Part shown: positions 1 to 35,185 of the stretch, piece by piece | Layout: each line of letters opens with the position of its first letter | Position numbering within the stretch: position 1 is the first letter of the stretch | Source: Sulfuricurvum sp. | GTDB taxonomy: Bacteria; Campylobacterota; Campylobacteria; Campylobacterales; Sulfurimonadaceae | Direction of reading: 5' to 3' | Length of the DNA: 35,185 bases | Assembly: GCF_028681615.1 (NCBI RefSeq) | Contig: NZ_JAQUHV010000020.1 | Location: 1-35,185 of the forward strand | Notes under the pieces: generated by a model | Databases searched by the model: none | What the model saw: the letters and a program-made list of their open reading frames with translations, nothing else | What the model was told of the DNA's origin: nothing | Translations under genes and position numbers: made by a program

Positions 1-2
1 CC

Positions 3-203
3 AAAGCCGCATTTCTATCAGCCAGAAACGATGCATATGCCAATATCGCTATTATTGCGTCAGGACTAATGACGATATATTCGGCTTCAATGTGGCCGGA
101 CTTAGTAGTAGGAATTGGAATTTTTGCAATGAATCTCGATGCAGCTAAAGCTGTGTTTAAAGCCGCAAAAAAAGAAAAACAAGCCCTTAATCCATTAAGC
201 TGA
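3..203 (+). CDS. Cation diffusion facilitator (CDF) family transporter, C-terminal end (partial)
   Basis: An open frame enters from the left edge and ends with TGA at 201-203, giving 66 residues. It contains SARNDAYANIAIIASG, then MWPDLVVGIGIFAMNLDAA, a pattern typical of the last membrane segments of CDF cation exporters of the DMF5/CzcD-like group. These proteins move divalent metal ions or protons out of the cytoplasm. The tail KAAKKEKQALNPLS is short, so a long cytoplasmic C-terminal domain is absent. Substrate cannot be told from this piece. Together with the RND efflux operon at the other end of the window it suggests metal or envelope-stress cargo, but that link is inference. The start lies outside the window. 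Confidence 0.8.
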   Translation, partial: KAAFLSARNDAYANIAIIASGLMTIYSASMWPDLVVGIGIFAMNLDAAKAVFKAAKKEKQALNPLS

Positions 204-241
204 AGAAATGCAAATTGTTCATTTACAGAACCATATAGGCC

Positions 242-380
242 AATCTATTACGAAAATCAAGTGTTTTCCGCACACTCTCCCCTACTCTACAATTAAATAC
301 TAAAAATATGCAATAATCTATACGAAAAACCCTATCGGAATGATATAATAGTCGGATACTAAAATTTGAGGTTTTCCGAC
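242..380 (+). promoter_or_regulatory. Resolvase upstream region: direct repeats, inverted repeat and promoter; possible res/operator
   Basis: AATCTAT(T)ACGAAAA occurs twice in direct orientation (242-256 and 315-328). The first copy is followed by TTTTCCGCA (264-272), forming an imperfect inverted repeat. A second inverted repeat, GTCGGA (351-356) and TCCGAC (375-380), ends exactly at the resolvase ATG. TATAAT at 344-349 is a good -10 box. Serine resolvases usually bind imperfect inverted repeats in front of their own gene, so this could be a res site and autoregulatory region. No binding data exist, and the repeats are short. Confidence 0.45.
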
Positions 381-950
381 ATGCTAATAGGATATATGAG
401 AGTTTCAACCGATGGTGATCGCCAAAGTACCGATTTACAACGTGATGCATTGATAAGTGCCGGAGTGGATGAGCGTAATATTTTCGAAGACAAAGCATCC
501 GGAGCCAAAGATGATCGTGTTGGCTTAACAAAAGCGTTAGAGTATGTAAAAGAGGGAGATGTATTAGTCGTTTGGAAATTGGATCGGTTAGGCAGATCCC
601 TACCCCACTTGATTGAAATTATTTCACAACTCAAATCTAAAGGTGTCGGATTCAGATCTTTGACCGAGGGGATGGACACCTCCAGCCCGTCCGGAGAGTT
701 GCTGTTTCATGTATTCGGAGCACTGGCACAGTTTGAACGCTCATTAATCCAAGAGAGAGTAAATGCCGGATTGGCAGCAGCGAGAAAAAGAGGACGTATC
801 GGTGGACGACCACGAGCAATACCTCAAGAGAAGATGGATACTATTTTGGAGGCATTGAATAATGGGATGTCTAAAGCAGCAGTTTGTCGCACTTTTGAAG
901 TTAAGCGATCGACTTTGATTGATAGTCTCAATCGTACTAAAACGATTTAG
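381..950 (+). CDS. Serine recombinase, resolvase/invertase family
   Basis: This is a small serine site-specific recombinase of 189 residues, the usual size for Tn3-type resolvases and DNA invertases. The start is taken at ATG 381 because the protein then begins MLIGYMRVST, as in the family; a TTG 15 bases upstream is less likely. The catalytic serine is S9 in RVST, with partner arginines at R7 and in LDRLGRS (about 67-73). The long E-helix follows (ALAQFERSLIQERVNAG), and a C-terminal helix-turn-helix (about 150-185, AAVCRTFEVKRSTL) contacts DNA. It probably resolves plasmid multimers or transposition cointegrates. No transposase is adjacent. The repeats just upstream could be its site. Confidence 0.9.
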   Translation: MLIGYMRVSTDGDRQSTDLQRDALISAGVDERNIFEDKASGAKDDRVGLTKALEYVKEGDVLVVWKLDRLGRSLPHLIEIISQLKSKGVGFRSLTEGMDTSSPSGELLFHVFGALAQFERSLIQERVNAGLAAARKRGRIGGRPRAIPQEKMDTILEALNNGMSKAAVCRTFEVKRSTLIDSLNRTKTI

Positions 951-995
951 TAGAAAAATAAAAGCAATCCGTCATATCAGATAAAATATAAATCT

Positions 996-3900
996 TTACT
1001 CTCCTGCCAACTCATTCGCAATCATCTCAGCCTGTTTCAAGACCGTCTCGGTTGCCAACATCTGCATATCCGGTGGATAACCAAATTGGCGGAGGGTTCT
1101 TTTTACGATTACCTTTAGTTTGGATCGGACACTCTCTTTGATTGTCCAGTCGATACTGGCATTTTCTCGCACTCTCTGCGTTAGAACAACGGCAAGCTCT
1201 CGTAAAACATCTTTTTCCATAACTTCTTTAGCGCTATCATTGTTAGCGATGGCAGTATAAAATGCGTATTCAAAGTCTGTTAAACCCATCGCTTTAGGCT
1301 CTTCATCCATTTGATGAATATCTTTACTGAGCTTGATGAGTTCTTCAATAACTTCAGCTGCCGTAATGATTTTGTTATGATATTTTTTGATCGAGTTTTC
1401 CAACATCTCCATAAGCGATTTGCTTTGTACGAGATTCGTTTTCATCCTCGTTTTAATCTCGTCATTGAGAAGTTTTTTCAACACTTCCAAGGCGATATTT
1501 TTATGTTTCATCCCTTGAACTTCGAGCAAGAATTCTTCCGATAGAACAGAGATATCAGGCTTTTTAATTCCTGATGCATCAAAAATATCGATTACTTGCT
1601 CTGTTACGAGGGCTTGATCGATGACCTGACGGATAGTAGTTTCTAACTCTTCATCTGTAAGACCGCCACCAGTACCATTGAACTTTACGAGTCGTGCTTT
1701 TACTGCTTGAAAAAATGAAACTTCATCTTTTACATCCATCGCCTCATCATGGGGAACAGCAATAGCAAATGCCGATGAGAGTGCAGTTACTTCATCTATG
1801 TATCTTTTTTTGCCATCTTCGAGACCCAAAACATGCTCTTCCGCTTCAAGGATCAAAGTTAATTTCCCTCTGGTATCTGCTTCAAAGTAATGCTCATATG
1901 CGAATCCATGATACATTTGAGAGACCACTTCTAACTTTTCCAACATCAGTGCAACGGCTTGCTCTTGTGCAAGTGCCGGATCACCTTTTCCGCCACTATC
2001 GCTGTAAAACGATAACGCTTTTTTGAGATCACTTGCAATTCCCAGATAATCTACAACCAATCCAGCAGGCTTATCACCATAAACCCGATTAACCCGTGCA
2101 ATCGCCTGCATGAGGTTATGCCCTTTCATAGGCTTATCGATATAAAGCGTGTGCATCGATGGCGCATCAAATCCAGTCAGCCACATATCCCGTACAATGA
2201 CAAGTTTGAGTTCATCACTCGTATCTTTCATACGGTTTGCCAAATCGCGTCTTTGCTGTTTCGTCGTATGATGTTTGGCTAATGATGGACCATCGCTAGA
2301 ACTGGCTGTCATAATCACTTTGATAACACCCTTATCCAGATCATCGTTATGCCAGTGAGGGCGAAGCTTGATTATCTCCTCATAGAGCCTTGTAGCTATC
2401 CTTCTACTCATAGCAACGATCATCCCTTTACCATCAAATACTTCTTGACGTGCTTCAAAGTGCGTAACAATATCGTTTGCTACCTCTTTAACGCGATTTT
2501 CGCTTCCGATCAGGGCTTCGAGTTGGGTCCATTTTGCTTTGGCTTTTTGGGTTTCACTTAAATCATCATTACCAAGCTCATCATCGAGCTCTTTAACGAG
2601 CTTTTTACCTTCATCGCTTAGCTGTATTTTTGCAAGTCGGCTTTCATAGTAAATTTTAACCGTTGCACCATCCTCAACCGCTTGGGAAATATCATAGATA
2701 TCGACATAATTACCAAACACGGCAGGTGTGTTTACATCGCTACTTTCAATCGGAGTCCCCGTAAATCCAAGATAGGTGGCATTAGGCAATGCATCTCTGA
2801 GGTATTTTGCAAATCCATAAACGATTTTCTTACCGATAACATTTCCATCTTGATCTTTATCATCAACCGTTTTGGGTTTAAAACCATATTGCGTTCGGTG
2901 CGCTTCATCGGCGATAACGATGATATTTCGTCGATCTGAGAGTTCATCATAAACATTTCCCTCTTCGGGCTGAAACTTTTGGATCGTGGTAAAGATCACC
3001 CCACCGCTCGCAACTTTGAGTTTTTGTTTGAGATCGTCTCGGTTTTCTATCTGCACAGGCTCTTGTCGAAGCAGATTTCCACAACCGGCAAAAGTATCAA
3101 ATAGCTGATCATCCAAATCATTTCTATCAGTGATCACTAAGATGGTTGGGTTATTGAGAGCTAGGACGATTTTACCCGTATAAAACACCATAGAGAGTGA
3201 CTTTCCGCTCCCTTGGGTATGCCATACAACACCCCCTTTTTTATCTCCGCCCTCACTACTAGCCTTGATGGTTCGCTCTACTGCTTTATTGACGGCATAG
3301 TATTGATGATAGGCAGCCAATTTTTTGACCGTCTCGATGGTGACGATACCGTTTTTATCCTCTTTTTTGCTTTTCTCATACACGATGAAACTGCGTACCA
3401 GATCGAGCAATGTCATTGGATTCAACATACCCTTGATCAGTGTTTCGAGTTGCGGAACGAGCTTGGAAGCTTCACTGATACCATCACCGCTTTTCCATGT
3501 CATATAACGGCTAAAGCCCGCTGATATCGTCCCCGCTTTTGCTTCGATACCATCGCTGATCACACAAAAAGCATTGTAGGTAAAAAGAGAGGGGATAAGT
3601 GCTTTGTAGGTGCCGATCTGATTATGAGCCGTTTTGATCGTAGCGTTTTCATCCACAGCATTTTTGAGCTCAATCACGACCAACGGCAAACCGTTTACAA
3701 AGAGAATTAAATCGGGGCGTTTGTTGATCCCATTTTCAACGATAGTGAATTGATTCGATACGATAAAATCATTACGGCTTACATCATCGAAATCGATAAG
3801 TTTAACTATCTCTCCACGAGTCACACCATCTCTTTGCACTTCAACCGTTATACCCTCGATAAGCATCTTATGAAAAATCTCATTATCGCTCAAAAGTTCT

Positions 3901-4139
3901 GTGGATCTGAGTCTTTGACATTGTTTTACCGCATATTCGAGCAGATCATATTCGAGTGTCGGATTAATAACCGAAAGTGCGTTTTGGAGCTTTTCTTTTA
4001 ATATCACATCTTCAAAAGAGTTCCGAAGAGGTGTCTGGCTATCCGGTGCGATATTGGGTGCATAGATATATTCATACCCTAGTTTTTCCAGTAGCTCTAT
4101 GGCAAAAAGTTCGATTTCATTTTCGGTTATCTTGGTCAT
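996..4139 (-). CDS. hsdR: Type I restriction enzyme, R (endonuclease/translocase) subunit
   Basis: This is the 1047-residue motor and nuclease subunit of a type I restriction enzyme. It translocates unmodified DNA and cuts it at a distance, working with HsdM and HsdS. The N-terminal PD-(D/E)xK nuclease is visible as RPD (D143) and VIELK (E157, K159). The SF2 helicase motor shows Walker A TQGSGKS (308-314), DEAH at 411-414, then GFTGTPIE and the late motif QAIARVNR. The C-terminal part is helical and probably binds HsdM. Length is normal and the frame is intact. It is separated from hsdS by about 6.5 kb of other defence genes, all on the same strand. It may be transcribed from the cassette promoter at about 6600 or from one nearer; none is obvious in the 95-base gap upstream. 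Confidence 0.96.
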   Translation of the reverse strand: MTKITENEIELFAIELLEKLGYEYIYAPNIAPDSQTPLRNSFEDVILKEKLQNALSVINPTLEYDLLEYAVKQCQRLRSTELLSDNEIFHKMLIEGITVEVQRDGVTRGEIVKLIDFDDVSRNDFIVSNQFTIVENGINKRPDLILFVNGLPLVVIELKNAVDENATIKTAHNQIGTYKALIPSLFTYNAFCVISDGIEAKAGTISAGFSRYMTWKSGDGISEASKLVPQLETLIKGMLNPMTLLDLVRSFIVYEKSKKEDKNGIVTIETVKKLAAYHQYYAVNKAVERTIKASSEGGDKKGGVVWHTQGSGKSLSMVFYTGKIVLALNNPTILVITDRNDLDDQLFDTFAGCGNLLRQEPVQIENRDDLKQKLKVASGGVIFTTIQKFQPEEGNVYDELSDRRNIIVIADEAHRTQYGFKPKTVDDKDQDGNVIGKKIVYGFAKYLRDALPNATYLGFTGTPIESSDVNTPAVFGNYVDIYDISQAVEDGATVKIYYESRLAKIQLSDEGKKLVKELDDELGNDDLSETQKAKAKWTQLEALIGSENRVKEVANDIVTHFEARQEVFDGKGMIVAMSRRIATRLYEEIIKLRPHWHNDDLDKGVIKVIMTASSSDGPSLAKHHTTKQQRRDLANRMKDTSDELKLVIVRDMWLTGFDAPSMHTLYIDKPMKGHNLMQAIARVNRVYGDKPAGLVVDYLGIASDLKKALSFYSDSGGKGDPALAQEQAVALMLEKLEVVSQMYHGFAYEHYFEADTRGKLTLILEAEEHVLGLEDGKKRYIDEVTALSSAFAIAVPHDEAMDVKDEVSFFQAVKARLVKFNGTGGGLTDEELETTIRQVIDQALVTEQVIDIFDASGIKKPDISVLSEEFLLEVQGMKHKNIALEVLKKLLNDEIKTRMKTNLVQSKSLMEMLENSIKKYHNKIITAAEVIEELIKLSKDIHQMDEEPKAMGLTDFEYAFYTAIANNDSAKEVMEKDVLRELAVVLTQRVRENASIDWTIKESVRSKLKVIVKRTLRQFGYPPDMQMLATETVLKQAEMIANELAGE

Positions 4140-4234
4140 ACTTTAGGACTCCAATCCGTTGATCTCTTCTTCCTTTGAGTTATCTCTATATGCTAGAACA
4201 TTGGATTTTAAGTTGCTACATTTTTTACAATTGT

Positions 4235-4768
4235 TTAGATTTTATTGTTAAGCGTCAAAATATCAATTCCTGAATTTTTAAAATCACTATCATTCGTTAG
4301 CAAAACGAATCCGTTGTCTTTGCACAGATTGACTATCAGTTTATCAGAAAAATCCAAACTGTCAATTACCAACATACTTTCAATTTCTTTCTGATAAATA
4401 CCTGTATCCACTATTTCAAAATCATTTATTATTTTTGCTTTGACTAAAGTATAAATATCATTCTGTGCATCTTGCCCCTCAGTACTATCTCTATATTGTT
4501 TATAATTATATGATTGAGAAGTAAGACCGTTTGTGGTTAAATAATTATTGTACTCAATTTTCATTACCCTATTAACAAACTCTGAAATGACTACAAAATG
4601 GATTGTAAATTTTGTATTTTGTTGTATTAGCTTATTATATACTTGAGAGTATCTTGCTTGCCAGGTAAGATGCGTACTCCAGAAAAGATAAAGAAGTATA
4701 TTCGCATCGAAAAAAATCTTCTTATCCCCTATTGTATGCATATTATTCAAATCATATTTATTCATCAT
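4235..4768 (-). CDS. PIN-domain protein, candidate ribonuclease of the GHKL-STAS-PIN cassette
   Basis: This is a PIN-fold protein of about 177 residues counted from ATG 4768, which overlaps the end of the STAS gene. A longer reading from 4798 exists but lacks support. The acidic active site is readable: FFDANILLYLF (D21), ISEF (E63), a third acidic residue in DFSDK (D142), and LLTNDSDF (D160, D162). PIN proteins are metal-dependent RNases, most often toxins of VapBC type. No VapB-like antitoxin is next to it. Instead it is translationally coupled to a STAS-like protein and a GHKL ATPase, which suggests its activity is gated by that pair (inference). Binding to tRNA, mRNA or phage RNA cannot be judged from sequence. 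Confidence 0.85.
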   Translation of the reverse strand: MMNKYDLNNMHTIGDKKIFFDANILLYLFWSTHLTWQARYSQVYNKLIQQNTKFTIHFVVISEFVNRVMKIEYNNYLTTNGLTSQSYNYKQYRDSTEGQDAQNDIYTLVKAKIINDFEIVDTGIYQKEIESMLVIDSLDFSDKLIVNLCKDNGFVLLTNDSDFKNSGIDILTLNNKI

Positions 4769-5117
4769 CTTCGCCCAATATCTCTTTGATAGACTCAACC
4801 ATTCTTTGTGAATCTTTGAAATAGAGCTTTGCTCCGATTACAACCCTTTTTAAGATGATTTGATCTTCAACTGCCATATCTTCAACCTGTAAACTTTCTT
4901 TGAGTTTTGCATCTTCAAAAGACCCATATAGCTTACCGATAGCACTGTTAAGAAATGCCGATGTGATTGTCGTGACATTTTTGAACGATATCATTGCTTT
5001 TTTATTGCTTTCCAAAGCTTTTTTGATGGCTTCAAAAACTTTTTCACCATCTTCTGGTAACGTACAATTCCCGTTACCTACGATATTAAACACATTAATT
5101 TTTACACTTTCCATCAT
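4758..5117 (-). CDS. STAS-like domain protein (DUF4325 type)
   Basis: The protein has 119 residues and starts at a double ATG behind AGGGATAA. Its pattern suits the DUF4325 STAS-like family: an initial beta strand (KINVFNIVG), a helix with many lysines (EKVFEAIKKALESNKKA), the strand MISFKNVTTI, and the signature region SAFLNSAIGKLYG. STAS proteins act as switch partners; in the sigma-factor partner-switching system a STAS protein is bound or phosphorylated by a GHKL kinase. Here the GHKL gene ends 6 bases upstream and a PIN nuclease gene overlaps downstream. The threonine/serine stretch TTITSAF could hold the phospho-acceptor, but that is inference. DUF4325 proteins have no settled function that I know of. 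Confidence 0.8.
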   Translation of the reverse strand: MMESVKINVFNIVGNGNCTLPEDGEKVFEAIKKALESNKKAMISFKNVTTITSAFLNSAIGKLYGSFEDAKLKESLQVEDMAVEDQIILKRVVIGAKLYFKDSQRMVESIKEILGEDDE

Positions 5118-5123
5118 TTATCC

Positions 5124-5984
5124 CTAAAATAATTCACTCAGATCAATCTCTTCTGCAAAGTGATAAGATGTCGTATCATTGGTTTTGAAAACCATATTGA
5201 TAATAACACCGTCAAAATATGAATCAAGATCAAAATATTCTTCACCACCAGTATCAAGCTGATACATGGCATTTCCACTGATTATCTGTATTTTACCCTT
5301 ATTTTTTGTAATAAAGTCTTTGAGTATCGCCAGTCCTATTCCTCCGGGAGTATCCTTTTTGGTCGTATGTCCTTCTGTTATTGCCCATTTGATAGCTTTT
5401 GCAGAAGGGATCTTTTCGCCAAGGTTATTTTCTATTCTTTTAGCAAATCCTACTCCAGTATCAACTATGGTAAAAATGATCTCATTACGCTGAGGATAAA
5501 ATTGACCACAGGTATAGATAAATTTAGTATCACTGTGTATCTGTGCATTGACAAACATTTCAAAGATTGACTCGCTTATTTTTTTCCTGACTTCCTGACT
5601 CATATTTGGCAGTTCATTTCTGCCAAATAACTCTGTTTGCACATAGTTGCTAAAATATCTGCTGTCAGTAGGTTTTAGCTTAAGATATTTGATAGTTGTG
5701 TGATACGTATCATTGGTATCATCAAACCCAAAATGTGCTAAAAATCTATTCTTTTTCAGTATTATTTGAATATTTGGAGAAACAGTTCCAAATTCAATAA
5801 AATTCCATTCATTTAATCTATCGATAATACCGCCTAAAACCGCACTGAGATTTGCATCAAACCATGTGTCCAAATTGATTTCAATAGTTTCAAACGTATC
5901 ATCTTTATATTTTCCATAAAACTCGATCAGTTTATTGAACCCATCGTAATCATTATGAATGTTGGATAATGTAGCATTGTTCAT
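5124..5984 (-). CDS. GHKL-type ATP-binding protein (HATPase_c)
   Basis: This 286-residue protein carries a C-terminal GHKL ATPase fold. The N box is in FEMFVNAQIHS (N146), the G1 box is DTGVGF (D175), and the G2 box is GGIGLAIL (214-221). No histidine phosphorylation site, membrane segment or receiver is present, so this is not a normal sensor kinase. It looks more like an anti-sigma-type serine kinase or a stand-alone GHKL ATPase. The N-terminal 120 residues have no motif I can name and could be the sensor. The gene starts within the stop of the AbiEi-like gene (TAATG) behind AAGGAA, and it precedes the STAS gene by 6 bases, so the pair is almost certainly made together. Confidence 0.85.
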   Translation of the reverse strand: MNNATLSNIHNDYDGFNKLIEFYGKYKDDTFETIEINLDTWFDANLSAVLGGIIDRLNEWNFIEFGTVSPNIQIILKKNRFLAHFGFDDTNDTYHTTIKYLKLKPTDSRYFSNYVQTELFGRNELPNMSQEVRKKISESIFEMFVNAQIHSDTKFIYTCGQFYPQRNEIIFTIVDTGVGFAKRIENNLGEKIPSAKAIKWAITEGHTTKKDTPGGIGLAILKDFITKNKGKIQIISGNAMYQLDTGGEEYFDLDSYFDGVIINMVFKTNDTTSYHFAEEIDLSELF

Positions 5985-6592
5985 TATGTTTCCTTGCAGA
6001 TTTCTTTGATGGTCTCGTAGATCCAGTCCGTTGATGTTTTCGTATCTGTTAGGATCTTGCCAAACATCTTCTCATCGATCTGGCTTCGAATTTTAGTGAT
6101 AACCGTATCTGTGATATGTTCTTTACCGAGTGATCTTAGCGCCTGTACTATCAAAGAACTCTCTTTGTATTTAAACCCTATGTTTTTCAAAGCAGATTTT
6201 TTAAACGCTAGGACTATGTTGTCTTGGATAATATACTCCCTGTTTGGTCCATTACTGAGGTATATATATTTACCGACAATCTGGGTAGAAAGACCCAAGA
6301 TATTGAGCGCCGTATCACCGCTTACTTCGATTTGCCAGTTAAACTTTCTGGCATAAGCATGGGCAATCTTTTCCATATCCGGACTTAGATTTTGTTGCAA
6401 GAGTTTACTGTATTTTGGATAGTCATATATACCGCGAGCCACTCGGCGGATTTTGCCTTTTTGTACTAACTCCGATAGTGCTTTATCTATATTGTCTCTT
6501 GGAAAATCTCTTATAAAATCCATAGATGAAAACGCATACCCATTTCCGTTTCCATATATCTTTGAAAGCACTTGCTCTTGGGTGGATTTCAT
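5984..6592 (-). CDS. AbiEi-like winged-helix protein (DUF6088 type)
   Basis: This 202-residue protein opens with a winged-helix domain (about 1-60): a helix pair SSMDFIRDFPRDNIDKAL, then the wing KGKIRRVARGIYDYP. That wording is typical of the DUF6088/AbiEi antitoxin group. The middle (about 75-150, SGDTALNILGLSTQ, then KYIYLSNG) matches the conserved core seen in AbiEi-type proteins. In AbiE systems this protein represses its own promoter and offsets an AbiEii nucleotidyltransferase toxin. Here no AbiEii follows; a GHKL-STAS-PIN set does. A perfect 10-bp inverted repeat just upstream over the promoter is a likely operator. I infer that it regulates and perhaps controls the PIN toxin cassette. 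Confidence 0.8.
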   Translation of the reverse strand: MKSTQEQVLSKIYGNGNGYAFSSMDFIRDFPRDNIDKALSELVQKGKIRRVARGIYDYPKYSKLLQQNLSPDMEKIAHAYARKFNWQIEVSGDTALNILGLSTQIVGKYIYLSNGPNREYIIQDNIVLAFKKSALKNIGFKYKESSLIVQALRSLGKEHITDTVITKIRSQIDEKMFGKILTDTKTSTDWIYETIKEICKET

Positions 6593-6610
6593 AGTTTATC
6601 CATATTCATT

Positions 6611-6648
6611 TTTTCAGAAAAATATACCATTATTTCTGAAAATTTCAG
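6611..6648 (-). promoter_or_regulatory. Operator/promoter of the AbiEi-GHKL-STAS-PIN cassette
   Basis: A perfect 10-bp inverted repeat lies at 6611-6620 (ttttcagaaa) and 6633-6642 (tttctgaaaa) with a 12-base spacer. A second overlapping palindrome, CTGAAA-A-TTTCAG, covers 6636-6648. On the minus strand the spacer contains the extended -10-like TGGTATATT, so a protein on the repeat would block transcription. AbiEi proteins are known to bind inverted repeats at their own promoter, and the AbiEi-like gene begins 19 bases downstream. The cassette therefore seems independently regulated from the hsd promoter. Confidence 0.6.
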
Positions 6649-6729
6649 GTTAAAAGAATGGACAAAATAAGCTAACTTATTTTCAGTCATTATGCACTCT
6701 TTTTTGTTGAGGAACATGCTTATAACAGG

Positions 6730-7479
6730 TCATTTGGACTGTTTTTCTTTATATGTTTTGTAAATAAACAATGCCATTGAACCTGCCAAATTAACTGCAA
6801 GTTCACCATGTCTCTCTTTTGGCTTAATCTTTGTTTTTGTTGCACCGTGTGCATCACCTAATTTATTTCTCATTACACCAAGTCCACTTATAATTCCATT
6901 CGCACCACCAAGTATTTGTTTAAAAATGCCTTCTTGATGCTGTTCTGGAGCTAAATTTAATAACTTTGCCACCTCTTTATAAAGCTCTGACAATTCCATA
7001 CTATCATTATGATTGATATTCTGTTCCTCTAAAATATGTTTTAACAAACTCTCAATCAAAGTTCTAGCAATGGTTATAGCACCCTCTGGATCACTGTCTT
7101 TTCTTTCAATTGCTTTTTGCCATTGCTGAGAAATATGTACTTCGTCAAAAACTATAATCTCATCAAGCGGGGAAAATGTTTTAAATTCTATTTGATTCAG
7201 TAGCGGTGCGAATTCACTCCAAATGAACTCTCTTCTTTCCTGATAAGAACCAAATTTGCCTTTAATAAAACCCCAAAATTGATTTGTATCTCTGCAAGTT
7301 TTAATCCACTCAGGAAGTAACTTTTGATAGTCATTATTCTTTAGTACTTTTTGTCTTACATAATCATAATAATCAAAACTCCCACCTGTTGCACGACCAA
7401 TTAAACCATTTTCAAGGTACTTTATCAATTCGTAGTCAGTAAGATTATTTATTGTTGTTATTTCATCATTAAAGCTCAT
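6730..7479 (-). CDS. Abortive-infection protein with Abi_C / HEPN-like C-terminus
   Basis: This 249-residue protein ends in a domain recognisable as the abortive infection C-terminus (Abi_C, from memory PF14355). It has the run ITIARTLIESLLKHILEE, then GGANGIISGLG, then MRNKLGDAHG. The last element, R204-N205-x5-H211, has the spacing of a HEPN R-x(4-6)-H ribonuclease motif, so RNA cleavage is plausible. The N-terminal half (1-110) holds no known domain and is likely the sensor part. It starts on an ATG that overlaps the stop of a scar ORF made of hsdR and hsdS fragments. Neighbours are an OLD-type nuclease upstream and the AbiEi cassette downstream. It could act alone or with the OLD protein. 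Confidence 0.75.
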   Translation of the reverse strand: MSFNDEITTINNLTDYELIKYLENGLIGRATGGSFDYYDYVRQKVLKNNDYQKLLPEWIKTCRDTNQFWGFIKGKFGSYQERREFIWSEFAPLLNQIEFKTFSPLDEIIVFDEVHISQQWQKAIERKDSDPEGAITIARTLIESLLKHILEEQNINHNDSMELSELYKEVAKLLNLAPEQHQEGIFKQILGGANGIISGLGVMRNKLGDAHGATKTKIKPKERHGELAVNLAGSMALFIYKTYKEKQSK

Positions 7480-7553
7480 ATCCTCACCCTCACTTCTCCC
7501 CTCAAAAACCTAATAGCGAACAATTCGATTTTATTTTCGATGATTTCAGTCAT
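7476..7553 (-). pseudogene. Chimeric scar: hsdR start fused in frame to hsdS end
   Basis: The gap between the ATPase and Abi genes encodes 25 residues on the minus strand. The first 14, MTEIIENKIELFAI, match the real HsdR N-terminus (MTKITENEIELFAI) at 11 of 14 positions. The last part, RGEVRVRI, matches the HsdS C-terminus GGEVRVEW, and GAAGTGAGGGTG is shared at the base level with the intact hsdS end. The piece is in frame from ATG to TGA and the TGA overlaps the next ATG. It reads as a footprint of a recombination or insertion event at the old hsdS-hsdR junction, not as a working gene. Confidence 0.75.
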
Positions 7554-7557
7554 TATG

Positions 7558-9552
7558 TTACTCACTAAAATATTTCCTAACTTCTTTTATCCATTCTGGA
7601 ATAAGAGAATCATTTTCTGCTTCTTTTGACATGATTTCTACATACTTTTGAGCAAAAACTGTTTTAAATTCACCATCATTATCTTTGAATAAATTTTCAA
7701 GTTCTAAGTTTTTGAAATTTTTTATAAAATCTGAATTGCCATTTTCATTTTCTATCGTTTTAATCGTATATTTTTCATTGATAGAAAGTTCATTGATTGC
7801 TTTTTGAAAGATTATAGGGTTCAACGCCTGTTCTATATCGGTTGGAGATGTATCTGAATGATTGAGTGTTAAAAGTTCTGTTTTTATATTTGAATTTTTA
7901 TTGCTTAGTCTTCTGAGTTTGAGATTTTTACTACCCTCTTTTAAATAATCTTTATGTCTAGCTTGGTCAGTATCAATTAAGCACCAAATTTTCCCTTTCA
8001 GGGCCTCATTCTTTTCTCTCATTGGCAACTCTAGATATTCATAAACTTCAGATACACTATTGTTTCCACCGAGAGGCAAAATTCTCAATTTCTTTTCTTC
8101 AATTTCTTGTTGAAAGAAGTATTCTAAATAATGTTTTTCACTAATTCCTTCAACAATCAACCAGTTGTATGGAGTTTGTCCTTGTATTGAATAATATATT
8201 GCTTGTACTAAATCATTAGTACTTTTAAGCATGAAGTTATTTGGTAATTTTCCTTTACTAGTTGTCGTTGTAGATCTGATTTTAGCTTTATAATCATATA
8301 AATCATATGTTTCAAAAATAATTTTTTCACTTTTATAATCTAGAAAATGTCCATACCCTTGACTTAAAATTGGCAAAAAACCATACCAATGTGTAGTAAT
8401 AAAAATTTGATTGTTTTTGGAAATAGTTTTTAATTTCTCAAACTGCTCATAGCATAGTGATGTGTGTAAAGAGTTTTCTGGTTCATCAATTCCAATAATA
8501 ATACTTTTTTCTCTATCTATATTTCTTATCAAGAAAGCATAAACGATATCAATTAGAGCTTGCCGTTTTTCTCCAGCACTTAATTCACTAACTTTTTTAT
8601 CCTTTCTATATAAAACTCTTTTTTGAAAATATGCTTCTAATATTTTATTTACTAAATCTGATTTTGTAATTTTGTTATTTCTTTGTTGCCCAGTTTGATA
8701 TTCATATTCATCATGTAATATACTTTGTATTTCGATTAAAAAACTTTCTAATTTGTTATTAATACCATCTGTACCTTCCAGCTTTACATTGGATAGAGCA
8801 GTTGTTATTTCGTCTTTTAGCTTTTTATCAAAGATTTTCTGCATTTCATCTGTTTCAACTTTTGTAAAACTTTCTATATCAAGCTCAACTGGCACATAAA
8901 CGAATGAGTATAACTCTTTTAACTCTTGCAAGATTTTTCTTTGTTCATTTTTATCTAACAATTTATTGAGCTCATCTTTCCAAAGCGAGAGAGTTTCTTT
9001 TCTCTCTTCACTTGACTTTCCTTCTAGCTCAGTTGCGTTTTTATCTAAATAATGCGTTAAAAATTTCTCTTCATTATGAAAACTTGCAAAATATAATTTT
9101 GGAGCCCCCCCAGTAATATTTTGTTCTCCTAAAATAAAAAAATAATGCGATTCTTCACTATATTGCAAATTTTTTAATATACTTTCTCTTATCAAGAAAA
9201 AGTCTTTCATTGAGCCCTGAACACCTGAACTTAAATCAGTTTTCCTAACATTCCAAAAAAATTTACTTATTTTTTCAAATTCATTTTTTTTTCTTGGAAC
9301 TTTTGTTTTATCGATTAGAAAGATAGGAGCAAAAAATGGTTCATTTCCATAAGTAAAAATTCCATCATTTAATGCACTTTTATTGATTGGATATAGCTTA
9401 TTATTAAAAAATGAATTAAAAGCTTCGAGAATTGAGCTTTTCCCAATTCCATTTTCTCCAATATAGCTTACAAAGTTATATTTTTCTCCAATTGGAATAT
9501 AGTTAATTCCCTTATATGCTTTTATATGTTTTAAAAATAAACCTACAATCAA
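7558..9552 (-). CDS. OLD-family ATP-dependent nuclease (ABC-type ATPase plus TOPRIM)
   Basis: The protein has 664 residues. The N-terminal ABC/SMC-type ATPase shows Walker A GENGIGKS (32-39), the signature ELSAGEKR (about 323-330), Walker B IIIGIDEPEN (D356, E357) and the switch TTH (386-388). A TOPRIM nuclease follows, with E468 in LIVEG and the D-x-D pair at D527/D529 in CLIDTD. This order defines the OLD group, which includes GajA of Gabija and retron effectors. No UvrD-type GajB is beside it. The start is TTG 9552, supported by AAAGGA seven bases upstream; no ATG fits. Gene composition is very AT-rich, apart from one run of seven G (9105-9111) at codons 148-150. Likely a phage-defence nuclease. 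Confidence 0.88.
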   Translation of the reverse strand: MIVGLFLKHIKAYKGINYIPIGEKYNFVSYIGENGIGKSSILEAFNSFFNNKLYPINKSALNDGIFTYGNEPFFAPIFLIDKTKVPRKKNEFEKISKFFWNVRKTDLSSGVQGSMKDFFLIRESILKNLQYSEESHYFFILGEQNITGGAPKLYFASFHNEEKFLTHYLDKNATELEGKSSEERKETLSLWKDELNKLLDKNEQRKILQELKELYSFVYVPVELDIESFTKVETDEMQKIFDKKLKDEITTALSNVKLEGTDGINNKLESFLIEIQSILHDEYEYQTGQQRNNKITKSDLVNKILEAYFQKRVLYRKDKKVSELSAGEKRQALIDIVYAFLIRNIDREKSIIIGIDEPENSLHTSLCYEQFEKLKTISKNNQIFITTHWYGFLPILSQGYGHFLDYKSEKIIFETYDLYDYKAKIRSTTTTSKGKLPNNFMLKSTNDLVQAIYYSIQGQTPYNWLIVEGISEKHYLEYFFQQEIEEKKLRILPLGGNNSVSEVYEYLELPMREKNEALKGKIWCLIDTDQARHKDYLKEGSKNLKLRRLSNKNSNIKTELLTLNHSDTSPTDIEQALNPIIFQKAINELSINEKYTIKTIENENGNSDFIKNFKNLELENLFKDNDGEFKTVFAQKYVEIMSKEAENDSLIPEWIKEVRKYFSE
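9105..9111 (-). repeat. Homopolymer G7 tract inside the OLD nuclease gene
   Basis: Seven consecutive G on the coding strand fall in codons for Thr-Gly-Gly-Ala around residues 147-150, in an otherwise AT-rich gene. In Campylobacterota, G tracts of this kind often slip and switch genes on and off; tracts of eight or more are the usual switching ones, so this is borderline. The gene is in the ON length here. A second G7 run lies in the outer-membrane factor gene (31583-31589), so the tract alone is weak evidence. Confidence 0.35.
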
Positions 9553-9645
9553 TTAAATATCCTTTAGTCTAATTTCACCACTCATAAGCTTAACCGATAG
9601 TGTATCTCGCCAGTTTTCAGAAAAAACAATTTGTATATTATTCAT
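9553..9645 (-). pseudogene. Remnant of an hsdS 3' end
   Basis: Between the SIR2 and OLD genes a 30-codon frame on the minus strand ends with WRDTLSVKLMSGEIRLKDI. This matches the conserved last helix and tail of HsdS; the intact HsdS here ends RETLLPKLMGGEVRVEW. The shared pattern is R(D/E)TL..KLM.GE(I/V)R. It is not a copy of the local hsdS, since residues differ, so it probably came from another type I system. Its ATG overlaps the SIR2 stop, and its TAA directly abuts the TTG start of the OLD gene, so it may now serve as a translated leader that carries the OLD ribosome binding site. Confidence 0.7.
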
Positions 9646-10627
9646 ATTTCGCAAGCTCTTCATACCAACTCCAAAGTTCCTCAAAATTAACATTTTGTGG
9701 AATAGGATTATCTTCTATAAACTTAGCATCGATAAACTGATTCCAGTACGCTTCACCCGTTCTTCTTGGGTGATTAGCTATCCATGAAGAAAAAAAATCG
9801 TTTTCGATTTTATAGTGATGACTAAATATAAATGGCTGCCATGTTTCTATGAGATCATCTTCCGCTCTAATATCTATAATTTCTGTTTCTTCAAGTGCTC
9901 TTTGTCTATGATTCCATGCTTTTTCCATTAAATCAATTGCCCCTTTGTCTGACTTAGGAGCTCCATATCCAAAAATAGTAACCATAAAAGAGTGCTTCAA
10001 TACATCCTTAAAAATCTCCCACTCTTTATGAATAAAAGGGTCTAATGAATAGTTTTTATCTCCAATGGGATACAAAAGCTTTGACGGTATCAATGCTTCA
10101 TGACATATTGAACAAGGTTGTCCAATATTCCCTTTGATGTGTCCATTCGGACAATATCCGACCTCTACATTTCCATGTAAAAATATTAGTTTGGGCAATT
10201 TAAATTTATTACCATTTCTTCTATATGCTTGAATCAAAAATGGATCCCAGTTAAATGTTGCTATAAAGTCTTTTTCTCTCAATGAAAGAAGTAAATAATC
10301 ATATATAGTGGGAGTTTCTAGAATTTCCAGTGATGAAAAATACTCGTAAACTTTTTGTTCGAGTTCTACTTTTATCTCATAAAGAGTCGGATCTTTAGAA
10401 ATTTGGTCATAAATCTCTTCAAAATTACTCGTTTGAAATTCGATTTGAGTTTGTTTGATCAAGTCATCAAGCTCTAAAATATCAATCAGATTATTCATCA
10501 GTGGAAGTTGCTTATTATTTTTGTCACCCAAACGAAAAGAAGCATAACTAGCACCAGCACCGAGAATAACTAAATGTGGCGCGCCAATATTAATTTGTTT
10601 GATTTCTTCTTCTTTATTAACTACCAT
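9638..10627 (-). CDS. SIR2-like protein, candidate NAD-consuming defence effector
   Basis: The protein has 329 residues with a SIR2 fold. The NAD-binding GAGAS is at 23-27, the TFNWD motif at 124-128, and the probable catalytic histidine is H151 in LHGNV. A zinc-knuckle-like set C159, H163, C172, C175 lies in the usual place. GYGAPKSD (about 220-227) matches the family's late GxG-x-S/P-D motif. Stand-alone SIR2 proteins in defence loci usually destroy NAD+ after phage sensing (established for Thoeris, DSR and similar systems). Its ATG overlaps the hsdS stop by 7 bases, so it is translated from the hsdMS message. That coupling suggests it backs up restriction, which is inference. Confidence 0.85.
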   Translation of the reverse strand: MVVNKEEEIKQINIGAPHLVILGAGASYASFRLGDKNNKQLPLMNNLIDILELDDLIKQTQIEFQTSNFEEIYDQISKDPTLYEIKVELEQKVYEYFSSLEILETPTIYDYLLLSLREKDFIATFNWDPFLIQAYRRNGNKFKLPKLIFLHGNVEVGYCPNGHIKGNIGQPCSICHEALIPSKLLYPIGDKNYSLDPFIHKEWEIFKDVLKHSFMVTIFGYGAPKSDKGAIDLMEKAWNHRQRALEETEIIDIRAEDDLIETWQPFIFSHHYKIENDFFSSWIANHPRRTGEAYWNQFIDAKFIEDNPIPQNVNFEELWSWYEELAKYE

Positions 10628-11772
10628 TCCACCCTCACTTCCCCACCCATAAGTTTAGGCAAAAGAGTCTCTCTCATATTTTTAAGGTTTTTGATTTGGT
10701 TTGTATTTTGAATAATCTTTTCATTAAAAGAGGATGTAACTTCATGAAATTTTTCAATCAAATCATATGTTGGTAAAGTTATTTCTATATTTTCAAAATC
10801 CGTTTTATTAATTATTGGCATGGTAGTACCACCCATTGCTATAGCACGAAGTAAAGGATAAATATATTTTAAATGCTGATACACATATTCAACCAATATG
10901 CTGTCCTCAATTATCAAAGAATTAATTTGTTGATTACTTACACATTGACTTTGTGCTATCGCTACTTTTCCCATATCTGAACCAATACATGTAACTAAAA
11001 TAGAATTTATTGGCAATAGAGAATTTTTGACTTTCTCCACTCCCAAAAGCGAAAGACTTCTATCAGAAAAGGTAGTATATTTACCATAGTATTTAAAGTC
11101 AGTTGGAGTAACAAAATATATTCCGTCACCCCAAAATTCTGTATTCTGAGTACTTGGTGTTTTACCAGTAACAGCTTTTCCTAGATTCCCTAATATGGTT
11201 ACTTCCCACTCATCCCTAGCCTCTTCAATAAACCACTGCCTAAAAAGCGTTTGAGCCAACTCTTCAAGAGTTTTATTTTGACGGTGAAGAAGATCGATTT
11301 TATCATCAAGACTACTTAGCACTTCCGCTATAGCTTTTTGTTCTTCAAGGGGTGGAACATTCCAAACTGTTTGAGATAAAAAGTTCCAATCTGCTCTAGG
11401 CATTCTCGTTCCACCTGATGAAGAATAAGAAATATCAACCAGCTCTTGATTTGTAAAAAAGTAAAATAAAAAGTCTTTGTCAATTCCTTTTTGTGGATTG
11501 ATTACCCAAATATCGGTTGAACATATGCCATCAAAATTAGGTTTAACAACTTTTCTAAAATATGGTCTTAATTTTCCAAAAAGTGTATCTCCAGCTTGAA
11601 AATAAAATTTGTTACTTGCCACATCTTCAGATTTACCAATGCCATTTAATCTAAGCTTAGCTTCTTCAATATGCTCAAGTCCGATATAAGACATTGGTTC
11701 ATCACCAACTTTCCAAGATTTTTTAGAAAGTTTAGCAATATCAGAAATTTTGCACTCTTTCCACTCACCCAT
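10621..11772 (-). CDS. hsdS: Type I restriction-modification specificity subunit
   Basis: This 383-residue DNA-recognition subunit is counted from ATG 11772, which overlaps the end of hsdM by 8 bases; the protein then begins MGEWKECKISDIAKL. Two target-recognition domains are present: about 5-150 and about 190-335. Each is followed by a conserved helical spacer. The first spacer reads PPLEEQKAIAEVLSSLDDKI and the second ends in MRETLLPKLMGGEVRVEW. The two half-site specificities cannot be predicted from sequence by eye. The gene is intact. The next gene, SIR2, starts inside its stop region, and fragments of other hsdS tails occur at 7476-7500 and 9553-9615. Confidence 0.95.
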   Translation of the reverse strand: MGEWKECKISDIAKLSKKSWKVGDEPMSYIGLEHIEEAKLRLNGIGKSEDVASNKFYFQAGDTLFGKLRPYFRKVVKPNFDGICSTDIWVINPQKGIDKDFLFYFFTNQELVDISYSSSGGTRMPRADWNFLSQTVWNVPPLEEQKAIAEVLSSLDDKIDLLHRQNKTLEELAQTLFRQWFIEEARDEWEVTILGNLGKAVTGKTPSTQNTEFWGDGIYFVTPTDFKYYGKYTTFSDRSLSLLGVEKVKNSLLPINSILVTCIGSDMGKVAIAQSQCVSNQQINSLIIEDSILVEYVYQHLKYIYPLLRAIAMGGTTMPIINKTDFENIEITLPTYDLIEKFHEVTSSFNEKIIQNTNQIKNLKNMRETLLPKLMGGEVRVEW

Positions 11773-13285
11773 CAACAACAACCTTTGCCAAATTATCATT
11801 GATTCTCTGATTGAGTTGTGCTTCTTCTGCCATCTGCTCTTTTAGCTGTCTTTGTAAGCTTTCAAATCTCTCTTTGAAATCAAACTCATCCTCCACATCT
11901 TCCAGCCCAACATATCGCCCCGGAGTGAGAACATAATTCATCTCACGCACTTTTTCGAGGCTTGCGGATACGCAGAACCCTTTTATATCTCCATACGCAC
12001 CATTGCCAGTTTTCCAATCATGATAAATCTTGGCTATAGTGTCCGTATCTTCATGGCTGAACTCTTTTGTCCGTCTGTTTATCAGCGCACCCATATTTCG
12101 TGAGTCTATAAACAAGATATCTTTAGTCGTTCGTCCTCGTTTCATAAACCATATAGAGGCGGGGATTTGAGTATTGAGAAACAGTTTGGCGGGGAGATTG
12201 ACGATACAATCGACCAGATTGGCTTCTATAAGAGCTTTTCTGATTTCCCCCTCATTGGAAGTGTTAGAAGTGAGGCTCCCTTTAGCCAGTACAAATCCCG
12301 CTGTTCCTGTCGGTGCTAGATGATAAAGAAAGTGTTGTATCCATCCGTAGTTGGCATTTCCCTCTGGTGGGGTTCCATATTTCCATCGTCCATCGTTTCG
12401 GAGCAGATCACCGCTCCAATCGCTGACATTAAACGGTGGATTGGCGATGATAAAATCAGCTTTTAAATCTTTATGAGCATCATTGAGAAATGAGCCTTCA
12501 TTGTTCCATTTGACTTGAGAACTGTCGATACCACGAATGGCGAGGTTCATTTTCGCCAATCGCCATGTTGTTTGGTTGGACTCTTGCCCATAGATGGAAA
12601 TATCGTTTAGTTTTCCTTGGTGCTCTGTGACAAACTTCTCCGATTGGACAAACATACCGCCACTACCACAACACGGATCGAATACTCTCCCCTTGTATGG
12701 CTCTAACATTTTTACGAGAAGCTCAACAACGCTTTTCGGAGTATAAAACTGTCCGCCTTGTTTACCCTCTGCCAGTGCAAACTCGCCCAAGAAGTATTCA
12801 AACACATGACCAAGGACATCCGCACTTCGAGCTTTCGCATCTCCAAAAGCGATATTACCAATCAGATCGATTAGCCCGCCAAGAGATTTGCTATCAAGAT
12901 TGTCTCTGGCAAAAACTTTTGGCAGAACCCCTTTGAGTGATGGGTTGTCCTTTTCGACAACATCCATCGCTTCATCAACAATCTTTCCAATATTTGGGAG
13001 TTTGGCATTAGCAAGGAGATACGACCATCTGGCAGTAGGCGGAACAAAAAATACATTTTCAGCTTGATACTCGTCGCGATCTTCGGGATCAGCACCCGCA
13101 TAATCACCATCCCCCGCTTGGAGTTGATTATAAAGCTCTTCAAAACTATCAGAAATATATTTGAGAAACACTAGCCCCATTACGACATGTTTATACTCTG
13201 CTGCATCAATATTTTTTCGTAGTTTATCTGCGGCTTTCCAGAGTTGTTTTTCTATCGCTTCTTCTTGTTGTTTTTCTTTTGCCAT
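11765..13285 (-). CDS. hsdM: Type I restriction-modification DNA N6-adenine methyltransferase
   Basis: This 506-residue modification subunit methylates adenine in the sequence chosen by HsdS and is also needed for restriction. The N-terminal helical HsdM domain (EKQLWKAADKLRKNID, then HVVMGLVFLKYIS) leads into the methyltransferase core. The S-adenosylmethionine site is FDPCCGSGG (202-210) and the catalytic motif is NPPF (282-285). The C-terminal helices (about 470-506) form a coiled coil suited to HsdS contact. The ribosome site AAGAGGATAG precedes the ATG. It is the first gene of the restriction locus; its promoter should lie in 13286-13360, where TACAAT and TATATGAT-like boxes occur on the minus strand. 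Confidence 0.96.
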   Translation of the reverse strand: MAKEKQQEEAIEKQLWKAADKLRKNIDAAEYKHVVMGLVFLKYISDSFEELYNQLQAGDGDYAGADPEDRDEYQAENVFFVPPTARWSYLLANAKLPNIGKIVDEAMDVVEKDNPSLKGVLPKVFARDNLDSKSLGGLIDLIGNIAFGDAKARSADVLGHVFEYFLGEFALAEGKQGGQFYTPKSVVELLVKMLEPYKGRVFDPCCGSGGMFVQSEKFVTEHQGKLNDISIYGQESNQTTWRLAKMNLAIRGIDSSQVKWNNEGSFLNDAHKDLKADFIIANPPFNVSDWSGDLLRNDGRWKYGTPPEGNANYGWIQHFLYHLAPTGTAGFVLAKGSLTSNTSNEGEIRKALIEANLVDCIVNLPAKLFLNTQIPASIWFMKRGRTTKDILFIDSRNMGALINRRTKEFSHEDTDTIAKIYHDWKTGNGAYGDIKGFCVSASLEKVREMNYVLTPGRYVGLEDVEDEFDFKERFESLQRQLKEQMAEEAQLNQRINDNLAKVVVDG

Positions 13286-13561
13286 TCACTATCCTCTTAA
13301 AATAAATAACATTTTTCATCATATAATGTATTGTAATATGAGATAGATTGTACCATCTTTTCGGTAAGTTGGGAGCATTTCTCCGTATGAGAAGGTCATT
13401 AAAACCATCTCAAAATGCACAAAACACCCATTGCGTCATCGACGCTTTCGCTCTCTTAATCCAAACAGTTTGTTGGTTTGCGGTTTCAAGTTTCATCGCT
13501 CATCCTTTAGATTTTGATGATGACAGTGTAAAGCAGCAGTTGGACACCGTTGTGTCCGAAG
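13286..13561 (-). other. Gap upstream of hsdM: promoter region, small ORF, hairpin
   Basis: The part next to hsdM (13286-13350) is AT-rich and has TACAAT-like -10 boxes on the minus strand. A 28-residue minus-strand ORF at 13410-13496 starts MKLETANQQTVWIKRAKA behind a good site (AAAGGATGAGCG); I do not recognise it. A perfect hairpin GGACAC-CGTT-GTGTCC stands at 13542-13557, just past the end of the Aat-like gene. It has no T run, so it is not a standard intrinsic terminator. Confidence 0.4.
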
Positions 13562-14263
13562 TTAATTTTCTAGGAAACGTTTTAAAAAATCTTCTCGACT
13601 GAGAATTTTCGCTCCCAAATCTATTTTGTACTCCATATGCGGATGTCCTAGATTCCAAAACCGTACCCCTTCGCTTTCCAAATGATGCCCAAGCAGCACT
13701 AATTGCTGTGTTCCCCAATTCTCGTATTGCTTATCCGATTTGTGAAAACCCGATAGACTCGTATAAACATTATGGGTGATATAGCCTATCTCTCCGGCGA
13801 TCAACTCATTGCTTCTCCTGTCAAACAGCTCAGTACTGAACAAAGTAAAATTATCATAGCTATTCTGAGAGAGGGTATCCATCAGCTCAGCATACGCACC
13901 CTCTAACCAACATGGAGAATAAGCGTTTTGGATGGAGGCAATCACATCAGGGAATCGGGTATTAAACTCGAGGTGATATCCCCCTTTTTTAATAAGTTTG
14001 CCAACCTTACGAGAAATATGCAGATCCTGAAAGTCTAGAACTGCGTACTCTTCTTGCATTTCCGGAAGCAGTAGTAAGTTATCTTCATGTAAATGACTGA
14101 CGCTGATAAACCCGGCTTGCGCCAGCGCGATATACATTTGAGGGGAGAAATCATTACTCCAATAGTAGTTGACGTCCATATTTGGATAAACATAGTAATC
14201 AAGAATCTCTTTGCTGATATCTTCAAAGGTGATATAAGGGATCTGGCGTTGATCGGTACTCAT
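13562..14263 (-). CDS. Leucyl/phenylalanyl-tRNA-protein transferase-like (Aat family)
   Basis: This 233-residue protein has the Aat-type acyltransferase layout: YYWSNDFSPQMYIALAQAGF near the N-terminus, then ELI(A)GEIGYITHNVYTSLSGF in the C-terminal GNAT-like half, followed by WGTQQLVLLGHHLESEG. The classic enzyme moves Leu or Phe from tRNA to N-terminal Arg/Lys residues, marking proteins for ClpS/ClpAP. This member is divergent, and its real substrate is uncertain. It follows the WYL regulator by only 14 bases with its own strong site (AGAGGAGACT), so the two form an operon. An Aat-like gene on a plasmid next to a WYL regulator and a restriction locus is unusual. Confidence 0.7.
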   Translation of the reverse strand: MSTDQRQIPYITFEDISKEILDYYVYPNMDVNYYWSNDFSPQMYIALAQAGFISVSHLHEDNLLLLPEMQEEYAVLDFQDLHISRKVGKLIKKGGYHLEFNTRFPDVIASIQNAYSPCWLEGAYAELMDTLSQNSYDNFTLFSTELFDRRSNELIAGEIGYITHNVYTSLSGFHKSDKQYENWGTQQLVLLGHHLESEGVRFWNLGHPHMEYKIDLGAKILSREDFLKRFLEN

Positions 14264-14277
14264 AGTCTCCTCTTACA

Positions 14278-15207
14278 CTACTGTATCAGATGCTCGATCT
14301 GACGACTAAGGAAGCTATCTGCAATTGCTTTAGCTTTGAGAGCAAGCGCTTTAGGAGAGGTAATGATGAGATCGGGCATCCACTTTTTGATCTCATGGAG
14401 TATTTCGCGCTCAGCAGTCACCAGCACCTCAATCTCCATACTTCCATCCTTGTAGGTCTCGATGATTCGCTGGGTACTGGCTAGTGGTCGACGATGGAAG
14501 TATTTGGCAATCTCGGCGGTTGCACGGATTGTCACTGCAAAAGGTTCTTTATCAGGTTCGAACCATGCGTTAATGGCACGCTCCAGAATCTTGTAGGTCT
14601 TATCATTGGGAATAAAGGTCTCATTGGTGAGTTGGAGATGATCAATCCCTTTGAAGTAATAGGTTTTGAGTTTATTTTCTAAAAGCTCTTCACCATAGAG
14701 ATACCAGTACCCCTCAAATGAGACGATCTTATAGGGGTGAACATGACGTAGTTTACCGTTGTAGTTAAATATCACCATCTTGCTCTCCATGATTGCCTCT
14801 TCGATGATATGAAAGAGGGAAAGCTTATCCGAGATATCTTCGATGATGGTTTTGGAGTAGATGGGGTTTTTAGTGTTGTTCTGGAGTTTGGAGAAGAGGG
14901 ATTTGGCTTTCACCCCAAACTCTGATCCGATACCCTCAGCAATATTACCGAGCATCTCCAGTACCAATGCCTCTTCGGGAGAGCGCTCTTTGGTGATGGC
15001 ATGGCCGCTTTGCATCTTCCACTTCATCCCCTGCTTCTCTATCGGAAAACGAATCAGTCTTTGGTTGAAATCACGCTGTATGGTCTTGGTGGAGACATTG
15101 AACTCTAGGGCTAAATCCTGAACCGATAAGAGTTCCCCCTCATAGAGACGCTGCAAGATGATGGTAAGTCGGGTGAGGATCTTATCGTAGTCGTGAATTT
15201 GTCCCAT
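14278..15207 (-). CDS. WYL-domain transcriptional regulator
   Basis: This 309-residue regulator begins with a DeoR-like helix-turn-helix (about 10-65; VQDLALEFNVSTKTIQRDF). The WYL domain follows (about 135-215, ending near EGYWYLYGEELLENKLKTYY), and a C-terminal WCX-like part lies at about 230-305. WYL proteins bind nucleic acid or nucleotide ligands, and many repress defence operons (BrxR and CapW are known examples). The gene is first in an operon with the Aat-like gene. An inverted repeat at 15226-15249, 18 bases before its ATG, is the likely operator and could also control the divergent small genes from 15291. Confidence 0.88.
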   Translation of the reverse strand: MGQIHDYDKILTRLTIILQRLYEGELLSVQDLALEFNVSTKTIQRDFNQRLIRFPIEKQGMKWKMQSGHAITKERSPEEALVLEMLGNIAEGIGSEFGVKAKSLFSKLQNNTKNPIYSKTIIEDISDKLSLFHIIEEAIMESKMVIFNYNGKLRHVHPYKIVSFEGYWYLYGEELLENKLKTYYFKGIDHLQLTNETFIPNDKTYKILERAINAWFEPDKEPFAVTIRATAEIAKYFHRRPLASTQRIIETYKDGSMEIEVLVTAEREILHEIKKWMPDLIITSPKALALKAKAIADSFLSRQIEHLIQ

Positions 15208-15225
15208 ATCAATCCTTTAAACAGA

Positions 15226-15249
15226 CACTATGTTGTCCAATGCATAGTG
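15226..15249. promoter_or_regulatory. Inverted repeat between WYL gene and divergent small genes, likely operator
   Basis: CACTATG (15226-15232) and CATAGTG (15243-15249) form a perfect 7-bp inverted repeat with a 10-base spacer. It sits midway between the WYL start (15207) and the divergent ORF at 15291. Position and symmetry fit autoregulation by the dimeric WYL protein. Confidence 0.5.
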
Positions 15250-15290
15250 CATCATACCAAAATCTAAATTAACACCGTAAAGGAAATTTC

Positions 15291-15413
15291 ATGGAATCGT
15301 TAATGATCACGACTATAGCTTTGGTATGGCTGACTCTTAAAGTCAAAGAGATGCACACCCAAATGAGTGTCTATGATGCTCTTAAAACCCTTACCTTTAA
15401 ATTCATAGCATAG
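15291..15413 (+). CDS. Small hypothetical protein with hydrophobic segment (40 aa)
   Basis: ATG 15291 follows AAAGGAAATTTC, a good ribosome binding site, and opens 40 codons. The start MESLMITTIALVWLTLKV contains one hydrophobic stretch long enough to touch or cross a membrane. The rest is polar with several lysines. No family is recognised. The next ORF starts 15 bases after the stop behind CAGGAG, so the two are probably co-transcribed from a promoter facing away from the WYL gene. Confidence 0.5.
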   Translation: MESLMITTIALVWLTLKVKEMHTQMSVYDALKTLTFKFIA

Positions 15414-15427
15414 ACAGGAGAATAATT

Positions 15428-15661
15428 ATGATACAGACCAATCTTTCCTCCACATCGGCGCGTGCTCATGCACAACGATCCCGTCCAACTCACCAAGCCT
15501 ATGGTCTCTCGAAGATGTCATCATCGTTATACTCTCATCAAGGTGAACAGGTCTATCTGCTCGATACCTATACGAAGATGGGCAAAAGAGTCGCCCTTGT
15601 GATGGACAGTGAAGATGAGAGTATGTATGAGGTGTTTTACGAACAGCTACAGGCGTCGTAG
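15428..15661 (+). CDS. Hypothetical protein (77 aa)
   Basis: The ORF has a clear site (CAGGAGAATAATT before ATG). The first 25 residues are rich in Ser, Thr, Arg and His and look disordered. The second half (QGEQVYLLDTYTKMGKR, then VALVMDSEDESMYEVFYEQL) looks like a small beta-beta-alpha fold. I cannot assign a family. It is second in the short plus-strand operon divergent from the WYL regulator and may be its target. Confidence 0.55.
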   Translation: MIQTNLSSTSARAHAQRSRPTHQAYGLSKMSSSLYSHQGEQVYLLDTYTKMGKRVALVMDSEDESMYEVFYEQLQAS

Positions 15662-15708
15662 TGGTTTAGGGTATTTTCAAGAGATTGAGCGGTTTTAAAT
15701 TACAGTAC

Positions 15709-15726
15709 ACTTCTTTATGAAGAAGT
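15709..15726. repeat. Hairpin ACTTCTT-TATG-AAGAAGT
   Basis: A perfect 7-bp stem with a 4-base loop lies 48 bases after the stop of the 77-aa gene. It may end the small operon, although there is no T run after it. Between here and 15839 a 43-codon plus-strand ORF (15778) also exists, but it overlaps the better-supported minus-strand gene. Confidence 0.3.
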
Positions 15727-15838
15727 ACCTATAGGTCATCCTCGTGTTAGAGGTAAACGAAATATAAAGGGCTATAGATGACAGAAGAAGAGATGAAAGC
15801 GGAAGCGTATTTCTATGTATCCCCTCCCCTTAGAGAAA

Positions 15839-16060
15839 TTAACCCTCGATACTCTCCCAGACATTTCGAAGTTTGCGAGTGTAATAACGAAGCGCTTCCT
15901 CTCTGCTAAGACGTTTGGGTTTATTTTTGATATAAAGTGCAGGTATGAACTCTCCATCGATCATCTGGATGCTCATGATCTCATCCATAATACACTCACC
16001 GTAGGTTCTATCTTGAGGATATTCGATTCGGATATTTTTATTGAAATATAACTCTTCCAT
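15839..16060 (-). CDS. Hypothetical protein (73 aa)
   Basis: This minus-strand ORF encodes MEELYFNKNIRIEYPQDRT at the start and REEALRYYTRKLRNVWESI at the end. It is charged, soluble and cysteine-poor, with one cysteine in GECIMDEI. It is plausible as a small beta-strand/helix protein, but no family is recognised. It lies 11 bases after the next upstream gene on the same strand, so the two form a pair. The ribosome site is weak (AAAGTACCCAAAT), which lowers confidence. Confidence 0.5.
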   Translation of the reverse strand: MEELYFNKNIRIEYPQDRTYGECIMDEIMSIQMIDGEFIPALYIKNKPKRLSREEALRYYTRKLRNVWESIEG

Positions 16061-16071
16061 ATTTGGGTACT

Positions 16072-16281
16072 TTAATTTGTTTTATTCTCAATGGAATCAG
16101 GGAGATTGCGATCACGCTTGAGTGCATCGATAGCAGCGTCTACAGCCCGTTTGAGTTTGAGTGCGGCTTCGAGACCTTCTTTGTCTTTGGTAATCTCCAG
16201 TGAGCCTTCGATTGTATATTGTATCGATACCGTTTTTAATTTGCAGATTGCCGGTAGTGAATCCATTCGTATCGTTTTCAT
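16072..16281 (-). CDS. Hypothetical protein (69 aa)
   Basis: The product starts MKTIRMDSLPAICKLKTVSI, continues as beta-rich QYTIEGSLEITKD, then a long helix EGLEAALKLKRAVDAAIDAL. The composition looks like a real folded protein. Its ribosome binding site is poor, so the start is uncertain. It is the first gene of a two-gene unit with the 73-aa ORF. No function can be proposed. Confidence 0.5.
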   Translation of the reverse strand: MKTIRMDSLPAICKLKTVSIQYTIEGSLEITKDKEGLEAALKLKRAVDAAIDALKRDRNLPDSIENKTN

Positions 16282-16485
16282 ACGCCATAAAAGGTTGTTG
16301 CAAGATATGCCTCTCGTATGGATTTATCTATAAGTCTAATGATAACACACCTCTGCACCTCAAACCACCCTTTATCCATATCTGGTTGATTATTATTCCC
16401 TAATGCCTCACAGCACCCTTAAAAATGCTCTGAAACTGTATATTCGATGTTGTAATTACTGTTTTATTAAAAAGGGAAACTATTA

Positions 16486-16695
16486 CTACTGCGGTGAACT
16501 ACCTGGAATACAGCAGTCATTGATTCCAAGAATCGATCCGGCGATGATTAAGGGATTTAGTCGGTACTTGTGGCCGTATACGATATGAGAGTATTTTTCA
16601 TTGGCAAGCAAGTGCGCATCCTCTACCTCACATCCCCCTATTTCACAGAGTAATTCGATTACCTCTTCTTTAAATTCGCCTAATGAAGTTTTCAT
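16486..16695 (-). CDS. Hypothetical protein (69 aa)
   Basis: A strong site, GGGGAGGGCT, precedes the ATG. The N-terminal half (MKTSLGEFKEEVIELLCEIG) is an amphipathic acidic helix. The C-terminal half ends in a Cys-Cys pair near IIAGSILGINDCC. A plus-strand ORF (16403-16588) with CCNYC and a later Cys overlaps it but lacks a ribosome site, so this strand is preferred. The 200 bases between this gene and 16281 hold nothing else I can support. Confidence 0.45.
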   Translation of the reverse strand: MKTSLGEFKEEVIELLCEIGGCEVEDAHLLANEKYSHIVYGHKYRLNPLIIAGSILGINDCCIPGSSPQ

Positions 16696-16795
16696 AGCCC
16701 TCCCCTATTCCACACATCCAAATGCGATATTGGTAATGTGGTATTCTTTGAACGTTTTTGTACGTCGTTTAAAAAGCCGTTTTAACAGTCTTATC

Positions 16796-16972
16796 ATGCG
16801 TATCGTTCCAGCAAATGATGTTCCTATATTTGAATATGAGAATGACATAAATATAAGGAAGCTGAGCGATCCTTTAATTAAAATTAGCGATAAATATGGG
16901 ATGGATATAGTCAAAAGAGGAGGGGAGTTACAAATAGTTGTGCATGCACAACTAATACAATTACTTTTCTAA
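16796..16972 (+). pseudogene. Relic of a Y-family DNA polymerase C-terminus
   Basis: The frame ending at 16972 contains IFEYENDINIRKLSDPLIK, then ISDKYGMDIVKR. An ungapped comparison with the end of the intact Y-family polymerase at 21720-23006 (LFEAQEDEKSRRLSEQVTK, then LRDKYGVDILRC) gives 13 identities in 31 positions. The catalytic palm and fingers are missing and no ribosome site is present, so this is a truncated leftover. It runs tail to tail into parB, overlapping its last 12 bases, and one of the two candidate parS palindromes lies within it. Confidence 0.55.
16935..16954. promoter_or_regulatory. Candidate parS centromere site 1 (20-bp palindrome)
   Basis: AGTTGTGCATGCACAACT is a perfect 18-bp palindrome at 16936-16953, and the flanking T and A extend it to 20 bp. 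The identical 18-mer occurs once more, inside parB at 17433-17450. Two identical long palindromes at the par locus fit ParB binding sites. The sequence differs from the chromosomal Spo0J parS. Confidence 0.6.
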
Positions 16973-17779
16973 TAATTGCTCTATGCCCTTTAGCAACAAT
17001 TTCAATTTATCTTGTTTTTCTTTCGATAATCCTGTTGTATTAATCACAACCTTATTTTTTAAAACCACTATATTCTCTTTGCTTTTCGTTGGTTTTGAAA
17101 TAACCTTTTTGATAGCTTCCAATGCATCATTACGCTGCATAGTCTTGATTGAGCCATATACTTTATCAAGTTGTTCTTCAGGAACCTTATTAAGTGCAGA
17201 TAAAACAGTAATATCTGAATAATGATCGGCCTGAATTTTTGAAAGTAGGGAAGAGGGGAGTCTTAATATCGATAATGTTTTTGATAACCAACTTTTAGAA
17301 ACACCTACTTTTTCAGCTAATTCATTTTGACTTTCAACGATATTGTCATCTAAGATTTTTTTGAATGCTATCGCATTTTCTATAGGATCCATATCGCTGC
17401 GTTGAAGATTTTCTACTAAAGGGAGAAGTGCCAGTTGTGCATGCACAACTTTATCCATCACAATAGCGCGAATCATCTCTCTACCTAGCATTTTATGGGC
17501 TTCAGCACGTCGATGTCCCGCTATGATTGTGAGGACATCACCATCTTTTGCAACGACAATAGGCTGAAGTAGCCCGTTTTGTTCAATGGACTCTGACAGT
17601 TCACGTAATTGCTCATGATTCATCTCAATACGAGGTTGATAAGGATTGCTTTGAAGTTTGTATAAGGGTATTTCAACGATAGACTCTGGATTTTTCTCAG
17701 CTACGTGAAGTTGCTCCGTCAATGCAGCATTTTGGGATATCTTTTTTGCTAAAGAATAATCAATCTTTTTTCTTACCAT
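16961..17779 (-). CDS. parB: ParB/Spo0J-family plasmid partition protein
   Basis: The protein has 272 residues from ATG 17779, which overlaps the parA end and is served by AGAAGG. ParB binds the centromere, spreads as a CTP-dependent clamp and stimulates ParA. The N-terminal CTPase part shows NPYQPR, then ELSESIEQNGLLQPIVV, and the box GHRRAEA that holds the nucleotide. ENLQRSDMDPIENA precedes a helix-turn-helix (NELAEKVGVSKSWLSKTLS). The C-terminus is lysine-rich and should dimerise. The candidate parS copy at 17433-17450 encodes VVHAQL within this gene. A TTG nine bases upstream is a less likely start. Confidence 0.93.
   Translation of the reverse strand: MVRKKIDYSLAKKISQNAALTEQLHVAEKNPESIVEIPLYKLQSNPYQPRIEMNHEQLRELSESIEQNGLLQPIVVAKDGDVLTIIAGHRRAEAHKMLGREMIRAIVMDKVVHAQLALLPLVENLQRSDMDPIENAIAFKKILDDNIVESQNELAEKVGVSKSWLSKTLSILRLPSSLLSKIQADHYSDITVLSALNKVPEEQLDKVYGSIKTMQRNDALEAIKKVISKPTKSKENIVVLKNKVVINTTGLSKEKQDKLKLLLKGIEQLLEK
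17433..17450. promoter_or_regulatory. Candidate parS centromere site 2 (18-bp palindrome inside parB)
   Basis: AGTTGTGCATGCACAACT, identical to the site at 16936-16953, stands 497 bases from it and inside the parB coding region. ParB genes often carry or flank their own parS. Flanking bases are not symmetric here, so 18 bp is the conserved core. Confidence 0.6.
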
Positions 17780-18419
17780 TAAGTCCAACCTTCTCTTTAA
17801 TCTCTTTTATAAATTCTTTTAGTTCTTTTGTAGATTCAGATTTTTTATCGAGTTCACGAACACTAAATCCATACGCAACACTATTTGCAAAATCAACTCT
17901 CCGCCGCATCATAGAATCCATTAATAAAAAATGCTTTGAACTTCGAATAAAATCATTAACTTCATCAAATTTTTTCTGATTTGGATTTGTTTTGTTTAGT
18001 ACAACATTAGTAACGATTGTTGTCCCCGTTTGTTCGGACAATTCTCTTAAAATACTCTCATATTTTTGCAGTCCAAGTATTTCAGTAAACTCGCTAGAGA
18101 CCGGGGTAATGATAAAATCACTCACTAAAATCGCGAAACGGTTAAGACTTGAGTCAAACCCTCCAGAATCAATAATAACGATCGTATCATCATTCATTGA
18201 ATCAAAAAATACTTCAAGTTCTTCCGCTGTTGAAAAAATATGTACCGGTAACGGAGCTTGCCCCATTTCGGCACGTATCTGATTATATGCAGTAACGGTT
18301 TGTTGAACATCCAAATCTATAACTTCGACGTTATGCTTTCGTGCAAGTTCTAAAGCGATGTTATAGGCGAGGGTGGACTTCCCTACACCGCCCTTTTGGT
18401 GCGATATTGTAATAATCAT
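17760..18419 (-). CDS. parA: ParA-family plasmid partition ATPase
   Basis: The protein has 219 residues from ATG 18419, chosen because the family motif then starts at once (MIITISHQKGGVGKST); the TTG at 18431 would add four residues. It has the deviant Walker A KGGVGKST (about 9-16), IDLDVQQT as the A' motif, and Walker B VIIDSGG. There is no N-terminal DNA-binding domain, so this is a small type Ib-like ParA. It drives segregation on the nucleoid together with ParB, whose gene overlaps its end. A -10-like TATACT (18444-18449 on the minus strand) and nearby GTTAGT repeats probably form its promoter and control site. Confidence 0.93.
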   Translation of the reverse strand: MIITISHQKGGVGKSTLAYNIALELARKHNVEVIDLDVQQTVTAYNQIRAEMGQAPLPVHIFSTAEELEVFFDSMNDDTIVIIDSGGFDSSLNRFAILVSDFIITPVSSEFTEILGLQKYESILRELSEQTGTTIVTNVVLNKTNPNQKKFDEVNDFIRSSKHFLLMDSMMRRRVDFANSVAYGFSVRELDKKSESTKELKEFIKEIKEKVGLNGKKKD

Positions 18420-18443
18420 CTTACATCCCAATCTATTTGCCTT

Positions 18444-18483
18444 AGTATAGCAAAAATCATACCCTAGCGTTAGTAATGTTAGT
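18444..18483 (-). promoter_or_regulatory. Probable parA promoter with GTTAGT direct repeats
   Basis: On the minus strand TATACT reads from 18449 to 18444, about 25 bases before the parA ATG. Upstream of it GTTAGT is repeated at 18469-18474 and 18478-18483 (9-base period), covering the -35 position. This suits autoregulation by a partition protein. The same 125-base gap must also hold the plus-strand promoter for the helicase gene. Confidence 0.35.
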
Positions 18484-18543
18484 TATTTTAAATACATCAT
18501 ACAAAGTGTGCTAAAATATGTCATTATAAAGCTAAGGTAAATT

Positions 18544-19755
18544 ATGTCGCAACAACTGTACGATATCAATCTTGAACGAACATTGTTAGCAAGTCTTATT
18601 TTTGCACCTCTTTTAATTGATGAATATTTTCATAAACTCAATTCTGAATCACTTTTTTTTCAAGAATCACATCAAATTATTTTTCAAACTATTTTAAAAC
18701 TACACAGTGATTCTATACCTGTTGAAGAGGGAATGATCAATTCATCTCTTAAAAAAAATGGTCATAATGTTGAAAAAGAACTTATTTTTATTCTCACTAC
18801 GACTCCAGCAGCATCTATCCAGCCCTATATTGATGCACTATCTGAATTAGCGGACAAGCGACAGCTCATAACTCTTATCAATGCATTTAATCGTGACTTA
18901 CAAGATGAATCAATTCAGTCTAATGCCTTACTGACTAAAACGATCGATAGACTGGAAAATTTTCGTCAATCCCATCGCGTTGAATTATTTGAAACTTCAG
19001 ATATTACTTCTATCGAAGCTGAGGAAGCAGATTTTATCTGTAAGTCATGGTTGCCTTTTCCTAAAAAAACCGTTTCTTTGATTTCAGCTCCTGGTGGTAG
19101 CGGCAAAAGTTGGATGGTTCTTCAACTTATGATGCGCCATCTCGTTGATTCACCAACATCTAAAGCCTTTGCATGGCTATCTGAAGATCCAACAGGTCTT
19201 ACGGCTCATCGTGCAGAAAAAATTGCTTCTTCAATCATTGCAAAACCTTTATCAAACTTCAAAGGACGTTTGTCCATTTCAAATAGCCCAACACTACAAG
19301 TGTTAATGGAGCAGGGTAGAGGAGTTGAAATAAATGCATTTTTTACGGATCTTAAAAAAAGTTTGATCATGTACGATCTTATTATTCTAGATCCATTAAT
19401 CGCTTTCTTTGGTGCTGATGAAAATAATAATGCTCATGCCCGAAAATTTATGCAACTATTTACAGAATGGGCATCAAAAGAAAATAAGACCATTATATTT
19501 ATTCATCACAGTACGAAAAACACCACACAAGCCAGAGGTGCAAGTGCGTTTACCGATGCAGTTAGACTCGTTTATGAAATTAGTCTTGTAACAGATAAAA
19601 AAGGTGAAGCGGATGAAACGCGTTCACATCTTCGTAAAATATCTCTTACGAAAGACAACTATGGAGCTGCAAAACTCCTTGGCGGAAAAATTGTATCTAG
19701 ACAAATTTTCCCAGAAACAAAAATTGAACCTCAATCGTTTATGAAGGACTTTTAA
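18544..19755 (+). CDS. Plasmid replicative helicase, DnaB-N domain joined to RepA-type ATPase
   Basis: The 403-residue protein starts like DnaB (NLERTLLASLIFAPLLIDEY, about 8-110, helical N-terminal domain). It continues with a RecA-fold RepA/AAA_25-type motor. Walker A is APGGSGKSW (about 182-190), Walker B LIILDPLIAFFG (about 280-291), and IIFIHHSTK follows. It is shorter than chromosomal DnaB (about 470-490) and close in its motor to hexameric RepA plasmid helicases. It should unwind DNA at the iteron origin. The rep gene begins right after its stop codon, so both are translated from one message. A plasmid encoding its own helicase depends less on host DnaB loading. Confidence 0.8.
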   Translation: MSQQLYDINLERTLLASLIFAPLLIDEYFHKLNSESLFFQESHQIIFQTILKLHSDSIPVEEGMINSSLKKNGHNVEKELIFILTTTPAASIQPYIDALSELADKRQLITLINAFNRDLQDESIQSNALLTKTIDRLENFRQSHRVELFETSDITSIEAEEADFICKSWLPFPKKTVSLISAPGGSGKSWMVLQLMMRHLVDSPTSKAFAWLSEDPTGLTAHRAEKIASSIIAKPLSNFKGRLSISNSPTLQVLMEQGRGVEINAFFTDLKKSLIMYDLIILDPLIAFFGADENNNAHARKFMQLFTEWASKENKTIIFIHHSTKNTTQARGASAFTDAVRLVYEISLVTDKKGEADETRSHLRKISLTKDNYGAAKLLGGKIVSRQIFPETKIEPQSFMKDF

Positions 19756-20619
19756 ATGGAAAAACACCAACTTGTCTTTAAAGAATTTGATATCGTCAAA
19801 AAATTCGAAAATTCGAATGCCACTGTTAGCGAACTACGAACTGGCGTATTTGCTCCGATTGAAAAAATTAGCTCTACATCAAAAACCTATACCCAATTTA
19901 TTGAAAACCAAAAAAAGCGTTATATCGAAACCAGCTGGGGTAAAACCGTAATCAAAGGTAATATTCTTACTCAGACGCATAGAGATTTATTAGACTGCCT
20001 TTTTGCTGGTGCTAAAGAGATAAAAGAGCTGGAAGGTGGTGCTATCGCTATTTATTTTTCCACTTCTGATATTCTCAAGTCTTATAGCGGAACGACTTCC
20101 CGTAATACCAAATGGTTAAAAGATAAATTAGATGAAATTCAAACAACTGCTATTGAATTTAGAACAACCGATGGTGAAGACTTCTACAGCTTCAACATCA
20201 TTAGTTCTTTTGCTTATAGCACTAAACATAAAAGCTTTGGCATTGTCATTACTCCTGAATATCGAAAATATTTTGAAGATCAACTCACTGTAAATTACAC
20301 AAAAGAGTTGCCAAAACTTCTCAAAGTTAAAAGTGCTCTTTTACGCGCTGTCATTCGTTTCTTTTGGACTCATGCTCAAGCAAGTACTATGAGCATTGAT
20401 AATCTTCTTCAAACGATTGGATTTCCAATGGAATCGATTCGTACTAAGCAAACAGCTATCAAAGAGATACGAGACAGTGCTGAACTTTTAAAAGATTATG
20501 GCATTACTTATGAGCCAAAAACAAAATTAATTTATCGTAAAGGCTCTTTTGACAATAGCATTACATTTATGAGTACTCCTAATAGAACTAAAGAGCTTCC
20601 AGGTCTTTCTGAGGAGTAG
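19756..20619 (+). CDS. Plasmid replication initiator protein (Rep, winged-helix type)
   Basis: The 287-residue protein has the layout of Rep_3/RepB-like initiators: two winged-helix domains, about 65-160 (LTQTHRDLLDCLFAGAKEI, then FSTSDILKSYSG) and about 170-265 (ITPEYRKYFEDQL, then LLRAVIRFFWTHAQASTMSI). Such proteins bind iterons as monomers and open the origin. The gene sits directly before an iteron array with nine direct copies, which supports the call. ATG follows the TAA of the helicase gene with no gap. Identity to any named Rep cannot be judged here. Confidence 0.8.
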   Translation: MEKHQLVFKEFDIVKKFENSNATVSELRTGVFAPIEKISSTSKTYTQFIENQKKRYIETSWGKTVIKGNILTQTHRDLLDCLFAGAKEIKELEGGAIAIYFSTSDILKSYSGTTSRNTKWLKDKLDEIQTTAIEFRTTDGEDFYSFNIISSFAYSTKHKSFGIVITPEYRKYFEDQLTVNYTKELPKLLKVKSALLRAVIRFFWTHAQASTMSIDNLLQTIGFPMESIRTKQTAIKEIRDSAELLKDYGITYEPKTKLIYRKGSFDNSITFMSTPNRTKELPGLSEE

Positions 20620-20620
20620 G

Positions 20621-20654
20621 GGGAGTCAAGGGATAAAAACCCTTGATCTCTCCC
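20621..20654 (+). terminator. Hairpin after rep
   Basis: The stem TCAAGGG (20626-20632) pairs with CCCTTGA (20640-20646) around a 7-base loop, and GGGAG (20621-20625) pairs with CTCCC (20650-20654) past a small bulge. It immediately follows the rep stop. The T run of a standard terminator is missing, so it may instead separate replication transcription from the origin. Confidence 0.45.
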
Positions 20655-20660
20655 GCTTAC

Positions 20661-20707
20661 CTATAGATATCTATTTATTCTATAAATATCTATAAATACC
20701 TATAGAA
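20661..20707. other. AT-rich stretch, candidate origin unwinding region
   Basis: This 47-base stretch is almost pure A/T with repeated TATCTATA, AATATC and CTATAGA units. It lies between the rep hairpin and the first iteron. Easily melted repeats beside iterons are the usual design of an iteron origin. Confidence 0.5.
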
Positions 20708-20710
20708 CTT

Positions 20711-21250
20711 CACAACATGACTTCGTTTTATGAGGTAAATGACTTCGCTTCTTCACTAAATGACTTCGCCAATGGGGTAAATGACTTCGTATGATGTAGT
20801 AAATGACTTCGCGATGGTAGGAAAGAAATGAATTTTTTCACAATATGACTTCGTTTTTATGGTTATCTTTTATATCTACCTCCGTATGTTTATCAATAAT
20901 AGTCAAAAACGTAGTCAAATTGTGCATAAAACAGGGCAATAGATAAAATTTGCAACGATAAAGAATAGCGCGTAACATTACGATTGAATATTTCACAATA
21001 TGACTTCGTTTTATTGCATGTGAAGCGAACTAAACAGTTAGCTTTCACAATATGACTTCGTTTTTAAAAACAAAAAGTCCTTTTTAGGACCAAACACACA
21101 ACATGACTTCGTTTTTTATAGCTACAGATCGGAAATGTAGAATGCTTTTGTAAGCAATTAAATATTGATTAATAATAGTATGAATTTGAGAGGCTTAGTA
21201 TTTAATAGGTGTGCACTTAAAAAGGGTTAATACGAAGTCATATTGTGAAA
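20711..21250. repeat. Iteron array: ten copies of ATGACTTCG, plasmid replication origin (oriV)
   Basis: The core ATGACTTCG occurs in direct orientation at 20717, 20739, 20760, 20781, 20803, 20845, 21000, 21052 and 21103, and inverted at 21233-21241. The first five are 21-22 bases apart, two helical turns, as expected for Rep binding on one face; 20845 keeps the phase (42). Copies 20739-20803 have the short form with TAA or AAA in front. Copies 20717, 20845, 21000, 21052, 21103 and the inverted one have the longer form CACAA(T/C)ATGACTTCGTTT. The 677-base region from rep to the HU gene holds no other gene. A small GTCC/GGAC hairpin lies at 21077-21090. Confidence 0.85.
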
Positions 21251-21296
21251 TATAGGCGGTAAAAAAATAATGTACTAAAGAATAAAGCGACGGGAA

Positions 21297-21578
21297 TTAA
21301 TTCCCCGCCACTTTATCTTTAAGGACAGAACTTGCAGCGAATTTAGCAACTGTAGTAGCTGGTTTGCTGTAAGTTTTATCTGTACCCGGAACTTTCCCCT
21401 CTTTAGCCGCTTGTGTAGCTGTTTTGAATGAACCAAATCCAGGCAATGCAACATCTTCTTTTGCACATAGTGCTTCAGTAATAGCAGCAGTAACAGCATC
21501 GATTGCAGCGTCTGCAGCAGCTTTGGTGTTATATTCTCCATGTTTTTGTACCAGTTCAACGAATTGAGCTTTATTCAT
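21297..21578 (-). CDS. hup: HU-family DNA-binding protein
   Basis: A 93-residue histone-like protein starts at ATG 21578 (MNKAQFVELVQKHGEYNTKA) behind AAGGATTTTT. The HU dimer core is clear, with ALPGFGSF in the middle. The DNA arm reads KEGKVPGTDKTYSKP instead of RxGRNP, the form I recall from Helicobacter and relatives, and this is the best clue to a Campylobacterota host. HU bends DNA and helps open iteron origins, so its place beside the origin suggests it supports replication of this element. The last residues are alanine-rich (KFAASSVLKDKVAGN). Confidence 0.93.
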   Translation of the reverse strand: MNKAQFVELVQKHGEYNTKAAADAAIDAVTAAITEALCAKEDVALPGFGSFKTATQAAKEGKVPGTDKTYSKPATTVAKFAASSVLKDKVAGN

Positions 21579-21719
21579 AAAAATCCTTATAGGGTTAAAT
21601 TGAGGCGGGATTATACCATGACACATCATTAACGATAAGTTAATGTGGCGTATTGACATAAATACAAACTAATTGAAAAAATAGCACTACACTTAGCTTC
21701 ATTATCCAAGGAGAGCCGT

Positions 21720-23006
21720 GTGATCATTCATCTCGACCTCGATTGTTATTTCGTCTCAGCTGAGCGAACACGAACTCCCTATCTAAAAGGCAAACCGGTC
21801 GTTGTTGTAAAAAGCAGTGATCGAGCCATCTTCTCATCCAAAGACACCAAAAGCGTCATGACGGAAAGTGTAGGAGCCTTTACCTCTCTCTTTCAGCATG
21901 AACGAGAATGGCAAGAATTTAATCCTACCCATTGGAAAAAAGAGTTTATGGATGAACAGGGGAGGGTTCACGGTATAGTCATTGCACGAAGTTACGAATG
22001 TAAATCTTATGGGATAAAAACAGGGACAACTCTAAGTGATGCTATGCGCATGTGCCCCGATCTTCTAGTAGTGCAGGGCGATCATCTCTTTTATCAACTC
22101 CTCTCCACCAAACTGCGTGAATTTCTTCAAACAAAAATCCCCCTATTAGAGCAATACAGCATCGATGAGTTCTGGGGGGATCTTGACGGATGGGTAGAAG
22201 ATGAGGATATCCATGCGTTTGTTTCATCGCTGCAAGCTGAAATCCTAAAGAAGTTCGATCTTCCGATATCGATCGGTGCATCCTCTGCCAAATGGATTGC
22301 CAAACTCGCGACCGATTTTAACAAACCTTACGGGATTACCATTGTCCCCAAAGAGGAGATTGAAGCCTTTGTATCCCCTATGAGTATCAACATGTTTCCG
22401 GGAATCGGCAAAGTCCTCTCAAAACGATTAGGAAGCTATGGGATAAAAACATTGGGAGAGGTGCTTAAATCCGCTCATATGCTTCAATCATGGGGTAGGG
22501 TGGGTCAAGATCTGCTTAGACGTATCAGTGGCACTGACAACGAGCAGGTGAATCCATTCCATGATCGTCAATCCATCGGGATATCGCGTAACTTTACCGC
22601 GACAATGGAGAGAGACGAGATAAAGCGTCGAGTCATAATTCTCTCACGCCATCTGTCACATACAATATTGAAATTGGAAGTCAATCCTACAACATACCAT
22701 TTCAAACTCAAATACAACGGCGGAGCCAGCTCCGGTATCTCTATGACAATCGATAGAGTCTTTAGTGAAACGCTTCTGCGTTCCATTGCGATAGAGACAA
22801 TAATCAAAATCGATAATCTTCCACAATACGGTATTCATAGTATCTCATTATCAGCGTCCAACTTTACATCAGAGCATAAACCAAAGACGTTTTCCTTATT
22901 CGAAGCACAAGAGGACGAGAAATCACGTCGCTTGAGTGAGCAGGTGACAAAACTCAGGGATAAGTATGGAGTGGATATCTTACGATGTGCCATTGAAAAA
23001 GGGTAG
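21720..23006 (+). CDS. Y-family DNA polymerase (UmuC/DinB type)
   Basis: The 428-residue translesion polymerase starts at GTG 21720, backed by AAGGAGA. The palm metal residues are D6/D8 (LDLDCYFVSAE) and D149/E150 in YSIDEFWGD. A helix-hairpin-helix follows (MFPGIGKVLSKRLGSYGIKT, about 223-243), then the little finger. About 50 extra residues (35-85, rich in Lys/Trp/Phe) sit between KPVVVV and GIVIARSYECKSYGI, where most DinB proteins have only a short loop. TFSLFEAQ near the end resembles a sliding-clamp peptide. No umuD is next to it. The gene is flanked on both sides by inverted iterons, and a C-terminal relic of a second such enzyme lies at 16796-16972. Confidence 0.92.
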   Translation: MIIHLDLDCYFVSAERTRTPYLKGKPVVVVKSSDRAIFSSKDTKSVMTESVGAFTSLFQHEREWQEFNPTHWKKEFMDEQGRVHGIVIARSYECKSYGIKTGTTLSDAMRMCPDLLVVQGDHLFYQLLSTKLREFLQTKIPLLEQYSIDEFWGDLDGWVEDEDIHAFVSSLQAEILKKFDLPISIGASSAKWIAKLATDFNKPYGITIVPKEEIEAFVSPMSINMFPGIGKVLSKRLGSYGIKTLGEVLKSAHMLQSWGRVGQDLLRRISGTDNEQVNPFHDRQSIGISRNFTATMERDEIKRRVIILSRHLSHTILKLEVNPTTYHFKLKYNGGASSGISMTIDRVFSETLLRSIAIETIIKIDNLPQYGIHSISLSASNFTSEHKPKTFSLFEAQEDEKSRRLSEQVTKLRDKYGVDILRCAIEKG

Positions 23007-23015
23007 GGGGAGAGC

Positions 23016-23036
23016 AAAAACGAAGTCATATTGTGA
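23016..23036 (-). repeat. Displaced iteron downstream of the polymerase gene
   Basis: The reverse complement of this site is a full long-form iteron, CACAATATGACTTCGTTTTT, 10 bases after the polymerase stop and 1.8 kb from the rest of the array. It has the same orientation as the copy at 21232-21250. It may be a Rep-binding control site, or mark a block (HU plus polymerase) inserted into the array. Confidence 0.7.
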
Positions 23037-23056
23037 ATACAAATAGATTAGAGAAG

Positions 23057-23257
23057 TTAAAACTTCTTGAGTATAAAGGGGGTAAGCGCCAGGGTTACGC
23101 CAATAAGAATATTGGCCATTAATCCCTCTATAAAATAAGGAAATACCATTAACGCGATACCGCTGTATAAAAAAGCTGGTTGATCACGTCTTTTACCGAT
23201 GGAAAAATATCCTATTCCGATAATACCGAATCCGATGCTCCATATAAATACTTCCAT
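23057..23257 (-). CDS. Small membrane protein (66 aa)
   Basis: The product is almost wholly hydrophobic, with two or three segments: FIWSIGFGIIGIGYFSI, SGIALMVFPYFIEGL and ILIGVTLALTPFIL. KRRDQPAF forms the cytoplasmic loop. ATG has a good site (AAAGGAATTAG). Such small membrane proteins of unknown role are common on these replicons; no function is assigned. An upstream 33-codon ORF (23313-23414) may share its message. Confidence 0.65.
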   Translation of the reverse strand: MEVFIWSIGFGIIGIGYFSIGKRRDQPAFLYSGIALMVFPYFIEGLMANILIGVTLALTPFILKKF

Positions 23258-23795
23258 CTAATTCCTTTTATGGCTGATAGGATAAATAGCCAGCCGTCAA
23301 AGTGGCTATGTCTTATCCTCGTATGTCGAGTGTTTGCCCAAGAACCGGATCAGAGGAAGTGTGAGTTGGGGTAGAACGGGTGTCTGATGCTGCTAGTGTG
23401 GTTAAAAATTTCATTATGGTCTCATCCTTGAGGGGGCATCAGTTATTTCTCTATTTAGAGATGCTGTTATATCGGCAGAAAGAGCAAGAAGATAAGCGTT
23501 TTACTGCACGGTATATAAGATTCTTTATGAGAATAGAGACGTGGGTACTCAATCCACACAAATCATGTATCCAATAAGCCATATATTGCCGGGGAACTTC
23601 CAAAAGATACTAGACTGCACTGTGTGATCGATGAGACAAGGCTAGCGGGAGAGGGTTTTTAGTTCCCAAATATTTTTACAGATTTTAAGAAAACAAAGAA
23701 AATCAGCGAGCGAATGATATCAACGCAATATATTAACAAAATAGATTTTAAAAATATGAAAGAAATTTATTGCTACGTGAAATAAATATATGAAG
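23258..23795. other. Intergenic region with possible 33-aa ORF; otherwise nothing clear
   Basis: A minus-strand ORF at 23313-23414 starts MKFLTTLAASDTRSTPTHTS behind AAGGATGAGACC; it is unrecognised and low-confidence. A short inverted repeat ATAGCCA/TGGCTAT stands at about 23285-23308. A plus-strand GTG frame (23380-23577) has no good start or family. The stretch 23600-23795 shows no gene or repeat that I can support. Confidence 0.3.
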
Positions 23796-24590
23796 TCATT
23801 TCAAATGTGTATGGAGCTTGGTAGAATAGAAATATTCGTCTACCATTTTACAAAATTCGATTAAAACAATAATTTCATAACTATAACTAGATTTATTTTT
23901 ATTAAATACTTGAAAAATAGACTTATTCAAATTTTCTGACTCATATATAATATTCATAGATTCTATTGATGTAATTATCGAATTTAGTTTAATTTTCGAA
24001 ATAGGAAAAAAATCTGATTGATGAATTATTAATTTTTGAATGGATTTATTCAGGATATTGCAATTTATATAATTGTTAAACATAAATAAAATATTGTAAA
24101 AACCAGAAAGAGTGGAACCTTCTCCAAAAAGAGTATCAATCATAGATTCAATACAAAGTAATGAACGATTACCAACAGAGATAGGAATTATGAGATTTTG
24201 TACTATAGACAATATGTCAAATAGCTGTGAAATATTATTTGATGGAGTGTCAATGATTACAAAATTATAATTGATTGATAATTCGACAATCATTTCACGA
24301 ATTGTGTGTGTATCCATATAATCAAGATAATTAACTATACTAAAATTATCGTTATTGTATGCGAATTGTTTGATATCTAAATTTAGCAATACAACGTTGC
24401 TTAAATCATCTTCGAAGTAACTATGTAAAATAGAGGCTATGGTTGATTTCCCAGTGCCACCTTTGGTTGAAACTATGGCTATGACATTCGTTAAAAAATC
24501 ATTTTTTGATTTTAAATTATTACAATTCGAAACGAATTCAGATGGCGTAACATATAAGGGTTTTAACGTAAATTTATAATCATATAACAT
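23796..24590 (-). CDS. Orphan ParA/MinD-like ATPase
   Basis: The 264-residue protein carries a deviant Walker A, STKGGTGKST (about 41-50), and Walker B NFVIIDTPS (about 109-117). It therefore belongs to the ParA/MinD/Soj group that uses ATP to position DNA or protein complexes. Motifs before the Walker A (residues 1-34) are unlike parA 17760-18419. The base and amino acid composition is extreme, full of Asn, Ile, Lys and Ser, unlike the surrounding genes, which points to recent transfer from a very AT-rich source. The site AGGAAGTGAT precedes the ATG. No ParB partner is beside it, so its cargo is unknown. Confidence 0.8.
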   Translation of the reverse strand: MLYDYKFTLKPLYVTPSEFVSNCNNLKSKNDFLTNVIAIVSTKGGTGKSTIASILHSYFEDDLSNVVLLNLDIKQFAYNNDNFSIVNYLDYMDTHTIREMIVELSINYNFVIIDTPSNNISQLFDILSIVQNLIIPISVGNRSLLCIESMIDTLFGEGSTLSGFYNILFMFNNYINCNILNKSIQKLIIHQSDFFPISKIKLNSIITSIESMNIIYESENLNKSIFQVFNKNKSSYSYEIIVLIEFCKMVDEYFYSTKLHTHLK

Positions 24591-24950
24591 ATCACTTCCT
24601 ATTTTTTTATTGATAAAATATTTGCTTAACTTGATTTTATTTACTTTAAGTTTAAAGAATGATATTAAATTAAATTTTAATGAATAATGGAAAAATAATT
24701 ATAATATTATTAAAATGTGGAAAGTTTGTTTATGCAAGGTAATGCAATATTATATTGCGTAAATCGAAATTCTTAAGTAAAAAGCCATTAAACTTAATAT
24801 ATTATATTAATATAATATATTTAAGATATGAGATAAAATCTTCACAAAATATACCTTTCATGATAAAATTAAGGAAGTATAATTATATTTTAAAGTGTCT
24901 GATCATGAATGTGGTACAATACAAATTATGTAATTTAAAAGTAGGGTGAA
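24591..24950 (+). promoter_or_regulatory. AT-rich gap with mntA-hepT promoter
   Basis: The 360 bases are strongly AT-rich, including ATATTATATTAATATAATAT near 24800. Just before mntA, TACAAT at 24915-24920 is a good -10, and AGGGTG at 24943-24948 is the ribosome site. Nothing else supports a gene; a plus-strand open frame through 24755-24949 looks like low-complexity noise. Confidence 0.55.
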
Positions 24951-25244
24951 ATGGTTACCAAAGAGGTGATTCTGGATTTTTTTGCTAATCACAAAGACGA
25001 GCTAAGAGAAAAATACTCTCTCGTTAAAGTGGGGCTTTTTGGCAGCTATGCCAAAGGCGCAGCAACGCCCGAAAGTGATATTGATATTTACGCTGAATTT
25101 GAAGATAAAAAATTTAGAAATATTGCCGGTGCTTGGAACTATTTCGAAGAAGCGTTCGGAACAAAAATAGATCTCTTGTATCCTCATAAGAACATGAGGC
25201 CATCTCTAAAGCAAAACATAGAGCGTGAAGTCATCTATGGATAA
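24951..25244 (+). CDS. mntA: MntA-type nucleotidyltransferase antitoxin
   Basis: This 97-residue minimal nucleotidyltransferase carries GLFGSYAKGAATPESDIDI, the GSx10DxD catalytic motif, with the third acidic residue in KIDLLY. In MntA-HepT systems this enzyme AMPylates the HEPN toxin near its active site and so silences it. The gene has a clear promoter and site and overlaps the hepT start by 8 bases (ATGGATAA), the usual arrangement. Gene composition is closer to the main replicon than to the AT-rich ParA-like gene upstream. Confidence 0.92.
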   Translation: MVTKEVILDFFANHKDELREKYSLVKVGLFGSYAKGAATPESDIDIYAEFEDKKFRNIAGAWNYFEEAFGTKIDLLYPHKNMRPSLKQNIEREVIYG

Positions 25245-25608
25245 GAAAAATACCAAAGAGCTTCTTGAGTTCATTCTTCAAAGCATTGAACTGGTACAAA
25301 AGCGTTTTTTAGCTATCGGGCAAAGCGATGACTTTATGAAAGATGATGAGGGGTTAGAAAAGCTTGATTCGATTTCAATGCGCCTTCAAAGTATCGGTGA
25401 AGCACTTAAAAATATTTATAAAACAGATTATAAAGTACTTGAAGATGTTGCTCCAAAAAATTATTGGAGTGACATTATCAAATTTCGAGAAGTAATATCG
25501 CATCACTATATCGATATAAATTCGGAAGTTGTATTTGAAATTTGCCATGATGAATTGAATGACTTAAAAGAGAAGATCATTATAGCATTAGCTTCACAGG
25601 AAAATTAA
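25237..25608 (+). CDS. hepT: HepT-type HEPN ribonuclease toxin
   Basis: The 123-residue helical HEPN protein starts at ATG 25237, inside the last codons of mntA; starts at 25225 or so would add four residues. The active motif R-x4-H-x-Y is R84-EVIS-H89-H-Y91. This is the RNase centre that cuts tRNA or mRNA, with Y91 the place usually AMPylated by MntA. Residue E85 replaces the common N after the arginine. Both genes are intact, so the pair should act as a plasmid maintenance or anti-phage toxin-antitoxin module. Confidence 0.92.
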   Translation: MDKKNTKELLEFILQSIELVQKRFLAIGQSDDFMKDDEGLEKLDSISMRLQSIGEALKNIYKTDYKVLEDVAPKNYWSDIIKFREVISHHYIDINSEVVFEICHDELNDLKEKIIIALASQEN

Positions 25609-25926
25609 CTAAGACATATTAGGTAAATTGCCCTGTGATTGAATCAAATTAATCTTGGTTAACATAAGATAAATTATATTGAAAAATTGAGATGTTTAAT
25701 CGATTTGCAGTTTTCACGTAAAGGGATCATAACTCTTGTCTCTAAACTAGAGAGGATATCGCCTTGGATATCAAGGAGATAGGGAAACATAGTAACTACT
25801 GTTGTATTTTTATTATTTGAAAGTTATAAATGTGGAGAATATTGGATAAAGCGTTCAATGCTATTACAGGGTTAAAGCTCCCTCCTCCCGGCATTTGTCA
25901 TTACAAAGTAATTGGAAAAATTTATG
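25609..25926. other. Intergenic region between hepT and the HD-GYP gene
   Basis: No gene is supported in these 318 bases. Two short hairpins occur: CTCTA-AAC-TAGAG (about 25740-25752) and CCTTG-GATAT-CAAGG (25762-25776). Both lack T runs. The two genes converge here, so these may help end transcription. Confidence 0.35.
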
Positions 25927-27183
25927 CTATTCCATAAAGTAATACGCAGTTTCTTCACCCAAAAGTTTTTTTAACAATACTTCATCTTCAATAGCCCCAA
26001 TTTGGTTATAGAGAGGTCGTATAATCGTAAAAAATATCGATAGCATTTCCGGGTTAAAATGTGTTCCGGATTCGGATAACATCATTCTTTTTGCTGTTTC
26101 ATAAGAATATTCTTTTTTGTAAGGACGACGTGATGTTAAAGCATCAAAGACGTCTACAATTGAAAATAATTGAGCGTTTTTCGGAATGGATTTGCCTTGC
26201 ATTTTTTTTTGATATCCATTGCCATCGTAATGTTCATGATGAAATGCAATAATGTCAATACTATCATTAAGCCAACTTGCATTTTGTACAATCTCGACTC
26301 CATAATCAACATGCTTCTTCATTGCATCATACTCATCTTCTGATAACGTGCCATTTTTAAGTAAAATTGCATCGGATACACCGATCTTCCCAATATCATG
26401 TAAAAATGCACCTTTAATCAGTGAACGCATACGTTCATTATTTACTTTGATAGCTTTGGCAAAAGCAATAGTGTAAAGGGTAACACGATAATTATGAGCA
26501 TTGGTTTCATTGTCCCTCTTGGCGATGGCTGTACCCATAACACCTAGCAAGTCAAGATTAGCTCGATAAAGCTCTCGAGTTCTTGCAATTAAATTTCGTT
26601 CAAGAAAGAGAATAGTTGGATAAATAAAGACGGCAACGAGAAAAACTATACTAAGAGTTAAGAGTATATTAAATGTAATATCTTTATACACATCTGCTAT
26701 ATCGCCATTTTGAGTTGCATCATAATAGACTTCAATCCATGAAATAATATCATTATCAAAAACGGGAATTATTAATGTGACAAAGATATGATCGTTAAGC
26801 TTGCTTCGGCTGTAAATTGCAGTTTCATTATCGGGTTCATGATCCGAAAAAAGTTTTTCGTTTTGTTTCAGATCTAGCAGAATAGGTTCGGAACCTTGTT
26901 TGCTTCGATGATAAATGACACTACCGTTTTGGTCAAAAAATGTGAGTGAAAAAAGTTTACTTTTTTCAATATCGAAAGTGTTATTTTGAACAGAGGAAAA
27001 ATTAAACGAAAATAGTGTTGTTTTCATGGTGTCAAGTGCACGTTTTTCTACACGTTCCTGTACGTAACCAAGTTCTATCAATAAAGTAGTTATAGCAGAT
27101 AAAAATGCCATAACAAATGTAAATATCAAAAGCCTTTGTAATAACTTTTTTTGCAATGGACCAGGATAGATATTTTTAATCAT
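25927..27183 (-). CDS. Membrane HD-GYP cyclic-di-GMP phosphodiesterase
   Basis: The 418-residue protein has a membrane helix at about 14-38, a periplasmic sensor region (about 40-165), a second helix (about 168-192), then a cytoplasmic HD-GYP domain (about 205-400). Metal-site motifs are readable: NAHNYR, LHDIGK (HD at 262-263), HHEHYDGNGYQ (315-325) and DVFDALTSRRPYK. The signature GYP is GYQ here, a small variation that may or may not alter activity. HD-GYP enzymes break down cyclic di-GMP. It follows the RND pump gene by 24 bases, so it is probably the last gene of the efflux operon and ties pump expression to a lifestyle signal. Confidence 0.9.
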   Translation of the reverse strand: MIKNIYPGPLQKKLLQRLLIFTFVMAFLSAITTLLIELGYVQERVEKRALDTMKTTLFSFNFSSVQNNTFDIEKSKLFSLTFFDQNGSVIYHRSKQGSEPILLDLKQNEKLFSDHEPDNETAIYSRSKLNDHIFVTLIIPVFDNDIISWIEVYYDATQNGDIADVYKDITFNILLTLSIVFLVAVFIYPTILFLERNLIARTRELYRANLDLLGVMGTAIAKRDNETNAHNYRVTLYTIAFAKAIKVNNERMRSLIKGAFLHDIGKIGVSDAILLKNGTLSEDEYDAMKKHVDYGVEIVQNASWLNDSIDIIAFHHEHYDGNGYQKKMQGKSIPKNAQLFSIVDVFDALTSRRPYKKEYSYETAKRMMLSESGTHFNPEMLSIFFTIIRPLYNQIGAIEDEVLLKKLLGEETAYYFME

Positions 27184-27207
27184 TTTCTTTACTCCTAGGC
27201 ATTGTTG

Positions 27208-30200
27208 CTATTTAAATCGAATTACTATAAGTGGCATAAGTATTAAAACGACCGGAATTTCAAATAAAAGTCCTGAAATAATCGCAATTGCCAGAGGCGC
27301 TTGCATCTGTGCACCACTCCCGATTCCAAGGGCTAATGGAATCAAAGATAGAATAGCTATTGCAGCTGTCATAACGACGGGTCTCAAGCGAAGTTGTCCG
27401 GCTTTGATAAATTTCCGGATTCCTCGATATGTCAATAAATCAAGTTCGCTGAAATAATACATTGCTGTTTTTGCAACAATCCCCAATATCATCGTTAAAC
27501 CGATAAGGGCTGTCAAATTTAACTCGGTTTTACTTAACCATAACCCAAGAAAAACCCCGGGAAGCGATAGAAAAATCGTTACTAGAATAATGGCGGCGGT
27601 TTTAATATTTTCATAGAATGCCAGCAGTAATCCGGCAATTAGCAAAACGGCGGCAATAATAACCAAGATCATCTCTCTAAAAGATTGTTGCTGTTCTTTA
27701 TAAATACCTCCGTACTCGATCGAGATCTCTTTAGGCAGATCAAGCAGTGCAATAGATTTTTTGACATCATTCATTGCATCCCCTAATGCTCTCCCCTCAA
27801 CACGTGCTGTAACAGCGATCATTGGTTTGAGATTTTCTTCTTTGATGTGAACCTGACCGGTATCGATCGAGATATCGGCTATTCTATTTAATTCAAATAT
27901 ATGGCCGTCGGGCGCAACGATGGGTAAGTGTGACAATTTCTCGCCGCTGTTATAGAGAGACATATCACCCAACACCCTTAGAGCGATAGGTTGAGAGCCA
28001 TTTGGAATCGTCGTCGCAACCGTTCCATCCATCAGAGTTGAAAGCTGATTTTGAATCGACAGAGGTGTCATCCCCTCATTGCTTGAGCGTAGCGGATTGA
28101 CTTTAATCGTGTACGCATCAGCAGAGGAGACAATCCCGTTAAACACTTCAGTCACTCCCGAAATATGGCTGATAGTAGCCGCAATTTTTTTAGCGGTTGC
28201 CTGATTAGATAGCGTGTCGGTTCCAAATATCTTGATCTCAATCGGCTGTGGAGTTGCCGTCAAATCACCAATAACATCCTCCATAAGCTGCGCCGTTTCA
28301 ATTCGAAGCCCTGGAACACGACTTTCGATTTGATCTCGAAGACGTCCCATTACGTGTGTAACGTCATCTTTACGCTTTTTTTTCAATTTGATAAAAAAAT
28401 CCCCTTCATTTGTTTCGGAGATACCGCCGCCTAGCTGAAGGGCTGTTCGTCTGGAATAGCCATCAACCGCTGGATCTTTGAGCAGAATGCTATCGACTTG
28501 ATTCAAAATACGATTCGTTTCAGTTAATGACGTCCCCGGCTCCATTTTATAATCTAAAATAAATCCCCCCTCATCCATGCGAGGTAAGAAGCCGCTTCCA
28601 AGTCCCCAAAATGATATACCGCCTAATGTGATTAAAATAAAAACAGAGATGAGCGGGATGAGCGGCTTACGAATGAGTTTTGTAATTAAATGAGCGTAAT
28701 GGAGATGAACTTTTTTCATCAATGCTGAAGCGTGCGTTGCATTAGAGGTATTATGAGAATGTAAAAATCTTTCAAATAAAATCGGAACGACAAAATATGC
28801 TGTGAGTACCGAAAATAAGATTAATATAGTGATGGTTGTTGCCAATGCTTTAAAAAATTCACCCGCAACGCCTGATAAAAAAGAAAGGGGCAAAAAAACG
28901 ATTACGGTAGCAAGAAACGTTGCAAACAGTGGTTTCCCGATCTCTTTAGCGGCTGAATACACCGTAATTGAAAATGACTTATTTTTATTCCCTTCGAGAC
29001 CGCGAATAATATACTCAATCATAACTACAAGATCATCCACAACAAGCCCTGCCGCAGCTGCCATACCGCCAAGGGTCATAATATTAAAACTCATTCCAAA
29101 CATCTTCATTAAAAAAACTGATGCTATTAATATTCCGGGCAATAAAAGCGAGACAATAATTGTAAGTTTAAAATTTCTAAAAAATAAAAACAGGACCAAA
29201 GAGGCAAGAAGTGCACCTATGATAATTACGTCTTTAACACTTGTTGCGGCATCACTGACGAGTTCGGACTGATCATACCAAACACCCGTTTTTACCGTTT
29301 TTGGTATTTGATCTTTGTGAACGTTGAGTGTCTCTTTGACCATATTAACAAGATCAATCGAATTGGCGCCCGGTTGTTGCAGTATATTGATCAATACTGC
29401 ATTTTTGCCGTTTGCAGTGACTCCTACCCACTCTCGTTGAACCGATTCTTTTACCGTAGCAACATCTTTCAGCAAAACGGTTCCATTTTGATCGACAATC
29501 AACGGAAGATTTGAAAGTGCATCAATTGTGGTGCTCTGGTGGTTTACAAGCACTTGGTAGAGACGATAATGCTCTTCAAACCGTCCAACACCAACAATTT
29601 GGTTATTGGCATGCAGTGCATCCACAATTTGTGAAGCAGTGAGGTTAAATGAAGCCATCTTTATGGGATCAACTACAATATTAAACTGCTTTTTTTGTCC
29701 CCCCTGAATTTGTACCTGCGCCACTCCGTTAATAGTAAAAAGCCAAGGTCGCATCTGTTCCATAGCAAAAGAGCGCAACTCTACGGGTGATAACGTATCA
29801 GAAGTCAAAGAGAGCCCAAAAATAGGAAAAACAGTCGGATCCATCCGTTTAGCATCATACGATACCCCTGGCGGTAAAAGGGGAATTGTTTGATTGACGG
29901 CTGACTCTATCTGAAGAAGTTTCTTATCCATATCAAGCCCCCACTCAAAAAAAACGGAGAGTTCGCTTGATCCTTTGGCGGAGGTGGTACGGAGCGTTTT
30001 AACGCCCGGAATCGACCGGATAGCCTGAGCAATGGGACGTGTTATTTCAAGATTTGTTTGATCTATCGGAAGATTTCCAGAATCAACCGATACGACAATG
30101 CGAGGAAAACTGACCGTTGGAAAAAGTGAAACAGGAAGTTTCCATGCCGAAAATGCCCCTGCGATGAAAAGCAACAACGCTGCGAACAGGATGGATCTCT

Positions 30201-30222
30201 TATGATTTTTTACCCAGTTCAA
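27208..30222 (-). CDS. RND-family efflux pump, inner-membrane permease
   Basis: The 1004-residue proton-driven pump of the AcrB/CzcA superfamily is slightly shorter than the usual 1020-1050. TM1 (about 10-28) is followed by a porter domain, then a cluster of membrane helices (about 330-480). These include the charged helix with AAAAGLVVDDLVVMIEYI, whose D-D pair relays protons. The C-terminal half repeats this plan (about 520 on). The motif falls between the metal (HME) and drug (HAE) types, so substrate is unknown. It forms a tripartite pump with the adaptor and outer-membrane factor encoded just upstream. Its ATG overlaps the adaptor stop by 4 bases. Confidence 0.93.
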   Translation of the reverse strand: MNWVKNHKRSILFAALLLFIAGAFSAWKLPVSLFPTVSFPRIVVSVDSGNLPIDQTNLEITRPIAQAIRSIPGVKTLRTTSAKGSSELSVFFEWGLDMDKKLLQIESAVNQTIPLLPPGVSYDAKRMDPTVFPIFGLSLTSDTLSPVELRSFAMEQMRPWLFTINGVAQVQIQGGQKKQFNIVVDPIKMASFNLTASQIVDALHANNQIVGVGRFEEHYRLYQVLVNHQSTTIDALSNLPLIVDQNGTVLLKDVATVKESVQREWVGVTANGKNAVLINILQQPGANSIDLVNMVKETLNVHKDQIPKTVKTGVWYDQSELVSDAATSVKDVIIIGALLASLVLFLFFRNFKLTIIVSLLLPGILIASVFLMKMFGMSFNIMTLGGMAAAAGLVVDDLVVMIEYIIRGLEGNKNKSFSITVYSAAKEIGKPLFATFLATVIVFLPLSFLSGVAGEFFKALATTITILILFSVLTAYFVVPILFERFLHSHNTSNATHASALMKKVHLHYAHLITKLIRKPLIPLISVFILITLGGISFWGLGSGFLPRMDEGGFILDYKMEPGTSLTETNRILNQVDSILLKDPAVDGYSRRTALQLGGGISETNEGDFFIKLKKKRKDDVTHVMGRLRDQIESRVPGLRIETAQLMEDVIGDLTATPQPIEIKIFGTDTLSNQATAKKIAATISHISGVTEVFNGIVSSADAYTIKVNPLRSSNEGMTPLSIQNQLSTLMDGTVATTIPNGSQPIALRVLGDMSLYNSGEKLSHLPIVAPDGHIFELNRIADISIDTGQVHIKEENLKPMIAVTARVEGRALGDAMNDVKKSIALLDLPKEISIEYGGIYKEQQQSFREMILVIIAAVLLIAGLLLAFYENIKTAAIILVTIFLSLPGVFLGLWLSKTELNLTALIGLTMILGIVAKTAMYYFSELDLLTYRGIRKFIKAGQLRLRPVVMTAAIAILSLIPLALGIGSGAQMQAPLAIAIISGLLFEIPVVLILMPLIVIRFK

Positions 30223-31244
30223 TGTACTTTCTCCATTACATTTACCCGCATACCATTTTCACACTCATAATTGCCAAGGGTAATCACGTGATCATTGGAA
30301 CGAATCCCCTCCAATATGAGGGTATTTCCATTATGAGAATTTCCAACCCTTACTTTGCGTAAAAGAGCTTTTTGGTTCATTACCACAAAACAATAATGCA
30401 CATTGTTACGCGTAATAATTGCTGTTGATGGGAGGACAATACCGCGTTCCGATCCTGTTACTATTTCACCTGAGATAGAGGTACCGGCCATAAAATCCTT
30501 CGATGACGGGATTTGAATCCGAACACTCACCAATCTACTTTTAGGATCTATTTGAGAGGATAGTGAAACGATTGAACCGATATGCGGTTTCAATGAAGAT
30601 GAAGAGGGTGTAATAATCACTTTTTGTCCCATGCGAATATCACGAGCACTTGATGGTTCAATACCCAGTGTAGCAATCAGATGATTGGCACTTCCAATCA
30701 GAATAAGAGGCATTTGAGCCGAGACAATATCCCCGTTTTTGATCATAATACTTTGAATAACACCGTTTATCGGTGATTTAAGAGTTCCACCTATAGCGGA
30801 GTGAAGTTTTTTGGATAACTCTGCTTTGGTCTGCAATGCTTTATCAAGATTTTGTGAGGCAAGCTCAACGTCTGCATTGGTTGCCAATGCGGCATCACGC
30901 ATAGAAGATACCCTGTTTTTCTCTTTTTGTCCATATTCGACACTTATCGTTGCCAACCTTAGTGCCGATACATCGCTCTCACTTGGGGCAATCGTTGCTA
31001 CGATTTCCCCTTTTTTGACTTTTTGCCCCGGCACTACCTTTACTGCAACAATTTTTGCCCCGGATTCAAGAGAAAGCGTTGTCGATGTAAGGGGATCAAA
31101 GTCAATCGATCCATAGCCGCGAACACTCTTTTCCAGTGATGCGACGGTTGCCTTTTGCGCTGATACCGTTGCAATGACCTGTGCGTTAAGGGCTACAACG
31201 GAGAAGAAAGTAAGGCACGTTAATATAATGGCTAATTTTTTCAT
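30219..31244 (-). CDS. RND efflux membrane fusion (periplasmic adaptor) protein
   Basis: The 341-residue adaptor has a signal peptide (MKKLAIILTCLTFFSVVALNA). The biotinyl-lipoyl-like halves are visible as AKIVAVKVVPGQKVKKGEIV and SPINGVIQSIMIKNGDIV, flanking an alpha hairpin of about 65 residues (about 90-150). A beta-barrel and membrane-proximal part follow. It bridges the inner pump and the outer channel. The hairpin is short, so it probably docks to a short outer-membrane factor. Start and stop overlap neighbours by 4 bases (ATGA). Confidence 0.92.
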   Translation of the reverse strand: MKKLAIILTCLTFFSVVALNAQVIATVSAQKATVASLEKSVRGYGSIDFDPLTSTTLSLESGAKIVAVKVVPGQKVKKGEIVATIAPSESDVSALRLATISVEYGQKEKNRVSSMRDAALATNADVELASQNLDKALQTKAELSKKLHSAIGGTLKSPINGVIQSIMIKNGDIVSAQMPLILIGSANHLIATLGIEPSSARDIRMGQKVIITPSSSSLKPHIGSIVSLSSQIDPKSRLVSVRIQIPSSKDFMAGTSISGEIVTGSERGIVLPSTAIITRNNVHYCFVVMNQKALLRKVRVGNSHNGNTLILEGIRSNDHVITLGNYECENGMRVNVMEKVH

Positions 31245-32557
31245 TTGGTTTCACCTAACATTGTACTAGATCCGCTTGCTAAGGACAAAGCGATTCGTTG
31301 CTCAAAAATGCTCTGGGACAATCCGATCATCCAAAGCTCTTTTGTATTGATTTCATTCATTTTTGCGGTGTAATCGATCAAGGTGATATCTCCTTTTTTG
31401 AGGGCCTTGTGAAGTGTCTCTGTGAGTTTTTGATTCATAGTGCTTTCGTCCTTGGCTTTTGCATACAATATTTGATTTCTTTTCAGTGCATCGCTCAATG
31501 AAAAAATATCGCTATACGCTCTCTCTAATGCTGCCGAATAACTCTCTTTTTCTTTATCTCGTAGCGCTTTTGAAAGGGCGATCCCCCCCTGATTTCGATT
31601 CCATAACGGAAGATCAAAAGTGACCGAGGGACCAAATGTTTTGATTTTCGAAGTATCACTTGACCAGTTCAAAGTAAGTGCGAATGAGGGAAATTGTGCC
31701 AGTAAATTTCGTTTATAGAATGTATCACTCGATTGATATGCGTATTGGCGAGCTACAAGATCATTTCGTTTTTCAACGGCTTGTTCAAACAATGCTTTAG
31801 GATCAGGAATGCTTCCATCCAAATCAAACGGAACAATCTGAATCTTTTCAGAAGGTGCAAGACCTAATTGATAGTTGAGTTCATACTGCGTAGAAGCAAT
31901 CTGATCGTTAATTTTTGCTTGAGTATCCAGCGCATCGAGCATCATCATTTTTCGGCTGTTGCTCATGATGAGTGTTTCATCAAACACTAATGCCTTTTGA
32001 CCCGTCACCTCGGATAAACGCTGAGATAACTCAAGCGTTCTTAATGCAATTTTTCGCTGTTCTTGAAGCGAGTTTAAACGACCTGCAAGAACCAGTGCGT
32101 TCGCAATAGTGAGGCGTACCTGCCAATCATAGCTCGCGATGGTCACATTACGTTCCAATTGGGCACGATTTACATCGCTTGATCGGGTGAACAATGATCC
32201 CAATGACCAACCGATTCCAGCACCCAAAGCATTATAAAGTCCTTCCCCTCCCAAGGGTGTTGCAATCGACAATCCGACTGAGGGATCAGGAAGCAAACCG
32301 GCACCAAGAACAAGAGCATCAGAAATATTAAGATCCTGACGCATGGCTCTCAAATCTGGGTTATACCGTGCTACTTCATGGACAATAAGCGATAAATTTT
32401 TGGTATTCGTACCCTTTCTTGTATCTATGTCATCAACTTTTGAGGGCGAAACAATGTCGGCGACAGAAGGGAGAACTTGCGGCTTATACGTTGCACATCC
32501 AACCAATCCTAAACTAACAACAATACCCATTGCAAGCGTGTTGAATTTTTTTATCAT
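31241..32557 (-). CDS. TolC-like outer-membrane efflux lipoprotein
   Basis: The 438-residue outer-membrane factor starts with a lipoprotein signal ending LVGC (lipidated Cys at 21). Two long helical repeats of the TolC fold follow (about 60-240 and 250-430, rich in Ala, Leu, Gln). Regions such as LLPDPSVGLSIATPLGG and FALTLNWSSDTSK resemble the barrel strands. It forms the exit channel of the RND pump. A G7 run (31583-31589) lies in codons for Gln-Gly-Gly-Ile. Both ends overlap neighbouring genes by 4 bases. Confidence 0.9.
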   Translation of the reverse strand: MIKKFNTLAMGIVVSLGLVGCATYKPQVLPSVADIVSPSKVDDIDTRKGTNTKNLSLIVHEVARYNPDLRAMRQDLNISDALVLGAGLLPDPSVGLSIATPLGGEGLYNALGAGIGWSLGSLFTRSSDVNRAQLERNVTIASYDWQVRLTIANALVLAGRLNSLQEQRKIALRTLELSQRLSEVTGQKALVFDETLIMSNSRKMMMLDALDTQAKINDQIASTQYELNYQLGLAPSEKIQIVPFDLDGSIPDPKALFEQAVEKRNDLVARQYAYQSSDTFYKRNLLAQFPSFALTLNWSSDTSKIKTFGPSVTFDLPLWNRNQGGIALSKALRDKEKESYSAALERAYSDIFSLSDALKRNQILYAKAKDESTMNQKLTETLHKALKKGDITLIDYTAKMNEINTKELWMIGLSQSIFEQRIALSLASGSSTMLGETK

Positions 32558-33870
32558 ACTGATCTTTCTTGATGAAATTCGAGAGTGACGATGGTTCCGC
32601 TAGGAATATTATCCTCAAGGATAATCTTAATATCATATTTTTGACAAATCTCTTTGACAATGGAAAGCCCCAATCCGCTCCCGATACTATGGTGATTGTT
32701 GACCCGATAAAAACGGTCAAAGACCCGTTCCTTGTTACTCTCATTGACTCCAATACCATTGTCAATTATCTTTAAAACGGCCACATTGTGTAAGATATAG
32801 AGCCCAATAGAAACCGTTCCCCTCTGTGGGGTATAGCGGATGGCGTTATCAAGCAGATTAGTAACAAGGGTTTGGATATCGTATTCGTTCGCTATGATAC
32901 TTGCCGGTTCAATCTGTTCAACGATAAGTTCAATCTTTTTTGCTTCAGCCAGAGGAAGCAAAGTAATAAGAGTTTCCGATACCACATGGGTCAAATCTGT
33001 TTTTTCATCCATCCGATCACTGCTTTTTTCCTGCCGTGCAAGCATCAAAAGCTGTTCGATCAGTCGATTCGCCCTTAGAATCCCTTTTCCCAAGGTTTCT
33101 AAAGCCGTTTGAGTCTCTTTTGGATCCACAGATTTTTTAGCCAATTCCAATTGAAGCAGCAAAGCGGACAAGGGGGTACGCAATTCATGCGCGGCATCGG
33201 CTACAAAGTTTTTACGTGCTTGGAGAGCAATTTTTAACCGCTCGATCATTGCATTAAGAGCATCTCCTAAGGGCTTAAGTTCACGAGGCAAATAAGAGAA
33301 AATCAAGGGTTCCAACCTATGCTCATCCAATGAAGAAACAGTGTTTTGAAAATCATTTATAGGTGATAATTCTTTGCGAACGATGAACCAAATCAAGAGG
33401 GCAAATATCGGCAATACAATCAAAAAAGGTAAAATAGACATAAGTGCTGTCGAAGCAGCAATCTCTTGACGTGCCTCTTCAGGCTGTAAAACAGTAACTG
33501 TTTTATCATTGTTTTTTGCACTAAAAGAACTCCATTTTTTATTTTCTATGATTTGGTCTTTATACCCTAAAATGGATGGATAAGGAATGCTAACATCCAT
33601 ACCGGTTGAGTAGATTTTTTTGTGTTGAGCATCATAAACAATGAGTGCAAAGTCATTATCTATTTCTTCAATGTTGCTTTTGTTTATAAAATGATCAAAT
33701 GAAAGCGTAGATGTGTTTAAAAAGACTCCGGCCATCTGTTCAAGCTGATAATCAAACAGTTCATTTGTTTCATCTTTAACCTCAAAATAAACAGCTATAG
33801 CAGCTATGGACATAGCACAAAAAGCCGTTCCCATAAGAGTTGCAAGAAGTTTTGAGCGAATTGAATTCAA
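32554..33870 (-). CDS. Sensor histidine kinase of two-component system
   Basis: The 438-residue kinase has two membrane helices (about 8-28 and 141-164) around a periplasmic sensor. The linker is short and HAMP-like (about 165-215). The H box is AAHELRTPLS (H228), the N box LLDNAIRYTP, G1 IIDNGIGV and G2 GSGLGLSIV. It resembles QseC/PmrB-type kinases. The partner regulator is encoded just upstream with a 4-base ATGA overlap. It should control the efflux genes that follow. The signal it senses cannot be read. Confidence 0.93.
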   Translation of the reverse strand: MNSIRSKLLATLMGTAFCAMSIAAIAVYFEVKDETNELFDYQLEQMAGVFLNTSTLSFDHFINKSNIEEIDNDFALIVYDAQHKKIYSTGMDVSIPYPSILGYKDQIIENKKWSSFSAKNNDKTVTVLQPEEARQEIAASTALMSILPFLIVLPIFALLIWFIVRKELSPINDFQNTVSSLDEHRLEPLIFSYLPRELKPLGDALNAMIERLKIALQARKNFVADAAHELRTPLSALLLQLELAKKSVDPKETQTALETLGKGILRANRLIEQLLMLARQEKSSDRMDEKTDLTHVVSETLITLLPLAEAKKIELIVEQIEPASIIANEYDIQTLVTNLLDNAIRYTPQRGTVSIGLYILHNVAVLKIIDNGIGVNESNKERVFDRFYRVNNHHSIGSGLGLSIVKEICQKYDIKIILEDNIPSGTIVTLEFHQERSV

Positions 33871-34544
33871 TGTGTCTCTTTTCTAGGATTTTTAGGAATG
33901 AAATACCCTAATCCCCGAATATTTTTTATCCATTCCTGTCCTAATTTTCGGCGTAGCGAATGGATAAAAACTTCGATCGTATTGCTTTGGTTTGAGTCCT
34001 CCCATCCGTAGAGCTGCGCTTCAAGCTGTCCTTTTGACAAGGGTGCTCCCGGTGTTTTAATCAGTGCCATGAGAACTGCAAATTCTTTAGTAGAAAGTTT
34101 GAAAGTTTGATTATCAAGTATCGCTTCAAATGTTTTGGGGTTTAATATAAGCCCGTTATGTTCAATTAACGGTTCAGCTCTTCCATTTTTTCGACGTAAA
34201 AGCGCTCGAAGCCGTGCCAGCAGTTCATCTAAACTAAATGGTTTAACCAGATAATCATCTGCTCCCGCATCTAATCCCCCAACACGATCTTGAATCGAAT
34301 CTTTTGCGGTTAAAATAATGGTTGGAACTTGGTTGTGTTTCTGCCGTATTATCTGTAAAAGCTCTATCCCTGAATAATCGGGTAACCCCAAATCTAAAAG
34401 CATGATGTCATAGGCATTGGTTTCAAGGGCAAAAGAACCATCACCTGCTGTCTTCGCCCAATCCACACTGTATCCTTCAGCTTTAAGCCCTTTTTGCAGA
34501 CTTTCACCGACCATTCCATCATCTTCAACTAACAGTAGTTTCAT
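33867..34544 (-). CDS. OmpR-family response regulator
   Basis: The 225-residue regulator has a receiver domain with acidic pocket EDD (7-9), phospho-acceptor D51 (LLDLGLPDYSG) and K101 (LVKPF). A winged-helix DNA-binding domain (about 130-220) ends with SLRRKLGQEWIKNIRGLGYF. It belongs to the QseB/PmrA group. It lies 13 bases after the PepSY gene and before the kinase, so it likely drives this operon from a promoter upstream of 34854. Confidence 0.95.
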   Translation of the reverse strand: MKLLLVEDDGMVGESLQKGLKAEGYSVDWAKTAGDGSFALETNAYDIMLLDLGLPDYSGIELLQIIRQKHNQVPTIILTAKDSIQDRVGGLDAGADDYLVKPFSLDELLARLRALLRRKNGRAEPLIEHNGLILNPKTFEAILDNQTFKLSTKEFAVLMALIKTPGAPLSKGQLEAQLYGWEDSNQSNTIEVFIHSLRRKLGQEWIKNIRGLGYFIPKNPRKETH

Positions 34545-34557
34545 CTATATCTCCCCA

Positions 34558-34854
34558 TCAGTCTGCATTCGGGCCTTCAACTTTATTTTCTAAGATTTTT
34601 CCATCTTTAGCATCAACACCCACTTCATGAGAGACTTTTCCTTGTTTAATGACAAAAGAATATCTCAGACCACTTCCTCCAGATTCTTTTTCTAACTCTT
34701 CATCAATGATTATACCAGCATAGGTTTTAAGGGCAATTTTTTGCGCCTCGGGCATTGTAACATTTGCCTTTTTAGCCATCTCACTACCGGTATAGGCAAA
34801 TGCTGCCGATGCTGTTAATAGTGTAACAAGTGTAATAGTAGTTACTTTTTTCAT
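34558..34854 (-). CDS. PepSY-domain periplasmic protein
   Basis: The 98-residue protein has a signal peptide (MKKVTTITLVTLLTASAAFA). A single PepSY domain follows: MPEAQKIALKTYAGIIIDEE, then LRYSFVIKQGKVSHEVGVD, then ILENKVEG. Such small PepSY proteins often accompany two-component systems and may tune the sensor, as inhibitors or ligand carriers. It is the first gene of the operon. AGAAGG lies before the ATG. Confidence 0.88.
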   Translation of the reverse strand: MKKVTTITLVTLLTASAAFAYTGSEMAKKANVTMPEAQKIALKTYAGIIIDEELEKESGGSGLRYSFVIKQGKVSHEVGVDAKDGKILENKVEGPNAD

Positions 34855-35059
34855 GTAAAAAATCCTTCTAATTGATTTGCAAATTTTAATTCGCTGGTAA
34901 AAGTGTAGAGTACAAGTATGAGTTATAACTTAATGGCATCTACTCGTGTAATACTATATTAAGCTTGAAAATCGTTAAGTTATAGTTCATTTTCATTATC
35001 TAACATGCGTCATTCATTTAAATGAGAGACACATGTATCAACACTATCAACATGCTAAG
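34855..35059. promoter_or_regulatory. Operon promoter region with long inverted repeat
   Basis: The gap must hold the promoter for the PepSY-efflux operon. A perfect 10-bp inverted repeat, TATAACTTAA (34924-34933) and TTAAGTTATA (34975-34984), encloses 41 bases. It may be a regulator site, or mark an old insertion. No gene is supported. The IS element starts at 35060. Confidence 0.4.
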
Positions 35060-35185
35060 TGGAATGACCCCCATTTAGTAGACGGTTCAATTGACGACCG
35101 ACACCTCATGGTTTCTTGATTCCGAGAAGTATCTTACCTCAAATTCGTTTGGAGACAAATATCCAAGATAGCTGTGTCGTCTTTT
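35060..35185 (-). mobile_element. IS3-family insertion sequence, one end (partial)
   Basis: TGGAATGACCCCC at 35060 begins an IS3-type terminal repeat (TG...CA ends). The transposase gene ends inside it and the element runs off the right edge. The other end and target duplication are outside the window. Confidence 0.75.
35087..35185 (-). CDS. IS3-family transposase OrfB, C-terminal end (partial)
   Basis: The minus strand encodes the last 32 residues and stop of an IS3 OrfB transposase: KRRHSYLGYLSPNEFE, then a divergent tail to TGA at 35087-35089. The phrase RRHSxLGYLSPxEFE is the near-universal end of the DDE integrase domain in this family. The rest of the gene is past the window edge, so whether it is intact cannot be told. 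Confidence 0.9.
   Translation of the reverse strand, partial: KRRHSYLGYLSPNEFEVRYFSESRNHEVSVVN

Follow-up and report, generated by a model that had tools for sequence, protein, structure and literature searches.

Background

VapKSC is an anti-phage toxin-antitoxin system published in June 2026 (Chambers et al., EMBO J 2026; PMC13373217). In Escherichia sp. E4736, VapS caps VapC; the proposal is that VapK, on sensing ssDNA, phosphorylates Ser48 of VapS (PMC13373217). The Escherichia VapC is toxic and is neutralised by VapS, and the evidence for its release consists of a phosphomimic, with which VapC binding is lost, and one co-purification. The triple is functional in E. coli from the cloned vapKSC operon alone, protection against phage Bas42 being about 2 logs and being abolished by VapC D28A, VapS S48A and VapK F54A. 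Besides, 36% of vapKSC lie within 10 kb of another immune gene (all from PMC13373217). The structure of Escherichia VapSC is in the PDB as 9z7o.

Layout of the locus

We analysed a 35,185-nucleotide stretch of DNA from Sulfuricurvum sp. (NZ_JAQUHV010000020.1, below called the window). It forms a contig of its own in a genome of 2.66 Mb and has a Sulfurovum MAG as its nearest named relative. Four minus-strand genes overlap or touch here, as the preliminary description had it and as the open reading frames, Pfam and PADLOC confirm. The first gene of this sub-operon encodes an AbiEi-like/DUF6088 winged-helix protein (5984-6592; Pfam DUF6088 E 2.5e-31, AbiEi_4 E 1.6e-4; PADLOC AbiEi PDLC02226 E 2.7e-61). 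It is followed by VapK, with a predicted N-terminal STAS-like and GHKL Ser/Thr-kinase domain (5124-5984; Pfam HATPase_c E 5.6e-4 and AF2 model), by VapS, a STAS-like (DUF4325) antitoxin with the phospho-acceptor Ser53 and a C-terminal tail (4758-5117; Pfam DUF4325 E 2.5e-15), and by VapC, a predicted PIN-domain ribonuclease toxin (4235-4798; Pfam PIN E 1.4e-5). By the reading-frame coordinates, the gaps are -1 between AbiEi and vapK, +6 between vapK and vapS and -41 between vapS and vapC; vapC probably starts at ATG 4768/4765 and not at TTG 4798, since the orthologues begin there. The PADLOC version used (2023) lacks models of VapS and VapC, so the missing calls for these two are uninformative.

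A single type I restriction operon surrounds the cassette, with hsdS on one side and hsdR on the other. The gene of the restriction subunit HsdR (996-4139, minus strand; PADLOC REase_I E 0, 1298 bits) is 95 bp downstream of vapC on the shared strand, and the specificity subunit HsdS (10621-11799, minus strand; Pfam Methylase_S E 4.7e-34) and the methyltransferase HsdM (11765-13285, minus strand; Pfam N6_Mtase E 1.8e-107) are encoded upstream. On the whole, one long same-strand row runs hsdM, hsdS, a family-less gene, an AAA_15/OLD-like ATPase, an AbiJ-like Abi_C protein, AbiEi, vapK, vapS, vapC and hsdR. The family-less gene (9638-10627, minus strand) encodes 329 aa and has neither a Pfam nor a PADLOC match. 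At 6730-9552 (minus strand), the ATPase, which has a TOPRIM hint, adjoins the Abi_C gene, and the two may form another two-gene defence system. Further upstream, ahead of the hsd genes, there are also a Leu/Phe-tRNA-transferase-like gene and an HTH-WYL-WCX regulator (14278-15207, minus strand). CapW and BrxR are WYL regulators of immune operons, and by analogy this regulator may control the whole gene row.

Identity and conserved residues

The window VapS matches 9z7o_A, the Escherichia VapS (E 7.9e-15), and a family profile of the PIN protein matches 9z7o_C, the Escherichia VapC (E 1.1e-13), with no other PDB chain significant in either case; a phmmer search with the PIN sequence alone gave no PDB match. 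The alignments place window Ser53 on VapS Ser48 and window Asp31 on VapC Asp28, and the three genes are adjacent in the order vapK-vapS-vapC. The VapK model (AF2, pLDDT 90.7, from an alignment built without plasmid and phage rows) consists of a STAS-like N-terminal half (about 1-105) and a GHKL half (about 106-270), and together with a fold search shows the two domains without the HTH of CapK. The closest solved structures of the GHKL half are SpoIIAB (Z 13.4, rmsd 2.6, 133 residues) and then RsbW, and the N-terminal half resembles VapS at the profile level (pairwise E 4e-5, probability 70%). Judged from homology and gene order, the genes at 4235-5984 are a VapKSC system on a plasmid-like contig, and are of an already described kind. 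The preliminary description had put it forward as a candidate undescribed system; undescribed is wrong, as VapKSC was published in June 2026.

The intact N, G1 and G2 boxes and the intact PIN acidic site reported earlier are both borne out. The GHKL residues are E142/N146/H150 in the N box, then D175/G177 and G215/G217, the PIN active-site residues are D31, N33, E73, D149, D152, D170 and D172, and both sets are almost invariant across about 47-52 homologues. The phospho-acceptor column is Ser or Thr in 51 of 54 VapS sequences. Among the exceptions, L107 and L108 have no recognisable PIN gene, and L004 has Ala in a solitary STAS protein with no VapK or VapC beside it. The single solitary STAS protein seen apart from kinase and toxin has thus lost the acceptor, in keeping with partner switching as published. 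Its gene (L004:7968-8357) shares a row with what is likely a gene pair of nucleotidyltransferase/HEPN type. In addition, the column of VapK W41 is aromatic in 47 of 52 sequences, and W41 is the likely counterpart of Escherichia F54, with a Trp in place of Phe at this candidate ssDNA-contact position.

Proposed mechanism

We consider it very probable that the locus works as a VapKSC in which VapS holds the VapC RNase and VapK phosphorylates VapS on ssDNA and frees VapC, with AbiEi as a local add-on. The STAS domain of VapS would bind VapC and place its C-terminal tail at the VapC active site, keeping the toxin inactive. VapK would be a kinase of the SpoIIAB type that has a STAS-like domain of its own and is switched on by ssDNA from phage replication or damage, or perhaps from cutting by the neighbouring type I enzyme. 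Activated VapK would phosphorylate Ser53 and the phosphorylated VapS would let go, whereupon VapC would cut RNA and growth would stop; AbiEi is perhaps an autorepressor. Homology and conserved residues back the identity of the parts, their order, the active sites and the phospho-acceptor, while toxicity, neutralisation, phosphomimic loss of VapC binding and phage protection come from the Escherichia homologue only (PMC13373217). The ssDNA trigger in the window copy, taken from relatives, the link to restriction and the role of AbiEi are what we infer. The earlier interpretation, with a GHKL/STAS pair as the sensor of a cue that either releases or blocks the PIN nuclease, agrees with the homologous VapKSC, phage protection included (PMC13373217); its undescribed, four-gene cassette does not stand.

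Distribution of the triple

A search of 100 related genomes with the STAS protein yielded one further good match. The window's phylum and the phyla of two related loci were then searched with a GHKL profile, about 400 genomes in each, and viral contigs with a STAS profile; the single VapS protein against genome contigs gave 4 loci. With Escherichia VapS as query, no viral contig was matched and the match was a Deinococcus plasmid only, which also carries the triple. Behind high-scoring GHKL matches come a STAS and then a PIN gene on the shared strand, usually touching or overlapping. VapK alone was the query in three of the surveys, the STAS and PIN neighbours emerging from there. Overall, the order K-S-C is found in 46 sampled loci with all three genes by profile, from several phyla and prophages. 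Conserved order across genomes had been proposed as a check on the cassette, and it is kept throughout these 46 loci; such recurrence puts the triple far beyond what chance would give. The triple is also present in five Bacillota-type prophage loci, three with an integrase next to it (L017, L020, L117) and two with a GH25 lysin in front (L015, L021), and Javan172 is among the prophage carriers.

Six loci have GHKL and STAS genes without a PIN match; among them, L116 ends inside the STAS gene, and in L109 the next gene has a PIN-like FVDTN motif. Low-scoring GHKL matches in the window's phylum are paired with another STAS-like protein and have no PIN gene. In L033-L043 of this phylum, the GHKL ATPase is found with a STAS-like protein having a GSRGxGE motif, often tail to tail, and this is a separate, possibly undescribed pair.

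The 35-kb contig encodes Rep3, ParA, ParB, a DnaB-like protein and a resolvase and is therefore, on gene content, plasmid-like; the circularity check found no exact terminal overlap between its ends. A Y-family polymerase and RND efflux genes (about 27208-32557) are on the same contig. Such a location would suit a module that mainly stabilises the plasmid by addiction, phage protection being a side effect, since toxin-antitoxin and restriction would both favour retention. However, most sampled homologues are chromosomal or in prophages, VapS is not known as short-lived, and in the homologue it is phosphorylation that brings about release, so we regard an addiction module as unlikely.

The AbiEi gene and a putative operator

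Among all sampled triples, AbiEi is found elsewhere only in L002, a close Sulfurovum relative, as a remnant whose last 28 residues are fused to RhuM-like sequence. Besides this fused remnant, L002 (6745-7131 and 9362-10293) has RhuM-like and AbiEi-like ORFs again after a truncated hsdR, the second AbiEi-like ORF running off the contig end; this is a rearrangement or an assembly chimera. As AbiEi stands beside a triple elsewhere only in L002, it is a local add-on and not part of the VapKSC module. AbiEii, noted earlier as absent, is indeed unmatched by PF08843 in the whole genome, while control genomes gave matches, and the toxin-antitoxin pairing of an AbiE type IV system is thus not seen here.

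Upstream of AbiEi, a putative promoter/operator of the AbiEi-VapKSC sub-operon (6593-6729, minus strand) contains a perfect 10-nt inverted repeat (TTTTCAGAAA; 6611-6620/6633-6642) flanking the -10-like hexamer TATATT (6621-6626), and 27 of 1000 shuffles were as good. The repeat and hexamer are only weakly suggestive of an operator, and it is possible that AbiEi represses the cassette as a candidate autorepressor. Together with the one-base overlap of AbiEi and vapK, this possible operator would favour a four-gene AbiEi-GHKL-STAS-PIN system with AbiEi as an essential regulator; yet no other sampled triple has an AbiEi save the L002 remnant, and such a system is very improbable.

Restriction, BREX and Hma context

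Restriction, BREX or Hma genes are found within the operon or next to it at 16 of the 47 loci in the VapK tree. The context is type I in the window, L002, L003, L095-L097, L099 and L104, type IIG in L078 and L109, type ISP in L103, an N6-MTase of unclear type in L084, a ResIII helicase with an N6_N4 MTase in L098, BREX in L005, PglXI in L094, and Hma in L086, where the triple is between hmaA and hmaB. These labels were assigned by hand from Pfam and PADLOC matches, the gaps in L005 and L103 being about 535 bp. About two thirds of the sampled loci have no restriction gene next to them, which means that restriction is not a required partner. The adjacency is well above a random gene's chance, judged by the two N6_Mtase matches in the 2.66 Mb of the own genome rather than by a formal rate. 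Counted on starred branches of the VapK tree, the label has changed at least 9 times, and 12 times by parsimony, and it is no more clustered than in shuffles. In-operon placement recurs in unrelated bacteria, and the at least 9 changes suggest that VapKSC is repeatedly coupled to DNA-cutting defences.

A guard of the PrrC type has to be weighed here, in which the Hsd complex silences VapC and a phage inhibitor of restriction releases it, VapK and VapS being adaptors. PrrC is reported to be silenced by a linked type I enzyme (PMC2610378, PMC3874168), and the position inside the hsd operon, the 16 adjacent loci and the recurrent changes on the tree would all agree. But most triples are without a linked restriction system, the cloned Escherichia operon works alone in E. 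coli (PMC13373217), and the partner systems (type I, IIG, ISP, III-like, BREX, Hma) are structurally unrelated, so one specific protein contact is unlikely; we hold this guard to be improbable. Keeping to VapKSC, we suggest tentatively, at somewhat less than even chance, that it has been repeatedly recruited into operons of DNA-cutting or -modifying defences as a built-in second line, VapK being activated by DNA ends or ssDNA that restriction produces or that remain when it fails. If true, one operon would cut the phage first and then shut the cell down. The context connects restriction operons of several phyla with a defence system described only recently, and it allows layered immunity to be tested within one transcription unit. 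VapKSC itself is already known; the restriction-operon context and the phospho-acceptor pattern are what this analysis adds.

Comparison with known systems

The window and the Escherichia VapKSC have in common the gene order, the domain make-up, the phospho-acceptor Ser, the PIN acids and the C-terminal tail of VapS, while the window differs in low sequence identity, in the AbiEi gene in front and in its place inside an hsd operon, between hsdS and hsdR, of a plasmid-like contig. With CapK-CapS, which frequently adjoins restriction systems (88 of 443 cases in the CapK-CapS paper), it shares a STAS-GHKL kinase acting on a STAS substrate; in contrast, its kinase has no HTH, its STAS protein has no winged helix, and its target is a nuclease and not a promoter. 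The locus does not fit CapK-CapS, as the VapK model starts with the STAS-like fold and VapS, of 119 aa, ends after a short tail. The AbiE (AbiEi/AbiEii) system shares the AbiEi-like gene, whereas its AbiEii nucleotidyltransferase toxin has no counterpart in this genome. Finally, the PrrC and RloC anticodon nucleases likewise are RNases linked to restriction or DNA breaks, but the window has a PIN domain and not a PrrC-type protein, with the kinase and the antitoxin as separate genes.

Follow-up and report, generated by a model that had tools for sequence, protein, structure and literature searches.

How are defence genes added to a type I restriction-modification operon, and does each addition leave a mark in the DNA? 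The growth of defence islands has so far mostly been deduced from gene content. The window studied here, the whole 35,185-nucleotide stretch of a Sulfuricurvum contig (NZ_JAQUHV010000020.1), holds on its minus strand a type I restriction-modification operon consisting of hsdM, hsdS, seven cargo genes and hsdR, with all seven non-hsd genes lying on the same strand between hsdS and hsdR (Table 1). The likeness of this cargo to defence genes comes from matches to AbiJ, AbiEi and AriA/OLD-type models. Within the seven-gene stack, between the OLD-like and the AbiJ-like genes, a sequence-only reading had pointed out a short frame that joins an hsdR head to an hsdS tail. We examined what this frame is, whether it recurs elsewhere and how it could have arisen.

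The frame comprises 25 codons and a stop, and reads MTEIIENKIELFAIRFLRGEVRVRI. It is made up as MTEIIENKIELFAI-RFL-RGEVRVRI, an hsdR start followed by an hsdS end, and the reversal of the operon order claimed in the sequence-only reading is present as such. The frame starts 4 nt past the stop of the OLD-like gene, and the start codon of the AbiJ-like gene overlaps its stop by 4 nt (ATGA). Our recount against the window's own HsdR start, MTKITENEIELFAI, returned the same 11 of 14 identical residues as had been given before, and RGEVRVRI, previously likened to the HsdS end, is identical to GGEVRVEW at five of eight positions, with GEVRV in common. The head part scores 57 (ungapped BLOSUM62), compared with a minus-strand best of 45 over 642 kb of control sequence. 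At the DNA level, the tail is identical to the hsdS end at 14 of 15 nt. Searched with at most two mismatches, GGGGAAGTGAGGGTG from the hsdS end occurs at two sites in 35 kb, one in hsdS and one in the scar; 0.03 matches are expected by chance, and none of 100 shuffles reached two. The 11-aa tail taken alone reaches a score of 33, whereas the regional controls go up to 37, and its hsdS identity is accepted because of the DNA identity and the position. The head matches the window's own hsdR at only 32 of 45 nt and is about equally near several hsdR genes (32-34 of 45 nt), with no single one closer; a 26-mer of the hsdR head, scanned against the window with up to three mismatches, did not recover the scar. 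The stretch occurs once in the window's own genome. We thus confirm that the 25-codon frame is a real fusion of an hsdR start and an hsdS end, as first observed.

Table 1 The hsd operon of the window, its cargo genes and the relics between them, listed from hsdM to hsdR.
Feature	Position in window	Strand	Basis
hsdM	11765..13285	-	Pfam N6_Mtase, HsdM_N
hsdS, C-terminal end LPKLMGGEVRVEW	10621..11799	-	Pfam Methylase_S
SIR2-like gene	9638..10627	-	Named from motif VILGAGAS
Second relic, 30-codon ORF, hsdS tail	9553..9645	-	Score 72 vs minus-strand maximum 41
OLD-like AAA ATPase with TOPRIM, cargo preceding the scar	7558..9552	-	AAA_15, OLD-like_TOPRIM
Scar, in-frame fusion of an hsdR head of about 15-17 codons with an hsdS tail of about 8	7476..7553	-	
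AbiJ-like gene, cargo following the scar	6730..7479	-	Abi_C, AbiJ
Possible third relic, 33-codon ORF starting MTENK	6589..6690	-	First bases scar-like; weak
DUF6088/AbiEi-like gene	5984..6592	-	Domain and defence-model matches
HATPase gene, weak	5124..5984	-	HATPase_c E 0.00056, under the cut-off
DUF4325 STAS-like gene	4758..5117	-	Domain match
PIN-domain gene	4235..4798	-	Domain match
hsdR, N-terminal start MTKITENEIELFAIELL	996..4139	-	HSDR_N and others; TIGR00348

We take the gene with the motif VILGAGAS to be SIR2-like; it gave no Pfam, NCBIfam or PADLOC match. Directly upstream of hsdM (13562-15207) lie a WYL regulator and a leucyl/phenylalanyl-tRNA transferase-like gene, the latter unusual company for defence genes. 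Genes for ParA/ParB and for Rep3-type, DnaB-like and resolvase proteins lie elsewhere on the contig (16961-20619, 23796-24590 and 366-950), and weak DNA matches of this part are to plasmids of Sulfurimonas, Sulfuricurvum and related genera. The contig is probably a plasmid; a terminal overlap of its ends was looked for and none was found. RND efflux pump genes, a two-component system and a gene for a PepSY protein occupy 27208-34854, and the nucleotidyltransferase and HepT-like gene pair at 24951-25608 is presumably a toxin-antitoxin system.

The scar is not the only relic in the window. A 30-codon ORF at the border of the SIR2-like and OLD-like genes overlaps the end of the former, abuts the TTG start codon of the latter and reads MNNIQIVFSENWRDTLSVKLMSGEIRLKDI before its stop. 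With generic hsdS tails as queries it scores 75, compared with a control of 37, and its DNA aligns with the hsdS end of another locus, L035. It is a clearer hsdS-tail relic, one that the sequence-only reading had overlooked, as it had the overlap between the scar's stop and the start of the AbiJ-like gene. Another ORF, located between the AbiJ-like and DUF6088 genes, has its stop on the DUF6088 start (ATGA). This ORF opens with CATAATGACTGAAA, an exact repeat of the scar's first bases that has two sites in the window at no more than one mismatch, where 0.04 are expected. Since the likeness of this ORF to the scar ends after a few codons, we grade it as a possible third relic.

To place the scar among related operons, we surveyed hsd loci from many genomes. 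Related hsdR genes (E 1e-50) are present in 62 of 228 genomes of Sulfurimonadaceae. Loci of this family, 80 named loci and 32 phylum regions made up the scan set; 153 loci less five duplicates gave 148, and after 13 with fewer than 500 bases upstream were dropped, 135 were scanned. Plasmid and E. coli hsd loci, which were examined but left out of the scar scan, mostly have few cargo genes. Orphan hsdR heads with a score of at least 50 were found in 15 of the 135 hsd regions. At the same threshold and over the same regions, hsdR tails, hsdM heads, hsdS heads and the minus strand each gave no match, while internal hsdR windows, nine per locus, gave a single one (L109). The hsdM-tail control yielded two matches, L084 7367-7450 and L098 7609-7683, both between hsdM and hsdS and the second directly preceding hsdS; their position suggests that the hsdM-hsdS junction may undergo the same process as the hsdR side. 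Orphan hsdS tails were seen in five of 108 regions with a called hsdS, and internal hsdS windows in none. When the whole HsdR, HsdM and HsdS of each locus were compared with its own cargo region, there were, beyond the head and tail relics, just marginal low-identity matches, which we treated as chance.

At least one cargo ORF is present in 94 of the 105 loci in which hsdM and hsdS were called. Of the 65 loci that have at least two cargo genes, 11 contain an orphan head, as do one of 29 with a single cargo gene and none of the 11 without cargo. Loci whose hsdR genes are 84-91% identical, and whose hsdM genes are about 83-94% identical, mostly carry different cargo between hsdS and hsdR. Exchange of cargo at this place, on which the sequence-only reading depended, is common among loci this similar, and scars of the same kind, which it had proposed to look for at the cassette borders of related loci, do lie at cargo borders there. 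Comparison of the loci shows that the hsdS-hsdR interval is an exchange zone for defence genes, in which borders within the cargo are marked by short hsdR-start and hsdS-end relics; several loci have the two fused, hsdR head first and hsdS tail second.

The relics differ in detail. L033, L036 and L041 have an hsdR head ahead of a DUF6088 gene and count as one common scar, whereas in L037 a 42-codon head lies between two cargo genes. L053 and L055 belong to another hsd family (hsdR about 33% identical), and their orphan heads (MTKFTEEKL.. and MTKFTKEKL..) resemble their own family's HsdR (MSKFTEEKL..). Orphan heads extend up to about 60 codons, with joints falling about 8 to 60 codons into hsdR. 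Some heads are nearest the hsdR of their own locus (L087, L141, L112, L115 and L146), and others are nearest that of another locus (L036/L041, L093, L135 and L055). As a side observation, the DUF6088 relative of L036 is followed by an AbiEii gene, while in the window HATPase, DUF4325 and PIN genes come after the DUF6088/AbiEi-like gene (4235-6592), possibly as an alternative partner set for it.

Four additional heads (L034, L035, L112 and L141) were recognised separately and after the fact, which brings the total to 19. An hsdS tail directly follows the orphan head in seven of the 19, namely the window, L034, L093 (Nitrosomonas), L112 (Methylomicrobium), L148 (Nitrotoga) and two archaeal MAGs, L135 (Candidatus Argoarchaeum) and L141 (Methanophagales). 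The fusions are thus distributed over Campylobacterota, including another Sulfurimonadaceae genome, Pseudomonadota and archaea; those of L135 and L141 probably go back to one common event and count as a single scar. The fusion is in frame in the window, L093 and L135 and out of frame in L034, L112, L141 and L148. In L093, it reads MTKLTEPAIGDFAIKLFERLGYSTIYVPDIVPDGEYPKK joined to FCDTLLPKLMSGEVRVTV and a stop codon. The tail of L112 alone scores 35, below the control maximum of 37, and is accepted because of its position.

Two of these fusions can be matched to loci of the donor type. In the donor-type ARRANGEMENTS, the scar tail of L034 and the Fic-family gene next to it continue the sequence of the real hsdS end of L032 and the gene that follows there; the gene after the scar and the gene directly after the intact hsdS share 98% protein identity. 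Likewise, the gene that follows the L093 scar shares 96% protein identity with the one immediately downstream of hsdS in L096 (Nitrosomonas ureae) and 86% with its counterpart in L149. The DNA of L093 and L096 aligns as far as the joint, and L034 and L032 are continuous in the same way. The head side has a counterpart in L039, where a 60% relative of the gene preceding the L053 orphan head stands immediately upstream of the real hsdR. Among the loci compared, none supplied such a before/after pair for the genes of the window itself. A 60% relative of its AbiJ-like gene lies immediately upstream of hsdR in L224, a distant type I locus, and relatives of its OLD-like gene in L225 and L226 are located outside hsd loci. 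A further OLD-like relative (34%) sits within a BREX operon, in the pglX-pglZ interval, on an Acinetobacter plasmid (NZ_CP039147.1; L227 8001-9935), so members of this gene family are found inside defence systems of more than one type.

We also counted adjacency over all genes with any relative in the set. Genes preceding a scar have relatives directly before a true hsdR in five of eight cases (other cargo, 68 of 160); genes following one have relatives directly after hsdS in 12 of 16 (other cargo, 67 of 180). The direction is as predicted and the result is weakly positive. Because the after-scar count is dominated by RhuM-like genes, we rely instead on the two near-identical pairs described above. 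In L146 (8525-9070), a truncated RhuM-like gene runs in frame into an hsdS tail, a further outcome of such joining. Some other features were noted beside the scars. GC-rich, palindrome-like stretches were seen by eye in two hsdR-head scars (L084 10001-10147 and L087 2275-2448). IS200/Y1-transposase-like genes precede the scars in L084 and L148 (L148 9418-10008), and relatives of the Y1-transposase-like gene lie directly before hsdR in several loci.

The reading frame of the scars carries a signal of its own. Seventeen cases had a usable next gene, a small sample in which some cases are related and the ends of head similarity were set by hand from alignments and scans. In 15 of the 17, the frame of the head continues past the joint and reaches a stop no more than 20 nt from the next start; the other two frames, read from the same joint, do so in 11 of 34 (p 0.0002). 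An exact overlap with the next start (-4 or -1) is found in 7 of 17, compared with 2 of 34 for the other frames (p 0.004). When related cases are merged, the counts become 13 of 14 compared with 11 of 28 (p 0.0009) and, for exact overlap, 7 of 14 compared with 2 of 28 (p 0.003). That the frame is kept open up to the next start suggests that scar frames may be under selection for uninterrupted translation along the operon, and the scar is likely retained as a translated bridge between the adjoining genes.

The reading that we favour, with a probability of roughly 78%, is that cargo was added at the start of hsdR and that the old start remained as a relic. In the earlier form of the operon, an intact hsdR would have come straight after the OLD-like gene. 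DNA arriving from a second type I locus would have brought an hsdS tail, cargo and its own hsdR. At the left joint, the first codons of the resident hsdR would have become linked to the last codons of the donor hsdS, and the right side would have been resolved by homology in or past hsdR, leaving one complete hsdR. The old hsdR start and the donor hsdS end would then remain fused between two cargo blocks. Repeats of such joining would stack modules, with each orphan head representing a former hsdR start. As a bridge, the scar would start where ribosomes leave the upstream gene and stop on the next start codon. The act of recombination itself we infer from the joints. Heads nearer to another locus's hsdR favour replacement of hsdR together with the insert, and simple target duplication fits equally well for the heads nearest their own hsdR. 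The recurrent relics and the variable cargo support the earlier proposal that modules are gained or lost by recombination at the hsdS end and hsdR start, and these gene ends may be recurrent, selected breakpoints or a dedicated exchange site.

The same product could be reached by another route, in which a single crossover between hsdR genes, for example of a plasmid-borne with a resident copy, gives tandem hsd loci, and a deletion then runs from the start of the first hsdR to the end of the second hsdS. This would yield exactly the head-tail order, related hsdR genes occur on 665 plasmid records, and the window itself has plasmid-type replication and partition genes. However, no intermediate with a long hsdR fragment was seen among the loci scanned, where heads reach about 60 codons at most, and deletions should leave a broad range of lengths unless selected; we regard duplication followed by deletion as somewhat unlikely. 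Insertion with long target duplication, as in some RM systems, would let an insert enter the hsdR start and leave a copy of that start on either side of itself. Such a process has been described (PMC3874152), and it would suit the 15 of 135 regions in which cargo is flanked by hsdR heads at both ends, the head sizes of up to about 100-180 bases and the several heads that match their own hsdR best. As to a single origin of both copies, the best match is the own hsdR for some heads and another locus's for others. Target duplication leaves unexplained why 7 of 19 joints carry an hsdS tail and why some heads are closer to another locus's hsdR, and we consider it improbable.

A dedicated site-specific recombinase, with the hsdS end and the hsdR start as attachment sites, would account for the clustering of breakpoints at the same two gene ends across several phyla, and there is a serine resolvase gene near one end of the window (366-950). 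Yet the position of the joint varies over tens of codons, and the domain search recognised no such enzyme in the window cargo and elsewhere only the Y1-transposase-like genes, in few loci, which makes this explanation very improbable. The scar might instead be a conserved independent small gene or leader peptide, as its open frame is tightly coupled to both neighbours. The sequence-only reading had set this up as the case that would speak against it, but only the architecture recurs. Other loci hold different peptides, each with a head and tail like the local hsd gene ends; the window stretch is single-copy in its own genome; and the same peptide was seen in no unrelated context among the loci compared. 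We rejected a conserved small gene on the differing peptides and the single occurrence, and give it next to no weight. The sequence is short, which leaves room in principle for chance resemblance or an assembly error. Against this stand the head score relative to its control, the orphan-head controls of the survey, the GGGGAAGTGAGGGTG shuffles and the recurrence of the same architecture in independent genomes, on which grounds chance resemblance was rejected; the probability of either is negligible.

On the favoured reading of cargo added at the hsdR start, the scars resemble marks left directly by individual acquisitions. They point to the gene that formerly adjoined hsdR and indicate that new cargo can come with part of a donor hsdS, and the surviving joints appear to keep the operon translatable. 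They could be used for ordering defence-gene gains, and undescribed defence genes could be found as whatever sits between two scars. As a wider and tentative proposal, the hsdS end and hsdR start might form an integrase-free exchange boundary that collects defence modules in bacteria and archaea, where each gain would leave a head-tail bridge mini-gene as a record of the order of acquisition and paired repeats may allow clean loss.

Defence cargo between hsdS and hsdR is already in print. The DarTG2/RptR island of EPEC lies between these genes, at a site described as perhaps a recombination hotspot (PMC12255303), prrC lies within ecoprrI, a type IC locus (PMC12707154), and the rlo and mlo genes of Campylobacter jejuni lie between hsdS and hsdR (PMC5183652, citing Miller 2005). 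The DarTG2/RptR, prrC and rlo loci resemble the window in having defence-type cargo in this interval; the passages of these accounts that deal with the loci make no mention of border relics, stacking order or bridging mini-genes, whereas the loci described here have relics. In the open-access literature, we found no report of scars that join an hsdR head to an hsdS tail. For RM insertion with long target duplication, target copies of about 100 bp are described as flanking the inserted genes (PMC3874152, citing Nobusato 2000 and Furuta 2010). As far as these passages go, the scars are alike in that copies of target sequence flank an insert, and unlike in that the target here is part of an RM gene and the insert is cargo inside an RM operon; in contrast to what that process predicts, many scars here carry an hsdS tail. 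Homology-facilitated illegitimate recombination in transformation proceeds through one homologous joint and one without homology, and adds DNA beside a conserved gene. The one-sided joining would be similar, while here end products are what is seen, and the joints recur at the same gene ends. Integron gene cassettes stack as modules at one boundary beside a fixed gene. The stacking is alike, but here no integrase was found in the window cargo and no constant attachment site, and the joints vary.
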